Shown here: positions 1 to 64,000 of the stretch, piece after piece
How positions within the stretch are numbered: position 1 is the stretch's first letter
How the letters are laid out: every line of letters starts with the position of its first letter
Assembly (NCBI RefSeq): GCF_029714945.1
Contig: NZ_CP121634.1
Location: 4,795,001-4,859,000, forward strand
Source of the DNA: Bradyrhizobium sp. CIAT3101
GTDB taxonomy: Bacteria > Pseudomonadota > Alphaproteobacteria > Rhizobiales > Xanthobacteraceae
Direction of reading: 5' to 3'
Length of the DNA: 64,000 nucleotides
Position numbers and translations under genes: made by a program
Notes under the pieces: generated by a model
Database searches by the model: none
What the model was told of the DNA's origin: nothing
The model's input: only the letters and a program-made list of their open reading frames with translations

Positions 1-182
1 GCCTGCTGCGGCGGAGGACCCTTGCGCATGTTCTGATTGGCCGGGGGTGGACCACCTGCGCCCTGCCCTGGCGGCTGGCCGGGGCCCCTCGGCGCGGCGT
101 CCTGCGCTTGCGCGGACAGTGCCAGCAACGACATGGCCGAAACCATGGGAATGATGATCTTCATGCGGCTGGACGCACTCAT
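1..182 (-). CDS. small secreted Pro/Gly/Gln-rich protein (partial)
   Basis: The gene starts at an ATG at 182 and runs off the left edge, so about 60 residues are visible. The first 27 residues form a signal peptide (basic MSASSRMK, hydrophobic core, cleavage after AQA). The mature part is low-complexity and rich in Pro, Gly and Gln. Nothing beyond export can be assigned. An ATG 15 bases further in (MKIIIPMV) is an equally good start for the signal peptide. Confidence 0.6.
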   Translation of the reverse strand, partial: MSASSRMKIIIPMVSAMSLLALSAQAQDAAPRGPGQPPGQGAGGPPPANQNMRKGPPPQQ

Positions 183-367
183 GCGTGCTTACCCCTCAAC
201 TTTCGCAATTGCCGTGGTCCACGCGCGATAGACGATTCGGGTCGCGCCTGGGTGATGCCGACGGACATGACTGACCTGTCAAACTGACCTGACAGGCCGG
301 CTATGTCCCGTTACAAATGTTTAAGATCACGGCAATTTTTCGTCCGGACGCGTCCAGCAAGACCGGC

Positions 368-592
368 CTAGCGGGCCGGCTCGATCACATTGCAATTGCT
401 CCGCCCCGACATCAGGCAATCCTGCAGCTTGCTGGCAGCCGTGAGGTCGCGGGCAAGCCACAGCCCGACACCGAGGATCACAGCGGCGATGATCAGCCCG
501 GCGATGGCACCACGACGGTTGTCACCGGATTGGGGATTTGCCGGCGCACTGGGCTTCTTGGTGGTGTCAGGCTTGGAGTCAGGCTCGGACAT
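368..592 (-). CDS. small single-pass membrane protein, unknown function
   Basis: The product has 74 residues: a polar, Pro/Lys-rich N-terminus (about 1-27), one transmembrane helix (about 29-46, AIAGLIIAAVILGVGLWLA) and a short tail with two cysteines. The C-terminal CLMSGRSNCN segment could form a disulfide if periplasmic. An AGG lies 7 bases before the ATG. Codon use matches the genome. I do not recognise a named family. Confidence 0.65.
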   Translation of the reverse strand: MSEPDSKPDTTKKPSAPANPQSGDNRRGAIAGLIIAAVILGVGLWLARDLTAASKLQDCLMSGRSNCNVIEPAR

Positions 593-668
593 GGGGACCT
601 ATCGCGCTCGGTGAGGCCCTTTATCACCTCTGCGACGTCGCGTCACATCCTGCGCTCCGCATCGCCAC

Positions 669-905
669 TCAGCCCCGCGTTGCCCTCCGCGCCTCCTTGC
701 GCAAGGTCTCGACCGCCGGGATGGCCTGCTGCGCGCGCGGCGCACAGCTCGTCAGGATGAACGCGGTCTGGGTGCACTCCCATGCGCCCCCCAGAACGGT
801 GCTCTCGATGGGGTGCGGGCGGGCAAGCAACAGCACCGTACCCACAACTGCCGCTGTGGCGACCGTGACTGCAAGGGCTTTCAGGCTTAGCCGGAAATAG
901 ATCAT
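669..905 (-). CDS. small membrane-anchored protein, unknown function
   Basis: About 78 residues. An N-terminal hydrophobic segment (residues about 8-28) acts as a membrane anchor or uncleaved signal, and the rest is soluble with two Cys (WECTQTAF and LTSCAPRAQ). Start chosen at 905 because GGAG lies 7 bases upstream; the in-frame ATG at 911 would leave only 2 bases to that site. No family recognised. Confidence 0.6.
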   Translation of the reverse strand: MIYFRLSLKALAVTVATAAVVGTVLLLARPHPIESTVLGGAWECTQTAFILTSCAPRAQQAIPAVETLRKEARRATRG

Positions 906-1172
906 GCCCATGCTCCGTCTCGTATTGGGGCGGACGCTAGGCGCCGCCGCTGGGTGCCCTTATGAAGGGCATCACAATTCGGCAGTTTTTCCGGGCTACG
1001 AAGGATCGGCTGGGTAAGCGATTTTCGTTGACCTGATCGGCTGCGATTATGGGTGGCTTCACGGCGCACGGCGATGTACACGCTTCTGCGTCGTGTGGTG
1101 CCTGCTTGTGCCCAGCCGACGTACCAACAGGCAGTGATGTAGGATCGAAAGCGAGGAAGACAAGGCTCGTCG

Positions 1173-1520
1173 ATGAGTGGATTCAGGGAACCCGGGTTTG
1201 CAGACCGGCAAAAGGCGGCGCAGGACGCACGCAAAAATCTTTTAAACAAATTCAAGTCGCAGCCGGGGCACGACGATCCCGCGGTCGCGGCGAAGCGTGC
1301 CGAGCGCGAGGCACTCGCAGCCAAGCGCGCCGAGGTGAAGGCCGCTCGCGAGGCTGAAAAGGCCGAGCAGAAGCGCGTCGCGGAAGAGGCTGCTGCCGCC
1401 GAAGCGGCGCGCATCGCCCGCGAAGCCGAAGAGGCGGTCGCCAGACAGGCCGAACTCGAAGCCGAGCAAAAGGCCAAGCGCGACGCCCGTTACGCGGCCC
1501 GCAAGGCCAAGCGGAAGTAA
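1173..1520 (+). CDS. DUF6481 family charged coiled-coil protein
   Basis: 115 residues. It begins MSGFREPGFADRQKAAQDAR, then becomes an almost continuous Ala/Glu/Lys/Arg helix (about residues 40-115), as in the DUF6481 family common in alphaproteobacteria. No membrane segment or catalytic motif is visible. AAGG sits 7 bases before the ATG. It is followed at once by a 14-bp-stem hairpin (1532-1565). Function unknown; a nucleic-acid or scaffold role would be guesswork. Confidence 0.75.
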   Translation: MSGFREPGFADRQKAAQDARKNLLNKFKSQPGHDDPAVAAKRAEREALAAKRAEVKAAREAEKAEQKRVAEEAAAAEAARIAREAEEAVARQAELEAEQKAKRDARYAARKAKRK

Positions 1521-1531
1521 CTCTCAACAAG

Positions 1532-1565
1532 ATTTGACCTGAAGCGGATGTGCTTCAGGTCGAAT
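1532..1565. terminator. strong hairpin after the DUF6481 gene
   Basis: The arms at 1532-1545 and 1552-1565 pair over 14 bp (one G-T wobble), around a GGATGT loop and core GACCTGAAGC. The hairpin starts 12 bases after the stop codon. There is no long T-run, so it may end transcription weakly or protect the 3' end. Confidence 0.5.
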
Positions 1566-1641
1566 CCTGACGGCGCTACCAGCTCCGTCCGCGCGAACGC
1601 GTGCGCACGATGGCAGGCCATCGACCGAGCCTGGATCAGCG

Positions 1642-1676
1642 CATGCCGGGCTCGCCTCGCGAGGGTGCCCGGCATG
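1642..1676. repeat. nested palindrome in convergent intergenic gap
   Basis: CATGCCGGGC (1642-1651) pairs perfectly with GCCCGGCATG (1667-1676). The loop contains a second palindrome, CCTCGCGAGG (1655-1664). It lies 11 bases beyond the stop of the minus-strand MxKDx gene, so it probably works as that gene's terminator or is a small palindromic repeat. Confidence 0.5.
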
Positions 1677-1687
1677 ACGGCATGAGA

Positions 1688-1930
1688 TCAGTTCTTCTTC
1701 ATCATCCCGTCGTCTTTCTTCATCCCATCCTTCGACATCGTATCCTTCTTCATGCCGTCGTCCTTGGACATGGTGTCCTTCTTCATGCCGTCCTTGGACA
1801 TCGTGTCCTTTTTCATCATGCCGTCGTCCTTGCCCATCTTGTCCTGGGCGAAAGCGGCGGGCGACAGCGCGAGGCCCAGCGAGAGAACGGCAGCCGAGAC
1901 GCCGAGCGCAATGCGGGTGCGAATGGTCAT
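1688..1930 (-). CDS. pentapeptide MxKDx repeat protein, secreted
   Basis: 80 residues. The signal peptide (residues 1-29, ending AFAQ) is followed by a mature region made almost entirely of MKKDx/MSKDx units, a hallmark of the small pentapeptide MXKDX repeat family. Start set at the ATG at 1930 directly before the signal peptide; an upstream in-frame ATG at 1981 would add 17 residues without a signal. Met/Lys/Asp-rich repeats suggest a periplasmic metal-binding role, but this is inference. Confidence 0.8.
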   Translation of the reverse strand: MTIRTRIALGVSAAVLSLGLALSPAAFAQDKMGKDDGMMKKDTMSKDGMKKDTMSKDDGMKKDTMSKDGMKKDDGMMKKN

Positions 1931-2262
1931 GAGACATAATCCCTTCGAGATGGTGTTCGTCAGCGACTTGTGCCGCGACACAATCTCGACGGTTCGACGC
2001 GCCTGCTTGTTACGCGACGTTGCGATTTTTTCTCACACCGTCCGGCGGACCTGCGCGAACGTCGTCTGTCAACAACGGGAATAGCGGGACCCGGCGTGTG
2101 CAGCGCAGCAAGGTCAACACTTGCCGCGGCATTCGGTCTCGAACTATCAGATGAGAGAAGTTCAGGGCAAAGACCGGCTAAGATGGGCCTTCGCGCCGGT
2201 CTCATGACCGCCCAAATCACGTCAAACAAGAGCCGTTCAAAGAACCGTCAAGGGGATACTCC
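1931..2262. other. 332-bp divergent intergenic region
   Basis: This gap separates the divergent MxKDx gene and the TRAP operon, so both promoters should lie here. No convincing short gene, tRNA or strong palindrome was found. AAGGGGAT just before 2263 is the Shine-Dalgarno of dctP. Confidence 0.4.
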
Positions 2263-3285
2263 ATGTTCACGCGTCGTCACCTGCTCGCGACCGCTGTCGC
2301 AGCACCCGCCATTCTCCGCTTCGGCATCGGCACCGCGCATGCCGCGACCACGCTGAAGATCTCGCATCAATTCCCCGGTGGCACCATCGACAAGGGCGAT
2401 TTCCGCGACCGGCTCTGCCGCATGTTCGCCGCCGAAGTCAGTAAGCGCAGCAACGGCGACATCGCGGCCGAGATCTATCCGAACTCCTCGCTGATCAAGA
2501 CCAACGCGCAGTTCTCCGCGATGCGCAAGGGCGCGCTCGACATCTCGCTGTATCCGATGCCCTACGCCGGCGGTGAATTGCCGGAGACAAATATCGGCCT
2601 GATGCCCGGCCTCGTCACCACCTACGACCAGGGCATGCGCTGGAAGAAGGAGCCGGTCGGCAAGGCGCTGACCGACTTCCTCGCCGACAAGGGCATCATC
2701 CTCCTGAGCTGGGTGTGGCAGGCCGGCGGCGTCGCCAGCCGCTCCAAGCCGATCGTGGCCCCGGAGGATGCCAAGGGCATGAAGGTGCGCGGCGGTTCGC
2801 GCGAGATGGACATGGTGCTGCAGACCGCCGGCGCCTCGGTGCTGTCGGTGCCCTCGAACGAAATCTACGCCGCGATGCAGACCGGCGCCTGCGACGCCGG
2901 TATCACCTCCTCCACCAGCCTGATCTCGTTCCGTCTCGAAGAGGTCGCGAAGTCGCTGACCTCGGGTGCGGGCGCATCCTACTGGTTCATGCTCGAGCCG
3001 CTGATGATGTCGAAGGCGATCTTCGACAAGCTGCCGAAGAACCAGCAGGACATTCTGGTCACTGTGGGCGCAGAGCTCGAAACCTTCGGCCGCAAGGGCG
3101 CGCAGGATGACGACGTCGAGGTCGCCAAGGTCTACGAAAAGGCCGGCGCCAAGGTCTCGGCGCTCGATGCCGCGACGGTCGGCAAGTGGCGCGACATCGC
3201 CCGCGACACCGCGTGGAAGGATTACGGCGCCAAGACCGCGACCGCTGCGAACCTGCTCAAGCTCGCCTCCGACGTCGCTGCATGA
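2263..3285 (+). CDS. dctP: TRAP transporter substrate-binding protein, DctP family
   Basis: 340 residues. It is the periplasmic receptor of a tripartite ATP-independent transporter, which usually carries organic acids. A twin-arginine-like signal (RRHLL at 4-8, cleavage near residue 27) precedes a DctP fold. The GMKVRGGSREMD segment (about residue 173) contains the conserved Arg that normally binds the substrate carboxylate. AAGGGGAT precedes the ATG. Its stop overlaps the next start (ATGA), so the three TRAP genes form one operon. The substrate cannot be read from the sequence; the neighbouring leucine-degradation operon hints at, but does not prove, a branched-chain-derived acid. Confidence 0.93.
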   Translation: MFTRRHLLATAVAAPAILRFGIGTAHAATTLKISHQFPGGTIDKGDFRDRLCRMFAAEVSKRSNGDIAAEIYPNSSLIKTNAQFSAMRKGALDISLYPMPYAGGELPETNIGLMPGLVTTYDQGMRWKKEPVGKALTDFLADKGIILLSWVWQAGGVASRSKPIVAPEDAKGMKVRGGSREMDMVLQTAGASVLSVPSNEIYAAMQTGACDAGITSSTSLISFRLEEVAKSLTSGAGASYWFMLEPLMMSKAIFDKLPKNQQDILVTVGAELETFGRKGAQDDDVEVAKVYEKAGAKVSALDAATVGKWRDIARDTAWKDYGAKTATAANLLKLASDVAA

Positions 3286-3836
3286 GCCACGGTCCGCTGA
3301 CGGATCGTGACGACACGGCGAATGCTGCCGCAAGGACCGGCCTTGCGGCGGCGCTCGATCGCGGCCTCGCCATCCTCAACCGCATCATCGTCGCGTTCGC
3401 CGCGGTCGCGCTGATCGCCGCGTGCGCCATCCTGAGCTACAGCGTGCTGAGCCGCGCGCTGTTCAAGGCCGCGAATTACTGGCAGGACGAGGCCGCCGTA
3501 TTCCTGCTGGTCGGCGCCACCTTCATGACGGCGGCCTATGTGCAGCAGAACCGCGGCCATATCGGCATCGAGGCCTTCGTTGGCCTGCTGTCGCCGCTGG
3601 CGAACCGAGTCAGGCTCTGGCTGGTTGATGTCGCCACGCTGCTGTTCTGTGGTTTCTTCACCTGGAAGTCGTGGACGCTGGCCCATGAGGCCTACGTCGA
3701 TGGCCAGGTCTCGAACTCGATGTGGTCGCCGCCGCTCGCCATTCCCTATTCACTGATGGCGCTCGGCATGAGCCTGCTGTGCATTCAGATCCTCGTGCAG
3801 CTGGCGCTGCCGTTCGCGGGAGCCAAGCGTCCATGA
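3282..3836 (+). CDS. dctQ: TRAP transporter small permease, DctQ family
   Basis: 184 residues with four predicted transmembrane helices, the usual DctQ layout. The motif YWQDEAAVFLLVGATFMTAA (about residues 61-80) matches the conserved second-helix region of the family. Start at 3282 overlaps the dctP stop by 4 bases (ATGA), and its own stop overlaps the dctM start in the same way, so translation of all three is probably coupled. It forms the membrane complex with DctM and takes substrate from DctP. Confidence 0.92.
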   Translation: MSHGPLTDRDDTANAAARTGLAAALDRGLAILNRIIVAFAAVALIAACAILSYSVLSRALFKAANYWQDEAAVFLLVGATFMTAAYVQQNRGHIGIEAFVGLLSPLANRVRLWLVDVATLLFCGFFTWKSWTLAHEAYVDGQVSNSMWSPPLAIPYSLMALGMSLLCIQILVQLALPFAGAKRP

Positions 3837-5191
3837 GCGTTTTCGGTATCGGTATCGCTTACGGGATCGCGACGCTGCTCGTGATGTTTTCGGGCATGCC
3901 GATCGCGTTCGCGCTCGGCGCGGTCGCGGTCGTGTTCATGGGCATCTACATGCCTGCCGCGTCGCTCGATACCGTGACGCAGAATGTCTACGAGGAGATG
4001 GCCTCGATCACGCTGCTGTCGATCCCGCTTTTCATCCTGAAGGGTGCGGCGATCGGCAAATCGCGCGCCGGCCAGGATCTCTATTCGGCGCTGCATGCCT
4101 GGCTGCATCGCGTGCCCGGCGGCCTCGGCGTTGCCAACGTCTTCGCCTGCGCGCTGTTCGCGGCGATGGCGGGCTCGAGCCCAGCGACCTGTTCGGCGAT
4201 CGGCTCGGCCGGCATCCCCGAGATGCGCAAGCGTGGCTATTCCGGCGGTTTTGCTGCCGGCATCATCGCCGCCGGCGGCACGCTCGGCATCCTGCTGCCG
4301 CCGTCGATCACCATGATCCTGTTTGCGGTCGCCGCGGAAAAATCGCTGGGGCGTCTGTTCCTGGCCGGCATTGGCCCCGGGCTGCTGCTGGTCTCGCTGT
4401 TCGGCGCCTATGCCGTGATCCGCTTCCGTCAGGAATATGCGGCAGCGGAGGCGGCCTACAAGAATGGCGGTCCCGAAGCTGCGATCCTGGCCCGCGACGA
4501 ATACACGCTCGCCGAACGCTTCAGCGTGTTGCCACGCGTGATCCCGTTCGTGCTGCTGCTGACCGGTGTCATGGCGGCACTTTATGGCGGCTTTGCCACG
4601 CCGTCGGAGACGGCAGGCCTCGGCGGCCTTCTGGCGCTGGGCCTGATCGCGGCGATCTATGGCGTGTGGCGGCCGGACGACCTCGGCCCGATCATGAAAT
4701 CGACCATCCGGGAATCGACCATGCTGATGATGATCATCGGCATGTCGCTGCTTTATTCTTACGTGATGAGCTATCTGCACATCTCGCAATCGGTCGCCGA
4801 ATCCGTCGTCGCGATGCATCTGCCGCGCTGGGGGCTGCTGTTTGCGATCCTCGTCATGGTCGTCGTCCTCGGCTTCTTCCTGCCGCCGGTCTCGATCATT
4901 CTGATGACCGCGCCGATCATCCTGCCGCCCCTGCGCGCCGCGAATTTCGACATCATCTGGTTCGGCGTGGTCATGACCATCGTGATGGAGATGGGGCTGA
5001 TCCATCCGCCCGTCGGCCTCAACATCTTCGTCATCCGCAACGTCGCGCCGGACATTTCACTCAGCGAGGTGATCTGGGGCACGCTGCCCTTCGTGCTGCT
5101 GATGATGGGCGCCGTACTGCTGCTGTGCCTCGTGCCGGAGATCTCGACCTGGTTGCCGGACCTGGTGATGGGGCCGGACGGAAGCCGGTAG
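3833..5191 (+). CDS. dctM: TRAP transporter large permease, DctM family
   Basis: 452 residues with about 12 transmembrane segments; this is the ion-coupled translocating subunit. Family signatures include ATCSAIGSAGIPEMRKRGYS (about residues 117-136) and the glycine-rich GILLPPSITMIL stretch. Start 3833 was chosen for the ATGA overlap with dctQ, which removes about 37 spurious upstream residues of the open frame. The operon ends in a convergent gap filled by a perfect inverted repeat. Confidence 0.94.
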   Translation: MSVFGIGIAYGIATLLVMFSGMPIAFALGAVAVVFMGIYMPAASLDTVTQNVYEEMASITLLSIPLFILKGAAIGKSRAGQDLYSALHAWLHRVPGGLGVANVFACALFAAMAGSSPATCSAIGSAGIPEMRKRGYSGGFAAGIIAAGGTLGILLPPSITMILFAVAAEKSLGRLFLAGIGPGLLLVSLFGAYAVIRFRQEYAAAEAAYKNGGPEAAILARDEYTLAERFSVLPRVIPFVLLLTGVMAALYGGFATPSETAGLGGLLALGLIAAIYGVWRPDDLGPIMKSTIRESTMLMMIIGMSLLYSYVMSYLHISQSVAESVVAMHLPRWGLLFAILVMVVVLGFFLPPVSIILMTAPIILPPLRAANFDIIWFGVVMTIVMEMGLIHPPVGLNIFVIRNVAPDISLSEVIWGTLPFVLLMMGAVLLLCLVPEISTWLPDLVMGPDGSR

Positions 5192-5202
5192 AAGCAGAAC
5201 AG

Positions 5203-5301
5203 GTGCCGTAGGGTGGGCAAAGGCGCACAGCGCCGTGCCCACGATCTCGTCATGATCGAAACAGGTGATGGGCACGCTACGCTTTGCCCACCCTACGGCA
5301 C
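5203..5301. repeat. perfect 20-bp inverted repeat element
   Basis: The left arm GTGCCGTAGGGTGGGCAAAG (5203-5222) and right arm (5282-5301) are exact reverse complements, with a 59-bp spacer that holds a further partial palindrome (GGGCAC/GTGCCC). It exactly fills the gap between the convergent dctM and HMG-CoA lyase genes. It looks like a dispersed palindromic repeat and could serve as a bidirectional terminator. Confidence 0.75.
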
Positions 5302-6213
5302 CTACGAACTGGCCCGCTTCTTCTTCGCATTCAGCGCCGTCGCCACCCGGCTCACCGGCGGCTTGCCCAGCACGACGCTCATCGCGTTGGTCGCCGCCAG
5401 CAGCCTCTCCATGTCGACGCCCGTTCTCACGCCCATGCCCTCGAGCATGTAGACGACGTCCTCGGTCGCGACATTGCCCGTGGCGCCCGGCGCATAGGGA
5501 CAGCCGCCCAGCCCTCCGGCGGCCGCGTCGATGACGCGGACCCCCTCCTCCAGGCCGGCGTAGAGATTGGCGAGCGCCTGGCCATAGGTGTCGTGGAAAT
5601 GCATCGCGAGTTTTGACGCGGGTATGTTGGCGCCGACCGCGCGCAGCATCTCCCTGGCCTTGTCAGGCGTGCCGACGCCGATGGTGTCGCCGAGCGAGAT
5701 CTCGTAGCAGCCGAGATCCCAGAGCGTGCTGGCGAGATCGGCAACCGCCTTCGGCTTGATCTCGCCGTCGAAGGGACAGCCAAGCACGCAGGAGATATAG
5801 CCGCGCACCGGGATGCCGTCCGCCTTGGCGCGGACCAGCACCGGTTTGAACCGCTCGATGGACTCCGCAACCGAGCAGTTGATGTTGGCGCGCGAAAAAC
5901 CTTCGGAGGCTGCGGCGAACACGGAGACCACCTTCGCGCCGGCGGCGCGCGCCGCGTCATAGCCCTTCTCGTTCGGCACCAGCACGTGGAATTCGGCGTT
6001 CTTCACATGGGCAACGCCGCGCAGCACGGCGTCGGAGCTCGCCATCTGCGGGATCGCCTTGGGCGAGACGAAGGCGCCGACCTCGACCGTATCGAGCCCG
6101 GCCGCGACCAACGCCTCGATGAAGGCGATGCGAGCCTCGACACTGACGGGCGTCTTCTCGTTCTGGAGGCCGTCGCGCGGCCCCATTTCGATGATGCGGA
6201 CAGGATCGCTCAT
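5302..6213 (-). CDS. hydroxymethylglutaryl-CoA lyase
   Basis: 303 residues. It cleaves HMG-CoA to acetoacetate and acetyl-CoA, the last step of leucine degradation. Visible signatures: MGPRDGLQNE (about 11-20) with the catalytic Arg, the metal-binding HFHDTYGQ (about 203-210), and the catalytic-cysteine loop GGLGGCPYAPGATGN (about 231-245). Length matches bacterial HMG-CoA lyases. It starts 1 base after the stop of the biotin-carboxylase subunit, so it is the last gene of the liu/mcc operon. The homologous gene is called mvaB or liuE elsewhere. Confidence 0.95.
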   Translation of the reverse strand: MSDPVRIIEMGPRDGLQNEKTPVSVEARIAFIEALVAAGLDTVEVGAFVSPKAIPQMASSDAVLRGVAHVKNAEFHVLVPNEKGYDAARAAGAKVVSVFAAASEGFSRANINCSVAESIERFKPVLVRAKADGIPVRGYISCVLGCPFDGEIKPKAVADLASTLWDLGCYEISLGDTIGVGTPDKAREMLRAVGANIPASKLAMHFHDTYGQALANLYAGLEEGVRVIDAAAGGLGGCPYAPGATGNVATEDVVYMLEGMGVRTGVDMERLLAATNAMSVVLGKPPVSRVATALNAKKKRASS

Positions 6214-6214
6214 G

Positions 6215-8218
6215 TCACTCCTCTGAAGCCTCGACCACGGCGAGCTCGACGCCTTCCTGGACGATATCGCCGACCTTGCACTTGATCAACTTCAGCACGC
6301 CGGCATAGGGCGCGCGCAGCGTCTGCTCCATTTTCATGACTTCCAGTGTCAGGATCGGCGCGCCCTTCTCGAGCTTCGCACCCTCCTCGGCCAGCACGGC
6401 GACGACCGTGCCCGGCAACGGGGCCGCGATCTTGTCCGCACCGGTCTGCTCCTCGCTCTCGCCGCCGAACGGGTCAACCCAGTGCAGGTCGAAGCGGCCG
6501 TTGCGCGTACGCAGGTACAGCTCATGGCCGTCGATCACGGCCGCGACGGAGGATTTCACGCCGTCGAGCGTCAGGTCGAATCCGCCATCCTTCGGCGCAA
6601 CCGTGAACGCCAGCTCGCGCTCGCCGATCACCAGCGTCGATGGTCCGCTGCCGTAGTTCAGATTGATCTTCTGCTCGGTCCCATGGCCGACACGGAAGGC
6701 AAAGCTGCGCTGGCGCCGGCCGACCGGCATCCAGCCGAAGGTCTGCCAGGGCGAGTTTGCCCCACCCTGCGCTACTTGCCGTTCCTCGTTGACGATCGCG
6801 GCGACCGCGGCACACAGCTCGAGCTCGCCGGGCGCCGGCGCAGCCGAGGTCAGGGCCGCCAGCTCGCGCTCGATGAATCCGGTGTCGATCGCGTTGGCCC
6901 GCACCTTTGGGTGCGTGATCAGCGCCGACAGGAACGGGATGTTGGTGACGATCCCGCGGACGTCCGACTCTTCCAGACCACGGTTGAGCCGGTCGATCGC
7001 AACATCGCGCGTCGGCGCCCACGCGATCATCTTTGCGAGCATGGCGTCGTAATACGGCGACACCGTATCGCCCTCGCGATAGCCGGCGTCGATGCGCAAG
7101 CCGCCGGTCTCCGCGGGCAACCGCCAGGTCGAGATCCTACCAACCGACGGCATGAAGTTCTTGGTCGGGTTCTCGGCATAAACACGCGCTTCGACGGCGT
7201 GGCCGTTGAGCTTGATCTCGTCCTGCTTCAGCGGCAGCGCCTCGCCGAAAGCGACGCGCAGCTGCCATTCGACGAGGTCGACCCCTGATATCAGCTCGGT
7301 CACGGGGTGCTCGACCTGGAGACGCGTGTTCATCTCGATGAAGAACACGTCCTTGCCGTCGGAGACGAACTCGATGGTCCCGGCGCCCACGTAGTTCACC
7401 GCGCCCGCCGCCTTTCGCGCGGCGGCACAGACCGTTTCGCGCTGCGCAGGATTGAGTGTCGGCGACGGCGCTTCCTCGATCACCTTCTGGTGCCGGCGCT
7501 GCAAGGTGCATTCGCGCTCGAACAGCGACAGCAGATTGCCGTGGCTGTCGCCGATGATCTGCACCTCGATATGCCTGGGATTGTCGACATATTTTTCGAT
7601 CAGCATGCGGTCGTCGCCGAACGCGGCCTTGGCCTCGCGCTTGGCGCTGACGATCGCCGGCCCAAGCTCCGCCGCCGAGCGCACGATTCGCATGCCGCGG
7701 CCGCCGCCGCCGGCCGACGCCTTCACCAGGATCGGGAAACCGACCTTCTCGGCCGCCTTCGCCAGCGTCGCATCGTCCTGCGCGTCGCCGTGATAGCCGG
7801 GCACCAGCGGCACGCCGGCCTTCTCCATCAGCGCCTTGGAGCCGGACTTCGAGCCCATCGCCGTCATCATCTCGGCCGTGGGCCCGACGAAAACGAGCCC
7901 TGCATCGAGGCAGGCCTGCGCGAACTCGGCATTCTCCGACAGGAAGCCGTAGCCGGGATGCACGGCCTCGGCGCCGGTCTTGCGCGCGGCCTCGATCAGC
8001 CGCTCGACATTGAGATAGCTGTCGCGGGCCCGCGCGGGACCAAGCAGGACGGCCTCATCCGCAAGCGCGACATGCATCGCGTCGCGGTCGGCCTCGGAAT
8101 AGACCGCGACCGTGCGCAGGCCCATGGCACGCGCGGTGCGGATGACGCGGCAGGCGATCTCGCCGCGGTTGGCGATCAGGAGCGTGCGAAAACGGCGGTA
8201 GAGCTTTGAGCGGTCCAT
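6215..8218 (-). CDS. methylcrotonyl-CoA carboxylase biotin-carrier (alpha) subunit
   Basis: 667 residues. The biotin carboxylase half begins LLIANRGEIACRVIRTARA, has the glycine-rich KASAGGGGRGMRIV ATP-grasp loop and the FFIEMNTRLQVEHPVTE motif; the C-terminal carrier domain has biotinyl Lys 629 in EVMKM. Start set at 8218 (MDRSKLYRR), 4 bases after the beta-subunit stop; the longer open frame overlaps that gene. Pairing with IVD and HMG-CoA lyase argues for methylcrotonyl-CoA rather than propionyl- or acetyl-CoA as substrate. Confidence 0.93.
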   Translation of the reverse strand: MDRSKLYRRFRTLLIANRGEIACRVIRTARAMGLRTVAVYSEADRDAMHVALADEAVLLGPARARDSYLNVERLIEAARKTGAEAVHPGYGFLSENAEFAQACLDAGLVFVGPTAEMMTAMGSKSGSKALMEKAGVPLVPGYHGDAQDDATLAKAAEKVGFPILVKASAGGGGRGMRIVRSAAELGPAIVSAKREAKAAFGDDRMLIEKYVDNPRHIEVQIIGDSHGNLLSLFERECTLQRRHQKVIEEAPSPTLNPAQRETVCAAARKAAGAVNYVGAGTIEFVSDGKDVFFIEMNTRLQVEHPVTELISGVDLVEWQLRVAFGEALPLKQDEIKLNGHAVEARVYAENPTKNFMPSVGRISTWRLPAETGGLRIDAGYREGDTVSPYYDAMLAKMIAWAPTRDVAIDRLNRGLEESDVRGIVTNIPFLSALITHPKVRANAIDTGFIERELAALTSAAPAPGELELCAAVAAIVNEERQVAQGGANSPWQTFGWMPVGRRQRSFAFRVGHGTEQKINLNYGSGPSTLVIGERELAFTVAPKDGGFDLTLDGVKSSVAAVIDGHELYLRTRNGRFDLHWVDPFGGESEEQTGADKIAAPLPGTVVAVLAEEGAKLEKGAPILTLEVMKMEQTLRAPYAGVLKLIKCKVGDIVQEGVELAVVEASEE

Positions 8219-8222
8219 CGCA

Positions 8223-9827
8223 TCACATCCTGAACAGGCCGAATTTCGTCGGTTCGATCGGCGCGTTCGACGCCGCCGAGAGGCCGAGGCCGAGCACGAG
8301 CCGCGTGTCGGCTGGATCAAGCACGCCGTCGTCCCACAGACGCGCGGTCGCGTAATAAGGGTGCCCCTGGCTCTCATATTGCGCGCGGATCGGCTCGCGG
8401 AACTTGTCTTCCTCCTGCTTCGACCAGCTATCGCCCTTGGCCTCGATGTTGTCGCGGCGGACCTGGCTCAGCACCATCGAGGCCTGCTCGCCACCCATCA
8501 CCGAGATGCGCGCGTTCGGCCACATCCAGAGGAAACGCGGCGCGTAGGCGCGGCCGCACATGCCGTAATTGCCGGCGCCGTAAGAGCCGCCGATCACCAC
8601 GGTGAATTTCGGCACCGAGGCGGTCGCAACCGCCGTGACGAGCTTGGCGCCGTCGCGCGCGATGCCGCCGGCCTCGTATTTCTTGCCGACCATGAAGCCG
8701 GTGATGTTCTGCAAGAACACCAGGGGAATGCCGCGCTGGCAGCACAGCTCGATGAAATGCGCGCCCTTCAGCGAGCTTTCGCTGAAGAGAATGCCGTTGT
8801 TGGCGATGATACCGACCGGATAGCCCCAGATGTGGGCGAAACCGCATACCAGCGTGGTGCCGTAGAGCTTCTTGAACTCGTCGAACTCGGAACCGTCGAC
8901 CACGCGCGCAATGATGTCGCGCACGTCAAACGGCTTGCGGCCGTCCACGGGCACCACGCCGTAGATCTCCTCGGCCGCGAACAGCGGATCGCGCGGCGGA
9001 TGCATGTTCAGGTTCGGCCGCGCGGATGGCTTCAACGTGCCGACGATGCGTCGGGCAATGCCGATCGCGTGTGCATCGTTCTGGGCGTAATGATCGGTCA
9101 CGCCAGACTGCCGCGAATGCACGTCGGCGCCGCCGAGTTCCTCGGCGCTCACGACCTCGCCGGTCGCGGCCTTCACCAGCGGCGGGCCGCCGAGGAAGAT
9201 GGTGCCTTGGTTGCGCACGATGATGCTCTCGTCCGACATCGCCGGCACGTAGGCGCCGCCGGCCGTGCAGGAGCCCATCACGATCGCGATCTGCGGAATA
9301 CCCTGGGACGACATCTGCGCCTGGTTGTAGAAGATGCGGCCGAAGTGGCGTTCGTCCGGAAAGATCTCGTCCTGCAGCGGCAGGAAGGCGCCGCCGGAAT
9401 CGACCATGTAGACGCAGGGCAGATTGTTCTGCCGCGCGATGTCCTGCGCGCGCAGATGCTTCTTCACGGTCATGGGATAATAGGTGCCGCCCTTGATGGT
9501 GGCGTCGTTGGCGACGATCACGCATTCGCGTCCCGAGATACGCCCCACGCCGGTGACGATGCTCGCCGAATGCACGTCGCCGCCATAGAGGCCGTGGGCC
9601 GCGAGCGGCGACAGCTCCAGGAACGAGGTCCCGGGATCGACCAGCAGATCGACGCGCTCGCGCGCCAGCATCTTGCCGCGCGACGTGTGGCGGTTGCGCG
9701 AGGCCTCGCCGCCGCCACCGGCGACCTGGCTGAGTTTTTCGCGCAAGTCCGCGACGAGGCCGCGCATGGCCTCCGCATTGCGCGCAAAATCGGATGAGGA
9801 TGGATCGATGCTGGAATGGAGCGGCAT
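8223..9827 (-). CDS. methylcrotonyl-CoA carboxylase carboxyltransferase (beta) subunit
   Basis: 534 residues, the usual length for MCC beta. It transfers carboxyl from biotin to 3-methylcrotonyl-CoA. Crotonase-fold carboxyltransferase signatures are present: [35 protein letters not shown] (oxyanion-type glycines) in the N half and [20 protein letters not shown] in the C half. It lies between the isovaleryl-CoA dehydrogenase gene (37-base gap) and the alpha subunit (4-base gap). Confidence 0.94.
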
Positions 9828-9864
9828 GAGGTCCCGCGTTTCTGGTGACGTAATTACGAAGGGT

Positions 9865-11037
9865 TTAGGTGGTTTCCGCCATCAGCTCACGGCCGATCAG
9901 CATGCGGCGCACTTCGGAGGTGCCCGCGCCGATCTCGTAGAGCTTGGCGTCGCGCCAGAGCCGGCCGACCGGAAACTCGGACGTATAGCCGACGCCGCCG
10001 AGCGCCTGGATCGCTTCGCCCGCCATCCACGTCGCCTTCTCGGCCGAATACAGGATCGCGGCCGCAGCGTCCTTGCGCAGCGTACGCGCGTGGTTGGCGC
10101 GGTCACAGGCCTTGCCCACGGCGTAGACATAGGCGCGCGTCGCCTGCCAGGTCGAATACATGTCGGCGAGCTTGCCCTGCATCAGCTGGAAATCGCCGAT
10201 CGGCTGGCCGAACTGCTTTCGTTCGTGCATGTAGGGCACCACCGCGTCCATGCAGGCCGCCATGATCCCGAGCGGGCCGCCGGAGAGCACCGCGCGCTCG
10301 TAATCGAGGCCGGACATCAGAACCTTGACGCCCTCGCCCACATTGCCGAGCACGTTCTCCGCCGGCACCTCGCAATCGTCGAAGAACAGCGGATAGGTGT
10401 TGGAGCCGCGCATGCCGAGCTTGTCGAGATGCTGGCCATGGGTGAAACCCTTGAAGCCTTTCTCGATCAGGAAGGCGGTCATGCCGCGCGGGCCGGCCTC
10501 CGGATCGGTCTTGGCGTAGACCACCAGCACGTCGGCATCGCCGCCATTGGTGATCCACATCTTCGAGCCGTTGAGCACATAGCGGTCGCCGCGCTTGTCG
10601 GCGCGCAGCTTCATCGAGACGACGTCGGAGCCGGCGCCGGGCTCGGACATCGCGAGCGCGCCGACGAACTCGCCGGAGATCAGTTTCGGCAGATAGCGCT
10701 CGCGCTGCGCATCATTGCCGTTGCGGCGGATCTGGTTGACGCAGAGATTGGAGTGCGCGCCGTAAGACAAGCCAACGGCCGCCGAACCGCGCGAAATCTC
10801 CTCCATGGCGACGACATGAGCGAGATAGCCCATGTTGGAGCCGCCATATTGCTCCGGCGCGGTCATGCCGAGCAGCCCGAGGTCGCCAAACCGCTTCCAG
10901 AGGTCGGCCGGGAACAGGTTTGCTTTCTCGACCTCAGCCGCGCGCGGCGCCACCTCTGCTTCCACAAAGGCGCGCACGGTGTCGCGCAGCATGCTGATGT
11001 CTTCGCCCAGATCGAAGTCGATGCTCGGGATGTTCAA
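9865..11037 (-). CDS. isovaleryl-CoA dehydrogenase
   Basis: 390 residues, the IVD family length. It oxidises isovaleryl-CoA to 3-methylcrotonyl-CoA with FAD. Signatures: [36 protein letters not shown], the [17 protein letters not shown] helix carrying the catalytic Glu position typical of IVD, and the C-terminal [19 protein letters not shown]. The start is a TTG at 11037: GGAGGACTCGCC ends directly at it, a near-perfect Shine-Dalgarno with 7-base spacing. It is the first gene of the leucine catabolic operon. Confidence 0.94.
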
Positions 11038-11152
11038 GGCGAGTCCTCCAAGATTCTTATCGGCCCCGAACCTACCCCCGCCCGGGCGCCGTGGCGGTCG
11101 AAAAGGTTGCATTTTCCGCCAAGTTTGGCGAGGATTTTCCAAAGGATCGTCC

Positions 11153-12190
11153 ATGCCCTTTCAGCCCGCAACCGCCACGCCCCGCCGCGCCATGACCCCC
11201 GCCGCCTTCGTGCGCGGTGTGGTTGCGGCCTATGCCCGCTATGGGCGGGACCCGGCCGAGGCGTTGAGCAAGGGGCAGGTTCTCCCCGACCTCGTCAAAT
11301 CCGGGGATGGGCGGGTGACGGCCGCCCAGTTCGAGGCGTTGGCTGGCCATGCCATGCGTGAGCTCGACGACGAGGCACTCGGCTGGTTCTCACGCCGGCT
11401 CCCTTTCGGCACTTACGGCATGCTGTGCCGTGCCTCGATCACCGCGCCCAATCTCGAGGTCGCGCTCAAGCGCTGGTGCCGGCATCATCGCCTGCTGACC
11501 GAGGACGTGCTGTTCGAGCTCTCGGTCGCCGAAGAGACGGCGACCGTCTCGATCCGCGAGCAGCACGAGCTCGGCGCATTGCGTGAGTTCTGCCTCGTCA
11601 CCCTGCTCCGCTACGTGCTCGGCTTCTCCTGCTGGGCGATCGATTCCACGATCGCGCTGCGCGCGGCGGAATTCCCCTACGCCGAGCCCGACCATGTCTC
11701 GGTCTATCCGACCATCTTCTGCAAGACCGTCCGCTTCGGCGCGGACCGCGCCAGCATCGTCTTCGACAGGCATTATCTCTCGCTGCCGCTGACCCGCAAT
11801 GCGGCCGATCTCGACAGCATGCTCAAGGGTGCGTTGCGGCTGACCGTGCTGCCCTATCGGCCCTATCGCCGCGACCGGCTCCTGGTCGAGCGTGTCCGGC
11901 GCGTGCTGCGCGAGGCGCGCGGCCGCATTCTGGGCGCGGAAGACGTCGCAAGCGAGCTCGCGCTCTCCACCCGCACCATGCATCGTCGCCTGCGCGAAGA
12001 AGCCACCTCGCTGCGCGACCTCAAGGAGGAAGCAAAGCTCGAACTCGCCAAGCAGGAGCTGATGCGCGGCCGCACCCCGATCAAGCGGATCGCGGAGATC
12101 GCCGGCTTCCGCAACGAAAAGAGCTTTTCGCGGGCTTTCCGCACCTGGACCGGTGCCAGCCCGCGCGAGTTTCGCGGCCGGTATCGCTGA
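11153..12190 (+). CDS. AraC family regulator with arabinose-binding-like domain
   Basis: 345 residues. The N-terminal two thirds resemble the ligand domain (Arabinose_bd type) of OruR/ArgR-like AraC regulators, and the C-terminal about 100 residues hold the double helix-turn-helix ([20 protein letters not shown], then [20 protein letters not shown]). Start at 11153. It is divergent from the isovaleryl-CoA dehydrogenase operon with about 115 bp between starts, so it is the likely regulator of leucine/isovalerate catabolism (inferred from position). Confidence 0.88.
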
Positions 12191-12200
12191 CGCGCGGCAG

Positions 12201-12710
12201 CTATCCCGCCGGCGCCGCAGCCGCGATCTCCTCCACCGGCAGCGGCACGTCCTTGGCGACACCCAGCACCGGAAAGCTGCGTACGTTCCTCACGTTCGGC
12301 ATGGCGGCGAAATGCAGCAGCTGCTGGCGCATGCTCTCGACGCTCGGCGCCACGCATTTGAGGAGATAGTCGGTGTCACCCGAAATGCGCCAGCACTGCT
12401 GGATGCGCGGGATCGCTGATATCGATCCCTCGAACGCCTCCAGCACCGGCTGGGCCTGGCTGCCGAGCTGGATCGAGATGAACGACACCACCTCATAGCC
12501 GAGTAGTCGCTCGTCGATGACGGCACGCACCGCGCGGATCACGCCGCGGCTGAACAGCGATTTGAGCCGCCGCAGGCAGTTCGGCGCGGACACGCCGACG
12601 CGCAGCGCCAGCTCGTTGTTGCGAACCCGCCCGTCCTGCTGCAGCTCGGATAAGATCTTCAGATCGACGCCGTCGAGCTGGTCACGCCCCGCCATCCCCC
12701 ACCCCGTCAT
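12201..12710 (-). CDS. Lrp/AsnC family transcriptional regulator
   Basis: 169 residues. The N-terminal HTH (LDGVDLKILSELQQDGRVRN, then LALRVGVSAPNCLRRLKSL) is followed by a RAM/ligand domain ending in VLGVAKDVPLP. Start is either 12710 (MTGWGMAG) or 12695 (MAGRDQ); neither has a strong ribosome site. It lies convergent with the AraC gene. Lrp proteins respond to amino acids, so a link with the leucine operon is possible but unproven. Confidence 0.85.
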   Translation of the reverse strand: MTGWGMAGRDQLDGVDLKILSELQQDGRVRNNELALRVGVSAPNCLRRLKSLFSRGVIRAVRAVIDERLLGYEVVSFISIQLGSQAQPVLEAFEGSISAIPRIQQCWRISGDTDYLLKCVAPSVESMRQQLLHFAAMPNVRNVRSFPVLGVAKDVPLPVEEIAAAAPAG

Positions 12711-12781
12711 GGTCCCGTCATGCGGACCAGCGAAGCACGCGGCGGAATGGGTGCCAAGGGCTCCCAAGGGCTCCCCGCGGA

Positions 12782-12797
12782 GGCGGCCGAAGCCGCC
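12782..12797 (-). terminator. GC-rich hairpin after the complex I subunit gene
   Basis: GGCGGC CGAA GCCGCC forms a compact tetraloop hairpin 5 bases beyond the stop codon of the minus-strand gene at 12803. No T-run follows, so termination strength is uncertain. Confidence 0.4.
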
Positions 12798-12802
12798 GCG
12801 CC

Positions 12803-13108
12803 TCAGTGCGTCCAGGGCTCGCCGCGGCGGAAGGAGAAATTGTCGGCGTAGGCGACCTGGCGGTGCAGCGATTCCTTCGGCTCGATCACCTGGTAGGCAA
12901 TGCCTTTGCGCTCGCAATAGGCCACCGCCTCGTCCTTGGTGTGGAAACGCAGCGTGATCTGCTGCTTCATGTCGCCGGACGAGGTCCAGCCCATCAGCGG
13001 CTCGACCGCGCGCGGCTGCTCCGGCTCGTAATCGAGCTGCCATTCCTTGGTCTTGGACCGGCCGGATTGCATCGCGTTCTTGGCGGGCTTGAAAATGCGT
13101 GCGGTCAT
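12803..13108 (-). CDS. ETC complex I subunit (NDUFS4-like) accessory protein
   Basis: 101 residues. It matches the ETC complex I subunit conserved-region family: MTARIFKPAKNAMQSG at the start, WQLDYEP, GWTSSGDMKQQITLRFHTKDEAVAYCERKG and PWTH at the end. In mitochondria this subunit (NDUFS4/18 kDa) stabilises the NADH-oxidising arm; alphaproteobacteria carry it away from the nuo operon, as here. Confident family call; role in this organism inferred. Confidence 0.9.
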   Translation of the reverse strand: MTARIFKPAKNAMQSGRSKTKEWQLDYEPEQPRAVEPLMGWTSSGDMKQQITLRFHTKDEAVAYCERKGIAYQVIEPKESLHRQVAYADNFSFRRGEPWTH

Positions 13109-13377
13109 TGGCGGTCCGGCCTCTTCGTCTTTTCGTTCGATTTTAATGCGTCACGGTAGCGATTGGTGGAAACCGCGGGCATAGTATAGAGACACCTTTC
13201 GGGAACTGATCGGTGATTCCGGGCCCCGGGTCCCTCACCGACGGGTATAGTCATTATGCTGCACTGTGACAATTGCGTACCCGCCGACCGCCCGGGAATC
13301 CCGCCCGGCGGCCAAGCCTTGACAACATCTGCCGCGCCGACATCAGCGTATCCGTCCCCTTCGAAAGCTCCCGTCGC

Positions 13378-14556
13378 ATGGCCTTTCTGAACATCAACGC
13401 CACGCTGCCCGAGAAGGGCCGCGACCTCAGGCTCGACCTGTTTCGCGGCATCGCCAACTGGGCGATCTTCCTCGACCACATCCCCGACAACGTCGTGAAC
13501 TGGATCACGACGCGCAACTACGGCTTTTCGGACGCGGCCGACCTGTTCGTCTTCATCTCCGGCTATACGGCCTCGTTCGTCTATGCCCGCATGATGCTGG
13601 AGCGCGGCTTCATCGTCGGCGCCACCCGCCTCACCAAGCGGGTCTGGCAGCTCTACGTGGCCCACATCATCCTGTTCGTGATCTATATCGCCTCGATCAG
13701 CTATCTGGCGCTGCGCTTTGGCGATTCCGAGATGATCAACGAGTTCAACGTCGCCGGCCTCGTCGACAACGCCACCGAGACGCTGCGCCAGGGCCTGTTC
13801 CTGCGCTTCAAGCCGCTCAATCTCGACGTGCTGCCGCTCTACATCGTGCTGATGGGCCTGTTTCCGCCGGTGCTGTGGTTCATGCTGCGCAAGCCCGACC
13901 TGACGATGGTGCTCTCCATCGTCTTGTGGCTGACCGCGCGTCACTTCAGCCTGAACCTGAGCGCCTATCCGGCCGGCCAGTGGTACTTCAACCCCTATTG
14001 CTGGCAGGTGCTGTTCGTGTTCGGCGCCTGGTGTGCGATGGGCGGCGCGCGCCGCTCGGGCTGGCTGATCAACTCGCCGATCACGCTGTGGCTCTGTCTC
14101 GGCTATCTCGCGTTTGCGCTGGTGATGACCATGGCCGGCCGCTTCCCCACCTTCGGCGGCATGTTCCCGGAATGGCTGTTCTCGACGTTCAATCCGAACG
14201 ACAAGACCAACCTCGCGCCCTACCGCTTCATCCACTTCGCCGTGATCGTGATCCTGGTGATCCGCTTCGTGCCGAAGGACTGGCCGGGCCTGGAGTGGAA
14301 GATCTTCGATCCGGTGATCGTCTGCGGCCAGCAATCGCTCGCCGTGTTCTGCGTCGGCGTCTTCCTGTCCTTCGTCGGCCATTTCGAGCTGTCGATGAGC
14401 TCGGGTTCGCTGTTCGCGCAGCTCTTCGTCTCCATCGCGGGCATCGCGATCATGACGACGGTCGCCTATTACATCTCGTGGTCGAAACGGCAGGACAAGC
14501 CGCTGAAACCGCCGCCGGCGAAGCCCGCGGCCGCCCCGACCGCAAAGGCCGCCTGA
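13378..14556 (+). CDS. opgC: OpgC domain membrane acyltransferase-like protein
   Basis: 392 residues with about 10 transmembrane helices. The N-terminal RDLRLDLFRGIANWAIFLDHIPDNVVNW is the OpgC family signature, and SDAADLFVFISGYTASF follows. OpgC proteins add succinyl groups to periplasmic glucans, which would fit rhizobial cyclic glucans. Start 13378 (MAFLNIN) chosen because upstream residues are not family-like. The tail is Pro/Ala/Lys-rich (residues about 375-392). It faces a small gene convergently. Confidence 0.9.
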   Translation: MAFLNINATLPEKGRDLRLDLFRGIANWAIFLDHIPDNVVNWITTRNYGFSDAADLFVFISGYTASFVYARMMLERGFIVGATRLTKRVWQLYVAHIILFVIYIASISYLALRFGDSEMINEFNVAGLVDNATETLRQGLFLRFKPLNLDVLPLYIVLMGLFPPVLWFMLRKPDLTMVLSIVLWLTARHFSLNLSAYPAGQWYFNPYCWQVLFVFGAWCAMGGARRSGWLINSPITLWLCLGYLAFALVMTMAGRFPTFGGMFPEWLFSTFNPNDKTNLAPYRFIHFAVIVILVIRFVPKDWPGLEWKIFDPVIVCGQQSLAVFCVGVFLSFVGHFELSMSSGSLFAQLFVSIAGIAIMTTVAYYISWSKRQDKPLKPPPAKPAAAPTAKAA

Positions 14557-14605
14557 GACGCTTGGCTGTTGAAGCCCTGGCTGTTGAAGCTTTGGCGGCG
14601 GAAGC

Positions 14606-14800
14606 TCAGGCTGCCGCCTCGCCATCATATTCGGTGAACTTCTTGTAGATCCAGTCGCGCCCGTCGTGACGACGCCAGACCTTGCCGTAGACGAGCTGCC
14701 CGTTGATCGAGCGGCGCGGCACGATCACGGTCCAGAGGTGCCAGATCTCGGTCCAGTTCGACCGTTGGCGGGGTGTTTTGGAGGTGAGATCGAAAGCCAT
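14606..14800 (-). CDS. conserved small protein, unknown function
   Basis: 64 residues, soluble and basic, beginning MAFDLTSKTPRQRSNWTEIWHLW. The aromatic-rich middle (HLWTVIVPRRSINGQLVYGKVWRR) has genome-like codon use. An ATG at 14809 would add MSA. No family name recognised. A 13-bp motif (14931-14943) upstream is shared with the gene at 22.4-22.6 kb. Confidence 0.65.
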   Translation of the reverse strand: MAFDLTSKTPRQRSNWTEIWHLWTVIVPRRSINGQLVYGKVWRRHDGRDWIYKKFTEYDGEAAA

Positions 14801-15107
14801 GGCAGACAACTCGTGCGAAACGAAACGCCGCGACGAATGTGACCTCGTGTGAGCCGCTGATGGCGGCGCCGTCGCGTGCCGGGACGCGTTTGATACCAGT
14901 CGTCACAACGGCCGCAACGACGGCCCGTGCTTAACCTAACCGATTAACCCTTACTTGCCGGGGACAGCCCGCGTTGCCGGTTGAAACAGGTGCCTATCTT
15001 TCCTAAGATGCATGCGCGATTTGAGAATGAGTGCGCCGTTTCCGAAACGCTCATCTGGTTGATTTCAAAACTCGGACTGAATTTTTCAAACGACTGACTG
15101 CAGGTCG
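14801..15107. other. 307-bp intergenic region
   Basis: Divergent gap between small genes. It contains TTAACCTAACCGA at 14931-14943 followed by another TTAACCC (three GGTTA units on the minus strand), described under findings. No other gene or terminator was seen. Confidence 0.35.
14931..14949 (-). promoter_or_regulatory. GGTTA-repeat motif upstream of small gene
   Basis: On the minus strand this reads GGTTAATCGGTTAGGTTAA. The 13-mer TCGGTTAGGTTAA recurs exactly at 22683-22695, again upstream of a minus-strand small gene. It resembles CtrA half-sites (TTAACC), but the spacing between TTAA blocks is 9, not the canonical 7. Confidence 0.35.
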
Positions 15108-15272
15108 ATGATCATGAATTTGCAATTCGCGCATTTGCTTCTGGCGATGGTTTCATCGCCCCCGACACCGGTTGCCCGGCCCCCCCACGACAGACCGACG
15201 CGAGCTGCCAACGACAATTATCCGGTCTGGCCGCTGATCCCGTTTCCGGCGGGCTGGTACGCCTCGGGCTGA
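15108..15272 (+). CDS. small conserved-type protein with NDN and PLIPFPAGWY motif
   Basis: 52-54 residues; ATG at 15108 (MIMNLQ) or 15114 (MNLQFAHLLL). The first 15 residues are hydrophobic and may be a weak signal or anchor. The rest has the pattern RAANDNYPVWPLIPFPAGWYASG, unusual enough in composition to suggest real coding. AGG lies 4 bases before the first ATG. Function unknown. Confidence 0.5.
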   Translation: MIMNLQFAHLLLAMVSSPPTPVARPPHDRPTRAANDNYPVWPLIPFPAGWYASG

Positions 15273-15279
15273 GCCCAAA

Positions 15280-15405
15280 AAGCGCAACGCCGCGCAAGCG
15301 GAATATTATCGCTTGGCGGCGTCCGTTTAGGCATTGGGCGCTGAAATCCCCAACACTGATATGTCTGTGGCGACGGCCAAAGGTTCGACGAAGCTTTGGT
15401 AATTT
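15280..15405 (+). ncRNA. candidate structured RNA with CGCTGAAATC loop
   Basis: Three consecutive hairpins: ACGCCGC-G-CAAGCG pairing with CGCTTG-GCGGCGT (about 15290-15323), then TTGGG-CGCTGAAATC-CCCAA (15334-15353), then CCAAAG...CTTTGG followed by TAATTTT. The middle hairpin's 10-base loop is identical to that of two elements near 23.6-23.7 kb, while its stem differs by compensating bases. No promoter could be fixed; strand is inferred from the T-rich end. Confidence 0.35.
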
Positions 15406-15528
15406 TGCGCCGGTTAAGCCGTTTTGATTCCGGAAAAAATCGCGCAGAGATGGCGGCCTGCGAATAACGAACGCCAAGCGTTCAACGTCGCGCCCGACCG
15501 TGCCTTTGGCCCCGCGGTCGATCGCGAC

Positions 15529-15951
15529 TCACACCCCGCTGCTCGCAGCCGCGGCGGTGTTGGCGCCGGAGCTCAGGGCACCCTGCGAATTGTAGGTCTG
15601 TCCCGGCTGGTTGCCCTGGCCGGCCTGCGAGCTGGCGGGCGTTGTCTCCACCTCGGTCGTGCCATCGGAATAAGTGATCGTCGTCGTCGTCATCCCGTTC
15701 GCGGTGGTCGAGACCTCGCTGACGACCGTCTTGGACGAGCTGCCGCTGCCGCCCGATCCGGAGCTGCCGCCGGCCGACTGCGAGGACGAGGTCGACGAAG
15801 TCGCTGAGGTCGATGACGTCGACGACGTGGATGATGTTGCCGAGGTGGACGACGTCGACGACGTCGACGATTTCGACGAGGACGACGTTGCGGCGCTCGA
15901 GGGGGTTGCCGTCACTGCGGCGGCGGAAGAAGCGATTGCACTGATCGACAT
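15529..15951 (-). CDS. Ser/Thr-rich low-complexity protein
   Basis: 140 residues. After MSISAIASSAAAVTATPSS comes a run of STSS/SATSS repeats (about residues 20-62), a Gly/Ser linker, then a compact region KTVVSEVSTTANGMTTTTIT YSDGTTEVETTP-like, and a low-complexity tail. Start at 15951; the longer frame adds 12 residues. No clear signal peptide; a secreted or surface role through a non-Sec route is possible but not shown. DNA here is a near-perfect short tandem repeat on both strands. Confidence 0.6.
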   Translation of the reverse strand: MSISAIASSAAAVTATPSSAATSSSSKSSTSSTSSTSATSSTSSTSSTSATSSTSSSQSAGGSSGSGGSGSSSKTVVSEVSTTANGMTTTTITYSDGTTEVETTPASSQAGQGNQPGQTYNSQGALSSGANTAAAASSGV

Positions 15952-16287
15952 GAAGACCTCGCCTGAAGGGACCTGCGGGCGCAGCATCGATTGCGGGCCC
16001 TGTTCTCCCCTTCAACGCGGGGAAGGCGCGAAGCAGGCGCACCAAGCGCGAAAAAAGCGCCGACGCTTCTGCATCTCCGCGCCTCAGACAGCAACCAATC
16101 GCCGCGCCACGAGTTGCAGGTGCTTCCCTCCTGTCCGGATGGCTCGCGACCAGCCCGCTGTCGGCTCCCGCTCGCCATGAATGGACAGTCATCCCGTCTC
16201 ACGTCCGTGTGAGTTGGAGCGCGGCTGGTGAATTTTCGCGAGCAAACGGAGACCAATGAACAGCAGGCCGTCGGCCAAGGGGATGCT
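15952..16287. other. 336-bp divergent intergenic region
   Basis: Between the Ser/Thr-rich protein and a small membrane protein gene. Several weak frames cross it in every direction and none has a ribosome site or protein-like composition. No RNA gene or strong palindrome was recognised. Confidence 0.35.
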
Positions 16288-16449
16288 GTGAGCCAGATTG
16301 ATACGACCGAAAAACTGCCCGAGGCAGAAGAGCCCCGGGCATCGCTGTTTGCGTTGTGCGGGCTCGGGATCGCTGGGATCGTGATGGTGGGCTGGATCTG
16401 CACGCTGGGCTGGCTGGCCTGGCGCCTGGCCGACTGGCTCCTGTCCTAG
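16288..16449 (+). CDS. small single-pass membrane protein
   Basis: 53 residues: MSQIDTTEKLPEAEEPRASL followed by one strong transmembrane helix rich in Gly, Leu and Trp (about residues 21-50). Start set at a GTG at 16288, with AAGGGG ending 5 bases upstream; an in-frame GTG at 16228 gives a 73-residue version. Function unknown. Confidence 0.55.
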   Translation: MSQIDTTEKLPEAEEPRASLFALCGLGIAGIVMVGWICTLGWLAWRLADWLLS

Positions 16450-16497
16450 GCCCGAACGGACCACCGCGATCGCGGCGGCCGCTCTCTCCCCATTCCG

Positions 16498-17226
16498 TCA
16501 GTAGTGATAATTCACGCCGATGGTCGCGGCATGGATCGTGTCCTTGAGATGGGCCACGGTGATGCCTTCGGTCGGACTCATGAGCTGGATCGGGCCCTTC
16601 GTGCCGAAGTCGTGGTAGTTGTATTCGACATTGGCGGACCAGCACGGCGCAAACGCCCATTCCACGCCCGCACCCAATGTCCAGCCAGTCCGCATGACGG
16701 ACGCGCTCGGATCGACTGCAAGACCGGTGGCCGGACTGACATAGGCATCATCGATCTTCTCGTGAGTCCAGGCGACGCCGCCGCGCCCGTAGAACAGCCA
16801 GCCTGAGCCATAAGCGTAGCCGAACCGTGCAGTGATCGAGGCGAGAAAATCGTTCTTGAGACCGAACTGCGACGGCGCGACGAGGTTTCCAAGCGCAGGA
16901 AATCTGACATTGCTGGCGTGCTGGCTCGACAGGCTCGACCATGCGGCCCGGCCTTCTGCGCCGACAACCCAGTTGGATGCGAATTGATGGTCGCAGCCAG
17001 CCTGGCCGCCGCCGACAAAACCACCCGCGCCGAAATCCACCGTCCCACCGGCGCTGTTGATCGTGCGATCCTCGCTCGCACCGCCGCCGAGATGACCGCC
17101 GATATAGCAACCGGTCCAGTTGAAGGTGAGCGCCGCCAGTGCAGGCGCTTGCGACGCATAGTCAGCCGCGGATGCCGTCGTCGCAGACAGAGCGAGAAGC
17201 ACCGCACCACAGAGAGTTCTAAACAT
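16498..17226 (-). CDS. outer-membrane beta-barrel (Omp25/Omp31-like) protein
   Basis: 242 residues. A signal peptide (1-20, ending ASA|ADY) is followed by FNWTGCYIGGHLGGG, the typical first strand of rhizobial porin-like barrels, alternating strands, GSGWLFYGRGGVAWTHEKI, VEYNYHDFG and a C-terminal GVNYHY ending in an aromatic residue, as the BAM machinery requires. A GGGAC lies just upstream of the ATG. Exact ligand or role unknown. Confidence 0.88.
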   Translation of the reverse strand: MFRTLCGAVLLALSATTASAADYASQAPALAALTFNWTGCYIGGHLGGGASEDRTINSAGGTVDFGAGGFVGGGQAGCDHQFASNWVVGAEGRAAWSSLSSQHASNVRFPALGNLVAPSQFGLKNDFLASITARFGYAYGSGWLFYGRGGVAWTHEKIDDAYVSPATGLAVDPSASVMRTGWTLGAGVEWAFAPCWSANVEYNYHDFGTKGPIQLMSPTEGITVAHLKDTIHAATIGVNYHY

Positions 17227-17579
17227 GTCCCGTCATCCCAATTGCACGCGCAGAGGTAAAGCACGTGAGGCTGACGCGGAGGTTGTGTCGCGGACAAGTT
17301 GTCGCGGCAATTTTGCCGGATCAACTACGCGCAACTCGCGCGCGAACACCAGGCGATCGCGACGGCCGAGATCTACAGCATCTTGGCGGAGCGCGATCAA
17401 TGAAGCGCCGGCGCAGAACTGCACAGGAAGCGCGACCGGCAGCGGCCAATGACGCCCCCCGGCTCACGCCGACGAAGACGGTTGATGATCTTTCTTCAGC
17501 CTGCGCCGGCCCTAGTCCTGCTCTTTGCCTTTCGGGGTGAGCGGCGGGACGTAATGCCGATTTAGCGCCCGCATCTTTG

Positions 17580-17870
17580 CTAATTGGCGCCGCTCTTGGC
17601 AGCCTTGGACGACTGCTTCACAGCCGGCTTGGCCGGCGCTGCCGACTTCTTCGACGCATCATCGCCACGGGCAGTTCCCCACGGGTCGACCGGCTTCTGG
17701 TCCGGAACACTGTTGAGGGAGCGTTGATAGGCGCGCACAGCCCGAGCATCATCTTCCTTCTGCGTCGCCGTCTTCGCCTTGGGCTCTTCGCCAGGCCCTA
17801 GAACATGCTCCTCCGCCAGCGCGGGGGCGATCATCAGGGCAAGCAAGACGGTGACGGCGATTTTGTGCAT
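17580..17870 (-). CDS. small secreted protein, unknown function
   Basis: 96 residues with a signal peptide (MHKIAVTVLLALMIAPALAE, cleavage near 18). The mature part has YQRSLNSVPDQKPVDPWGTAR in the middle and ends in a Lys/Ala/Ser tail. The PVDPWG segment recurs in many small rhizobial exported proteins. Start set at 17870 before the signal peptide; 18 upstream in-frame residues are unlikely to be translated. Confidence 0.7.
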   Translation of the reverse strand: MHKIAVTVLLALMIAPALAEEHVLGPGEEPKAKTATQKEDDARAVRAYQRSLNSVPDQKPVDPWGTARGDDASKKSAAPAKPAVKQSSKAAKSGAN

Positions 17871-17981
17871 CGAGAAACTCCCCGTTCTGCGACGAGAATA
17901 GCACCACGCCGATTGCGGTAGCAATGCAGCCGAGCGTGAGTTGGGTATGACGTTGATCGTACGATGCGCGCGCTAGATCTA

Positions 17982-18338
17982 CTACTGCGCGTCGTGGGTG
18001 TGCAAAAAGCGGAATCCCCAGCCGTCCTTCAGCGAGCTCTTCGAGCAGTATCCAAACGGTTTCGGCGGCGTGCGATAACCCGCAGCTGCAATTGCTTCAC
18101 GGGCGCCGGTACCCATCCAGATTTTCCAGGCGCCGGTGGCTGGATCAACTGCGAAGGCATGAAAGACGGGAGTTTCATTCGGCATTGTGGCGGCCGATCG
18201 ATCTTGGGCGATTTGCCCGTACATCGCTCGGTAGAGATTGGTAAGGCCTTGCAGCGCGGCCTGCATCCGCGACAGATCTCCAGCGACGCGGCCGGCCTCG
18301 CATTCGGCCAGAAGTTTTGCGCGCTGAACCTGAGCCAA
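17982..18338 (-). CDS. hypothetical protein, 118 residues
   Basis: A soluble protein with an N-terminal helical half (LLAECEAGRVAGDLSRMQAALQGLTNLYRAMYGQ) and a C-terminal mixed half containing GAWKIWMGTGAREAIAAAGY and CSKSSLKDGWGFRF. Amino-acid composition is protein-like throughout. No named family recognised. It lies between the small secreted gene and tRNA-Pro on the same strand. Confidence 0.6.
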   Translation of the reverse strand: MAQVQRAKLLAECEAGRVAGDLSRMQAALQGLTNLYRAMYGQIAQDRSAATMPNETPVFHAFAVDPATGAWKIWMGTGAREAIAAAGYRTPPKPFGYCSKSSLKDGWGFRFLHTHDAQ

Positions 18339-18425
18339 ATTGACTCACCCCCTGCCCGGCTCTTCCCAATTCGATTTTCTGGGAAGATAGAGGCCAGGAA
18401 GTCACGTCTAAGTCATTGAAATCGC

Positions 18426-18502
18426 TGGTCGGGGCAGCTGGATTCGAACCAACGACCTGCAGTACCCAAAACTGCCGCGCTACCAGGCTGCGCTATACCC
18501 CG
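18426..18502 (-). tRNA. tRNA-Pro (UGG anticodon)
   Basis: A full cloverleaf can be folded: acceptor CGGGGTA/TGCCCCG (one G-T pair), D-arm with AGCGCAGCCTGGTAGCGC, anticodon stem GCAGT/ACTGC around loop TTTGGGT giving anticodon TGG, T-arm with GTTCGAATC, discriminator A and encoded CCA (18426-18428). Confidence 0.95.
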
Positions 18503-18631
18503 AATGTCTGGCGAGCCCCGTCGATACACGCTTCCCCAAGCGCCAGCAAGCTTACTAATGCCAGCAAGCTCGCTAAGCGGCACCAAGCGTCCAACCTGCC
18601 CCCAAGACGGCCATCGCCGGACTCATCGGAC

Positions 18632-19117
18632 CTATTTGCTGCCGAACAGGGGATGGCCGACGCGATCGCCGGGACGGATGCCGTATTTCTGCGCTGTTCC
18701 CGCCACCACCTCGAGGACGGCCCGGGCGGGACCTTTCGACGAAATGATCTTGGTCGAGAGCGGCTCGGTATTCTCGGCGATGCGCAGGATGCGCCCGTCG
18801 GCACGAATGAAGATCATGTCGAGCGAGACATAGGTGTTCTTCATCCACATCGAGACTTCCTGCTCGGGATTGAAGTCGAACAGCATGCCTTTGCCGTCGG
18901 CCAATTCCTTGCGGTACATCAGACCGGTCTGCTTCTCCTCGTCGGTGGTCGCCATCTCCACCGAGAACACCTGCACGCCGTTCTTGGTGACGATCTCGAG
19001 CGGCTGGAAGCTGGCGGCGCCGGCGGGCGCGCTTGCGACGGCAAAGCCGGCAACGACGAGAACGGCGGCAAGCCAGCCCCTGGCGAGGGACCAGACAGTG
19101 GTTCGATCAAGCTTCAT
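18632..19117 (-). CDS. DUF192 family exported protein
   Basis: 161 residues. A signal peptide (about 1-33, ending GAAS) is followed by one DUF192 domain with the family core EKQTGLMYRKELADGKGMLFDF, VSMWMKNTYVSLDMIFI and GIRPGDRVGH. DUF192 proteins are small beta-barrel exported proteins of unknown function. Start at 19117; 22 extra upstream residues in frame are rejected because they precede the signal peptide. Confidence 0.9.
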   Translation of the reverse strand: MKLDRTTVWSLARGWLAAVLVVAGFAVASAPAGAASFQPLEIVTKNGVQVFSVEMATTDEEKQTGLMYRKELADGKGMLFDFNPEQEVSMWMKNTYVSLDMIFIRADGRILRIAENTEPLSTKIISSKGPARAVLEVVAGTAQKYGIRPGDRVGHPLFGSK

Positions 19118-19188
19118 GGGATGGCACTCGGGACGGGCGCTGGGGCGTGGGACTGCGACATCCTTACGCGGCGATCGTGACAAAAGCC

Positions 19189-19220
19189 AGAAGCGCGCGA
19201 CCCCGGGGCCGCGCGCTTCT
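19189..19220 (-). terminator. hairpin after the double cold-shock gene
   Basis: AGAAGCGCGCG (19189-19199) pairs perfectly with its complement at 19210-19220 around a GC-rich loop, 27 bases past the stop of the cold-shock gene; GGCTTTTG follows on the minus strand. Confidence 0.55.
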
Positions 19221-19246
19221 GCTCACGAATACGAAATGGGACGCCG

Positions 19247-19903
19247 CTAGTGCGACTGGAGCCCCGGCGAGCCGGTCTCCGGATGGATCTCGGCAGCCAT
19301 CATGCCCTTGGAGCCCGGCCCAAAGCGGACCAGCACATACTGGCCCGGCCGCAGCTCGGTCATGCCGAAGCGGCGCAGCGTCTCCATGTGGACGAAGATG
19401 TCGGGGGTGCCCTCACCGCAGGTCAGGAAGCCGAACCCGCGCAGCCGGTTGAACCATTTGACCTGGGCCCGCTCGAGCCCGCTGGTCGCGGTCACCGTGA
19501 CGTGGGTGCGCGGCGGCAGCATCTGCGCCGGATGGATCGCGGTCGACTCGTCCATCGAAACGACGCGGAAGGCCTGATAGCCCTTGGCGCGCTGGATGCA
19601 CTCGACGACGATCCGGGCCCCCTCGTACGCGGTCTGGAAGCCGTCGCGCCTGAGCACGGTGACGTGCAGCAGCACGTCGGGCCATCCATTGTCGGGAACG
19701 ATGAAGCCGTAGCCCTTTGAGGCGTCGAACCATTTGATGACGCCATGAACCTCGACGAGGTTGGCGCTGCCCTCACCTAGCCCGGTGAAGGGACTGAGCG
19801 CGCTATCGCGACCAGCGCCGTGCTCGCCCGGCACTGGAACTCCCAGCTTCTTGGACTCAAATCCGTCCGACGACCCCATAACCCCGGACCCCACACATGC
19901 CAT
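19247..19903 (-). CDS. protein with two cold-shock domains
   Basis: 218 residues. Cold-shock domain 1 (about 53-120) has VIKWFDASKGYGFIVPDN and DVLLHVTVLRR; domain 2 (about 145-210) has QVKWFNRLRGFGFLTCGEG and DIFVHMETLRRFG. RNP1-like (KGYGFI, RGFGFL) and RNP2-like (VLLHV, IFVHM) motifs are intact in both, so RNA/ssDNA binding is expected. The first about 50 residues are Gly/Ser-rich and the true start may be internal. Confidence 0.9.
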   Translation of the reverse strand: MACVGSGVMGSSDGFESKKLGVPVPGEHGAGRDSALSPFTGLGEGSANLVEVHGVIKWFDASKGYGFIVPDNGWPDVLLHVTVLRRDGFQTAYEGARIVVECIQRAKGYQAFRVVSMDESTAIHPAQMLPPRTHVTVTATSGLERAQVKWFNRLRGFGFLTCGEGTPDIFVHMETLRRFGMTELRPGQYVLVRFGPGSKGMMAAEIHPETGSPGLQSH

Positions 19904-20087
19904 GCAACCCGCCTCAATGGCGGCGTCGAATCACGCGTCTTTAGAGAACCTTCAGAGAATCTTCTCAATCGACGCGACGCGAATCTTTCGAATCAAAAGA
20001 TAACACTCCCGGTTGCGAGGCATAGATAAAAAAGAGATTCGCCGGAACCTATGAACAGCTTGCACAGCCGCGAATCAAATTGATGCC

Positions 20088-20849
20088 TCAATTTGCGACA
20101 AAGGGCCCGAGTGCTTCGCCGATGTCGTGACGGATGACGAGGTCGGCGATGTCGTCCTGCTCGGTCGGCTCGCGATTGATGATCACCAAACGTGCACCGG
20201 CGTTCTTCGCCATCATCGGAAAGCCCGCCGCCGGCCACACCACGAGCGAGGAACCGATCGCGATGAAGAGATCGCAGGCCTGCGACAACTCGGTCGCGCG
20301 CTGCATTTCATCCTCGGGCATCGCCTGACCGAATGAGATCGTTGCGGTTTTCACCGGCTCGTCGCATGCGGTGCAGTTGGGTGCGCCGCCGTCCTCGTCG
20401 AAGCGGCGCTTCACCCAGTCGAGCGAATAGTCCTGCCCACATCCGATGCAGCGCGCGTAAGTGGTATTGCCGTGCAGTTCAATCACGCGATCGGCGGCGA
20501 AGCCCGAGGCCTGGTGCAGATTGTCGATGTTCTGGGTGATGACCGCGGGGATCTTGCCGGCGCGATGCAGCGAGGCGAGCGCGCGATGGCCGCGGCCGGG
20601 TTTCGCTGCGGCGAACACCTCCTCCATCGCAAAACGCCGCCGCCAGGATTCATCGCGCGCCTCTTGGCTCGCAACGAACTCATCGAACGGGATCGGACGG
20701 TTGCGGGTCCAAATTCCACCCGGCGATCGGAAGTCGGGGATGCCGCATTCGGTCGAGATGCCGGCGCCGGTGAACGGCACGATGATCTTGGCGCTTGCGA
20801 TCATGTCGCCGAGTCGTTCGACACCGCTCTGAAGGTCCGATGCAATCAC
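20088..20849 (-). CDS. cobB: Sir2 family NAD-dependent protein deacylase
   Basis: 253 residues. It removes acyl groups from lysines using NAD. Signatures: PFTGAGISTECGIPDFRSPGG, ITQNIDNLHQASG, the catalytic His in ELHGNTTYARC, two CxxC zinc pairs (CIGC, CTAC) and GSSLVVWPAAGF. Start set at a GTG at 20849 because AGGAGG lies 8 bases upstream; the longer ATG frame (20894) lacks one. The gene stands alone. Substrate class (acetyl versus succinyl) is not decided here. Confidence 0.93.
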   Translation of the reverse strand: MIASDLQSGVERLGDMIASAKIIVPFTGAGISTECGIPDFRSPGGIWTRNRPIPFDEFVASQEARDESWRRRFAMEEVFAAAKPGRGHRALASLHRAGKIPAVITQNIDNLHQASGFAADRVIELHGNTTYARCIGCGQDYSLDWVKRRFDEDGGAPNCTACDEPVKTATISFGQAMPEDEMQRATELSQACDLFIAIGSSLVVWPAAGFPMMAKNAGARLVIINREPTEQDDIADLVIRHDIGEALGPFVAN

Positions 20850-21114
20850 TCGCCGCCTCCTGATTTGCCGTCGCGCTAGCTGCAACATCTGCAAGCGACA
20901 AGATTGTTGACGCTGTTATCCACCGCCGCGCAAGCCGTGAACGGCGATAGGGCGGCAATTTTTTCCGACCATCGCATATCACAATCCTGCAATGCCTCCT
21001 CCCCATTGACGCCCCAATCAGAAGCGCCAATGCATGTGTTGACGCGACTCAATGTGATTGCGGCGGCAGTGCTTGAGTTCAGAAGTGCACATACTCAAGT
21101 CGTGGGGATTTGAC

Positions 21115-21279
21115 ATGACCGAAGACGAACAACGCAAGATCCGCGAACGCGAAGAAATTGCCGCTCGTGTCGCCGCGTTCCGTGCCACCCAGGAAAAATT
21201 CAAACGCGAGCGCGAGGAGTATTTTGTCTCGACGCTCGAGAACGCCCGCAAGGTGGAACGCCCCTCGCTCTGGCCGTAA
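21115..21279 (+). CDS. small charged helical protein
   Basis: 54 residues, beginning MTEDEQRKIREREEIAARVAA, highly charged and predicted to be one long amphipathic helix. It is followed by a strong intrinsic terminator, which supports a real transcript. Function unknown. Confidence 0.65.
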   Translation: MTEDEQRKIREREEIAARVAAFRATQEKFKREREEYFVSTLENARKVERPSLWP

Positions 21280-21315
21280 TATCGCGCAATTTCGCGCGAG
21301 ACCTGCGCACACGAA

Positions 21316-21346
21316 AAAAAGCCCGGAGCATCGCTCCGGGCTTTTT
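21316..21346. terminator. bidirectional intrinsic terminator
   Basis: AAAAAGCCCGGAGC (21316-21329) pairs with its perfect complement (21333-21346) around an ATC loop. T-runs on both strands let it end both the small + gene and the convergent minus gene at 21361. Confidence 0.9.
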
Positions 21347-21360
21347 CGATTCCTCAGCCG

Positions 21361-21636
21361 TTACCAGTGACGGTAATAATGGCGGTGCCGATAGTACGGC
21401 CCATCGCCGTAGTAGCCGTACGGACCGGGGCTATAATAGGCCGGGCCGCCATAATAGCCGTAGCCCGGGCCATAGTAGCCATACGGATGGGATGCCGCGA
21501 TCGCGCCGGCGGTGATCGCACCGGCGGCCAGACCGAACGCCAGACCCGGGCCGATGCCGCGCGCCTGCGCAGGTGCTGCAACCGCGGTCGCGCCGACGGC
21601 CGCGACGGTGGCAAGGACTGCGAGTGTCTTCTTCAT
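21361..21636 (-). CDS. small exported Gly/Tyr-rich protein
   Basis: 91 residues. A signal peptide (MKKTLAVLATVAAVGATAVAAPAQA, cleavage near 25) precedes a hydrophobic Ala/Gly stretch and a C-terminal YYGPGYGYYGG-type repeat ending RHRHYYRHW. GAAGGAGG lies upstream of the ATG. Such Gly/Tyr/His-rich exported proteins are frequent in rhizobia; no function is known. Confidence 0.8.
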   Translation of the reverse strand: MKKTLAVLATVAAVGATAVAAPAQARGIGPGLAFGLAAGAITAGAIAASHPYGYYGPGYGYYGGPAYYSPGPYGYYGDGPYYRHRHYYRHW

Positions 21637-21813
21637 GATCTCCTCCTTCGCATCTCGCAGGGACAACGCGGACCACACGCGATGGTTCGGCCTTCGTGGA
21701 ACCGCACGCCACGAAAAAAAGTTGGCCACCGAAGGAACGATATCGGGAGTTGCGGATTGGACATGCAAGTGCGGAAGCCTCCGCCATCCGGGTCGAGGCG
21801 ACAGCACGAAAGA

Positions 21814-21848
21814 CCCCGTCAGCATCTCCGCGGTGCTGGCGGGGTTTT
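21814..21848 (+). terminator. intrinsic terminator with no gene upstream
   Basis: CCCCGTCAGCA (21814-21824) pairs with TGCTGGCGGGG (21834-21844; one G-T) and TTTTCC follows. The only + feature upstream is the earlier terminator at 21316, so this hairpin may end an unannotated short RNA. Confidence 0.6.
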
Positions 21849-21918
21849 CCGTTTCGAACGACAAAAATGGCAGCAGAGATCAAGCGCTGCCGGCGGGGCG
21901 GAGGTCGAGGAGGAGAGA

Positions 21919-22149
21919 TTGCCGATATCCGCTTTGCTGGCCCGCATCCGCAGGCTTGTTCCCAAATCCAACGCGCAGCATTACGACGAGATCGTGCGCA
22001 ACTTCGGCGTCGGCGCGCTGCGCCCGCCGCCGACGCCGATGAGCGACGGCGAGCTCGCGCGCGCCATTGCCGAGTTCCTCAAGGCATCGCCCTCGGCGGA
22101 ATCGGTTGCGGCGCTCGGGCGGCGGCTCGATCCGACCTCGCCGCTCTGA
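21919..22149 (+). CDS. small helical protein, unknown function
   Basis: 76 residues from a TTG start at 21919, with GAGGAGG ending 7 bases upstream. The protein reads MPISALLARIRRLVPKSNAQ, then HYDEIVRNFGVGALRPPPTPMSDGELARAIAEFL. Composition is protein-like and soluble. No family recognised. Confidence 0.6.
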   Translation: MPISALLARIRRLVPKSNAQHYDEIVRNFGVGALRPPPTPMSDGELARAIAEFLKASPSAESVAALGRRLDPTSPL

Positions 22150-22240
22150 TTTCCTTGAAGCAAGCCTCTGGGCCAATCGGGAACAAGGACGTCCCGCACA
22201 CGTTGAGGTAGTCTTCCCGCAAGAGAAGAAGAGGCTCGTC

Positions 22241-22366
22241 ATGCCTGCCTGGCTCGAAGTCCTGCTCAACCTGTCCGGCTATGCCGGCTTCGTGGCGCTT
22301 GCGACACGCGGCGCCGCATGCCCGCGCGATTCCGCCGACGGTGAGGCCTATAACGGCAAGCGTTAG
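22241..22366 (+). CDS. microprotein with N-terminal hydrophobic helix
   Basis: 41 residues: MPAWLEVLLNLSGYAGFVAL, then a short polar tail with one Cys. AAGAGAAGAAGAGG precedes the ATG. The first 23 residues can form an amphipathic or membrane helix. Function unknown. Confidence 0.5.
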   Translation: MPAWLEVLLNLSGYAGFVALATRGAACPRDSADGEAYNGKR

Positions 22367-22398
22367 TTCGCGTGCGGCGCCTAATGTGCCTGCGGCGC

Positions 22399-22644
22399 TT
22401 AATGTGCCTGCGGCGCTTGGCCCGCGGTGCGCACCAACCGGTCGGCCTTGACCGCGACGCGAATGTCTTCGTCCTGCGGCCGCAGCGAAAAGCTGATCAC
22501 CACGAAGGCGAGACAGAACAGCGTGCCGACGACGGCGACGCGGCGATAGGTCTGGCGGTCGCCCTGATAAAATGACGGTTCTAAAAACGGTGTCATGAAT
22601 TGGTTCTTGGCAAAATCGGTTTTCTTGTTGTCGTTGCCAGACAC
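22399..22644 (-). CDS. small single-pass membrane protein
   Basis: 81 residues from a GTG start. An Asn/Lys-rich N-terminus (MSGNDNKKTDFAKNQFMTPF) is followed by a transmembrane helix (about residues 36-53) and a charged tail. The 13-mer TCGGTTAGGTTAA lies 39-51 bases upstream of the start and also occurs upstream of the 14606 gene. Function unknown. Confidence 0.65.
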   Translation of the reverse strand: MSGNDNKKTDFAKNQFMTPFLEPSFYQGDRQTYRRVAVVGTLFCLAFVVISFSLRPQDEDIRVAVKADRLVRTAGQAPQAH

Positions 22645-22682
22645 CTATCCCAACGCGCGGCAAGCGCAACGCGATTGGGCTT

Positions 22683-22695
22683 TTAACCTAACCGA
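22683..22695 (-). promoter_or_regulatory. second copy of TCGGTTAGGTTAA motif
   Basis: Exact 13-base match to 14931-14943, placed close to the start of a minus-strand small membrane protein gene. A shared regulator-binding site is possible. Confidence 0.3.
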
Positions 22696-22746
22696 ATAGG
22701 GTTATCGCGATCGCTGCAAGCTTTCGTTAGGAGATGGCGGAGCGCC

Positions 22747-23097
22747 TCACGCCTCCGCCAGCCACTTCAGCGAGGCGCGAAAGCCGAGGCTGCGATGGCC
22801 GGCGACCAGCACGGTGCCATATACCTCGGCCCCCTCCTCGGTGAACGTTCCCGAAAAACCACTGGTTGCCTCCGCACCGGCGAAGAGCGGCCTCACCAGC
22901 GGATCGGCGAACGGCGAATGCTGGTTGGTGGCGAGCTCGCCCTTCCAGGTGCCGTTGCCGACGGTGTAGGAGCCGTGCGACCAGAAGTAAGGTCCGCCGC
23001 CGAGCAGCACGCCATCGCGCAAGATCAGCACGCCGCTGTCGCGGCCCTTCACGCCATCGAGCATGTGGATATGGATGGAGTAGAGCCCGTTCTTCAT
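22747..23097 (-). CDS. GrlR family-like protein
   Basis: 116 residues. MKNGLYSIHIHMLDGVKGRD and VLILRDGVLLGGGPYFWSHGSY resemble the small beta-barrel GrlR regulatory family first known from enteropathogen LEE islands but widespread in rhizobia as solo genes. It ends SLGFRASLKWLAEA. Start at 23097 matches the family start; a longer frame adds 42 residues. Its role here is unknown. Confidence 0.75.
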   Translation of the reverse strand: MKNGLYSIHIHMLDGVKGRDSGVLILRDGVLLGGGPYFWSHGSYTVGNGTWKGELATNQHSPFADPLVRPLFAGAEATSGFSGTFTEEGAEVYGTVLVAGHRSLGFRASLKWLAEA

Positions 23098-23325
23098 CGA
23101 TGCGCCCTCCGTCCACCGGACGATAGCGCGGCGCATGGGAGGCGTCGACCGGCTTTGTTCCGGCTTCGCCGCCATTTCGTTCTCGAAGAACGAATCGGAA
23201 TCGACGAAATCGTCCCCGGCCAACTCTTAACGATCCGTTTGCATGCAAACGAGCTCGACATCACGACGGACGCGCGATCAGACGCGCAGTCACATCGGAT
23301 TGTCGTCGCTTCACGCCGAGACCAC

Positions 23326-23478
23326 TCAGGCCGCGCGTTTCGCCTCGCCCCTCTCCGAACTGCCCTTCTCCGAGAAACATTCCAGGATCTGGATGCGGAG
23401 TTCTTCCGCGGCCGGGCCCTCGACCTTCCTGAGCTGGTTCCAGAGCCGGATCACTTCGCGCTGTTTCTCGACGGTCAT
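23326..23478 (-). CDS. small helical protein, 50 residues
   Basis: MTVEKQREVIRLWNQLRKVE starts a charged, helical 50-residue protein. GGAGGTGACTC immediately precedes the ATG, an excellent ribosome site with 6-base spacing. Codon use fits. No family recognised. Confidence 0.65.
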   Translation of the reverse strand: MTVEKQREVIRLWNQLRKVEGPAAEELRIQILECFSEKGSSERGEAKRAA

Positions 23479-23598
23479 GAGTCACCTCCAAAGCAGGTGA
23501 TTCACTAGAACAAAATGAGAACAAAAAGTCCAGTCCTCGCGCGAAATTTCCTGTGATGTCGCGTTGAACCTTTTCGGCGCGCCACGGACCTATGGATG

Positions 23599-23618
23599 CT
23601 GGGGATTTCAGCGCCCAG
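23599..23618 (-). repeat. CGCTGAAATC hairpin copy
   Basis: On the minus strand CTGGG-CGCTGAAATC-CCCAG, a 5-bp stem with a 10-base loop. The loop is identical to that at 15339-15348 and 23719-23728; the stem base pair differs compensatorily from TTGGG/CCCAA at 15334. Confidence 0.5.
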
Positions 23619-23701
23619 TCAGATGCCGGCGCCGCGATGGACGATCATACTCCGTCACCGCGGCGCTGTTGCTTTTTGGATTTTCAACCTTAAGTTAGAC
23701 A

Positions 23702-23778
23702 CACTGCTGACGGCCAGGCGCTGAAATCCCAACGCCGTCAGCAAGAGAGCCCCGTGCGCAAGCGCGGGGTTTTTCTTT
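23702..23778 (+). ncRNA. candidate small RNA with CGCTGAAATC apical loop and terminator
   Basis: A perfect 10-bp stem TGCTGACGGC/GCCGTCAGCA (23705-23714, 23734-23743) encloses CGCTGAAATC. Six bases later an intrinsic terminator CCCCGTGC-GCAA-GCGCGGGG-TTTTTC (23750-23774) follows. A possible promoter is TTGCTT (23669) with TAAGTT (23691), 16-base spacing. No protein-coding frame fits. The RNA would be about 75 nt. Confidence 0.5.
23750..23774 (+). terminator. intrinsic terminator with GCAA tetraloop
   Basis: 8-bp stem CCCCGTGC/GCGCGGGG (one G-T), GCAA tetraloop, then TTTTTCTTTT. No coding gene ends nearby on this strand. Confidence 0.75.
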
Positions 23779-23799
23779 TGAAAATCGGGTGGTGACCTG

Positions 23800-23941
23800 C
23801 GGGGAAGTTGGAGGGATCGACGCGCACGATCACGTCTTTGCGCGATGAACTTTTTCAGCGCTGGCGCGTCTAATCAATGAAGCTTCCCCCAAGCTTCACC
23901 CCCCATCAGAAAACCCCGCTTCCCCCAGGCGGGGTTTTCCC
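23800..23941 (+). ncRNA. candidate small RNA with C-rich (CCCCC) loops
   Basis: TGAAGCTT-CCCCC-AAGCTTCA (23878-23898) is a perfect 8-bp hairpin with a pure C loop, and the following terminator hairpin also exposes TTCCCCCAG. Between them is another CACCCCCC. Repeated C-rich loops recall alphaproteobacterial sRNAs with anti-Shine-Dalgarno loops (for example the CCUCCUCCC family), though the motif is not identical. The 5' end is a guess. Confidence 0.4.
23909..23939. terminator. strong intrinsic terminator
   Basis: GAAAACCCCGC (23909-23919) pairs perfectly with GCGGGGTTTTC (23929-23939). T-runs on both strands mean it can end both the candidate + RNA and the minus-strand HU gene, whose stop lies 58 bases away. 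Confidence 0.85.
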
Positions 23942-23997
23942 CTTTTTGGTCGGCATCACGTCGCCCGCCGGCACGCAGACGACGCGCTGGCGCCGGA

Positions 23998-24294
23998 TCA
24001 GACCGAGTCCTTGGCCACCTTCAGCGGCGAAGCCTTGACCGACTTGCTCGCCGGCTTCGCAGCGAACTGCATCGGCTCCTTGGTGAAGGGATTGACGCCC
24101 ATGCGGGCTTCGGTCGCAGGCTTGTTGACGACCGACATCTTCACGAAACCGGGAATAACGAACTCACCGGACTCGTTGAGCTCCTTGTAGCCGACGGTCG
24201 CCATGTACTCGATGACCGACTTCACGTCGTTCTTCGCAAGCTGCGTGCCTTCCGCAATTGCATCGATCAATTGGGTCTTGGTCATCTTTGCCAT
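23998..24294 (-). CDS. hup: HU family DNA-binding protein
   Basis: 98 residues. It starts MAKMTKTQLIDAIAEGTQLAKNDVKSVIEY (helical dimer body) and has the beta-arm region GEFVIPGFVKMSVVNKPATEARMGVNPFT with the Pro-containing tip. The C-terminal extension after PMQFAAKP is Lys/Ala-rich. It condenses DNA as a nucleoid protein. Start at 24294; a longer frame adds ten residues without support. Confidence 0.93.
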   Translation of the reverse strand: MAKMTKTQLIDAIAEGTQLAKNDVKSVIEYMATVGYKELNESGEFVIPGFVKMSVVNKPATEARMGVNPFTKEPMQFAAKPASKSVKASPLKVAKDSV

Positions 24295-24581
24295 GTCTGG
24301 ACTTCCTCTGAATTGGGTGCGCACGAGCTGCGTCGTGGCTTTATCCGGGAAGCGGTAAAACCACGCGGGCCACGCGTCTGTTCATGCCTGTCGGCCACGA
24401 AGCAGCCGGGCTTAGAACCCATTGAGGCCGAAAACGCAAGCCGCAGTTCAGACCGAGTTCCGTAATGTTTCCGCCGGGACATTCCCCGCGTGCGGCGACG
24501 ACAAATCGAATTCCGCAGCATCCCTAGAGAGTTCGCCAAGCTTTTCGCGAACCGTGCGGACGCATCCGCGCTCGCGCGCGA

Positions 24582-25388
24582 CTAGGTCTCCTGAGACACA
24601 CTGCTGAGATATTTGGCCGGCGGCTTGCCGAGCGCCTTCCTGAACATCGTGATGAACGCCGTGACCGATTCATAGCCGAGATCGGCGGAGACCTGCTGCA
24701 CGCTCGCGCCTGCAGCAAGCTCCCTGATCGCGACGATCAGATGCAGTTGCTGACGCCAGCGTCCAAACGTCAGCCCCGTCTCCTTGGCGACGAGCCGCGC
24801 AAGACTGCTCTCGCTGAGCGCGACATGATCGGCCCATTCCGAAAGCGTGCGACGGTCCGCCGGATTGTCCGCCAGGGCAGTCGCGATGCGTTTCAACCGC
24901 GGCTCGCGCGAGAGCGGCAGATGCAATTGCTGCACGGGCATGCGCGGCAACTCGCCGAGCAGCACGCCGATCAGGCGCTCCCGCCTCGCCTCGTCATGCT
25001 GCGCGCCGTCGGACAGCGCGACGATCAACTCGCGCAGCAATGGCGAGATCGAAATGGTGCAGCAGCGATCGGGCAGACCGACCAGTTCCGCCTCGATATA
25101 GACGAAGAACAGACGCGCATTCGCCGTCGCGCGATTGCTGTGCGGCATGTCGCCGGGAATCCAGACCGCGCAATGCGGCGGCACCATCCACAGCCCGCTC
25201 GGAACGCGGCAGGTCACGCCGCCGCCGAGCGACACCACGAGCTGTCCTTTGCGATGGCTGTGGTCGGGCACCTCGCCTTTGGTCCCGCCGGCATCGACGC
25301 GCACGGCAATGACCGGCGCGGCACGGTCGTCCACGTCGAGGTCGAGCCAGGGATACTGGAGCGGGTATTGGAGCTTCTGTCGGATCAT
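24582..25388 (-). CDS. AraC family regulator with cupin N-domain
   Basis: 268 residues. The N-terminal half is a cupin-like sensor (PDHSHRKGQLVVSLGGGV, then WIPGDMPHSNR), the C-terminal 100 residues are the AraC DNA-binding domain (WADHVALSESSLARLVAKETGLTF, then VQQVSADLGYESVTAFITMFRKALGKPPAKY). It is divergent from the esterase gene with 95 bp between them and probably controls it (inferred). Confidence 0.9.
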   Translation of the reverse strand: MIRQKLQYPLQYPWLDLDVDDRAAPVIAVRVDAGGTKGEVPDHSHRKGQLVVSLGGGVTCRVPSGLWMVPPHCAVWIPGDMPHSNRATANARLFFVYIEAELVGLPDRCCTISISPLLRELIVALSDGAQHDEARRERLIGVLLGELPRMPVQQLHLPLSREPRLKRIATALADNPADRRTLSEWADHVALSESSLARLVAKETGLTFGRWRQQLHLIVAIRELAAGASVQQVSADLGYESVTAFITMFRKALGKPPAKYLSSVSQET

Positions 25389-25483
25389 TGACGTTTTTTA
25401 GCGATCAATTGAAATTATACACAGATTCATCCATCCGGAAAGCCGCTAGATCTCGGCTCGCCCCCAACTAAGGAGTTGCGACC

Positions 25484-27028
25484 GTGCATGGCTCGATGAT
25501 CTCCAAAGCAGCCCAGTCGGGCCGAACCATTCGCACGCAAGCAGGCCTCGTGCGCGGCGAGCCACGCGACGCCGAAGGCGTGCTCGCGTTCAGAGGCATC
25601 CCCTACGCAGCAGCTCCGGTCGGGCCGTTGCGCTGGCGCGCGCCGCAGCCGCCGGCGCCGTGGAGTGGCGTGCGCGATGCGCTGGCCTTTGGCCCGGCAT
25701 CGCTCTCGTCGCTCGAGAATGATCCGCGCCCAGGACCGCGCGATGAAGATTGCCTCACCCTCAATGTCTGGACCGCGGCGCAAGAGGCTGACGAGAAGCG
25801 CCCCGTGATGGTGTGGATCCACGGCGGCGGCTTTCAGTTCGGCTCCTCGGCAAATCCCGCCACCGACGGAAGCCGCCTGGCTGCCAAGGGGGTCGTCGTC
25901 GTCAGCTTCAACTATCGCCTCGGCGTCTTCGGCTTTCTGGCCCATCCCGATCTCGATGCCCAGGCACCTTCAGGCAATTTCGGCCTGCAGGATCAACTCG
26001 CCGCATTGCGCTGGGTCAAAGCCAACATCGCCGCGTTCGGCGGTGACCCCGGCAACGTCACCCTGTTCGGCGAATCCGCCGGCGCCATGGCCGTCGGGAT
26101 TCTGATGGCGTCGCCGCTGGCACGCGGGCTGTTCCACAAGGCCATCGGCGAGAGCGGCGCCTTCTGGGATGGCCGGCGCGGGCCGCTGCAAACTTTCAAT
26201 GAGGCTCGCGCCCGCGGCCTCGCCTTCGCGCGTAGGCAAGGCGATGCCTCAATCGCGGCGTTGCGCGCAATGCCGGCCGAACAGTTGATTGCAGCCGCGC
26301 CCTGGAACTTTGAACGCGACCACGTCAGCCAGGCGTTCTCGGCGAGTATTGATCGTTACGTCGTGCCTGACGTGCCCGCGCGACGTTTTCTGCGCGGCGA
26401 ACAGATGCACATTCCCCTGCTGGCCGGCTGGAACAGCGCGGAGGAATTCCCCTTCATGTCGCAATCCCTGCCCCATCATTCCGCGCAAGCCTTCCGCGCT
26501 GCCGCCGAAGAGATGTTCGGCACGGAGCGGCTGGCGGATTTCCTGACACTCTATCCCGCCGACACCGACGCACGCGCAAAAGCATCCGCCGCCGCGCTCA
26601 CGGGCGACATGGTGATCGGCGAGCAATGCTGGCAGTGGCTGCGGCTACATCGGGCAAGCACCCGCGCCCCCGTCTACGGCTACCACTTCAACTACACCTC
26701 GCCCTACACGCCGATCGCCTCGCACGTCACCGAAATCCCCTTCGTGTTCGGCACGCTGACGCCGCAACGGGTGATCGGCAGCACCACACCGCCGGCGAAA
26801 GCCGACCGCGCACTCTCGGAGACGATGATGGACTATTGGGTGAACTTCGCGACCTCAGGCGATCCCAACGGACCCGGCCTGCCCTCCTGGCCGGCCTACG
26901 ACGCGGGCGATGTCGTGCAGATCCTCGGCAACACCATCGAAGCCCGCCGCAATCCGCACGCCGATCGCTTCCGCTTCCTTGGCCGTTTTCGAGATGAAGG
27001 CGTGCTCCCGATGCGCTGGCGCCATTGA
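25484..27028 (+). CDS. type B carboxylesterase/lipase family protein
   Basis: 514 residues. Carboxylesterase type-B signatures: DEDCLTLNVWTA (about 86-97), oxyanion-hole HGGGFQFGS (about 111-119), nucleophile GESAGAMAVG (Ser about 194), and YGYHFNYTSPY near the third catalytic residues. No signal peptide, so cytoplasmic. Start is a GTG at 25484 with AAGGAG 8 bases upstream; ATG at 25496 is the alternative. Substrate unknown. Confidence 0.92.
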   Translation: MHGSMISKAAQSGRTIRTQAGLVRGEPRDAEGVLAFRGIPYAAAPVGPLRWRAPQPPAPWSGVRDALAFGPASLSSLENDPRPGPRDEDCLTLNVWTAAQEADEKRPVMVWIHGGGFQFGSSANPATDGSRLAAKGVVVVSFNYRLGVFGFLAHPDLDAQAPSGNFGLQDQLAALRWVKANIAAFGGDPGNVTLFGESAGAMAVGILMASPLARGLFHKAIGESGAFWDGRRGPLQTFNEARARGLAFARRQGDASIAALRAMPAEQLIAAAPWNFERDHVSQAFSASIDRYVVPDVPARRFLRGEQMHIPLLAGWNSAEEFPFMSQSLPHHSAQAFRAAAEEMFGTERLADFLTLYPADTDARAKASAAALTGDMVIGEQCWQWLRLHRASTRAPVYGYHFNYTSPYTPIASHVTEIPFVFGTLTPQRVIGSTTPPAKADRALSETMMDYWVNFATSGDPNGPGLPSWPAYDAGDVVQILGNTIEARRNPHADRFRFLGRFRDEGVLPMRWRH

Positions 27029-27043
27029 AGTCGCGCAAGAAGG

Positions 27044-27068
27044 CTCCGCGTTCCCGTCGCGGAGTTTT
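27044..27068 (+). terminator. intrinsic terminator after the esterase
   Basis: CTCCGCG (27044-27050) and CGCGGAG (27058-27064) form a perfect 7-bp stem with TTCCCGT loop, followed by TTTT, 16 bases past the esterase stop. Confidence 0.8.
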
Positions 27069-27184
27069 CCACACGAGGCGTCACCTCATCGTGAAACTTT
27101 CATCTCGATGGGTGTTGTTCAGACTCTGGTAACCCAACGCCGCCACTCTCCAAATCAGTCTTGTTGCGTTGGAGTACCCCCACA

Positions 27185-27493
27185 GTGCTGAATTTTGACG
27201 AGCTGCGTGAACTCGCAGCCGATGTTCGCGTCTTTGTCGATGTCGCCGAAGACAAGGCCGAGGCGCTCAGAACCGTTATCAGGGCCTACGACGTGGTGCT
27301 GGCGATCTTCCCGTCCGGAGACGGCATGGGTCTCCACGTCATCAAGGGCAAAGAGATCCTGGACAAAATCGCCAAGTCGCGCGCGCACGCGACCTACAGC
27401 CACACGGCCATCGCGGTTCCCGATCTCGAGCACGCCGAAGTGCTGAAACTGCTGACGATGCCGGCCCAGGTTGCGCAACGGATCGCAGCTTAG
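27185..27493 (+). CDS. hypothetical protein, 102 residues
   Basis: Soluble protein from a GTG start: MLNFDELRELAADVRVFVDV, AYDVVLAIFPSGDGMGLHVI, SHTAIAVPDLEHAEVLKLL. GGAG lies 12 bases upstream, somewhat far, so the exact start is uncertain (a TTG at 27161 is the alternative). No family recognised, but composition is clearly coding. Confidence 0.65.
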   Translation: MLNFDELRELAADVRVFVDVAEDKAEALRTVIRAYDVVLAIFPSGDGMGLHVIKGKEILDKIAKSRAHATYSHTAIAVPDLEHAEVLKLLTMPAQVAQRIAA

Positions 27494-27604
27494 GAACACT
27501 CGGCTGTCGCGCGGAGTGACTCATCTCCAGACCAGGAGATCGTCATGAGCGTTGAAGGCAAGGCCAAGCCGTCCATGGCGATGCCATGGGCGGCTTTCGC
27601 GCAA

Positions 27605-27730
27605 CTAGCGCGGCGTGACCTGCGGCACGCTCGGCCGCCCCACCACGGCAGGTTTTTTCCTGAGTCTGGCCCGCAAGTGGAAGAACAACTCGACGGCGAG
27701 CTCGAACATGGCGGTGACGTAAAAATCCAT
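27605..27730 (-). CDS. microprotein, 41 residues, coupled to upstream TM microprotein
   Basis: MDFYVTAMFELAVELFFHLR is an amphipathic helix with an Arg/Lys/Pro tail. Its ATG overlaps the TGA of the upstream gene by one base (TGATG), so it is probably translated by re-initiation. Confidence 0.55.
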   Translation of the reverse strand: MDFYVTAMFELAVELFFHLRARLRKKPAVVGRPSVPQVTPR

Positions 27731-27864
27731 CACGCCTTCCTCAGCATGATCGCCCCAACGCAGCCGCCCAAGGCCAGGATAATGAAAAGCGGAGCGCTGA
27801 GATACCCGCCGCGCGCAGCCTGAAGGCCGGCGAGAACAAACAAGATGATCGTGGCATATCGCAT
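27730..27864 (-). CDS. two-helix membrane microprotein, 44 residues
   Basis: MRYATIILFVLAGLQAARGG followed by a second hydrophobic segment (LSAPLFIILALGGCVGAIML) and RKA. AAGGAGTGTGTC lies directly before the ATG. Too small for routine gene finding, but the ribosome site, the membrane topology and the coupled downstream frame support it. Confidence 0.6.
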   Translation of the reverse strand: MRYATIILFVLAGLQAARGGYLSAPLFIILALGGCVGAIMLRKA

Positions 27865-28100
27865 GACACACTCCTTTCGTCGGAGCGTGCCGATATCGGC
27901 GCGCCCGCTCCGTAACCGGCGTCACGCTTGTGGGCAACAGATGCCACGAACATGCGTGAGGCGCTTCACACGCGGAACGGGTAATTTGCGTTAGGCTCAG
28001 GCTGCATCACGAGGGGAGTCCGGAGTGCTCGAGCATGTCAGCCAGATCACATCGCGCCAGGAAAGAGTGGACAAACCATAGGTCAGCGCACAGGGCCATC

Positions 28101-28208
28101 ATGCGCCGCACCTTCGGGATCGATCTCTATGTGATGGTGAGCGGGCTGCTCGGCCTGCTTGGCGCCTCCTACGGGATCTGGATCGTCCTGTCCCAGGCTT
28201 ACAGCTGA
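28101..28208 (+). CDS. membrane microprotein, 35 residues (weak)
   Basis: MRRTFGIDLYVMVSGLLGLL continues to one transmembrane helix and ends QAYS. The ribosome site (CAGGG, about 6 bases upstream) is modest. It is head-on to the minus-strand microprotein at 28298. Confidence 0.4.
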   Translation: MRRTFGIDLYVMVSGLLGLLGASYGIWIVLSQAYS

Positions 28209-28297
28209 CGGCTGCGAGAGCAAGACGACTGCCGCGCCGCTCAGCGGAGCCGATTGAGCCGCGAGCAGCGTGATCGTCTTCGCGACGTCCCCAAATT

Positions 28298-28462
28298 TCA
28301 ATGCCCCCACACGGCAGCAGCGACGCCGATCCCGATAAAACCGAGACCGATGATGACAGGCGCGAACTCGGCGGCATCAGCCACGCCGAACAATTTGGCG
28401 ATGACGGTCCCGATCGCACTCAGGACGATGTCGAAGATCAAGCCGAGCAAGGCGTCGAGCAT
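28298..28462 (-). CDS. two-helix membrane microprotein, 54 residues
   Basis: MLDALLGLIFDIVLSAIGTV is one hydrophobic helix; FAPVIIGLGFIGIGVAAAVW is a second; the end is GH. It begins 6 bases after the stop of the next upstream gene (28469), suggesting a two-gene operon. Function unknown. Confidence 0.6.
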   Translation of the reverse strand: MLDALLGLIFDIVLSAIGTVIAKLFGVADAAEFAPVIIGLGFIGIGVAAAVWGH

Positions 28463-28468
28463 GGCCGC

Positions 28469-28675
28469 TTATCCCGTCTTGCCGTACTTCATGGCGTGCA
28501 CCGCGTCACCGACGGCGCCGCCCACGACCAGCGCAGCGAAGAGAGGCCAGCCTGCAGACGCGACCAGGATCGTCGCCAAACGCGCATCCTCGCCCGGACG
28601 CTTGTAGGCATCGAAGCCGGCGAAAAAGACCACCGCGATCAGGAAGCTGATCAGATATCGTTTGAACCATGACAC
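28469..28675 (-). CDS. small two-helix membrane protein, 68 residues
   Basis: From a GTG at 28675: MSWFKRYLISFLIAVVFFAG (first helix), a basic loop AYKRPGEDARLAT, then VASAGWPLFAALVVGGAVGD (second helix). GAGGG lies 9 bases before the GTG. An ATG at 28720 gives a longer version. Pairs with the 28298 microprotein. Confidence 0.55.
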   Translation of the reverse strand: MSWFKRYLISFLIAVVFFAGFDAYKRPGEDARLATILVASAGWPLFAALVVGGAVGDAVHAMKYGKTG

Positions 28676-28888
28676 GGCGAAATGCCCTCGTTTCCAGGCA
28701 TTCGTCGCCCTGAGCGCCATCCCGGTTCATCAGGCCGACTGTCGGCCCCCTCGCCGGCCGGTTCTTGCAGCAGACCACGCATGCGTGGCCTTGCCTCGCC
28801 GTGGCTTTGCCGGGGCGACGAGACGGGCTAGCATCTCCTGCAACCCAGGGGTGCCGCACCAACCGGCACTGAAAAAAGGGAGGTCATC

Positions 28889-29356
28889 ATGACGACGCGC
28901 CGCGCCCTGCGCTTTCTGCTGCTGCCGCTCGCTTTCGCGGGCACGCTGAGCGTCGGCTCCGCCGCCGAGCTCAATCCCGCCGCCGTCACCTTTAAATTGC
29001 CGGACCAGATCCCCTGGGGCCCGGTTGACGCGCGCGGCGCGCAATCGGCCGTGGTGGTCGGCAATCCCGACAAGCCCGGCTTCTACATGGTCTACAACAA
29101 GTGGACCAAGGGCAACCATTTCAGCCGCCCGCACTTCCATCCGAACGACCGCTACATCGTGGTCCTGCAAGGCACCTGGTGGGTCGGCTCAGGCCCGAAA
29201 TTCGACCCTGACAACGGCACCGTGCCGATGCCCGCAGGCAGCTTCGTCACCCACACCGGCAAGCAGGTGCATTGGGACGGCGCCAAGGACGAGGACGCCG
29301 TGCTGCTGATCATGGGCGAAGGCCCGGCGACAGCGACCGCGGCGGAGGAGAAGTAG
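28889..29356 (+). CDS. exported cupin-domain protein
   Basis: 155 residues. A signal peptide (about 1-26, ending GSAAE) precedes a single cupin barrel: HFSRPHFHPNDRYIVVLQGTWWVG (metal-type His/His) and MPAGSFVTHTGKQVHWDGAKDED. GGGAGGTCATC precedes the ATG. A periplasmic metal-cupin of unknown substrate. Confidence 0.85.
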   Translation: MTTRRALRFLLLPLAFAGTLSVGSAAELNPAAVTFKLPDQIPWGPVDARGAQSAVVVGNPDKPGFYMVYNKWTKGNHFSRPHFHPNDRYIVVLQGTWWVGSGPKFDPDNGTVPMPAGSFVTHTGKQVHWDGAKDEDAVLLIMGEGPATATAAEEK

Positions 29357-29408
29357 ATCCCGACGTGCTTCATCACGCACACGGAGAGGACATCCGATAA
29401 TTTCAAGC

Positions 29409-30383
29409 CTATTGCTTGATATAGCCCTTGGCCTTCATCCAGGCGGCCGCCAAATTGGGCCAGTCGGAGACCGGCAGTTGGCGCGCGTCGCGGATACCGA
29501 AGCCGTGGCCGCCTTCCGCGAAGGTGTGGAGCTCGCTGGACACACCCGCCTTCTGCAGCGCGTCGTGATAGTGCATGCTGTTCTCAGGCGGCACCACGGG
29601 ATCGTCCTTCGCGACCACGATGAATGTCGGAGGCGCCTCTTTGGTGACGTGCAGGTCCGCCGAATAGTCCCTGATCAGGTCCGGCGACGGATCCTTGCCG
29701 AGCAAATTGGTGCGCGATTCCAGATGGGTCAGCTTGTCGTCCATCGACACCACCGGATAGAGCAGCAGCAGGAAATCCGGACGAGCGGACAGGCTGTCGG
29801 CCGCATCCACGGGTTCGTACACCTTCTTGGCGAACTGGGCGCCGAGGCTTGCCGCCATGTGGCCCGCCGCGGATGCACCGAGGAAGCCGATCCTGTCGGG
29901 CTGAAGGCCCCACTCCCCGGCATTCTGCCGCACCACGCGGATCGCACGCTGCGCGTCCTGCAAGGGAACATCCTTGCCGTCGACATGGCCTTCCGCCGGC
30001 AAGCGGTATTGCATCAGCAGCACCGTCACGCCGTAGGGATTGAGCCAGCGCGCCATCTCCGCGGCTTCCTTGTCGAGCACGATGCGCGAATAGGCACCTC
30101 CGGGAGCCACGATGACCGCGGTGCCGCTGGGCTTGTCCGGCACGAAGGCGGTGAGATTGGGCCTGGTGATGCCGGTGACGATACGATCAGGCCAGTAAGC
30201 CACCTTGCTGCGCTCGGTGACCGTGAGTTGTGCCGGCGATTTCTCCGACCCCGGCCCCACGCCGCCCGGCCATATCTCGATGACGTCGCGCGTTTTCAAC
30301 GGCGCCGCACAAACCGAGCCTGCCGCCATCATGCTCGCTGCCATCAAGGCCGCCACCCCTGCCGTCAAACTGTTCTTGAACAT
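29409..30383 (-). CDS. exported alpha/beta hydrolase (BD-FAE/esterase type)
   Basis: 324 residues with a signal peptide (MFKNSLTAGVAALMAASMMA..., cleavage after VCA). Motifs: VIVAPGGAYSRIVLDKEAAE (oxyanion region), nucleophile GFLGASAAGHMAAS (G-x-S-x-x-G), FIVVAKDDPVVPPENS (acid) and EGGHGFGIRD (His). This pattern fits acetyl-xylan or feruloyl-type exported esterases. Start at 30383; 19 upstream residues precede the signal and are rejected. Confidence 0.88.
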   Translation of the reverse strand: MFKNSLTAGVAALMAASMMAAGSVCAAPLKTRDVIEIWPGGVGPGSEKSPAQLTVTERSKVAYWPDRIVTGITRPNLTAFVPDKPSGTAVIVAPGGAYSRIVLDKEAAEMARWLNPYGVTVLLMQYRLPAEGHVDGKDVPLQDAQRAIRVVRQNAGEWGLQPDRIGFLGASAAGHMAASLGAQFAKKVYEPVDAADSLSARPDFLLLLYPVVSMDDKLTHLESRTNLLGKDPSPDLIRDYSADLHVTKEAPPTFIVVAKDDPVVPPENSMHYHDALQKAGVSSELHTFAEGGHGFGIRDARQLPVSDWPNLAAAWMKAKGYIKQ

Positions 30384-30448
30384 GTCGTAGCCCACCACAG
30401 GTTCGTTGGTATGAGCGTTGAATCTATTTGACGTTGCCATCCATAGAT

Positions 30449-30517
30449 TTACGGTGACAGTGCGCTCAACTCACACTCGTGCTGCCATCGGAGTCAAGCG
30501 CACCGTCACCGCAATTC
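30449..30517. repeat. palindromic repeat, GTGACAGTGC(A/G)CT family
   Basis: The left half TTACGGTGACAGTGCGCTCA (30449 on) and an imperfect inverted right half (30491-30517, GCGCACCGTCACCGCAATTC) flank an 18-bp spacer. It sits in the gap upstream of the HD-motif gene. It is the leftmost copy of the family seen across 30-39 kb. Confidence 0.65.
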
Positions 30518-30603
30518 GGGAAACCACAGCGGCGGCACCTTCTGTTACCGGACTGTCATTGTCCGATGCTAGCGCTGCGCGTCTTTTCAGAAGGAACCAG
30601 CTG

Positions 30604-31899
30604 ATGCGCCTCATGCTTCCCGTCGTCGCCGCTGCCGTGCTGGCAATTTCCGCCCCGGCTTTGGCCGTTGACCAGACCGTGCTTGGCGCGGGCAACGCGG
30701 CGGCAGGAGAGCTCGCCGCCCGTTCGCCGCTGGTGACATCAGCTCTGGCGCGCATCGAGCAGGTCATCGCCACCATCGACGACGCCAAGCTGAAGGCCGC
30801 GACCCGCGACGCCCTGTTCAACCCGAACACCTGCGTCACCCATCGCGCTAACCTCACTGCCTCCGACAAGGACAAGATTATCGCCGAGCTGACCAGCCAA
30901 GGGCTGATCAACGAGGCCAACGGCAAGGCATTCCCGGGCGGCGCGGTGACCGGCGTGTTTCCGCCGCTGCGCGACGACGGCACCGCCTGCCCGCATTTGC
31001 CGATGGCCTGGGGAGCTGCACCCGGCGGCGCATTCGCCGGCCACCACTCCTATCCCGGCGGCCTGCCGGTGCATGAATCGTTCAACCTGGCGAGTGCCAT
31101 CAGCCTCAGCGAGAACTATCGCCTCACCGTTGGCCTGACCGGCGAGGACGGTCTGCCGCGGGTGGCGCCGCTGCCGGGTTCGCGCGACGCGGTCAACCGC
31201 TCCGATCTCGTCATGAACAACGACGCCATCATCGCCGCCCCGATGTTGCACGACTGGGCCAAGCCGATCGTGTTCCAGTGGAATGCCGACGGCAGCGAGT
31301 TCGCCGAGTTCAACTTCGGCGGCAATGGCGAGACCGACGCGGATGGCGCCAAGGGCGACAGCCGCACCGGCGCCCATCACATTCTCGGCGTCGCTGAATC
31401 CATGGCGCGCGACCTGCCCGCGCCGTTCATCGTGATCCAGGCCTCAGCCCACACCGCGCCGACGCTCGGCAAGGAATACATGGCGGTGAACTGGCTGCGC
31501 GCTGCGGCGATCATTGCCCATGTCGACCCGATCGCACGCGGCTATCTGGTGAAGGATGCCGACGGCCATTTCCGCCTGCCACCGGCACGCACCACCGACA
31601 ACATCGACTTCCTCGCCGCCAAAATCGGCAACCTCTCGGCCGAGACCGTGATCCACAATCTGTCGGATGCGGACTACATCTTCACAGGCCCGGCGGTGAC
31701 GGCGTCAGTGGCGATCCTCACCAAGCTCGCGCCCGACTACGGCTTCGACCCCGCGGATGCCGCGAAGTTCAACAACGGCTTCCGCAACCCGGCGCTGTCG
31801 TACCTCAGCGCCGAGCGGATTCTGATCCGCTACAACCACGACGGCCTGACCGGCGTGCGGCGCGATCTCGACGCGCTGAAGAAAGCGAAGGCGATCTGA
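30604..31899 (+). CDS. exported protein with HD-phosphohydrolase-like motifs
   Basis: 431 residues. A signal peptide (MRLMLPVVAAAVLAISAPALA) is followed by FAGHHSYPGGLPVHESFNLA (His 147, 148, 157), MLHDWAK (His-Asp 216-217, Lys 220), a second HH pair at 258-259 in GAHHILGVAESMA and IQASAHTAPT (His 283). The H...HD...H order resembles the HD superfamily (metal-dependent phosphohydrolases), which is rare outside the cytoplasm. AGGA precedes the ATG. I do not recognise a named family; the HD assignment is inference from motifs. Confidence 0.75.
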   Translation: MRLMLPVVAAAVLAISAPALAVDQTVLGAGNAAAGELAARSPLVTSALARIEQVIATIDDAKLKAATRDALFNPNTCVTHRANLTASDKDKIIAELTSQGLINEANGKAFPGGAVTGVFPPLRDDGTACPHLPMAWGAAPGGAFAGHHSYPGGLPVHESFNLASAISLSENYRLTVGLTGEDGLPRVAPLPGSRDAVNRSDLVMNNDAIIAAPMLHDWAKPIVFQWNADGSEFAEFNFGGNGETDADGAKGDSRTGAHHILGVAESMARDLPAPFIVIQASAHTAPTLGKEYMAVNWLRAAAIIAHVDPIARGYLVKDADGHFRLPPARTTDNIDFLAAKIGNLSAETVIHNLSDADYIFTGPAVTASVAILTKLAPDYGFDPADAAKFNNGFRNPALSYLSAERILIRYNHDGLTGVRRDLDALKKAKAI

Positions 31900-31980
31900 G
31901 GCAGGCCGGTCCTTTGCGGGCGCCAGCTTAGGCCGGGCCCCTCGGCAATGACGGTGATAGAGGGGCACGCTCGCTCAACA

Positions 31981-32049
31981 CGTCATTGCGAGCGGCTTGT
32001 CCGCCATAGCTCGAAGAGCGACGGCGGAAGCGAAGCAATCCGGGCTTGG
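31981..32049 (+). repeat. CGTCATTGCGAGCG dispersed palindromic repeat, copy 1
   Basis: Starts CGTCATTGCGAGCGGCTTGT and ends GAAGCGAAGCAATCC, with an internal hairpin TCCGCC...GGCGGA. The reverse complement of 48664-48729 aligns along its whole length with scattered substitutions. Confidence 0.75.
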
Positions 32050-32086
32050 CCCCTAGATTACGCCGACCGTGCGCTAAGGCTCCACG

Positions 32087-32115
32087 CGTTTCGGTGACAA
32101 TGCACTCAACTCACT
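32087..32115 (+). repeat. degenerate GTGACAGTGCACT repeat
   Basis: GTTTCGGTGACAATGCACTC followed by AACTCACTC matches the family consensus with few changes. Confidence 0.5.
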
Positions 32116-32272
32116 CATGCCGCCGCAAGGGGCGAACGGCGAGCGCGCTGCGCCGCTGGACTGCACCTGCCGAATGACACAAGATAGTTCAGTGTCGGTG
32201 CACCACATCGTCCGGCGGTCAGCGTGAGTTCAATGCACCGCAATAAAAATCAGAAAACGGCAGGGAAGAACA

Positions 32273-33904
32273 ATGCAGCGAAAAAGCAATGTGGCGCTTG
32301 ATGGTGCGATGGCTTGCCTGGCTCTGGTCGCGGCCATCATGGTCGTTGCGATCTCGCCGGCAAGCGCCGACGATTCAGCCAACCTATCACCTGCACTCAA
32401 ATGCGCCGACCTGACCGGCTGGAAGATGCCGGGATCGACGACATTGATCACCAAGGCCGAAATGGTGCCGGAGGCGCCGCCGGGGACCGTGCAGCCGTCG
32501 CCGCCCGCGCCGGCCACCGTATCGGTGGCGCTGCCGCCGAACTGCCGCGCGGATGGCGTGATCGATCAGCGCGTGGGGGTCGAGGGCAAGTCCTACGCGA
32601 TCGGCTTTGCCATCGCCCTGCCCGATCGCTGGAACGGCCGGTTCTTGTTTCAGGGCGGCGGCGGTTTGAACGGCTCGATCCGGCCGCCGCTGGGTTACCA
32701 GGCGGCCGGCGAGGTGCCGGCGCTGGCGCGCGGCTTTGCCGTGGTCTCGACCGATAGCGGTCATCAGGGCGCGGTGTTCGATGCCTCTTTCCTGAAGGAC
32801 CAGGAAGCCGCGCTCAACTTCGCCAATTCATCCGTCGGCAAGGTGACGATTGCCGCCAAGGCGATCGTCGCGCATTACTATGGCCAGCCCGCCAAACGTT
32901 CCTATTTTACGGGGTGCTCGACCGGGGGCCGCGAGGGCATGCTGGCATCGGCGCGCTATCCCGAACAGTTCGACGGCATCGTCGCTGGCGCGCCTGCGAT
33001 GCGCACCGGTAACTCCAATATCGGTCTCGCCTGGGCCAACGCTGCCTTCAGCCAGGTCGCGCCGAAAGATGCGTCCGGCAAGCCGGAGCCCGCCAAGACT
33101 TTTTCCGCGGGCGAGCGAAAGCTGATCACGAACGCGATCCTCGAGGCCTGCGACGCCAGAGACGGCGTCAAGGATGGCCTGATCTTCGACCGCAAGGCCT
33201 GTCAATTCGATCCCGCGGTCCTCACCTGCACGGGCGACAAGACGGATGGCAAGACAGATTCTTGCCTGGCGCCGCCGCAGGTCGATGCCCTCCGGAAAGC
33301 TTTTGCCGGACCGAAGAATTCACGCGGCGCGCAGGTCTACCCGCCGTTCCCGTGGGACAGCGGCGTCGCAGCCGAAGGCGTTTCCATTCCCGGCATCCTG
33401 ACATCAGGCGCGCTCAGTCCGGTCGGACCGCCTGTTTGGGACCGCATCGACGTCGATCAACTCGAAGACCGGGTCAACGCGAGCGGGCTCGATCGCCTCA
33501 CCAACACCGCCTACTGGACCAACCTGTCGAGCTATTTCGGCCATGGCGGCAAGCTGCTGTTTTACCACGGTGTGAGCGATCCCTGGTTCTCGGCTGAAGA
33601 CACCGTGAATTACTACGAGCGCATGGCGGCGGATTCCGGCGGCATGGAGATGGTGCGGGAGACATCGAGCCGCGCCTTCCTGGTGCCCGGCATGGGTCAC
33701 TGCTCGAGCGGCGCAACGCTCGATCGTTTCGATCTCCTCAGCGCGGTCGTGAACTGGGTGGAAGACGGCAAGGCGCCCGATGCGGCGGTGGCGACGGGAC
33801 CAGCCTTCCCCGGCCGCAGTCGGCCGCTTTGCGCCTATCCGCAACACGCACAGTACAAGGGGCAAGGCGATCCGGAGAGCGCGGAGAGTTTTGAGTGCAA
33901 GTAG
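32273..33904 (+). CDS. tannase/feruloyl esterase family protein
   Basis: 543 residues. Signal peptide about 1-32 (ending ASADD). The nucleophile motif is GCSTGGREGMLASARYPEQF, the family's G-C-S-T-G-G; the paired cysteine expected near the catalytic His is in VPGMGHCSSG (about 475-484), and the Asp lies in YHGVSDPWF. These enzymes cut ester bonds of gallates, ferulates or related aromatic esters. AGGGAAG precedes the ATG. Substrate not determinable. Confidence 0.9.
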   Translation: MQRKSNVALDGAMACLALVAAIMVVAISPASADDSANLSPALKCADLTGWKMPGSTTLITKAEMVPEAPPGTVQPSPPAPATVSVALPPNCRADGVIDQRVGVEGKSYAIGFAIALPDRWNGRFLFQGGGGLNGSIRPPLGYQAAGEVPALARGFAVVSTDSGHQGAVFDASFLKDQEAALNFANSSVGKVTIAAKAIVAHYYGQPAKRSYFTGCSTGGREGMLASARYPEQFDGIVAGAPAMRTGNSNIGLAWANAAFSQVAPKDASGKPEPAKTFSAGERKLITNAILEACDARDGVKDGLIFDRKACQFDPAVLTCTGDKTDGKTDSCLAPPQVDALRKAFAGPKNSRGAQVYPPFPWDSGVAAEGVSIPGILTSGALSPVGPPVWDRIDVDQLEDRVNASGLDRLTNTAYWTNLSSYFGHGGKLLFYHGVSDPWFSAEDTVNYYERMAADSGGMEMVRETSSRAFLVPGMGHCSSGATLDRFDLLSAVVNWVEDGKAPDAAVATGPAFPGRSRPLCAYPQHAQYKGQGDPESAESFECK

Positions 33905-33920
33905 GCAGATGGCGGGCTAT

Positions 33921-34556
33921 TCACCGCTGCTCGGTGGCGATGCGCAAACCCAAAGCAATCAGGACAGTTCCAGTCACGCCCTCCACGAGGCGACGTACGG
34001 TCGGCCGCTGAAGCGCATGCCGCACCTTGTGGATCGCTGCGGCATAAAATGCGAGCCAGACGAAGGTCATCCCTGCAAACACAATTCCAAGAACGAGCAG
34101 TGTCGCAAAGGTCGAACCACCTGTCGGCGCGAACTGCGGAAGCAGGCTTGTGAAGAAAACAGCCATCTTGGGATTGCCGAGATCACTGATGAGCCCCTGC
34201 CTGAAGGCGATCCAGGGGCTTACGCGGCCATGCGCGTGGTTCTCCATCGCGCTGTCGGAACCTTGCTCCGGTGGCCAAAGGGCTTCGTACAACGCGATGA
34301 TGCCCAGATAGATGAGATAAGCGGCCCCCAGATACTTGATCGCAAGAAACAGTGGCGCCGAGGCCACCAGGAGAGCAGCAAGCCCGACGCTGGTCGCCAG
34401 CGCCCAGACCATCTGCCCCACTGCGATGCCAGCCGCAGTGCAAATCCCGCCAGTCTGCCCTGCTAAGAGAGTGCTGCGGATTGTCGTGGCCGTGTCGGGC
34501 CCCGGCGTGACAATGACGATGATCGACGTCCCGATGAATGCAAGAAACGATAACAT
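33921..34556 (-). CDS. LysE family translocator
   Basis: 211 residues with six predicted transmembrane helices. The N-terminal FIGTSIIVIVTPGPDTATTI matches the LysE/RhtB signature (TPGPD), followed by AGIAVGQMVWALATSVGLAALL and FRQGLISDLGNPKMAVFFTSLLPQF. Such proteins export amino acids or related metabolites. Start at 34556 with GGAGGAG upstream; the longer frame adds 63 residues that carry no family similarity. Confidence 0.92.
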   Translation of the reverse strand: MLSFLAFIGTSIIVIVTPGPDTATTIRSTLLAGQTGGICTAAGIAVGQMVWALATSVGLAALLVASAPLFLAIKYLGAAYLIYLGIIALYEALWPPEQGSDSAMENHAHGRVSPWIAFRQGLISDLGNPKMAVFFTSLLPQFAPTGGSTFATLLVLGIVFAGMTFVWLAFYAAAIHKVRHALQRPTVRRLVEGVTGTVLIALGLRIATEQR

Positions 34557-34616
34557 GCCGCGCCGCTCCTCCAAGTTGCCGTCGTATAATACGCTCTGCC
34601 GCGGTTCTGATGCTCC

Positions 34617-34644
34617 GGAATTACGACGGCAGTGCACTCGTAGC
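34617..34644 (+). repeat. GTGCACT repeat-family half copy
   Basis: GGAATTACGACGGCAGTGCA followed by CTCGTAGC: the outer half of the palindromic family, with ACGGC in place of GTGAC. It lies just upstream of the LysE gene. Confidence 0.45.
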
Positions 34645-34695
34645 TCCCGCGTCGAAGCCCTCAAGGTGACGACGAGATACCATATTAACGACTGG

Positions 34696-34720
34696 CCCCC
34701 AGTTGTGCGGGGGTCTTTTT
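34696..34720 (+). terminator. intrinsic terminator, + orientation
   Basis: CCCCC (34696-34700) AGTTGTGC GGGGG (34709-34713) TCTTTTT. No + gene ends here; it abuts the stop of the minus-strand membrane protein and may be left over from an earlier gene arrangement. Confidence 0.5.
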
Positions 34721-35442
34721 CACGGCGAGGCTTTGAGAAATGCACCTATCGCAGTAGCAATACTACTGCACCCCAAGACAACGCCTTTGGGCGATTCCGC
34801 AATTCTCCGCACGATTAGCTCTGCGCAGAACACAACACATTCCATGATTGTGATCACCAACAGCGGAAGTGTCGTAATCGCTGAAAACGTGAATAGCGTC
34901 ATAGTGAATGGAAACGCCCAATCAAGGAAAATACTAAATCCCGTACTCAATGGCGGGTTGCTCATCACACCGCCAAGAGCGAGATAAGTTGCATACAGGA
35001 AGAGAGTGATCGCAATAGCAAAATAGCCGATCGCCCAAATGGGCGCTGTTCGTGAAGATCTACTGAGAATATGGCGCTGCATCAACCATCCAGTCATGCA
35101 GCCGGAGAGCGCGCCAACCGCTAGTTGGCCAATTGAGCGCAACGCTTCAGACACCCAGTCGAAGTCCGAAGGATCGACAGTACCTCGTAAAAACAGAGCG
35201 AATGCGCTCGCGATCGATATGCCGGAAAACCAGATCCGAAAGCTTGGCCGCAACAGCCAGCCGATGAGAGAAAATTTTTTTGCGTCAGAGAGCCAATCCC
35301 AGACACGGAGCGTCCAATTATCAAGCTTCGATTTTTGCGCTTCGCTAAGAAAAATGTCGAGAAGTCCGAGAGCCCCCGTCAGGACACCCGAAACGATTAG
35401 AACGGTTGCCACGCCAGCCACCTCGCTACCTGAGGTTAGCAT
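34720..35442 (-). CDS. polytopic membrane protein, unknown function
   Basis: 240 residues with five or six hydrophobic segments (about 10-30, 70-85, 105-120, 133-155, 172-200, 225-236). The codon composition is more AT-rich than the surrounding genes, as for most of 34.6-39.7 kb, suggesting horizontal acquisition. No clear ribosome site before the ATG. Family not recognised. Confidence 0.7.
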   Translation of the reverse strand: MLTSGSEVAGVATVLIVSGVLTGALGLLDIFLSEAQKSKLDNWTLRVWDWLSDAKKFSLIGWLLRPSFRIWFSGISIASAFALFLRGTVDPSDFDWVSEALRSIGQLAVGALSGCMTGWLMQRHILSRSSRTAPIWAIGYFAIAITLFLYATYLALGGVMSNPPLSTGFSIFLDWAFPFTMTLFTFSAITTLPLLVITIMECVVFCAELIVRRIAESPKGVVLGCSSIATAIGAFLKASP

Positions 35443-35507
35443 ACACTAAAACTGCTGGTCGAGAAGCTAACAGCCGCAGCTCTGATACCGCAGTCGTCGT
35501 GGAGAAG

Positions 35508-35530
35508 ACGGTGACAGTGGGCTCAATCCC
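35508..35530 (+). repeat. GTGACAGTG repeat-family fragment
   Basis: ACGGTGACAGTGGGCTCAAT followed by CCC, a partial copy overlapping the 3' end of the hydrolase gene. Confidence 0.45.
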
Positions 35531-36173
35531 GACGGTCGCCCTCCTCGGCTTGCGGCCTCGGTCCACGTCTCGTCCTGAGCAGCCACTCCCGTGCGATTTG
35601 CCTATCCTCCGATGTGATCGCATGTCCTGTCGAGAGCACGTGATGTGTCACGACAGCACCCGCACGCGTCAATCTCTCGGCCAACCTCAAACCGTCACCG
35701 CGCGATCGGCGCGCATCATCCCGTCCATCGATGATCAGGACGGGCGTTCCCTGCATCATCGCCGGCAGTTCACGCGACAATGGCGACAGCGGTCGAAACA
35801 GAATGGCTCCACCGAGCAGCCCGGGCCTGGTCAGAAGCAGCGCGGCGGCCATGATCGCGCCGTTCGAAAAACCCACTGCGATCGGTGCCGTGAACCCGTG
35901 ATGCGCGCGACACGCATCAAGGAAATTGGCCAGCTTTGAAGCGCGCTCGGCTAGATCAGCTCCATCGATCGAGCGGTCCGGATGTCGATGGAAGAATGCG
36001 AAGCCGCCCTCGATGTCTACGGTTCCCCGGACACTGAGGGTCGACATCCCGGGAGCCAGGTCTCGGGCCAACGGCAGCAGGTCAAGTTCGGTGCCGCCGG
36101 TGCCGTGGAGCAGCAGAAGTGGTGCGTCGATGGGATCGGCTCCTGGGGCAAAGAGGTGAAATATCTCGCTCAT
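35523..36173 (-). CDS. alpha/beta hydrolase (phospholipase/carboxylesterase type)
   Basis: 216 residues, cytoplasmic. Motifs: PLLLLHGTGGTELDLLPLAR (oxyanion), GFSNGAIMAAALLL (Ser nucleophile, about 114), IIDGRDDARR (Asp) and VLSTGHAITSED (His). Short Abhydrolase_2 architecture like YpfH or viuB-like esterases. GC-rich, unlike its AT-rich neighbours. The last bases overlap a repeat fragment. Confidence 0.85.
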   Translation of the reverse strand: MSEIFHLFAPGADPIDAPLLLLHGTGGTELDLLPLARDLAPGMSTLSVRGTVDIEGGFAFFHRHPDRSIDGADLAERASKLANFLDACRAHHGFTAPIAVGFSNGAIMAAALLLTRPGLLGGAILFRPLSPLSRELPAMMQGTPVLIIDGRDDARRSRGDGLRLAERLTRAGAVVTHHVLSTGHAITSEDRQIAREWLLRTRRGPRPQAEEGDRRD

Positions 36174-36194
36174 GCGGCCAGTATGAGTGATCCG

Positions 36195-36310
36195 AGTTAC
36201 GGCGGTAGTGCACGCATCATCGCCACGCGGCCGCCGAACCGACGGTGTGAATTGAGTGCACTGTCACCGTAATTCCGGTGTCAATTTAGTGCACTGTCCC
36301 CGAAATTTCC
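36195..36310. repeat. palindromic repeat, about 80 bp plus an extra half copy
   Basis: GAGTTACGGCGGTAGTGCAC (36195 on) to AGTGCACTGTCACCGTAATT (36255-36274), enclosing GCATCATCGCCACGCGGCCG and AACCGACGGTGTGAATT. A second half copy follows at once (AATTTAGTGCACTGTCCCCG, 36284-36303). The interior closely matches that of 38458-38548, so the two are copies of one element and they bracket 36.3-38.4 kb. Confidence 0.75.
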
Positions 36311-36341
36311 ACGGCCCACAAGGATTCTGGGCAAGAGCCTA

Positions 36342-36674
36342 TTACTTTAAGCCCAGCTGCCGGCAAATGGGTTGGATGGTGGTGAGTGCGTCAGCCGCAT
36401 ACAGCACTTTCACTCCCACCATGTAAGACCCGTCTGGGCAATCTGCCTCACCTCCATTTCGCGCAGCGATAGCCGGAGGGTTTGTGACAGTGCTGCCCCA
36501 CTTATTCTCCTGGAGAGCCAGAATCGCCCGATAGGAAGCACTTGCCTTTTCATACTGTGCGTTCAGCGCAAATCCAGCTACCACCGCGCCGACAAGGAGT
36601 CCCCCGATCGCGATCAATACACGGATGCTCGCTTCAGCGTCGCCAAGTGCCTTCCATACTTCCCTCACGCCCAT
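36342..36674 (-). CDS. membrane-anchored protein, 110 residues
   Basis: MGVREVWKALGDAEASIRVL, one transmembrane helix (about 20-38), then a predicted periplasmic domain with two Cys (ADCPDGSYMVGVKVL, IQPICRQLG). Start 36674 chosen over GTG 36680 because GGGGG lies 5 bases upstream. It is divergent from the AlbA_2 gene (about 80 bp apart) and within the repeat-bracketed block. Family not recognised. Confidence 0.6.
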   Translation of the reverse strand: MGVREVWKALGDAEASIRVLIAIGGLLVGAVVAGFALNAQYEKASASYRAILALQENKWGSTVTNPPAIAARNGGEADCPDGSYMVGVKVLYAADALTTIQPICRQLGLK

Positions 36675-36755
36675 GCTCACCCCCTGAGGCTACAGGCATC
36701 TATTTTACGCACGGGAAAGCTGCTATTGGCAACGTTTCAACCGCGATATTTGATC

Positions 36756-37697
36756 ATGCTAAACCTTTCAACGGAAGAACAACTCAAAGCCCTTGTCGAC
36801 GATGTGGTGAAGGAGAGCCTTCACATCGAATACAAGGCCTCAGATGCTGTTGATAAGCGGGACGACCGAAAGAAGAAGGAAATAGCCCGCGATGTTTCGG
36901 CCTTCGCCAACGCTGATGGCGGACAGATCATCTATGGCATGAAAGAGAACAAAGACCAGGAGCCTGACGGTCTCGACGCCGGCCTTGACCCACGGGAATA
37001 CCCAGAAAGTTGGTTCGAGCAAATCCTTCAACAGCACGTGATGCCCCCGCTCAAAGCACGTCCTTACCATGTCCCCTTATCGAGCGGCCGCGTTGCTGTG
37101 GTGATCGACATACAGGCATCGAGCGGAGAGCCTCACCAAACTGATGGTCGGTACTATCGGCGCCACAACTTCAACAGACTCCCGATGGAGCACTACGAAG
37201 TAAAGCAGATGTTCTATCGGACCACGACACCGGATCTATTTGCAGAACTGTCCTTATCTCGCGGCGACAACACCGAAATAGCCTATAACTTTCAGGAAGA
37301 GTACACCCAACCCATTTCTATCGGTGTCGTTCTCGCCAACAAAAGTGCTCAACCAGCTTTTTACTCTGTTTTACAGATTGGAGTTCACACCAGTTTGGCA
37401 TTGCTGCCCGCCGACCCTTGGAATCAGACTGGAATTGAAGGCGAAGGGATCGCAGCGCGCAGATGGCTAACGCGATCAATTTCCTCGCCACCTTCGTTGC
37501 CAATATTCAAGGAGGTCGATCAACGGCTATCTTCTATCATGTTTAGACTTCAGGCTCGCGTCTTAGGTGGGGCCAATCGCTTCCCGGTCACCGTCAAGAT
37601 CATGAGCCCAGGCTTTTTGAGTGAAGTTGAATGGACATTGCACCAGGAAGGTCAGCATCTCCGAATACAGCGGCCCGGCCACCTGTTATCGCGCTAG
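36756..37697 (+). CDS. AlbA_2 (Schlafen-type) domain protein
   Basis: 313 residues. The N-terminal about 130 residues fit the AlbA_2/Schlafen core: ESLHIEYKASD (E-x-x-E-x-K type), KKKEIARDVSAFANADGGQI IYGM and RYYRRHNFNRLPM. This fold binds nucleic acids and in several families acts as a nuclease or regulator; it is common in defence islands. The C-terminal half has no recognised domain. It lies 30 bp upstream of the DUF2971-like gene, likely an operon. No clear ribosome site. Confidence 0.8.
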   Translation: MLNLSTEEQLKALVDDVVKESLHIEYKASDAVDKRDDRKKKEIARDVSAFANADGGQIIYGMKENKDQEPDGLDAGLDPREYPESWFEQILQQHVMPPLKARPYHVPLSSGRVAVVIDIQASSGEPHQTDGRYYRRHNFNRLPMEHYEVKQMFYRTTTPDLFAELSLSRGDNTEIAYNFQEEYTQPISIGVVLANKSAQPAFYSVLQIGVHTSLALLPADPWNQTGIEGEGIAARRWLTRSISSPPSLPIFKEVDQRLSSIMFRLQARVLGGANRFPVTVKIMSPGFLSEVEWTLHQEGQHLRIQRPGHLLSR

Positions 37698-37727
37698 CTG
37701 ACGAACGCTGACTCTAGCGGAGTTCCT

Positions 37728-38453
37728 ATGGACGAAGCAGTAAGCACCCAATTGGACCGCAACTTATGGCGCTACATGAGCTTTACCAAGTTTCTGTGGC
37801 TCATCCAGAACCGGAAACTGTGGTTCTCGCGCGCAGACAAGCTTAACGACCCATGGGAGCTTGCCCTCGCCGGCGATCAGCTCGAACACGTCATCCTACG
37901 TAGGCCTATTCGGTCGCTCCAAAGTGATGTTATTGAAGAGCCAATCCTAGATCGCGCCCGCCGCATCAATAAGCTATGGCGGGAGACGACCTACATCAGT
38001 TGCTGGTCGAGCTCTGACCACGAGTCTTACGCTCTCTGGCGGATCTTCTGCGGCTCAACTGACGGTGTGGCCATCTGCGCACCAAGTTACAACCTCACCC
38101 GCGCCTTCCAGGGTGTCAGTTGGTATCCCGTCACTTACGATGCCCCGGGCACCGAGATAAGAACGCCCAGCCCAACGGGACTCGCTACAAGAAAGCGGCT
38201 TATGTTCCAATATGAGCGCGAAGTTCGGGCCATCATCACAGATGGAATGATCGGTACACCCGTTACGTGGCACGAGTTCGGCTGCACATGCGACTTTGAT
38301 CCCGAGTTGTTAATAAGCTCAATAGCCGTGCACCCGGAAGCCGACAGTACCTTGATGGATGCCGTCGTTCGTGTCGTGAGAGATTATACCCCAAAGCTGT
38401 CCGACAATGTCGCGTGGTCGAAGATGCGAGAGCCGCCGCCTCTGCTCAAGTGA
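37728..38453 (+). CDS. DUF2971-like protein
   Basis: 241 residues, soluble. N-terminal LWRYMSFTKFLWLIQNRKLW FSRADKLNDPWE and central TYISCWSSSDHESYALWRIF CGSTDGVAI match the pattern of DUF2971 proteins (W/F-S-x-x-L-N-D-P, S-W...E-S...L-W...Y/F-x-G). GGAGTTCCT precedes the ATG. Function of the family is unknown. Coupled with the AlbA_2 gene inside a repeat-bracketed block; a joint role is inferred. Confidence 0.75.
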   Translation: MDEAVSTQLDRNLWRYMSFTKFLWLIQNRKLWFSRADKLNDPWELALAGDQLEHVILRRPIRSLQSDVIEEPILDRARRINKLWRETTYISCWSSSDHESYALWRIFCGSTDGVAICAPSYNLTRAFQGVSWYPVTYDAPGTEIRTPSPTGLATRKRLMFQYEREVRAIITDGMIGTPVTWHEFGCTCDFDPELLISSIAVHPEADSTLMDAVVRVVRDYTPKLSDNVAWSKMREPPPLLK

Positions 38454-38457
38454 CTAA

Positions 38458-38548
38458 AATTACGGTGACAGTGCACTAAACTCCACGCATCATCACCGCA
38501 CGGCCGCCCAACAAGACATTGCGAATTAAGTGCACTGTCACCGTAATT
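38458..38548. repeat. palindromic repeat with perfect 20-bp ends
   Basis: AATTACGGTGACAGTGCACT (38458-38477) and its exact reverse complement (38529-38548) flank 51 bp. The interior (CCACGCATCATCACCGCACG, then GCCGCCCAACAAGACATTGC) matches the copy at 36195. It starts 5 bases after the DUF2971-like stop. The size and perfect terminal inversion resemble a MITE or a REP-type palindrome; no transposase lies in the window. Confidence 0.85.
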
Positions 38549-38578
38549 CCTACCGGTCTCCCAAAGCATTCCCCTGAG

Positions 38579-38644
38579 AGTTACGGTGAAAGTGCACTCA
38601 ACTCACTCGCGCTGCCACTGGGGATAGGTGCACTGGCACCTCCC
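38579..38644 (+). repeat. third adjacent copy of the palindromic family
   Basis: GAGTTACGGTGAAAGTGCAC then TCAACTCACTCGCGCTGCCA, with a degenerate inverted end (GGTGCACTGGCACC). It abuts the stop of the HEPN-motif gene. Confidence 0.6.
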
Positions 38645-39225
38645 TAGTTGTGCAGGCACGGCCGCGTGATCTTTGGCGGCTTTGAAAATACGAAAGCGGT
38701 CATCGCTATATCTCGCCGCCGTCGATCCCATGCTTGATACGCTGTTTCCAGGTAGATGAAGCATTCGCGGACATAATCGCCATATGCCTCCTGCTCTTTA
38801 AGCAGCGAAACACCGAGATATCGTGGATGGTTCATAACCCGTGTGATTGGACCAACATGGTTTGCGGCCAATTGCTCTAGGTTCACGAAAAATAGGCCAT
38901 CGTTACTTGTCCAGCCCCATTGGCAATGGGCATATTGGTTTCGCAGATCACGGCACCAATCCAAATCGGCCAGACATTCTTTCATATCAGCTTCCAGCCC
39001 GGCATCAGCGAACGCCGGCAGCAGAGTCTGGCGGGCTAGCTTGATGCGCTTCTCTGCGGGCATCCGTTCGAACAGGCGTTTAACTGGAAGGTCGATGTGT
39101 CGTTCGACTGCGACGAGACAGGACAACAGGCCAACTTCAAGCTCACCGTATCCCACTAATATCTTCCCGATGATCTTCCCCTGCTCTTCGGCCTGACCAG
39201 GCTCGAAACATGGCATTAACGGCAT
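38644..39225 (-). CDS. putative HEPN-motif protein
   Basis: 193 residues, predicted all-alpha. CRDLRNQYAHCQWGW contains R95-N-x3-H100, the R-x4-6-H motif of HEPN RNases. Earlier helices (GYGELEVGLLSCLVAVERH, MPAEKRIKLARQTLL) fit a four-helix bundle. Start 39225 chosen because AGGA lies 8 bases upstream. Flanked by palindromic repeats on both sides (38579 and 39251). HEPN identity and RNase activity are inferences from the motif. Confidence 0.65.
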   Translation of the reverse strand: MPLMPCFEPGQAEEQGKIIGKILVGYGELEVGLLSCLVAVERHIDLPVKRLFERMPAEKRIKLARQTLLPAFADAGLEADMKECLADLDWCRDLRNQYAHCQWGWTSNDGLFFVNLEQLAANHVGPITRVMNHPRYLGVSLLKEQEAYGDYVRECFIYLETAYQAWDRRRRDIAMTAFVFSKPPKITRPCLHN

Positions 39226-39250
39226 CACCGGCTTCCTATCTGGACGGCTG

Positions 39251-39318
39251 GATTACGGTGACAGTGCTGGACTGCCCCCCTTGGGTGAGACACGGTAATT
39301 GCAGTGAACAGTGGGGGT
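39251..39318 (+). repeat. rightmost GTGACAGTG repeat copy
   Basis: GATTACGGTGACAGTGCTGG begins at 39251; a degenerate piece CACGGTAATTGCAGTGAACA follows at 39291. It marks the right side of the HEPN-motif gene. Confidence 0.55.
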
Positions 39319-39332
39319 GGTCACATGACCAC

Positions 39333-39449
39333 TCACTTCCGTAAGCGCAATCCCACAAACAGAACTACGATCAAAAACGCAGCAACAATTCCCGTCGTTC
39401 CTTGCGCACTCAGGCTCAAGAACCCCAGCGTGACTTCAAGTTTATCCAC
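39333..39449 (-). CDS. single-pass membrane microprotein, 38 residues
   Basis: From a GTG at 39449: MDKLEVTLGFLSLSAQGTTG then a strong transmembrane helix and GLRLRK at the end. AAGGAG lies about 9 bases upstream. It is read opposite to a longer, low-quality + frame. Its place beside possible nuclease genes makes it worth noting. Confidence 0.5.
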   Translation of the reverse strand: MDKLEVTLGFLSLSAQGTTGIVAAFLIVVLFVGLRLRK

Positions 39450-39783
39450 GACACAGCTCTCCTTTCAGAAAATTCTGAAGAGCGAATCGTTCTTGTCAGG
39501 GGGCTTAAGTAAGGAGGCACAGATTCCAAATTTGAGCAACGCACCGTCAGAGCTAAAATAAATACACAAATAACTTCAAGTACTTACGTCATTAGAGGAA
39601 TCGAGCAGTCGGCAATTTTCCAAACGCTTGTCACCGCTATGTCGATAAAGCTTTTGAATCTATTCGTTTTTTGTGTCTCGTTTCGAAGGGTAACGTGACT
39701 AGATCCGTGACATCCATAGAAGCGCGCGGGACAGGGCCTCAAGGTCCTTCAACATCGCCACCCGAGCTTATGCCCACCGTGTC

Positions 39784-40221
39784 CTAACAGTTTCCGAATT
39801 GGCTACGCGCTTGCGCTTTTATGCGAGAGATCGAAGCTCGCCTTTGACCGTTGCTGGCAATCTTACCAGCAATCGCAAGAACGGGAGCACCCGGACCATC
39901 GTAAATAATCTCAGCCTCATGTGGCGAGACGATTTGCAGGACGATCAAATGATTGCAGTCCCCACGGAATGCGACGCTGCGACCGGCTGTAATCTTAATC
40001 TCGACATCACCACGAGTTTCGCACCTTGCATCATGACCTTTGTTGGATGGGGGATAGAGATCAAACTTGAATATCTCTTGTGCGACGACTTCGCCAAGCG
40101 ATCCGACTAAATGCCCATCCGGTGTAAACGGACGTCCCGGATATCGCTCCTCCAACTCTGCGACCGCTTCGTAGATTTGCGCAATCGCGCTCGGCAGTTG
40201 CACACGCATTCCAGGCTTCAT
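39784..40221 (-). CDS. PD-(D/E)xK nuclease-like protein (DUF6998-like)
   Basis: 145 residues. GHLVGSLGEVVAQEIFKFDL, GHDARCETRGDVEIKIT and SVAFRGDCNHLIVL follow the order E...D...E-x-K seen in restriction-endonuclease-like folds (Glu about 46, Asp about 63, Glu-Ile-Lys about 75-77). It resembles the DUF6998 family. GGGAGGAACATC precedes the ATG. Nuclease function is inferred from motif order only. Confidence 0.7.
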   Translation of the reverse strand: MKPGMRVQLPSAIAQIYEAVAELEERYPGRPFTPDGHLVGSLGEVVAQEIFKFDLYPPSNKGHDARCETRGDVEIKITAGRSVAFRGDCNHLIVLQIVSPHEAEIIYDGPGAPVLAIAGKIASNGQRRASISRIKAQARSQFGNC

Positions 40222-40302
40222 GATGTTCCTCCCGTTCTAGGCTTAGCCCGATGCGTCGCTTTCAAAACTAGACTACGCCCGGGCTCCCCTCACGCACATT
40301 CT

Positions 40303-40333
40303 CCCCCTCCCCCGCCCCCTGCCCCTCGCCCCC
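40303..40333 (-). other. G-rich tract with quadruplex potential (minus strand)
   Basis: Five runs of four or five C on the + strand separated by single or double bases, so the minus strand has five G-runs. It lies between the divergent nuclease-like and glyoxalase genes. Confidence 0.6.
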
Positions 40334-40404
40334 ATTTCCTGCTATCTCCTCCCTCGCCATCCCGGCCCAAAGCAAAACCCCATCCATCCAAGGGAGCAAC
40401 AACC

Positions 40405-40857
40405 ATGCGTTATCTCCACACCATGCTGCGCGTGCGCAATCTCGATGTCGCGCTGAAGTTTTACCAGGATGCGCTGGGGCTGAAGGAGGTGCGGCGGATC
40501 GAGAACGACAAGGGGCGCTTCACGCTCGTGTTCCTGTGCTCGGCCGACGATCTCGAGGCGCTGAAGACGCAGCCGCAGACGCGCGGCGCGCCGTTGGTCG
40601 AACTCACCTATAACTGGGACGAGGAGACGTATGGCGAGGACCGGTTCTTCGGCCATCTCGCCTATGAGGTCGACGACATCTACGCCACCTGCGCGAAGCT
40701 GCAAAAGGCCGGCGTCACCATCAACCGGCCGCCGCGCGACGGCAACATGGCCTTCGTCCGCTCGCCCGACCTGCACTCGATCGAGATCCTGCAGAAGGGC
40801 GAGCCGAAGGCGCCGGCCGAGCCGTGGGCGTCGATGCCGAATACCGGCCACTGGTAA
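40405..40857 (+). CDS. gloA: VOC family protein, lactoylglutathione lyase type
   Basis: 150 residues. Glyoxalase I-like: MRYLHTMLRVRNLDVALKFY (metal His 5), VELTYNWDEETYGEDRFFGH (Glu 56 and His 75 region) and SPDLHSIEILQKG (Glu 123). It converts the glutathione-methylglyoxal adduct to S-lactoylglutathione. AAGGGAG lies before the ATG. The Asp/His ligand set looks complete for a short bacterial GloA. Confidence 0.87.
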   Translation: MRYLHTMLRVRNLDVALKFYQDALGLKEVRRIENDKGRFTLVFLCSADDLEALKTQPQTRGAPLVELTYNWDEETYGEDRFFGHLAYEVDDIYATCAKLQKAGVTINRPPRDGNMAFVRSPDLHSIEILQKGEPKAPAEPWASMPNTGHW

Positions 40858-40928
40858 GGCTTTTACCGTAGGAACCAGCGCCCACCCGGCGCGTTCTCCC
40901 TTCAACAAAGCGATTGGAGGAGGACGCA

Positions 40929-41009
40929 ATGGGACGAGGAATATTGCTGTGGCTGCTGGGTGTGCCTATCCCGGTGATCATTCTGTTGTGGCTGTTCTTC
41001 GGTCATTGA
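40929..41009 (+). CDS. 26-residue membrane microprotein
   Basis: MGRGILLWLLGVPIPVIILL followed by WLFFGH. GGAGGAGGACGCA gives an excellent ribosome site, and an intrinsic terminator follows at 41065, so this tiny gene is well supported. Function unknown. Confidence 0.7.
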   Translation: MGRGILLWLLGVPIPVIILLWLFFGH

Positions 41010-41064
41010 TGTCAGCGCAAACGCAATTTGCGTTTGTCGCGCGCGTGCAGCCTCAGTGCTACGG

Positions 41065-41091
41065 AAAGCTCCGCCCCCGGCGGAGCTTTTT
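41065..41091 (+). terminator. intrinsic terminator
   Basis: AAAGCTCCGCC (41065-41075) pairs perfectly with GGCGGAGCTTT (41079-41089) around CCC, followed by TT. It ends the microprotein transcript. Confidence 0.88.
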
Positions 41092-41181
41092 GCATGAGGG
41101 GCTCACGGCAATGCGCATCGCTCCAGGCTGCGAATTCCGCTATCACCCGCGCGACGTCAAAAAACGCTGCGGGAGGATTTC

Positions 41182-41820
41182 ATGTCGGACCAAAAACTGA
41201 CGATCTGGGGCCGCGCCAATTCGGTCAACGTGCAGAAGGTGCTGTGGTGCCTGACCGAGCTCTCCCTGCCCTACGAGCGCATCGACGCCGGCATGGCCTA
41301 CGGCAAGACCCGCGAGGCCGGCTATCTCGCGATGAACCCCAATGCGCGCGTGCCGACGCTGGTCGAGGGCGATTATGCGCTGTGGGAATCCAATTCGATC
41401 ATGCGCTATCTCTGCATGGCGCATGGGCGCGGCACGCCGATCTATCCGGAGCCGCCGAAGAAGCGCGCCGGCGTCGACCGCTGGCTCGACTGGACGCTGT
41501 CGATGGTGCAGCCGGTCGATCGTCCGGTGTTCTGGGGCATCGTGCGCACGCCGCCCGCCGAGCGCGACATGATCAAGATCCAGAGGGATGCCGATGCGGC
41601 CGCCGAGGTCTGGGCCATCGCGGACCACCATCTGGCCTCGCGGACCTTCATCGAAGGCGACCAGTTCACGATCGCCGATATCGCGATCGGTTGCTACGCA
41701 CGGCGCTGGCTCGGCGTCGAGGGGATCACCCGTCCGGCGCAGCCGAACCTGACGCGGTGGCTCGCCGCGCTCGCCAAGCGGCCCGGATTTGCGCAGCACG
41801 TAGCGCCGCCGATGTCGTGA
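41182..41820 (+). CDS. glutathione S-transferase family protein
   Basis: 212 residues. N-terminal thioredoxin-fold domain (LTIWGRANSVNVQKVLWCL, NPNARVPTLVEGDYALWESN SIMRYL with the ES glutathione-binding pair) and C-terminal helical domain (about 90-212, GDQFTIADIAIGCYARRW with the N-capping box). GGGAGGATTTC precedes the ATG. Detoxification or dechlorinase-like activity cannot be told apart. Confidence 0.92.
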   Translation: MSDQKLTIWGRANSVNVQKVLWCLTELSLPYERIDAGMAYGKTREAGYLAMNPNARVPTLVEGDYALWESNSIMRYLCMAHGRGTPIYPEPPKKRAGVDRWLDWTLSMVQPVDRPVFWGIVRTPPAERDMIKIQRDADAAAEVWAIADHHLASRTFIEGDQFTIADIAIGCYARRWLGVEGITRPAQPNLTRWLAALAKRPGFAQHVAPPMS

Positions 41821-41950
41821 GCCGCTGACGCGGCTTAAGCCGTGGTGAGAGCACGTTGAATCGCGCGGGCCGCGCAAACAGCCCGCATCCGACGTCTCTC
41901 TTGACGGCTACTGTGCATGGGGTTGTTTTCGCGTTTTTGTTGAGGGCGCG

Positions 41951-42118
41951 TCAGCGCCAGCCGCGCTCGACCATCACGACGACCACGATCAGCACCAGCG
42001 TGACCACCGCGGTGGCGAGCTTGGCGGTCCATGAGAGCCCGCGTCCGACCCACCACAACAGCGCGCAATACATCAGCGCGGGGACGAGCAGATCGAGCCG
42101 CAGCAGGTCCTGAGACAT
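41951..42118 (-). CDS. two-helix membrane microprotein, 55 residues
   Basis: MSQDLLRLDLLVPALMYCAL continues to a first helix ending at WWVGRGLSW, then a second (LATAVVTLVLIVVVVMVERG). It lies directly upstream of a minus-strand exported small protein gene. Function unknown. Confidence 0.6.
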   Translation of the reverse strand: MSQDLLRLDLLVPALMYCALLWWVGRGLSWTAKLATAVVTLVLIVVVVMVERGWR

Positions 42119-42125
42119 CTGTCCC

Positions 42126-42368
42126 TCAGCGCCCGGTCACGGTGTCGACCCTGACCGAGCCGCCGATCTTCACGCAGGTGCCCTCGACCATCATGAAGCC
42201 CCGGCCATAGGCGGCGCAGGCATTGGCCTTGCTGGCAGCCCCCGTGGCGCTCCTCAGCGGCAGGGTCTTGCCCGACTGGGGCTGCTCGGTCGGCGGCAGG
42301 CGCAGGGTCTCGGCTCCGGCTGCGGAGGTCGTCGCGAGAGCGATCAGGACGAGGACGGAAAGGCGCAT
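42126..42368 (-). CDS. exported protein resembling a porin N-terminus
   Basis: 80 residues with a signal peptide (MRLSVLVLIALATTSAAGAE). The C-terminal ACAAYGRGFMMVEGTCVKIG GSVRVD closely resembles the N-terminal beta-strand of rhizobial Omp2b-type porins (C-x-x-Y-G-x-G-F...C-x-K-I-G-G), yet the gene ends right after it. It may be a free-standing stub of a porin gene or a small periplasmic protein. Start 42368 has AAGG upstream. Confidence 0.65.
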   Translation of the reverse strand: MRLSVLVLIALATTSAAGAETLRLPPTEQPQSGKTLPLRSATGAASKANACAAYGRGFMMVEGTCVKIGGSVRVDTVTGR

Positions 42369-42414
42369 GCCCGCCTTGTAACCCGGACCCGGGCCTGGCG
42401 CTATCGGGCGGCCG

Positions 42415-42669
42415 TCAGAGGAACTTGATGCCGGCCGACTTGCCGCGGCGCCAGACCACCTGGCAGTTCCGTCCGGTCCGGGCATCGCGCGCAAACGCCA
42501 TCCGGATCACGCCCGGCAGCTGGCTCGCATCCTCGTCCAGCGTGATCTTGGCGCCGGAGGCCGAGATGTCCTGGACCAGGCAGTGCCGCGCCGCGAATCC
42601 GCCCTCGAGCGTGATCCAGGCGTGCTGCGACAGCATTTTGCGGGCTGCGCGCTTCTTGGGCTGTGGCAT
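42415..42669 (-). CDS. PilZ domain protein
   Basis: 84 residues, a single PilZ barrel: RAARKMLSQHAWITLEGGFA, then CLVQDISASGAKITLDEDA (the D/N-x-S-x-x-G c-di-GMP motif) and VVWRRGKSAGIKFL. The N-terminal RxxxR signal is only partly kept (KKRAARK), so c-di-GMP binding is possible but not certain. Confidence 0.85.
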   Translation of the reverse strand: MPQPKKRAARKMLSQHAWITLEGGFAARHCLVQDISASGAKITLDEDASQLPGVIRMAFARDARTGRNCQVVWRRGKSAGIKFL

Positions 42670-42898
42670 CGGCGAAAGATATCTCCCGCCCCAGCGCTAG
42701 CCCAGGGAACCCTAAGAAACGGTTGAAATCGCCGCCCGCATGATCCCGGGGCGGGCTATCCACCGGGCCCAAAAGAGCGTTCCGGAACGGCTTGCCCACG
42801 GGCCGAAAGGCCACTATACGTTCGCCCGCTGCAAGCCGCCGGGCACGACTCGGACCGGCCAGCGGGCCTGTCGCCACATGCGGCCCGGCCTTGCGTTT

Positions 42899-42973
42899 GC
42901 TCCCTTCGTCTATCGGTTAGGACGCCACCCTTTCACGGTGGAGAGAGCGGTTCGATTCCGCTAGGGAGCGCCA
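42899..42973 (+). tRNA. tRNA-Glu (UUC anticodon)
   Basis: Acceptor GCTCCCT/AGGGAGC, D-arm with TCTATCGGTTAGGACG, anticodon stem CCACC/GGTGG around CTTTCAC giving anticodon TTC, T-arm GCGGTTCGATTCCGC, discriminator G and encoded CCA (42971-42973). Confidence 0.96.
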
Positions 42974-42991
42974 AGCAGCAGCCCCCATCCC

Positions 42992-44641
42992 TCACCGCTC
43001 GCCCAGGAAGCTCTCGCGCAACTTCGTGCAGGCGAGCCCGACGGTATAGACGTGGATCCCCTCGATCACGCAATGGTCCGGATGGAGCGCCAGCAGCCCG
43101 ATCGAATTGTCCTCGTTCAGTTCCCACGGTGAGCGGACGATGACGCAGGGATAGTCCGCGGCGAGCTTGGCGTAGCTGGTGGCGCGAAAATTGGTCTTCA
43201 GGACGTGCGTGTAGGTGTTGTGGTCCAGCAGGGCGACCGCGAAGGCGTGCTCATAGGCGACCGAGAACCTCTCCCGCATCGCCTGGTCGCCCCAGAGCTG
43301 CAAGGTCATGTCCCAGCCATGGTTCATGTCGTTCTCCGGCGCTCCCACGAACATGCCGGAGACGTTGGCGCAGGCCGGCCCCGCCGCGACCACGGCTTTC
43401 GAGAGCCTGGCCCCGATCGCATTCGAGGCAGAGGCCTGCAGCGCGACTGTCCTCGCGTCGATCAGCGTCACCGCGGCCGTCACGGCACATAGGCCGCCCG
43501 CAAGCAGGCTCAGCGCCGCCGACGGGATCGCGGGGGCCAGGCGCCTGATCTGCACCACGACCAGGACGAGGACAACGCCCGTCAGGGCCCACGACGCCAT
43601 CATGTAATGCAGCGCGAAATGCTTCGACGTCGCCACGAGGTAGGCCGCAAAGACCAGGGCGGCAGCGCTGAGCGTGAGGCTGACCGGATCGCGCCAGTCG
43701 CGCGTCCTGATGCACCAGGCCAGCGCCGCAGCAGCGGCTGCGATGTAGGCACCCGCCGCGAGCGGTCCGGCCGTGATGATCTCGCGCATGTTCGACCAGA
43801 ACGTCGCGAAGTCGATGAATCCGGTCTCGCCCTCGCCGTAATGTCCCTTGTGGGTCGCGATTTGCACCAGCCATCCGAACCCGCGCGTGATCGTTCCGGG
43901 ATTAAAGACGAGACTGAAGGCAACGAAGCCGATCGCCCCGGTGAGCAAGGCGGCGACGAACGCTCGCCGGTTTCTGAGCAGGCATACCGCGAACAGCGCC
44001 TGCGGCAGGTAGAGATATTTGGTCGCGAAGCCGAGCGCGAAAATCAATCCGGACACGACGCCGAGGCTGGTCGCCGGCGGTCGCGCGTCGAGCGCAGCCT
44101 TGAGCACGATCGCCATGCCGAACAGCGCGATCGCGACCATGAGGCTTTCCGGGGCGAGTACCGTCTGAAAATGAAACGCATCGGGATGAACGAACGCGCC
44201 CGCCTGAAACAGCATCGCGGCAATGGCACTGCGCGTGGACCGGCCGACGATGAGCCCGCCTGCCAGCAACGCACCCGAGAGCACCAGCGCCTCGCAAGTC
44301 CGCGCCGCGAAGGTGATCGCATCGTAGTGCTTGAGCCCGAACGCAACGATATCGTCAGGCCGGGCGACCAGGGCCCAGCCCCTGATGACCAACTCGACGA
44401 GCAGCGTCGTCGTCGTTCCCGGATGATCGAATTTCAGCGAGCCATATCCGGCCGCCGCCACCAGGCCGTTCATGGTGTAGGCCGATTCCGGATCAACCTG
44501 GACACCCCAGACCGCCTGCCAGGCCGAATAGAGCAACGTCGCCGCCAGATACAATATCGGCACGATCAGGATCAGCGCTGTTCTGACCCTCCCGCTCACG
44601 TGCGTGTCGGGAAAAGCGCGATCGGCTGACATCATCGGCAT
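42992..44641 (-). CDS. polytopic glycosyltransferase-like membrane protein (ArnT/PMT type)
   Basis: 549 residues with about 11 transmembrane segments. An N-terminal helix is followed by a periplasmic loop (VDPESAYTMNGLVAAAGY, with acidic residues) and GSLKFDHPGTTTTLLVELV, as in GT39/GT-C enzymes that use lipid-linked sugars. A C-terminal soluble domain of about 140 residues follows. It begins 20 bp after the methyltransferase-glycosyltransferase gene, so they are likely co-transcribed. GT-C assignment is inferred from topology. Confidence 0.75.
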   Translation of the reverse strand: MPMMSADRAFPDTHVSGRVRTALILIVPILYLAATLLYSAWQAVWGVQVDPESAYTMNGLVAAAGYGSLKFDHPGTTTTLLVELVIRGWALVARPDDIVAFGLKHYDAITFAARTCEALVLSGALLAGGLIVGRSTRSAIAAMLFQAGAFVHPDAFHFQTVLAPESLMVAIALFGMAIVLKAALDARPPATSLGVVSGLIFALGFATKYLYLPQALFAVCLLRNRRAFVAALLTGAIGFVAFSLVFNPGTITRGFGWLVQIATHKGHYGEGETGFIDFATFWSNMREIITAGPLAAGAYIAAAAAALAWCIRTRDWRDPVSLTLSAAALVFAAYLVATSKHFALHYMMASWALTGVVLVLVVVQIRRLAPAIPSAALSLLAGGLCAVTAAVTLIDARTVALQASASNAIGARLSKAVVAAGPACANVSGMFVGAPENDMNHGWDMTLQLWGDQAMRERFSVAYEHAFAVALLDHNTYTHVLKTNFRATSYAKLAADYPCVIVRSPWELNEDNSIGLLALHPDHCVIEGIHVYTVGLACTKLRESFLGER

Positions 44642-44661
44642 CGAACCGTGGCTTCCACGGC

Positions 44662-46113
44662 CTAGATCGCCTTGATCTTGAGAAAGGCGAAAGCCACCAT
44701 CTTCAGCAGCATCCAGCCGTGACGAAACCTCGAGATCTGTGTTTCGCCATAAGTGCGTGCGGCATAGCGGATCGGAAGATCCACCGATTTCAGATTGAGC
44801 TTCGAGGCGCCGAAGATCAGGTCGAAATCGCCGAATGGATCGAAATCGCCGAAATAGGCCTTGCCGGCCTTCAGACGCTGATAGTCGCTCCGGCGCAGCA
44901 CCTTGGTGCCGCACAGCGTGTCCGTATAGCGCTGGTTGAGCAGCCAGGAGAACAGATAGGAAAAGATCTTGTTGGCGATCAGGTTGAGGAAGCGCATCGC
45001 GCCCTCGTCCATGGGATAGACCAAGCGCGATCCGTTGACGAACTCACCCTTGCCCGACAGCAACGCCTCGACGAATTTCGGAATCTGTTCCGGCGGCATG
45101 GTCAGATCGGCATCCAGAATGATCAGCACGTCGCCGCGTGCCGCGTCGAACGCGGTGAAGACGGCGTCGGCCTTGCCCTTGCCCGGCTGGCGCATCACCT
45201 TGATGTCCCTGGAGGGATACGCCTGCTTGACCCGCTCCATCTCCTCGAAGGTGCCGTCCTGGCTGTGGCCTTCGATGAAGATGATCTCGATGTCGCGGCA
45301 GAAGTCGGGCATCCGCAGGACGGCCGGCTCGATATTACCGCGCTCGTTGCGCGCGGGCACCACGACGGTGGCGGAGCAAAACTCCTCCCTCGCCCTGCGG
45401 CTCGAGCGCGCGACCATATAGTGCCGCAGCGCCGCCTGGCGGATCCCCGGCAGCACGCTGACGAAACGATTGAGGAAGCGCCCGAGCCCGAACATCCGGA
45501 CCGGCGACAGCACGCGCTGCTCGGACTTCACCGGATCGAAGTCCCCAAGTCTCGCGAGGCTGCGCAAGTCGGATGGCGACAGCACGTTCTGATCCGGCTG
45601 CGGCATTCGCAGGCCGACAAGCTCGGCCAATTTCAGCACGGGGTACCAGAGATGCGAGAAGTAGCCGATCACCAGCCGTGTATCCCGCGTGCACAGTGGA
45701 TGCAGCTGGGCGATGAACTTCTGACAATCCTCCAGCGAACCGATCGTATCGAGGACGAGGATATAGTCGAACGGACCTTGCAGCGCTTCCAGCGTCGCGG
45801 GGTCTTCGGCATCGCCGACGACGAAGGTGAGATCGGAGTGGCGCTCCCGCGCGATCTCGATCTGCTTGCGGCAGAAATCTATTCCGACGCCATGCGATGG
45901 CGCGAGGCTCGCGAGCGTGTCGCCAACACCGCATCCGATCTCCAGGACGCGACTTCCCGCCGGGATCAAGAACCGGAGATAGCGTTCATCCTCGTCATGA
46001 AAGAAGCTGTTCTTCTCGCGCCAGGCCACGCGGTCCGTGGCGACGCTGTCGGCGTGATCGAGGATGCCTGCTTTTCGCGGAGACAGGCAGTCCGACGTGA
46101 GGGTCATGTCCAT
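44662..46113 (-). CDS. fusion of SAM methyltransferase and GT2 glycosyltransferase
   Basis: 483 residues. The N-terminal half is a class I methyltransferase (SRVLEIGCGVGDTLASLAPS, about 54-73; GDAEDPATLEAL, about 103-114). The C-terminal half is GT2: TVVVPARNERGNIEPAVLRM (about 249-268), GHSQDGTFEE, GDVLIILDADLTMPPEQIPK (DxD, about 330-349). It ends with basic, amphipathic helices that may touch the membrane. Possibly polyprenyl-phosphate sugar synthesis feeding the adjacent GT-C-like protein. Confidence 0.88.
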   Translation of the reverse strand: MDMTLTSDCLSPRKAGILDHADSVATDRVAWREKNSFFHDEDERYLRFLIPAGSRVLEIGCGVGDTLASLAPSHGVGIDFCRKQIEIARERHSDLTFVVGDAEDPATLEALQGPFDYILVLDTIGSLEDCQKFIAQLHPLCTRDTRLVIGYFSHLWYPVLKLAELVGLRMPQPDQNVLSPSDLRSLARLGDFDPVKSEQRVLSPVRMFGLGRFLNRFVSVLPGIRQAALRHYMVARSSRRAREEFCSATVVVPARNERGNIEPAVLRMPDFCRDIEIIFIEGHSQDGTFEEMERVKQAYPSRDIKVMRQPGKGKADAVFTAFDAARGDVLIILDADLTMPPEQIPKFVEALLSGKGEFVNGSRLVYPMDEGAMRFLNLIANKIFSYLFSWLLNQRYTDTLCGTKVLRRSDYQRLKAGKAYFGDFDPFGDFDLIFGASKLNLKSVDLPIRYAARTYGETQISRFRHGWMLLKMVAFAFLKIKAI

Positions 46114-46374
46114 GACAGGACACAGGCCTCGTCACGCCTGCTCGAACGATAATCTATCGCGACATCAAACAACGCAGCGCGAGGCGCCACAGACACAAAA
46201 AAACACATAAAAACAGTTCCCCCGAACCTGCTGCTACTCAAGCGCAACTGCAGCGGGACTTCAACAGGAACGTCATTCGGCGGGCCAGAATTTAAGCCCC
46301 CAATCCGGCGACGATCGAATGCTGCCGAGCCGCGCCACATCGGCGCGAAGGTCAACGAGCGCGCTGCGGATTCC

Positions 46375-47451
46375 TCAGGTCGTCGTGAAAACCTCACGTC
46401 GCCGGTCGCGCCATTTTCGGCTTATCGCGATGAACGGCTCTTCGATGAACCGCTGGGATATCCACGCCATCGGCGTGGTCAAGATCACGCCGATGACAAT
46501 GCTCAACAGGATCGACAGCAAGGGCCAGCCATCGATGGTGCTGATGCGAACCGCAACGGTCAAGCCGATGATGTGGAAGAGATAGAAGCTGTAGGATATC
46601 CGGCCGTAGAAGCCTAGCGCCGGATGATCCAGCCAACGAAAGCCGCGCTGCCGATCCCCAAACGCGATCAACGCAACCAGCAGCCCGGATGAACAGGCTT
46701 CGAGCAAGATGATCGGCGCGGTTTGCTTCTGCAGACCGCAATAAAGGAACAGGCCACCCGCCACGACAGCCACCACCATCTGCCGATCGCCGATACGTTC
46801 CTCGAGGCGGCGTCCCGAGAAGTGCAGCGCCGCGCCAAGCACGAAAGCATACAAGGGCGCGATGTTCGTGTAGCCGCCGAGCAGGTGCGCATATGGCCCG
46901 ATGAACGACAAAGCGAACAGCACTGCGATCGCCGCGATCAGGACCCGCGAGCCAAATCGCCGTCCGCCCTGGAAAGCCAGAACGATGACCGGAGTTGCGA
47001 AACACTCCACCGTCATCGACCACATCGGCCCATTGATGTCGTGCCGGATCATCAGCGCATTCAGCATCACGTTGAACGGCGAAAAATCGGGTCCCAAGCC
47101 CAGATAGAACCCGAACGCCTCGTGAAGCGCGGCCAGCAGCAGCACGACCGCAATCGCCGCCGGAAATAGCCGGAGAATCCTGCGACGCACGAATACCGCG
47201 ATGTCGTCGTTCCGAGCCAGCGAGCGCGACAGTACGAAGCCGCTCAGCACGAAGAAGAGCACCACCGGCGCCATGCCTGTGACATAGGTGTCGGTGAGGC
47301 GTCCGAATGCATGGTAGCCAACGACAGAAACCGCGGCCAGGCCGCGCAGCGACTCAAGTCTCGGCAGGAATTCGAGTTTTTGAATCACGCTCGTCCCGAC
47401 ATCCAGGGTCTGGATTTCGACGGCTTCTGATCTGGCCGCATCGGTTCGCAC
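46375..47451 (-). CDS. acyltransferase 3 family membrane protein
   Basis: 358 residues from a GTG, about 10 transmembrane helices. RLESLRGLAAVSVVGYHAFG (catalytic His near residue 47) and FFVLSGFVLSRSLARND are family signatures (OafA/YrhL). It O-acetylates surface sugars or similar. It lies upstream of the glycosyltransferase pair on the same strand with a 261-bp gap that holds no gene. Ribosome site weak. Confidence 0.9.
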   Translation of the reverse strand: MRTDAARSEAVEIQTLDVGTSVIQKLEFLPRLESLRGLAAVSVVGYHAFGRLTDTYVTGMAPVVLFFVLSGFVLSRSLARNDDIAVFVRRRILRLFPAAIAVVLLLAALHEAFGFYLGLGPDFSPFNVMLNALMIRHDINGPMWSMTVECFATPVIVLAFQGGRRFGSRVLIAAIAVLFALSFIGPYAHLLGGYTNIAPLYAFVLGAALHFSGRRLEERIGDRQMVVAVVAGGLFLYCGLQKQTAPIILLEACSSGLLVALIAFGDRQRGFRWLDHPALGFYGRISYSFYLFHIIGLTVAVRISTIDGWPLLSILLSIVIGVILTTPMAWISQRFIEEPFIAISRKWRDRRREVFTTT

Positions 47452-47663
47452 TTAGGCACAATACGGCACGCCATGGCAATCTATCGAAATGGGTCCGTCC
47501 GCGGACCGGCCTTGATCGCTCGGGAAATCGGGCACCCGAATGATGCGCCGGCAGAATCTGTCCTCCGGCATGAACCTCCCCGGCCCTCAACTCCTACCAA
47601 TGTCCGAAGGAACCGCCTTTCCGACCGCGATGGCGTCACATCTTGAAGGACCGGGCTCGGCCC

Positions 47664-48320
47664 ATGGAGCAACGCAAATCCACAGCGAACGGCCCGTCAG
47701 GCGCCCCACCGGCGCCGGCCTGGATGCAACGCACGTTGCCCTACTCGCCCGACCGGCGTGCCAAAATGCTGGAGCACATGGCGCGCGCCAGATCGGTGCC
47801 GTCGCCCCAAGCTGCGAGGGCGACGGAGCCGTCGCGCATGAGCGGTTGGGACCTTCTCCGCGACGCCTATGGCTGCGCCGTCCTGTCGGCGATCATCGCG
47901 TTCTTTTTGCAATCGCGCGTGCCGTTTTATCTCGGGGCGTTCATCTTCCTGACTGACGGCGAGCGCGTCGAAGGCGCCCTCGCGACGATGGGGATCCGGT
48001 TCGAGCCGGAAGCGATCGGGCCTGACATCGTCAAGGGCTTCGTCTCCCTGTTCGGATGGTTCGCACTGCTCGTGTCGTTGCGGGATTTCGTCCCCGGCTG
48101 GCTTGCGGCCTGGATGCCTCCGGCCGAACCGTCCTGGTCTCTCATCGCCGGCATTGCCTTTGCTTTCACCGTCGTCGAAGCGCTCGCGACGCGCGCAATG
48201 CGGCGCGTGTTGCCGTGGTTCGGGCTGGAGATCAACTCCAACGGCCTGACCTGGGCGGTGATGAAGCTCGCCCTTGCGCTTGGCGTGCTGGCGTTGCTCG
48301 CGCTGCACGGCCCTGCCTGA
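47664..48320 (+). CDS. membrane protein, 218 residues, unknown function
   Basis: A soluble N-terminal 60 residues (MEQRKSTANGPSGAPPAPAW...) is followed by four hydrophobic segments (about 65-85, 110-135, 148-175, 197-216). ATG at 47664 chosen; a TTG at 47643 has AAGGA nearby and is an alternative. Codon use fits the core genome. No family recognised. Confidence 0.65.
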   Translation: MEQRKSTANGPSGAPPAPAWMQRTLPYSPDRRAKMLEHMARARSVPSPQAARATEPSRMSGWDLLRDAYGCAVLSAIIAFFLQSRVPFYLGAFIFLTDGERVEGALATMGIRFEPEAIGPDIVKGFVSLFGWFALLVSLRDFVPGWLAAWMPPAEPSWSLIAGIAFAFTVVEALATRAMRRVLPWFGLEINSNGLTWAVMKLALALGVLALLALHGPA

Positions 48321-48443
48321 ACGGCGCCATTCAGTTCGGGCGAAAAACCCGCGTCAGGTCTCCGTAAGCCGGTGCAGCTAGTTTCAAGGCGTCCGATTCA
48401 CAGACCCCGCCAAACGGCAGGTGGCATTGCCACGCGGTGAGAC

Positions 48444-48650
48444 ATGAGCTCCTTGGAGCAGGCGAAGCTGCGACAGATCGCGATCGTGTCGCGCGCGTTG
48501 GCACGACAGGACGGCATCGACTATCGGCAAACCTCGAGGGACGAGCGGCATCAGTACCGGCGGGAGGCGATCATCACGCTGCTCGGCAACTGGACCCTCG
48601 ATGACATCCGCCTCGCCGACGGCATCATCGCCAAATGCAGGAACGGCTGA
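48444..48650 (+). CDS. small basic protein, 68 residues
   Basis: MSSLEQAKLRQIAIVSRALA, then RQTSRDERHQYRREAIITLL, ending ADGIIAKCRNG. Soluble, predicted helical. Weak GGTGAG upstream of the ATG. No family recognised. Confidence 0.6.
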   Translation: MSSLEQAKLRQIAIVSRALARQDGIDYRQTSRDERHQYRREAIITLLGNWTLDDIRLADGIIAKCRNG

Positions 48651-48663
48651 CAGCAAACGCGTG

Positions 48664-48729
48664 AGCCTCGATTGCTCCGCTTCCGTCGTCGCGCTTCGCG
48701 CGATTGCGGACAAGGCGGCCGCAATGACG
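48664..48729 (-). repeat. CGTCATTGCG dispersed palindromic repeat, copy 2
   Basis: On the minus strand it starts CGTCATTGCGGCCGCCTTGT and carries CGACGGAAGCGGAGCAATC at the other end, matching 31981-32049 over its length. It lies in the gap between a small basic protein and the PilZ gene. Confidence 0.75.
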
Positions 48730-48904
48730 TGGTTGTGAATGCGCGCGCCCGATAACCGGGACGTTTTGCCGCTTATCCCGGCACATTACCGACCTGCTCA
48801 TTTACCGGAAATTTACCCCTGCTCCTGAGCGCCGGTATCATTTGCTTAGAATTTGACCGCTACCGTGGAATTACGGAAACAATCAGAAACACGAACTGGC
48901 ACCC

Positions 48905-49531
48905 ATGTCCGTCGCAGAGTTCCTCAGGCAGCGTGCCGTGGAAGTGAACGTGAGCGGCAGCTATTCGCTGCATCGCTGGTACGATTGCGATGGCAAGCTG
49001 CGAAACTTCGCCTGCCGCACCAAGCGCGTTTCACCCTTCCGCATGATCGTGGACGTGCCGGTCGTCGGCAAGATCGGCGAGCGCGTCACCTCCTACTTCC
49101 AGGATTTCGGCGAGTTCCAGTGCACCATCAGCGCGACGCTGAAATCGGGCTTCCTGATGGAGCTCGACATGACCCGCGCACGCCGCGCCTGGATGTCGGA
49201 AAAGCTGACCTGGCTCGAAAAGAAGCAGAAGGACGACAGCATCCAGGATCTGCGCCGTGACGCGCGCTTTGTCCCGCAGGCCTCACACACATTCCTGACG
49301 GTTGCCGACGGCAGCACCCATCCCTGCTTCATCATCGACGTCTCAACGGCCGGCGTCGCGATCTCCTGCGAATACGACCCGCCGATCGGGACCCCGCTTG
49401 CGGTCGGCGCCTGCGTTGGCCGCGTCATCCGTAAGTTCGACAATGGCTTTGCGGTGAAGTTCACCGAGAAGCAGCAGCGGGACGACCTCGTCCGCCTGGT
49501 CGTACGCCAGGCCGTGCCGCAGCCGGGCTAA
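48905..49531 (+). CDS. PilZ domain protein, likely two PilZ folds
   Basis: 208 residues. The C-terminal PilZ has DLRRDARFVPQASHTFLTV (RxxxR) and CFIIDVSTAGVAISCEYDPP (D-x-S-x-x-G), both c-di-GMP motifs intact. The N-terminal half (SGSYSLHRWYDCDGKLRNFA CRTKRVSPFRMIV) resembles a degenerate PilZ-like or YcgR-N-like barrel. It probably senses c-di-GMP for motility or polysaccharide control. No ribosome site seen. Confidence 0.85.
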   Translation: MSVAEFLRQRAVEVNVSGSYSLHRWYDCDGKLRNFACRTKRVSPFRMIVDVPVVGKIGERVTSYFQDFGEFQCTISATLKSGFLMELDMTRARRAWMSEKLTWLEKKQKDDSIQDLRRDARFVPQASHTFLTVADGSTHPCFIIDVSTAGVAISCEYDPPIGTPLAVGACVGRVIRKFDNGFAVKFTEKQQRDDLVRLVVRQAVPQPG

Positions 49532-49645
49532 CGCCGGACAAACGAACCAGATTGCTGCCCTACCGCGGCCCCATTGCGGGATCAGCCTCTGAGGGGTCCG
49601 TGCCGCGTGCCGGGCATCATTGCAGGCTTGCGATCGGGGGACCGG

Positions 49646-49903
49646 ATGGCAGTCGACAAGATCACAGTTGATAAGATCACTTGGGACAGGGTCGGCCGGG
49701 TCACCGAGCCCGGGCGCTACATGTACACGTTTGGATGGCTCACGATTACGGCCGGTGACCTCGATATCTGGAAACGGTATCCACAAGCCGCCTTCACGCT
49801 ACTCGCCCACTATTCCGAGCCAGATGAGGCCGTCGGCGAGGAATTCCACCTCGGGGCCTTCGACATCACGCCCGACGCTCCAGCGCCGTTCACCACCCAT
49901 TGA
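49646..49903 (+). CDS. small soluble protein, 85 residues
   Basis: MAVDKITVDKITWDRVGRVT, then YMYTFGWLTITAGDLDIWKR. It is acidic at the C-terminus. Start 49646 because GGGGG lies 5 bases upstream; a longer frame adds 24 residues. No family recognised, composition clearly coding. Confidence 0.65.
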   Translation: MAVDKITVDKITWDRVGRVTEPGRYMYTFGWLTITAGDLDIWKRYPQAAFTLLAHYSEPDEAVGEEFHLGAFDITPDAPAPFTTH

Positions 49904-50043
49904 GGGCGGAAAGCGCAGGCTAGGGCCGCCTTTCGGGAACCGGCGATTCGAACCGGAGCAAGCCGTGCCCGGTGTGAGCCGCCGTTGCACCATGCGCAGG
50001 CCTTCTCGGGAACGCATGGCATGCGCGTTGCTTAATCAACGCC

Positions 50044-50199
50044 ATGATCCATATTCCTCCCGCCGACCAGGCCTTCCTGCTGCTGCTCATCGTCTCCTGT
50101 CTTGGCACGTGCCTCATACGCGCCATCTGGGAGCTCGAGCAGCTGCGAGCCCGCCGGATCGCATCATCGCCTCGCCGACGCACCACGAAGCGTGATTAG
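50044..50199 (+). CDS. single-pass membrane microprotein, 51 residues
   Basis: MIHIPPADQAFLLLLIVSCL (helix about 9-27) followed by a charged tail ELEQLRARRIASSPRRRTTK. Topology and codon use support it; ribosome site weak. Confidence 0.5.
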   Translation: MIHIPPADQAFLLLLIVSCLGTCLIRAIWELEQLRARRIASSPRRRTTKRD

Positions 50200-50523
50200 G
50201 CGGTCTCATTGGCCGCACGTTGTCCGAACGAGGCCCATCCCGCCTCTGGACTCGCCGCGCGCGCACGTGCATCGTGAATCGAAGAAACCTGCACACTGCC
50301 TTGATCTGACTTATCAATCGCGATCCGCTGACCGGCGCGCAGCCGTTATAGTCGACGACGAGGTGGTTCTGTCATGCAATTGATTGCGCTCGTATTCTAC
50401 ACTTTGCGGCCCTGATGAACGCCGGCTGTCGTGCCTGTTAAGCTACGGGACAGCCGGCGCATGACAGATGGTCGCATCGGGAAACGTAGATAAGCGGACC
50501 AAGGGAACCTAATTTCGGCGCCG
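50200..50523. other. 324-bp intergenic region with an 11-bp palindrome
   Basis: Contains a hairpin with perfect 11-bp stem CGCCGGCTGTC/GACAGCCGGCG (50420-50430, 50449-50459) upstream of the PrsW gene. A 13-codon ATG frame near 50374 has no further support. No other gene was seen. Confidence 0.45.
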
Positions 50524-51564
50524 ATGTATCTGATTGAAGCTTTACCCACCGTCATCGGGACAGCCGCCATCGCCCCGGCGCTGCTGATGCTGTGGCTTGT
50601 CATTGCCGCCGAGGAACGCCCCGGGCCGCCGGCCCAGGTCTGGACCGCGTTCCTGCTTGGCGCGGCCAGCATCTCGCTGCTGGGTCTCGCCCGGGCCCCC
50701 TTCGCCAAGATGGTTGCGGCGCCCGACAATCCCTGGACGGCGCTTGTCATGCATTCGGTCTTCGGCGTCGCGCTGCCCGAGGAGGCCGTGAAGGTGATCG
50801 CCATCGTGCTGATCTCCTCGACCAAGCGGCGGACCTTCGCCAACCCCATGGACACCGTGGTCTACGGCGCCGCCGTCGGCCTCGGCTTCGCGGCTTACGA
50901 GAACCTCGCCTACCTGGTGCAGCATGCCGAGATGTGGCGGTCGCTGGCGGCGCTGCGCAGCGTTCTCACCGTGCCGTTCCACGGCGCGCTCGGCATCATC
51001 GCGGGCGCCTATCTCACGATCGCCCGGGCCGGCACGGCGCTGGGCGCAAACCGCCATCACCGCGACTGGGCCCGTCTCTCCAGCCGGCTGCTGATTTTCG
51101 CGGGCCCGCTCGCACTGCACGCGGCGTTCGACTTCCCGCTGCTCACGCTCCAGCGCATGCCCGATCTCGATCCGACAATCCGGATGTGGCTGGGCGGGGC
51201 AAGCCTTCTGATCGGCTTCAGCTCGATCGCTTTTGCCATGCGCCTGGTGCGTCGCGTCGCGCGCCACCACGCGCCCCGCACCGATATCGCGCGGGAGCGG
51301 CTCAGCCAGCTGCGCCGGATGTGGGCGCTCTGGCTCGCCGGCGGCGGCGTCGGCTTCCTCGGCCTCGCTTTCGTGCTGACCTCGATCCATCACTGGCTCA
51401 TCAACCCCGAGCGCAATCTGACGCTGGCCCTGATCCCGATCGGCTTCGTCTCGATCCTGCTCGGCCTTGCGCTGCTGGTGGTCACGACCGCGATCTACGT
51501 CCTCGGCCGCAACCGCATCCGCACCACTGGCGAGGGTTTTTCGTCAGCGCACGGCGGCGGTTGA
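50524..51564 (+). CDS. PrsW family intramembrane glutamic protease
   Basis: 346 residues with about 8 helices. Catalytic-site motifs are intact: LPEEAVKVIAIVL (paired Glu), YGAAVGLGFAAYENLAYLVQ (Glu in Y-E-N), VPFHGALGIIAGAY (His) and PLALHAAFDFPLL (His). PrsW proteins cut membrane proteins within the bilayer, for example anti-sigma factors in Bacillus; target here unknown. The following HdeD gene is 69 bp away on the same strand. Confidence 0.87.
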   Translation: MYLIEALPTVIGTAAIAPALLMLWLVIAAEERPGPPAQVWTAFLLGAASISLLGLARAPFAKMVAAPDNPWTALVMHSVFGVALPEEAVKVIAIVLISSTKRRTFANPMDTVVYGAAVGLGFAAYENLAYLVQHAEMWRSLAALRSVLTVPFHGALGIIAGAYLTIARAGTALGANRHHRDWARLSSRLLIFAGPLALHAAFDFPLLTLQRMPDLDPTIRMWLGGASLLIGFSSIAFAMRLVRRVARHHAPRTDIARERLSQLRRMWALWLAGGGVGFLGLAFVLTSIHHWLINPERNLTLALIPIGFVSILLGLALLVVTTAIYVLGRNRIRTTGEGFSSAHGGG

Positions 51565-51633
51565 TCCGCGGGATGGCAAGCGTGGAATGTGCGTACTAGA
51601 TTGGGCGCACGTCGTTCGATCCGGAGCTAGCCG

Positions 51634-52212
51634 ATGACTTCGCCTGAGGAATTTTCGCGGCTGCAATCGGCAATGAGCCAGGCGGTAAAGGCGCATTGGA
51701 GGGCCTTTCTGTTCGAAGGCATTCTGCTCGCCGTTCTCGGCATCGCCGCGCTGATCCTGCCGCCGCTCGCCAGTCTCGCCATCACGATCCTTCTCGGCTG
51801 GATGTTCCTGGTCAGCGGCATCGGCGGATTGATCGTGACCTATTGGGCGCGCGCCACGCCGGGCTTCTGGTGGTCGCTGATCTCGGCGGCGCTGGCGGTG
51901 CTCGCCGGCATGCTGCTGTTGGCCCGCCCGATGCAGGCCGTGCTGACGCTGACCATCGTGCTCGGCGCCTATTTCCTCGCCGAGGGTGTCACCACCATCA
52001 TGTACGCGCTGGAGCACCGCCGCGAGTTGAGCGGCCGCTGGTCGTGGCTGCTGATCTCAGGCCTCGTCGACATCGCGATCGCGTTCATGGTGATCGCGGG
52101 ACTGCCGAGTTCGGCGGAATGGGCCATCGGCGTGCTGGTCGGCATCAACCTGTTGTTCGGCGGCGCCACCCTGATCGGCGTGGCCCTGGCGGCACGCAAA
52201 AGCAACACCTGA
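51634..52212 (+). CDS. HdeD family acid-resistance-type membrane protein
   Basis: 192 residues, six helices in three pairs: WRAFLFEGILLAVLGIAALI, then LLGWMFLVSGIGGLIV and WWSLISAALAVLAGMLLLAR with TIVLGAYFLAEGVTTIMYAL, typical of the DUF308/HdeD family. Function in acid tolerance is known only in enterics. GGAG lies 7 bases before the ATG. Confidence 0.88.
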   Translation: MTSPEEFSRLQSAMSQAVKAHWRAFLFEGILLAVLGIAALILPPLASLAITILLGWMFLVSGIGGLIVTYWARATPGFWWSLISAALAVLAGMLLLARPMQAVLTLTIVLGAYFLAEGVTTIMYALEHRRELSGRWSWLLISGLVDIAIAFMVIAGLPSSAEWAIGVLVGINLLFGGATLIGVALAARKSNT

Positions 52213-52280
52213 GCCGCCTCGTCGCACCGGCGCCGATTGGGGGGGTGACAACCCGCCAACGGCAAGCTATATGAGCGACC

Positions 52281-52361
52281 ATGATCACCGTCGCCACCAG
52301 CTTTTATTGGTACTTTAGCTACGACAGCTCGCTGGCGGCAGGAGGATCGCGCTCAATCTGA
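52281..52361 (+). CDS. aromatic-rich leader peptide of DAHP synthase gene
   Basis: 26 residues: MITVATSFYWYFSYDSSLAA and a short tail. Six of seven residues at 8-14 (FYWYFSY) are aromatic. It ends at 52361, ahead of a terminator hairpin and 85 bp before the aroG start. The arrangement is that of a ribosome-stalling leader peptide sensing Phe/Tyr/Trp charging. Confidence 0.75.
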   Translation: MITVATSFYWYFSYDSSLAAGGSRSI

Positions 52362-52410
52362 AATATTGAAGCAAACGTCCGAACAGCCGCCAGACCTGGC
52401 GGCTTTTTTA
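52293..52410 (+). promoter_or_regulatory. transcription attenuator (alternative hairpins)
   Basis: Region 1 GCCACCAGC (52293-52301) can pair with region 2 GCTGGCGGC (52331-52339) with one mismatch. Region 2 can instead pair with region 3 GCCGCCAG (52386-52393), 8 perfect pairs. Region 3 also pairs with region 4 GGCGGCT (52398-52404) to make the terminator followed by TTTTTT. The Phe-Tyr-Trp codons (52302-52322) lie where stalling would free region 2 and prevent termination. Confidence 0.75.
52385..52410 (+). terminator. intrinsic terminator of the attenuator
   Basis: AGCCGCC (52385-52391) AGACCT GGCGGCT (52398-52404) then TTTTTTA. It stands between leader peptide and aroG. Confidence 0.85.
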
Positions 52411-52446
52411 TTGGCCGGCAGGTTCTCAACATGACAGGAGCCCGCC

Positions 52447-53532
52447 GTGCTGAGCACGACCGACGATCTTCGTATCCGCGAACTGAAAGAGCTGAGCACG
52501 CCTGAGGACGTGATGCGGGAGGTCCCGCGCACCCTCACGGCCACCCGTGTGGTGATGGCGGCGCGCAACGCGATCCATGCCATCCTCAGCGGCCAGGACG
52601 ACCGGCTTCTGGTCGTCGTCGGCCCCTGCTCGGTGCATGATCCCAAAGCCGCACTCGAATATGCCGAGCGCCTCGCCGCCCTGCGCGAGGATCTGGCCGA
52701 CCAGCTCGAGATCGTGATGCGGGTCTATTTCGAGAAGCCGCGCACCACCGTCGGCTGGAAGGGCCTGATCAACGACCCCGATCTGGACGGCAGCTTCGAC
52801 ATCAACAAGGGCCTGCGGCTCGCACGCAACGTGCTCTCGGCCATCAACAATCTCGGCCTGCCCGCCGGCACTGAATTCCTCGACATGACGACGCCGCAAT
52901 ACATCGCCGACCTCGTCTCCTGGGCCGCGATCGGTGCGCGCACGACCGAAAGCCAGATCCATCGCGAGCTGGCCTCGGGACTGTCCTGCCCGGTCGGGTT
53001 CAAGAACGGTACCGACGGCAATGTGCGCATCGCAGCCGACGCCGTGAAGTCGGCCTCGCATCCGCATCATTTCATGGCGGTTACCAAGCTCGGCCGTTCG
53101 GCGATCGCCTCGACCGCGGGCAACGAGGACTGCCACATCATCCTGCGCGGCGGAGCCAAGCCGAACTACGATGCCGCAAGCGTCGCCGCGGCCTGCAACG
53201 ACCTGGCGAAATCCGGCGTCGCGCCGCTGGTGATGGTGGATGCGAGCCACGCCAATTCGAGCAAGAAGCCGGAAAATCAGCCGCTGGTCACGGCCGATAT
53301 CGCCGGCCAGATCTCGGGCGGCGAGAACCGCATCATGGGCGTGATGATCGAGAGCAATCTCGTCGCCGGCCGCCAGGACGTGGTGCCGGGTAAGCCCCTG
53401 ACCTACGGCCAGAGCATCACCGACGGATGCATTGATTGGGCGACGACGGCAAATGTGCTCGAGCAGCTCGCCGATGCGGTCGAGATCCGGCGCAACACCG
53501 CGCGCGCCGGACTGCACGAGCGCTCCGCCTAA
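52447..53532 (+). CDS. aroG: 3-deoxy-7-phosphoheptulonate (DAHP) synthase, class I
   Basis: 361 residues. It condenses phosphoenolpyruvate and erythrose 4-phosphate, the first step of the aromatic pathway. Signatures: LLVVVGPCSVHDPKAALEYA (about 57-76), MRVYFEKPRTTVGWKGLIND, SCPVGFKNGTDGNVRIAADA and VDASHANSSKKPENQ. Same type as E. coli AroF/G/H. GTG start with AGGAG 6 bases upstream. It is controlled by the leader described above. Confidence 0.95.
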   Translation: MLSTTDDLRIRELKELSTPEDVMREVPRTLTATRVVMAARNAIHAILSGQDDRLLVVVGPCSVHDPKAALEYAERLAALREDLADQLEIVMRVYFEKPRTTVGWKGLINDPDLDGSFDINKGLRLARNVLSAINNLGLPAGTEFLDMTTPQYIADLVSWAAIGARTTESQIHRELASGLSCPVGFKNGTDGNVRIAADAVKSASHPHHFMAVTKLGRSAIASTAGNEDCHIILRGGAKPNYDAASVAAACNDLAKSGVAPLVMVDASHANSSKKPENQPLVTADIAGQISGGENRIMGVMIESNLVAGRQDVVPGKPLTYGQSITDGCIDWATTANVLEQLADAVEIRRNTARAGLHERSA

Positions 53533-53543
53533 GCGGGGCCACA

Positions 53544-53579
53544 GGTGGGCGGGGCGATGCTGTTCGCGTCCTGCCCACC
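53544..53579. terminator. weak hairpin between convergent genes
   Basis: GGTGGGC (53544-53550) pairs with GCCCACC (53573-53579) with a 22-base loop, in the gap between aroG and the minus-strand gene at 53596. Confidence 0.35.
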
Positions 53580-53595
53580 GCGCCGCGCCTGCGGC

Positions 53596-53850
53596 CTAGC
53601 AGCCGCGGCAGATGCTCTTGATCTTCTTGTCGAGCAGAGCGTCTTCCTTGTTCACGGGATTGTTCGGATCGCTCAGATTCTTCTCGTTCGGCACGTCGCC
53701 GGCGCGCGGCTGACGATGTCCGATAGGCGCCTGCGGCAACGTTCCGGACGTTGCGCCGCTTGACGTCGATGACCCCTTTGTGCCGGTCTGCGCCATCGCC
53801 GCACCGCCGAGCAAGACCACGAGCGATGCAGCCACCATGATCTTCTTCAT
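53596..53850 (-). CDS. small secreted protein, 84 residues
   Basis: Signal peptide MKKIMVAASLVVLLGGAAMA, then a Ser/Thr-rich linker and a C-terminal part with NEKNLSDPNNPVNKEDALLD and a final CRGC. GGAGGATCGGAC precedes the ATG; the open frame extends 68 residues upstream but without a signal. Function unknown. Confidence 0.75.
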   Translation of the reverse strand: MKKIMVAASLVVLLGGAAMAQTGTKGSSTSSGATSGTLPQAPIGHRQPRAGDVPNEKNLSDPNNPVNKEDALLDKKIKSICRGC

Positions 53851-53890
53851 GTCCGATCCTCCATTCCTCAAACCGGCGTTCTCTGACCGC

Positions 53891-54985
53891 TCAGGTCTCG
53901 GGCGGATAGAGATGGACGTCGCCGCAATAGTCGATGATACGATAGCGCGTTTCCGAGGCCGCATCACGTGCATCGGCTGCGGTATTTTGCTCCGCCAACA
54001 CATAATTCGGCCCGACCGGCGACTTGCCGGCGCCGCCGGGAATGTCGATGACATAGTCCGGCTGACACAGCCCTGACACCCGCCCTCGCAACTGCCGCAT
54101 TAAATCCTGCCCCTGCGCGAGCGTCGTTCGCAAATGCACGGTGCCCGGCGCGAGATCGCCGTGATGCAGATAATAGGGCTTGATCCGGCATTCGACGAAA
54201 GCTCGCATCAAATCCGACAAGGCCGCGACGGTGTCATTGACGCCGCGCAAAAGCACGGACTGGCTCACCAGGGGAATTCCGGAATCGACGAGCCGCGCGC
54301 AGGCGGCCCGTGCCGGCCCAGTCAATTCGCGCGCATGGTTGGCATGTACGGCAATCCAGGTGGTCGCGCCCTCGACCTTCAGCGCCGCAACCATCTCGTC
54401 GCTGATCCGCGCGGGATCGGCGACGGGCACGCGGGTGTGCAGACGGATGATCTTGACGTGATCGATGCCGGCAAGATCGGCCATGATCTCGCTCATCCGG
54501 CGCGGCGACAACATCAGCGGATCGCCGCCGGTCAGGATCACCTCCCAGATCTCGCTATGCGCGCGGATATAATCGATCGCGGCGCGGTAGGCACCGTCCG
54601 ACAGAGCGTTCTCCTTGCCGGGTCCGACCATCTCGCGGCGGAAGCAGAAGCGGCAATAGACCGCGCAGACGTGAACGAGCTTGAACAGCACGCGATCGGG
54701 ATAGCGATGTACGATGCCCTGGACCGGCGAGTGCGGGTGATCGCCGATCGGATCGGCGTTCTCGCCCGGTTGCGTCTCCAGCTCGGCGGCGGTCGGAACG
54801 AACTGCCGCGCGATCGGGTCTTCGGGATCCGATGTGTCGATCAGCTCGACCAGCGCCGGCGTGATCGCCACCGCATAGCGCGCAGCGACGCGCTCGAGCG
54901 CGGGCAGCGCCGTCGCAGGCGCGAGATCTGCAGCCACGAGCTCGGCCGGCTCACGCAAGGTGCGTGCAAGATTGGTCTTCGTCAT
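53891..54985 (-). CDS. epmB: EF-P (R)-beta-lysylation protein EpmB, lysine 2,3-aminomutase-like
   Basis: 364 residues. Radical SAM enzyme: CAVYCRFCFRRE carries the C-x3-C-x2-C iron-sulfur motif, followed by GGDPLMLSPRRMSEI and HTRVPVADPARISDEM. It turns lysine into (R)-beta-lysine for EpmA. The start overlaps the epmA stop (ATGA), so both are translated from one transcript. Catabolic lysine 2,3-aminomutase is the alternative, but the pairing with epmA and efp argues for EF-P modification. Confidence 0.93.
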   Translation of the reverse strand: MTKTNLARTLREPAELVAADLAPATALPALERVAARYAVAITPALVELIDTSDPEDPIARQFVPTAAELETQPGENADPIGDHPHSPVQGIVHRYPDRVLFKLVHVCAVYCRFCFRREMVGPGKENALSDGAYRAAIDYIRAHSEIWEVILTGGDPLMLSPRRMSEIMADLAGIDHVKIIRLHTRVPVADPARISDEMVAALKVEGATTWIAVHANHARELTGPARAACARLVDSGIPLVSQSVLLRGVNDTVAALSDLMRAFVECRIKPYYLHHGDLAPGTVHLRTTLAQGQDLMRQLRGRVSGLCQPDYVIDIPGGAGKSPVGPNYVLAEQNTAADARDAASETRYRIIDYCGDVHLYPPET

Positions 54986-56046
54986 TTTCCACTTAACGTT
55001 TCATTTGCAGGCGGTGTCCACACCACCTGATCAATCCGTGTTGCACCGCTCGCCAGCATCACCAGTCGGTCGAAGCCGAGCGCGACACCGCTCGCCTCCG
55101 GCATTTGGGCGACCGCAGCCAAGAAGTCTTCGTCCAGCGGATAGGCCTCGCCGTAGCGGCGCTGCTTCTCCGCCATGGATTCCGTGAAGCGCTTGCGCTG
55201 TTCCTCGGCGTCGGTCAATTCACCGAAGCCATTGGCGAGCTCGACGCCGCAGGCATAGATCTCGAACCGTTCCGCGACCCTCGGATCGTCCGCCTTGACC
55301 CGCGCCAGCGCCGCCTCTGGAGATGGGTATTCGAACAGAATGGTCAAACGCCCCTGCCCCAGATGCGGCTCGACATGCTCGACCAGGACCTTGCTGAAGA
55401 TGTCAGACCAGGTGTCGTCCTCGGCGACGCGGACCTTGCCGGCGGCCGCCTGGGCGAGCGCCGCACGGTTACCCTCGTTGCCTGAAATTGTCGACAGCAG
55501 GTCGAGGCCGGCGAAGCGTTCGAAGGCGCCCGCGACCGTCAGCAGCTCCGGCTCGGCGAAGGGGTCCGCGGTCCGGCCCCGGAACGCGAAGGTCCGGATC
55601 CCGGTCGCTTGCGCAGCGTGGGCGATCACCACCACCGTGTCGGCCATGATGGCATCATAGGGGGCGCCCGCCCGGTACCATTCCAGCATGGTGAATTCGG
55701 GCAGATGCAGGTCGCCGCGTTCGCGGTCGCGGAACACCCGTGCGAACTCGAAAATCCGCGCCTCGCCGGCCGCCAGCAGCTTCTTGCAGGCGAATTCGGG
55801 CGATGTTCGCAGGTATCGGCTGATCCGGCTGCCATCGGGCCGGATGATCTCGGTCCGGGGGGCATGCAGATGGGTCTCATTGCCCGGCGAGACCTGGAGC
55901 ACCGAGGTTTCGACCTCGACGAAGCCCTGCTCGGCGAAAAAGCCCCTGAGAGACCCGGTAATGGCCCCCCTGGCCTGGAGGAACGGCCGCCGGTCGAGGT
56001 GCCGGCTGGGCGCCCAGAACGGCGAAATCGGCTTGTCCCCAACCAT
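54982..56046 (-). CDS. epmA: elongation factor P lysyltransferase EpmA
   Basis: 354 residues. Class II LysRS-like without the anticodon-binding domain: FLQARGAITGSLRGFFAEQG FVEVETSVLQ (motif 1 area), FARVFRDRERGDLHLPEFTM LEWYRAG (motif 2) and ASGVALGFDRLVMLASGA (motif 3). It attaches (R)-beta-lysine to EF-P. Start set at 56046 (MVGDKPISPFW); the open frame upstream belongs to the divergent efp region. It overlaps epmB by four bases. Confidence 0.93.
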   Translation of the reverse strand: MVGDKPISPFWAPSRHLDRRPFLQARGAITGSLRGFFAEQGFVEVETSVLQVSPGNETHLHAPRTEIIRPDGSRISRYLRTSPEFACKKLLAAGEARIFEFARVFRDRERGDLHLPEFTMLEWYRAGAPYDAIMADTVVVIAHAAQATGIRTFAFRGRTADPFAEPELLTVAGAFERFAGLDLLSTISGNEGNRAALAQAAAGKVRVAEDDTWSDIFSKVLVEHVEPHLGQGRLTILFEYPSPEAALARVKADDPRVAERFEIYACGVELANGFGELTDAEEQRKRFTESMAEKQRRYGEAYPLDEDFLAAVAQMPEASGVALGFDRLVMLASGATRIDQVVWTPPANETLSGK

Positions 56047-56208
56047 TAACCGACCACCCCCTGAGCCAGCAAAGTGCTGGCATCCAACGGCAAAATCAGT
56101 ATGTTGCGGCCCGAAACGGGCGCCGAGGTCTGATTTGAGGCCCCAAGTCCCCCATCGATTTGACCACGTCCTGGCCTGAGCCGGGCCAAGCAAGCAGGAA
56201 ATATAGCT

Positions 56209-56775
56209 TTGAGAGTCATCGCCAGTTCTATTCGCAAGGGCAACGTGATCGAGCAAGACGGCAAGCTCTATGTCGTCGTGAGCGCCGAGAACATCCATCC
56301 CGGCAAGGGCACGCCGGTCAGCCAGATCGAAATGCGCCGAATCTCGGACGGGGTAAAGATCTCCGAGCGCTACAAGACCACCGATCAGGTCGAAAAGGCC
56401 ACGATCGAAGAGCGCAACTTCACCTTCCTTTACGAAGACGGCGACGGCTTCCACTTCATGAACCCCGAGACCTACGACCAGGTCCAGGTCTCTAAGGACG
56501 TGGTCGGCGACGCGGCCGCCTATCTTCAGCCAGAGATGATGGTCAAGCTGTCGACCCACGACGTCAACGTGGTCTCGCTCGCGTTGCCGCAGCGCGTGAC
56601 GCTGGAAGTGGTCGAGACCGAGCCCGTGACCAAGGGCCAGACCGCCTCGTCCTCCTACAAGCCCGCGGTGCTCTCCAACGGCATCCGCACCACCGTGCCG
56701 CCGCACATCGCCGTCGGCACCCGCATCGTGGTGATGACCGAAGACGGCTCCTACTCCGAGCGCGCCAAGGACTAG
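56209..56775 (+). CDS. efp: translation elongation factor P
   Basis: 188 residues, three beta-barrel domains. It relieves ribosome stalling at polyproline. The loop [15 protein letters not shown] carries Lys 33, the residue modified by EpmA. C-terminal [15 protein letters not shown] is typical. TTG start at 56209 with AGGAA about 8 bases upstream. Divergent from epmA-epmB, so the full EF-P modification set is clustered here. Confidence 0.96.
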
Positions 56776-56798
56776 GCAAGGGATCGAGGATCGGACAG

Positions 56799-58412
56799 GT
56801 GCCGCCGGGGGGCGAGACAGTGGGTAGGAAGGCTTTCTGCTTCGTCTCGCTTTTTCTGGCGTCGCTTTCGCTCTCCTTGGCAACGCCGCTCGCCGCGGAC
56901 GAATTCCGCAGCCCCTCACTCACAGCCCTGCGCGTCGATTGGCGCGCAGCGCTCGACCAGCTCCGCACCGAGATCAACAGCCGCCCACAGGTCGCAGGTG
57001 ATTTCATCTTCGTGCCGCGCCGCTCGGTGCCGCGCTACGATCCGCGCGCCACGCCGGCGCTGGTGCAGCTCAACGCGGTCTCCTCGCTGTTCTTCACCGG
57101 CATTGCCCGCAGCTCCGTCCCCGTGCTGCTCCCGTTCGATGCCGCCGCCTACCTCGAGGCGCAACGCACCGGCGCACAGGCGCTGCCGCGCTACCAGGCC
57201 GACTTCAGCCCCGCCGACATGTTCGACGCCGGTCCCGCCGGCTACAGCGCGACGTTCTCGCTCGAGCCCGGCGCCGGCGACGGCATGCCGCCGCGCACCT
57301 TCGCAAAGCCCGTCGAGGTGCAGATCACCGGATCGGCGCTCGTCTATGACATCGCCGATCCTGCCGGCGGCAAGGGCGAGCCGGTCAAGCCGCTGGCGGC
57401 AATTTATCCGGACCTGCGCAAATTCATCCGCGAAGGCTATGTGCGCTACGCCTTCACGCGCTTCGGCGCCGCTTATGTGGTGTCGATCCAGTGCCTGGAC
57501 AGCGTCGCGAAGCCGCGGCGGCTCGCCTGCAAGGAGGCCTATCCCGTTGCCGAGCGCTTCCTGAAGGCATTGCACGTCGCCGGCGGGCAGCGCACGCGGC
57601 CACTGATGGACGTTGCTTCCGATCTGATCGATCGCCCGGTCGCACGTTCGGCGGATTTCAGCTATCGGCCGAGCGGCGACATCATCCCGAACACCGGCTA
57701 CCGCAAGCAGGGCGGCCATCCCGATCCGATGGCCTATGCGCAGATCCGCTTTCCGCTCGAGAAGGCGCCTGCCTTTGTGCATTCGCAGTCCTACGCCAAG
57801 CGCGACAAGGACGACCGCCCGACCGCCTATCCGTGGCGCGACAATTTCTGCGAGTCACGCAGCTTCGAAGTCTGGCAGTGCGGCGGCGGCTATGGCCACC
57901 AGGGCGAGGACATCCGCGCGGCCGACTGCCCCTCGCCGGGTGACGGCCGCGACCCCTGCGATCCCAAACAGCGCGGCGTCGTTGCCGTTCGCGACGCCAC
58001 GGTGATCCGTGCCTCCAAGGATCAGGCCGCGACGCTCGAGGTCAACAGCCGCACCGAGCACATCCGCTTCCGCTACATGCACATGAATCCGCAGGCGTTG
58101 AACGCCGACGGCATTCTCAACGGCCGCATCGTCACCGAGGGCGAGAAGATCGGCGTGATCTCCAACTACCTTGACCACCCCGCCGGCACGTCGATGCACC
58201 TGCATTTCGACGTCCAGGTGTTCACCCGCGACGGCTGGATCTGGGTCAGCCCCTACGTCACGCTGGTTTCGGCCTATGAACGCCTGATCCGCGCCCGCGG
58301 CCGCGAGGTCGGGCCGGAGATCGCAAGCTCGCCGCAGCCGGTCGCACACGCGCTGCCCGAGGATGTGATCAAACCCGATCAGCGCGAGGGATCGAGCAGC
58401 GAAGAGAATTGA
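56799..58412 (+). CDS. M23 family metallopeptidase
   Basis: 537 residues (a GTG at 56820 gives 530). Signal peptide about 9-34. The C-terminal LytM domain has GYGHQGEDIRAADCPSP (H-x3-D) and GTSMHLHFDVQVF (H-x-H), complete for zinc. It cleaves peptidoglycan cross-bridges or acts as an activator. The N-terminal about 330 residues are a longer than usual substrate-binding or regulatory region. It follows efp by 23 bp and may share its transcript. Confidence 0.88.
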   Translation: MPPGGETVGRKAFCFVSLFLASLSLSLATPLAADEFRSPSLTALRVDWRAALDQLRTEINSRPQVAGDFIFVPRRSVPRYDPRATPALVQLNAVSSLFFTGIARSSVPVLLPFDAAAYLEAQRTGAQALPRYQADFSPADMFDAGPAGYSATFSLEPGAGDGMPPRTFAKPVEVQITGSALVYDIADPAGGKGEPVKPLAAIYPDLRKFIREGYVRYAFTRFGAAYVVSIQCLDSVAKPRRLACKEAYPVAERFLKALHVAGGQRTRPLMDVASDLIDRPVARSADFSYRPSGDIIPNTGYRKQGGHPDPMAYAQIRFPLEKAPAFVHSQSYAKRDKDDRPTAYPWRDNFCESRSFEVWQCGGGYGHQGEDIRAADCPSPGDGRDPCDPKQRGVVAVRDATVIRASKDQAATLEVNSRTEHIRFRYMHMNPQALNADGILNGRIVTEGEKIGVISNYLDHPAGTSMHLHFDVQVFTRDGWIWVSPYVTLVSAYERLIRARGREVGPEIASSPQPVAHALPEDVIKPDQREGSSSEEN

Positions 58413-58580
58413 CGCGCTGCTCGCGCCGGCCATGTGGCTCGGACGCGTGTGTTGATGACACGCCAATGACAGCCCTGCAGGCTTGGCCAAGCCTGATCCC
58501 GCCGGCTCCCCCATGACCTGATCTTCTCTGGCCCCAGACTTGCTTGGCGTCCGCAGCCAAACAGGATGAAGGGGAAGCTC

Positions 58581-59489
58581 ATGCGTTATCTCACCACGGC
58601 GGCTATTCTCGCCGTCGCTTTCGCCATACCGGTTCAAGCGGAAGAATTGAGCGGCACGCTGAAGAAGATCAAGGACACCGGCGCGATCACCCTCGGGATA
58701 CGCGACAGCGCGGTGCCCTTCAGCTACATCGACGACAAGCAGAAGATCGTCGGCTACGCCGTCGACATCTGCATGAAGATCGTCGACGAGATCAAGACCG
58801 AGCTCAAGCTGGACAAGCTCGAGGTCAACGAGACCATCGTCACCTCATCCACCCGCATTCCACTGATGGCGAACGGCACGGTCGATCTCGAGTGCGGCTC
58901 GACGACCAACAACGCCGACCGCCAAAAGCAGGTGTGGTTCACCAATACCCATTTTCTCACGGCGAGCCGTTTCGTGTCCAAGAAGGCGCTGAAGCTCGAC
59001 CAGGTCGATGATCTCAAAGGAAAGGCGGTCGTCTCGGTCTCCGGCACGACCAACATCACCCAGCTCAACAAGGCCAACGCCGCCCGCTCGCTCGGCATCA
59101 CCGTGATGAGCGCCAAGGACGTCCCAGAGGCCTTCCTGATGGTCGAGACCGACCGCGCCGTGGCCTTCGTCATGGACGACATCCAGCTTGCGGCCATGAT
59201 CGCCTCGTCAAAGGATCCGTCGCTCTATGCCATCAGCACCGGCGCATTTTCCGATCCGGAGCCCTATGGCATCATGCTCCGCAAGGACGACGTGCCGTTC
59301 AAGGCAGTGGTCGATCGGGCCACGGCCAAGCTCTACAAAAGCCCCGAGATCGAGAAGATCTACAACAGGTGGTTCATGGAGTCGGTGCCCCCGCGCGGCC
59401 TCAACTTCCATGTCCCGATGCCGGCCTCGCTGAAGAAATCGTTCGAGAGCCCGTCGGACAATCCCGATCCTGCGTCTTACGGGGGCTGA
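58581..59489 (+). CDS. amino-acid ABC transporter substrate-binding protein (GltI type)
   Basis: 302 residues. Signal peptide MRYLTTAAILAVAFAIPVQA. SBP family 3 core: AITLGIRDSAVPFSYIDDKQ, VGYAVDICMKIVDEI, DLECGSTTNNADRQKQVWFT (typical of GltI glutamate/aspartate binders) and AAARSLGITVMSAKDVPEAF-like loop. Start 58581 with AAGGGG upstream. No permease or ATPase gene nearby, so it is an orphan receptor or serves a remote system. Confidence 0.92.
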   Translation: MRYLTTAAILAVAFAIPVQAEELSGTLKKIKDTGAITLGIRDSAVPFSYIDDKQKIVGYAVDICMKIVDEIKTELKLDKLEVNETIVTSSTRIPLMANGTVDLECGSTTNNADRQKQVWFTNTHFLTASRFVSKKALKLDQVDDLKGKAVVSVSGTTNITQLNKANAARSLGITVMSAKDVPEAFLMVETDRAVAFVMDDIQLAAMIASSKDPSLYAISTGAFSDPEPYGIMLRKDDVPFKAVVDRATAKLYKSPEIEKIYNRWFMESVPPRGLNFHVPMPASLKKSFESPSDNPDPASYGG

Positions 59490-59502
59490 GGACGGCTTGA
59501 GG

Positions 59503-59529
59503 ACCCGGATGACGAAGGGTCATCCGGGT
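59503..59529. terminator. perfect 11-bp hairpin between convergent genes
   Basis: ACCCGGATGAC (59503-59513) and its exact complement (59519-59529) with GAAGG loop, between the binding-protein stop and the convergent cupin stop. No strong T-run on either side. Confidence 0.6.
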
Positions 59530-59537
59530 TACCGGCT

Positions 59538-60041
59538 TTACTCCAGAAACGTCGTCAGCTGCGCGCCCTCGTCAGCCACGAATACGGCGATCAGTTCAGC
59601 CGGCTCGGTGGTGCTGGCGTTGGCAGAGACCAGATGCGTCGCGCCCGGCGGCTCGAAGAAGGATTGGCCGACACCGAACGTCTCGACCGGGCCGCCGCCG
59701 AGCTGGGAGCGGATCTCGCCCTTGGTGATATAGGCCGTCACCGAGCCGGCATGCCGGTGCGGCCGCGAAAACCCGCCCGGACCGTAGAACACGCGCACGA
59801 TGGTGACGCGCTTACCCGGTACGTTGGGCAATGCGTATGAGCCGATCGGCTCGATCTTGTCGAGCGGCGAGCTTTCCGCGGCGGTGGCGCAGAGCGGCGC
59901 CAGTGCGCCTGATACCTTGTCCATCGTCACCGGCAGCACCTTGCCGATCGCAAGCGCGCAGACGAGGCCGCCGACGACGGCCAGCGCCATCGAGCGCAAT
60001 GGCACAGGGCGCGGCATGGTGACCAAATTCATTGCAGTCAT
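59538..60041 (-). CDS. membrane-anchored cupin protein
   Basis: 167 residues. An N-terminal transmembrane helix (about 14-34) anchors a cupin: YGPGGFSRPHRHAGSVTAYI TKGEIRSQL (His-x-His) and SFFEPPGATHLVSAN. GGGAGG lies before the ATG at 60041. It is co-oriented with the AhpD-like gene and divergent from marR across it, so the pair is probably the MarR target. Confidence 0.85.
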   Translation of the reverse strand: MTAMNLVTMPRPVPLRSMALAVVGGLVCALAIGKVLPVTMDKVSGALAPLCATAAESSPLDKIEPIGSYALPNVPGKRVTIVRVFYGPGGFSRPHRHAGSVTAYITKGEIRSQLGGGPVETFGVGQSFFEPPGATHLVSANASTTEPAELIAVFVADEGAQLTTFLE

Positions 60042-60062
60042 GACAACCTCCCCTCGTTGCAA

Positions 60063-60542
60063 TCAGGACGCCGCAGCATTCGCCGCGACCGGCCGCTTCG
60101 TTGGCGTCCAGCGATAGGCCGCACCAAATCGGTTCCAGACGTTGATCGAGGCGATTGCCGACGTCAGGTACATCAGCTCGGTCTCCGAGAATTCACGCTG
60201 TACCTCTACGTAAACCTCGTCGCCGAAGCCGTCGGGAAGCAAGGTCAACGCCTCGGCCCAGGCTAATGCCGCACGCTCTCGCGCCGAGTAGATCGGTGCC
60301 TCGCGCCAGACCGCGATCAGATGGAGCTTGTCCGCGGGTATGCCAAGCCGCTCCGAGAGTAGGATATGATGCTGCACACAGAACGCGCAACCATTGATCT
60401 GCGAGGCGCGCAGCTTGGCGAGCTCGAGCAGCTGCTTGTCGAGGCCGGCCTTGGCCGCAACCTTGCCCAGCGCCAGCACCAGATCATATGCGTCCGGAGC
60501 AATCCTCTTGAAATCCTCGTACTCGCTGCGGGCGTGTGACAT
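60063..60542 (-). CDS. carboxymuconolactone decarboxylase/AhpD family protein
   Basis: 159 residues, all-alpha. INGCAFCVQHHILLSERLGI carries the redox C-x-x-C followed by His, as in AhpD-like alkylhydroperoxidases rather than true decarboxylases. It lies 21 bp upstream of the cupin gene and divergent from the MarR gene; the operator palindrome lies between. Confidence 0.9.
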   Translation of the reverse strand: MSHARSEYEDFKRIAPDAYDLVLALGKVAAKAGLDKQLLELAKLRASQINGCAFCVQHHILLSERLGIPADKLHLIAVWREAPIYSARERAALAWAEALTLLPDGFGDEVYVEVQREFSETELMYLTSAIASINVWNRFGAAYRWTPTKRPVAANAAAS

Positions 60543-60561
60543 TGCCGTTCACCTCGTGCTA

Positions 60562-60597
60562 TTATAAGACTGCTTACATCTTATAAGAGCTCTTATA
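60562..60597. promoter_or_regulatory. MarR-type operator palindrome
   Basis: TATAAGAGCTCTTATA (60582-60597) is a perfect 16-bp palindrome, and TTATAAGA also occurs 19 bases upstream (60562-60569). It sits between the divergent AhpD-like and MarR genes and touches the annotated marR ATG. Binding by the neighbouring MarR protein is inferred. Confidence 0.7.
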
Positions 60598-60599
60598 TT

Positions 60600-61121
60600 A
60601 TGCGCAAGTCGGCGACCATCACGAAATCGAAACCGGCGAAGGGATCCAGGCAGGAGGCTGCGGTGCACGTGCCCGCCCCCGGCGAAGGCAAGCGCGGCGA
60701 GCAAGGCTATCTCGGCTATCTCTTGCGTCAGGCCCACGCCGCGGTCCGGCTGAAGATGGAACGCACGCTGGCTGATCTCGGCGTGACCTCGCCGCAATTC
60801 GCCGTGCTGACCATGCTGAACGCCTATCCCGGACTCTCGGGCGCCGACGTCGCCCGCCTCACCTTCCTGACGCCGCAGACCGTCGGCGTCATCACCCGCA
60901 ACCTCGAGCGCGACGGCGCGATCCTGATGACGCCGCATCCCGTCCACGGCCGCATTCAGCAATGGACGCTGACGCCGCGTGGCGCGACGCTGCTCAAGGC
61001 ATGCCGGGACCGTGTGCTCGAACTGGAGAAGCGCCTGGTGACAGGGCTCGACGCCAAGGCTGAAGTCACCGTCCGCCGTTGGCTTGCGGGCGTCGCGGCC
61101 GATCTGCAGGACGAGGCCTAG
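60600..61121 (+). CDS. MarR family transcriptional regulator
   Basis: 173 residues. Winged helix: VTSPQFAVLTMLNAYPGLSG ADVARLTFLTPQTVGVITRN LERDGAILM (about 63-112) and the wing HGRIQQWTLTPRG. ATG at 60600 has no ribosome site and abuts the operator; a GTG at 60663 has AGGAGG 5 bases upstream and would give 152 residues beginning at MHVPAPGEG. If the GTG is right, the operator lies in the promoter. Ligand may be a phenolic or oxidant, given the divergent AhpD/cupin genes. Confidence 0.85.
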   Translation: MRKSATITKSKPAKGSRQEAAVHVPAPGEGKRGEQGYLGYLLRQAHAAVRLKMERTLADLGVTSPQFAVLTMLNAYPGLSGADVARLTFLTPQTVGVITRNLERDGAILMTPHPVHGRIQQWTLTPRGATLLKACRDRVLELEKRLVTGLDAKAEVTVRRWLAGVAADLQDEA

Positions 61122-61291
61122 TCGCCTCCTCCGTCGCCGCCGTCGCCATCCCCGAAATCGCCGAAGCCGAAGTCGCCGTCCCCCTGAATGCCGCGGCCGA
61201 AATTCTCCGCGATGATCATCATGACCACGACCAACAGCCCCGCGCCGAACGGCCAGGGATTGGAACGGATGATGTCGAACAGCTCCCGCAT
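61118..61291 (-). CDS. single-pass membrane microprotein with Gly/Asp tail
   Basis: 57 residues: MRELFDIIRSNPWPFGAGLL plus a transmembrane helix, then GDGDFGFGDFGDGDGGDGGG D. The stop overlaps the marR stop tail to tail. The acidic Gly/Asp tail could bind cations. Function unknown. Confidence 0.6.
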   Translation of the reverse strand: MRELFDIIRSNPWPFGAGLLVVVMMIIAENFGRGIQGDGDFGFGDFGDGDGGDGGGD

Positions 61292-61366
61292 GCGCGCATG
61301 ATACGCAGATGGAAACGAACCGACCGTAAAAGGACAGGCTTAAAGTTGGGGATTTGGGAAGCCGGC

Positions 61367-61618
61367 CTACCCACCCTTCAACACTTTCTTAACCTCGCCG
61401 TCGGGCCAGGTCCCGCCTGCCCGAATGACCCGGACGCGACTTCGGTCCGCAGCATTGACCAGCACGTGCGAACTGATCCGGTCGGTGCTCGGCTCCAGAT
61501 GCAAATCCGTTTCGGGTTTCCAGCTCAGCGTCGCCGCGAGATCGCCTGGAAAAATTTGCCAGCACGATCCGTCGTCGAGCTCGACAACATGGCTTTCCGC
61601 GTGCGCGCGTATCTTCAT
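61367..61618 (-). CDS. small conserved-type protein, 83 residues
   Basis: MKIRAHAESHVVELDDGSCW, WKPETDLHLEPSTDRISSHV and a final VKKVLKGG. Soluble with mostly beta pattern. GGGGTGGA precedes the ATG. No named family recognised. Confidence 0.6.
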   Translation of the reverse strand: MKIRAHAESHVVELDDGSCWQIFPGDLAATLSWKPETDLHLEPSTDRISSHVLVNAADRSRVRVIRAGGTWPDGEVKKVLKGG

Positions 61619-61675
61619 TCCACCCCGAAATCTTGTTGGAGGTAGGCCCTGGCGTTCGGCCAGGGCCCGGCTCCG

Positions 61676-61936
61676 TCAATCGTTGTCGTGATGAATCACG
61701 GTCTTGCTGCGGTTGCCGAATTCATCTTCCTTCTTGATCACCGTGGTGCGGTCGGCGGGCGCGCGCTCCTTGATGACGGTGGTGCGATCACGATCACGAT
61801 CGCGGTCGCGATATTCGTGGGACTCGCCGACCGTCACGCCGGCGCCGACCGGGCCGACATGAACACCGACTTCATCCGCGAGCGCAGGGGCCGCGATAGC
61901 CGTAACCATCGCAGCGGCGAACAGATACTTCCTCAT
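61676..61936 (-). CDS. secreted protein with Arg/Asp repeats
   Basis: 86 residues. Signal peptide MRKYLFAAAMVTAIAAPALA, then YRDRDRDRDRTTVIKERAPA and a repeated TTVIK. GGAGGAGGATGAG precedes the ATG at 61936. Small exported charged proteins of this type occur in many rhizobia; function unknown. Confidence 0.75.
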   Translation of the reverse strand: MRKYLFAAAMVTAIAAPALADEVGVHVGPVGAGVTVGESHEYRDRDRDRDRTTVIKERAPADRTTVIKKEDEFGNRSKTVIHHDND

Positions 61937-62072
61937 CTCATCCTCCTCCAATGTCGTGCGGAGGGAATGCTGGACTGCGACACTTTGTTCCTGAGCACGT
62001 GACGCCGAAAGCCTGTTCCTCCTGTTCCGGGAACCGGCTCACAGGCGCCACGTTTCCAGCTACAATGGCCGT

Positions 62073-63299
62073 ATGAAACATGCTGATTCCTCGGCCATCA
62101 CCCGCCGCGCCGTGCTCCAATCCACGCTGAGCACAGCCGCTCTGCTTGCAGTCCCGACGAGCGTCTTCGCGTCGCCGCCGGGCTTCGATGATTGGCGCGA
62201 GGGTTTTCGCGCTCGCGCGATGGCCAAAGGCATTTCAGCCGCGACCTGGCAGCGTGCGATGGCGCGGGTCGAGCCCGACATGAGCGTCTTCAAGCAGATG
62301 CGCAACCAGCCCGAATTCCATGAGCAGGTCTGGCAATACATTAACCGCCGCGTCTCGGACTGGCGCATCATCAACGGCAAGATCGCACTCAAGAACAACG
62401 AGGCATTGCTTGCGCGGATCGAACGCGATTTCGGCGTCGAGCGCGGCACGCTGCTGGCGCTGTGGGGCGTGGAGTCCGCCTACGGCGATCCGCTGGTGCA
62501 GCAGAACCACATGACGCCGGTGTTTCCCTCGCTCGCCGCGCTCGCCTGGAACGAGCCGCGCCGCAAGGCCTATTGGGAGACCGAGCTGATCAATGCGCTG
62601 CGCATCGTCGACAAGGGCTGGAGCACGCCCGAGGAGATGCAGGGATCCTGGGCCGGCGCGATGGGCCATTCGCAATGGATGCCGGAGGTCTGGCTCAATG
62701 TCGGCATCGACTATGACGGCGACGGCAAGGTCTCCCCGTTCGGCAAGCCTGACGACGCGCTGGGGTCGACGGCAAAGTACCTCGTCAATCGCGGCAAATG
62801 GCATCGCGGCGAGCATTGGGGCTACGAGGTGCGCACCTCCGGCGAGATGAGCGGCAGCCGTACCTATGCGGCGTGGCAGGCGGCGGGCGTCACCCGCGCC
62901 GACGGCCAGCCATTCCCGCAGCCGAACGCATCAGCGCAGATGTGGACACCGGTCGCGGGCGGGCCGACGTTCCTGCTGGGGCCGAATTTCTATTCGGTGA
63001 AGAGCTACAATCCCTCGATGAACTATGCGCTCGCGATCTGCCATCTCGGCGACCGCTGCCTGGGTGCGCCGCCCTTCATTCAGCCCTTCCCCGGCTCCGA
63101 GCGCGTGCTCACGCTCGCCGAGGTGCAGGAGATGCAGACGCGGCTGACCAAGGCCGGCTTTGATACCGGCGGCACCGACGGCCGCGTCGGCAACGACACC
63201 ATGAAGGCGATCAAGGATTTCCAGCAGCGCGCCGGGATCGCGCCCGCCGATGGCTACGGCGGGCTGAAGGTGCTGGCGAAGCTGCGGCAGGGATCGTAG
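62073..63299 (+). CDS. lytic murein transglycosylase (MltB type) with peptidoglycan-binding domain
   Basis: 408 residues. A twin-arginine-like signal (ITRRAVLQSTLSTAALLAV) precedes an SLT_2 domain (about 40-330): LLALWGVESAYGDPL holds the catalytic Glu, followed by AGAMGHSQWMPEVWLNVGID YDGDG. The C-terminal PG_binding_1 (about 345-405) has MQTRLTKAGFDTGGTDGRVG. It cuts glycan strands to anhydro-muropeptides in the periplasm. Weak ribosome site. Confidence 0.92.
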   Translation: MKHADSSAITRRAVLQSTLSTAALLAVPTSVFASPPGFDDWREGFRARAMAKGISAATWQRAMARVEPDMSVFKQMRNQPEFHEQVWQYINRRVSDWRIINGKIALKNNEALLARIERDFGVERGTLLALWGVESAYGDPLVQQNHMTPVFPSLAALAWNEPRRKAYWETELINALRIVDKGWSTPEEMQGSWAGAMGHSQWMPEVWLNVGIDYDGDGKVSPFGKPDDALGSTAKYLVNRGKWHRGEHWGYEVRTSGEMSGSRTYAAWQAAGVTRADGQPFPQPNASAQMWTPVAGGPTFLLGPNFYSVKSYNPSMNYALAICHLGDRCLGAPPFIQPFPGSERVLTLAEVQEMQTRLTKAGFDTGGTDGRVGNDTMKAIKDFQQRAGIAPADGYGGLKVLAKLRQGS

Positions 63300-63305
63300 A
63301 CGGCC

Positions 63306-64000
63306 TCAGTGCCGGTACTGCGGCTCTTCCGCATCGAGCTGGCGCCGGATTGCAGCGAGGTGCAGCTGCGCGGATTCGGAATCGCCTTCGCGCATCTGGT
63401 TGTAGGTCGCGGCCGCAATCGCGGGATCGACCGGCAGAACTTTCCGTCCCGTCGACATCGCCAGCACCTGCACCTCGGCGGCACGCTCGAGGTAGTAGAG
63501 ATCGTCCCAGGCTTCTGCGATCGTCGGCGCCAGCACCATCACGCCGTGATGCTTCATGAAGACGATGTCGGCATCGCCGACGGCCGACGCAATGCGCGCG
63601 CCTTCGCGGTTGTCGAGCGCGAGGCCGTTGTAATCGCGGTCGACCGCCGTGCGGCCGTAGAACTTCAGCGCGGTTTGCCCCGCCCAGATCAAGGGATCGC
63701 CCTCGGTCATCGACAACGCTGTGGCGTAGGGCATGTGGGTGTGGAACGCGACCTTGGCGCGCGGCAAGCGCTTGTGCATCTCGGCGTGGATGTAGAACGC
63801 GGTCGCCTCGGGCTCGCCTTCGCCATCGAGCACGTGGCCGTGGAAATCGCAGATCAGAAGCTTCGACGCCGTCAGCTCGCGGAAGGCGTAACCGTACGGA
63901 TTGACCAGGAAGAGATCGTCATGGCCGGGCACCACGGCCGAGAAATGGTTGCAGATGCCCTCCTCGAAACCGTTGCGCGCGGCCATTCGGAAGCAGGCGG
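63306..64000 (-). CDS. class II aldolase/adducin family protein (partial)
   Basis: At least 226 residues visible; the reading frame continues past the right edge (ACFRMAARNG in frame), so the start codon is missing. CNHFSAVVPGHDDLFLVNPY (binding loop), HTHMPYATALS (zinc His pair) and DADIVFMKHHGVMVLAPTIA (third His) fit the fuculose-aldolase/adducin fold. It is convergent with the transglycosylase. Substrate unknown. Confidence 0.92.
   Translation of the reverse strand, partial: ACFRMAARNGFEEGICNHFSAVVPGHDDLFLVNPYGYAFRELTASKLLICDFHGHVLDGEGEPEATAFYIHAEMHKRLPRAKVAFHTHMPYATALSMTEGDPLIWAGQTALKFYGRTAVDRDYNGLALDNREGARIASAVGDADIVFMKHHGVMVLAPTIAEAWDDLYYLERAAEVQVLAMSTGRKVLPVDPAIAAATYNQMREGDSESAQLHLAAIRRQLDAEEPQYRH

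Follow-up and report, generated by a model that had tools for sequence, protein, structure and literature searches.

Does an AT-rich stretch of a Bradyrhizobium chromosome that is strewn with copies of a palindromic repeat represent one compact defence island, or a collection of unrelated genes that share an insertion site? This question was raised by a preliminary description of the window, the whole stretch of 64,000 nucleotides analysed here (G000:C1:4795001-4859000, from a genome of 9.37 Mb; positions below are those of the window). The reading that we favour, with slightly better than even confidence, is that single genes of defence- or toxin-like character, each acquired on its own and with a separate history, rather than one system, occupy a repeat-littered hypervariable hotspot.

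First, we compared the locus with related genomes. G230, of the same species, aligned with the window at 95% over 29416-34601 and at 98% over 40288-49693; between 34601 and 40288 collinearity was broken, and G230 carried a different sequence of approximately 5 kb that encodes, besides unknown proteins, an ABC substrate-binding protein, a fragment with a resolvase domain, and, as judged by eye, a further HEPN-motif protein. The strain-specific block of variable cargo was thus placed at 34602-40287. When the block alone was used as a query against 249 genus genomes, some match was obtained in 195 (this genome included), with none of the matches listed, ordered best first, exceeding 610 bp outside this genome and most spanning 50-120 bp. 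The longer of the matches listed covered a hydrolase gene (74-82%, with a single weaker match of 65%) and, at 72%, half of an AlbA_2 gene, that encoding the N-terminus. A plasmid search returned nothing beyond one 71-bp match. Core synteny of the block was rejected; this and an absence of the expected folds were the two outcomes that would have refuted the earlier interpretation, and neither occurred, since folds or motifs of the anticipated types were identified (see below). The AT-richness noted earlier was confirmed, with a GC content of 0.543 in the block against 0.640 for the remainder of the window, except for a host-like segment of 0.62-0.63 at 35500-36250 (the hydrolase gene). The block is foreign-looking DNA that occurs in its entirety in this genome and in no relative searched. 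Promoter and terminator scans gave results close to chance.

The block is flanked by a tannase-like/LysE gene pair on one side and a VOC-family gene on the other. This tannase-VOC pair was present in 8 of 33 fetched loci, a sample hand-picked from search listings and not random; the remaining 25 showed no visible pair, partly since contigs or fetched stretches ended. Both flanks were common to the eight loci and the cargo differed, with intervals of 6503, 5872, 967, 903, 871, 1071, 2713, and 3656 bp (0.87-6.5 kb), which identifies the site as a turnover hotspot. Repeats (two or fewer mismatches) lay inside four of the eight intervals, and a ninth pair, in G288, enclosed about 3.5 kb with four exact repeat copies. 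Of the proposal that an island had been inserted into the core genome, the strain-specific block and the flanks conserved in some relatives stand, and the ends at repeats do not. In the G153 hotspot, we also noted a frame (L250 3456-4718) resembling, by eye, the approximately 400-aa frame that neighbours HEPN genes in three loci described below.

Part of the cargo may have been at the site for longer. Of the block genes, the alpha/beta hydrolase gene (35523-36173, minus strand; Abhydrolase_2, best NCBIfam match MhqD, below the MhqD cut-off) is the sole one with a relative at the corresponding site of G153, at 80% DNA identity over 604 bp, 2.7 kb from the G153 VOC gene and in the order and orientation of this window; remaining hydrolase relatives lay on other contigs or were unplaced. 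Because of this same-spot relative and its host-like GC content, the hydrolase gene may be an older resident, and we propose no defence role for it. On the same strand, a predicted membrane protein of 240 aa (34720-35442) matched no family over the cut-off and a small protein (36342-36680) has a predicted N-terminal membrane segment, both recognized by eye. A possible 38-aa single-helix membrane peptide was also seen at 39333-39449 (minus strand), its DNA partly conserved in G133 at 81%.

A foreign-looking block at such a site could also be what is left of larger prophages or integrative elements that have mostly decayed and have no present function. The resolvase fragment in the G230 cargo belongs to a serine resolvase, at least 4 of 13 relatives of the HEPN protein from named genomes had neighbours that were judged by eye to be integrase- or phage-like, and relatives of the AlbA_2 gene were split over two frames in G109, G118, and G223. 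However, a Pfam scan of nine window proteins detected no integrase, no tRNA gene lay at the block edges (the nearest at 42899), none of the 20 repeat families shown contained a direct repeat spanning both edges, and the four main genes retain open frames of full length. We consider this origin possible, albeit rather unlikely.

Next, we focused on the palindromic repeat. That it recurs was corroborated by 10 matches in the window at three or fewer mismatches, compared with 0.02 expected, and by 15 copies in the genome at two or fewer mismatches, compared with none for the reversed pattern. Within the block, full palindromic copies were located at 38457-38550 (26-nt arms, strong hairpin, z -7.3) and 36195-36276 (hairpin no better than shuffles, z -1.4), and half copies at 34621-34638 (plus strand, degenerate with three mismatches, 20 bp in from the left edge at 34601), 36288-36305 (minus strand, two mismatches), and 38581-38598 (plus strand, one mismatch). 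The contention that the repeats bracket the block failed: repeats as island ends were rejected because further copies lie outside at 30449, 30497, and 32089 and none lies at the right edge, the rightmost copy (39253) being about 1 kb inside it, so that a copy lies close to the left edge but not to the right.

Across the genus, the 18-mer of the repeat (one or no mismatch) was found in 189 of 257 genomes, compared with one match in all for the reversed control, and loci with repeats were AT-rich (median GC content 0.596 in 30 automatically taken loci against 0.646 in 120 chunks of 12 genomes, p 2.4e-13). Searching the fetched loci for the MPNH-type motif yielded 13 ORFs of the REP-associated tyrosine transposase (RAYT) type, of which 11 were distinct, two places having been seen twice; one was checked as Y1_Tnp. 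Repeats lay on both sides of nine of these 11 ORFs, inverted in eight, some of the loci having been picked for paired repeats; 3 of the 30 automatically taken loci (L074-L103) hold a RAYT-type ORF. An interpretation of the palindromes as integron-like attC sites was dropped because RAYT genes lie between inverted copies spaced by about 730 bp. The palindromes are debris of a common RAYT transposase family, not island ends. No cognate RAYT was found in this genome, whose only Y1_Tnp gene shows 30% identity along part of the gene and has no such repeats nearby.

Other repeat clusters lie elsewhere in this genome. At 7.87 Mb, a SocA/Panacea antitoxin-like gene overlaps a partner frame with repeats nearby (L028 7625-8900), and at 7.99 Mb a RelA_SpoT gene, matching PADLOC family PDC-S33 at 1.4e-90, and an unknown gene are bracketed by repeats (L029 7388-9819). 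A second, widespread genus repeat of about 60 bp (39252-39310, plus strand) includes the copy at 39253 and is similar to the palindrome arm in its first part. Among the matches listed, it was mostly 84-93% identical in dozens of genus genomes, and in G119, G154, and G288 it lay beside or within this hotspot. Separately, 39614-39694 was 78% identical to a stretch outside any listed ORF, G000:C1:9367503-9367583, which precedes the chromosome record's end by about 0.9 kb; similar matches recur in many genus genomes and are possibly origin-proximal sequence. Rfam gave no match in three loci of the second repeat or in the chromosome-end stretch.

These arrangements could be explained by mobile cassettes, in which a RAYT-type transposase moves single genes between two repeats. 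HEPN genes directly flanked by repeats occur in this window, in G260 (L208), and in G062 (L070, where the motif was recognized by eye), and the RelA_SpoT/PDC-S33 gene at 7.99 Mb is flanked likewise. Against this, only 1 of 11 other listed HEPN-family loci (L208) had repeats beside the gene; REP-type elements go between genes anyway, this genome is without a cognate RAYT, and no pair of loci with homology ending at repeats was found. An enrichment test for HEPN genes close to repeats was a weak one. We judge cassettes of this kind improbable.

To characterize the cargo, the encoded proteins were compared with known families, the AlbA_2 and DUF6998 proteins by sequence and the DUF2971-like and HEPN proteins also through predicted structures. 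The 313-aa protein encoded at 36756-37697 (plus strand) was confirmed as a SLFN/AlbA_2-domain protein (PF04326; E 1.4e-14, 55.1 bits compared with the Pfam cut-off of 25.3). The gene at 37728-38453 starts 30 bp downstream on the same strand, and the two are probably cotranscribed. Its product gave no Pfam hit at E<=1, and its earlier assignment as DUF2971-like held through its homologs, of which 36 of 52 aligned matched PF11185 at E<=1 (best 4.4e-4), and through a match to PADLOC family PDC-S31 (E 7.9e-16, best stretch residues 7-126, the model being used without a score cut-off). No match to PDB sequences was found even with a profile; the best structural matches of the predicted model were the ADP-ribosyltransferases DarT and Tpt1. 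R15, E163, and E165 are conserved and may correspond to NAD-binding and catalytic residues of DarT. ADP-ribosylation is the likely chemistry of this protein, as judged from the predicted fold. A search for homologs gave 65; the best-scoring other genus match was at 31% identity, and one relative was found in viral contigs.

A bolder proposal would have the DUF2971/PDC-S31 proteins form a clade, so far unrecognised, of ADP-ribosyltransferases that act on nucleic acid as DarT does but lack macrodomain antitoxins; here the AlbA_2 protein encoded directly upstream would be the controlling partner, making a new ADP-ribosylation toxin-antitoxin or defence pair. We regard this as unlikely. As regards a joint history of the genes, a search with a small profile around 17 other DUF2971-like loci found an AlbA_2 match once, in a protein also matching type I specificity subunits. 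Elsewhere, one AlbA_2 relative, the split frame of G109, immediately precedes a HEPN gene of the family discussed below (L202), and others adjoin a HEPN-motif gene (recognized by eye in L240) or a RES-domain gene (L239), which favours a link of AlbA_2 with toxin-like genes in general.

The protein encoded at 38644-39228 (minus strand) carries the HEPN Rx4H motif that had been reported, as RNQYAH invariant in 48 aligned homologs and as RNKYAH in a more distant relative (L202). Its predicted fold may be that of HEPN, a less firm match than that of the DUF2971-like model to ADP-ribosyltransferases, and RNA cleavage is its likely chemistry. Two relatives were found in viral contigs. In L203, L206, and L207, a HEPN-family gene directly follows an approximately 400-aa frame, overlapping or nearly touching, which is a possible partner and is alike in L203 and L206 by eye. 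The protein encoded at 39784-40221 (minus strand) matched DUF6998 (E 1.3e-38). Its PD-(D/E)xK-like character was borne out by an E...D...(E/Q)xK core recognized by eye in the alignment, with (E/Q)xK in seven of eight relatives and the core E and D in six, L224 ending before the E and D and L231 being a spurious frame.

To examine whether these genes form a unit, we surveyed their distribution. Relatives of the DUF2971-like, HEPN, and DUF6998 proteins occurred in 9, 20, and 9 of 257 genus genomes, respectively (this genome included, several partial), and no pair of them occurred together outside this genome; G096 was the only other genome in two lists (HEPN and DUF6998), on different contigs. 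AlbA_2 relatives occurred in 9 of 60 genomes including this one, of which G004 was also in the DUF2971 list, with the genes >1 Mb apart. One of the seven proteins scanned with PADLOC matched, to the candidate family PDC-S31 only, and none matched a named anti-phage system. The claim of a compact single system was abandoned, together with co-inheritance of the four genes. A single defence system of AlbA_2, ADP-ribosyltransferase, HEPN, and nuclease genes moving as a unit between repeats is very improbable, since four adjacent nucleic-acid-enzyme-like genes, the 30-bp spacing on one strand, and the G109 arrangement are outweighed by this distribution, by block genes on both strands, and by a right edge without a repeat. 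Of the defence-related protein content proposed earlier, the nucleic-acid-enzyme-like folds and motifs persist, with the ADP-ribosyltransferase predicted more firmly than HEPN, and the single unit does not.

Taken together, separately acquired single genes in a hotspot remain our preferred reading. The block would be cargo of a small hypervariable spot between the tannase-like/LysE pair and the VOC gene, carrying three likely intracellular effectors: a predicted ADP-ribosyltransferase-fold DUF2971/PDC-S31 enzyme, a ribonuclease of the HEPN type, and a protein with PD-(D/E)xK-like features. The AlbA_2 protein may restrain or guide the first of these. As a working idea, each effector would stay quiet until triggered by phage or stress and would then modify or cut nucleic acid of the host or the phage. 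As non-autonomous repeats of the RAYT family, the palindromes do not define the island; they add homology and breakpoints and may thereby speed the exchange of cargo. Two implications follow. What looks like a repeat-bracketed "island" in Bradyrhizobium can be AT-rich DNA littered with RAYT repeats and not an element with ends. If the ADP-ribosyltransferase reading is true, DUF2971, to which no function is assigned, and PDC-S31, for which our literature search found no paper naming the family, gain a testable chemistry.

Finally, we compared the components with known systems. "TIRtrons", in which a RAYT gene is flanked by terminal inverted repeats that are long, have been described together with REP families of Bradyrhizobium (PMC3733652). 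The repeats studied here are similar to RAYT elements, REPtrons, and TIRtrons as presented there, in that inverted copies flank RAYT genes in related genomes, and differ in their low copy number and in the lack of a cognate RAYT in this genome; the GTAG tetranucleotide at the stem foot given in that source's definition of REPs was not seen by eye in the repeat sequences. The HEPN protein, which has the Rx4H motif, resembles HepS of the Gifsy-1 prophage (PDB IDs: 9oij and 9oik) and HepT/MntA in predicted helical fold and size; a profile search of PDB sequences did not return HepS, and the likeness is one of predicted fold. The DUF2971-like protein is related to PDC-S31 and DUF2971 by its HMM match and its many homologs matching DUF2971, and differs as a diverged, mainly metagenomic subclade. 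Unlike DarTG, it is accompanied by no Pfam match to a DarG-type macrodomain or NADAR antitoxin among the nine window proteins scanned, whereas with DarT and Tpt1/KptA it shares the predicted ADP-ribosyltransferase fold and may share the conserved R and ExE-type residues.
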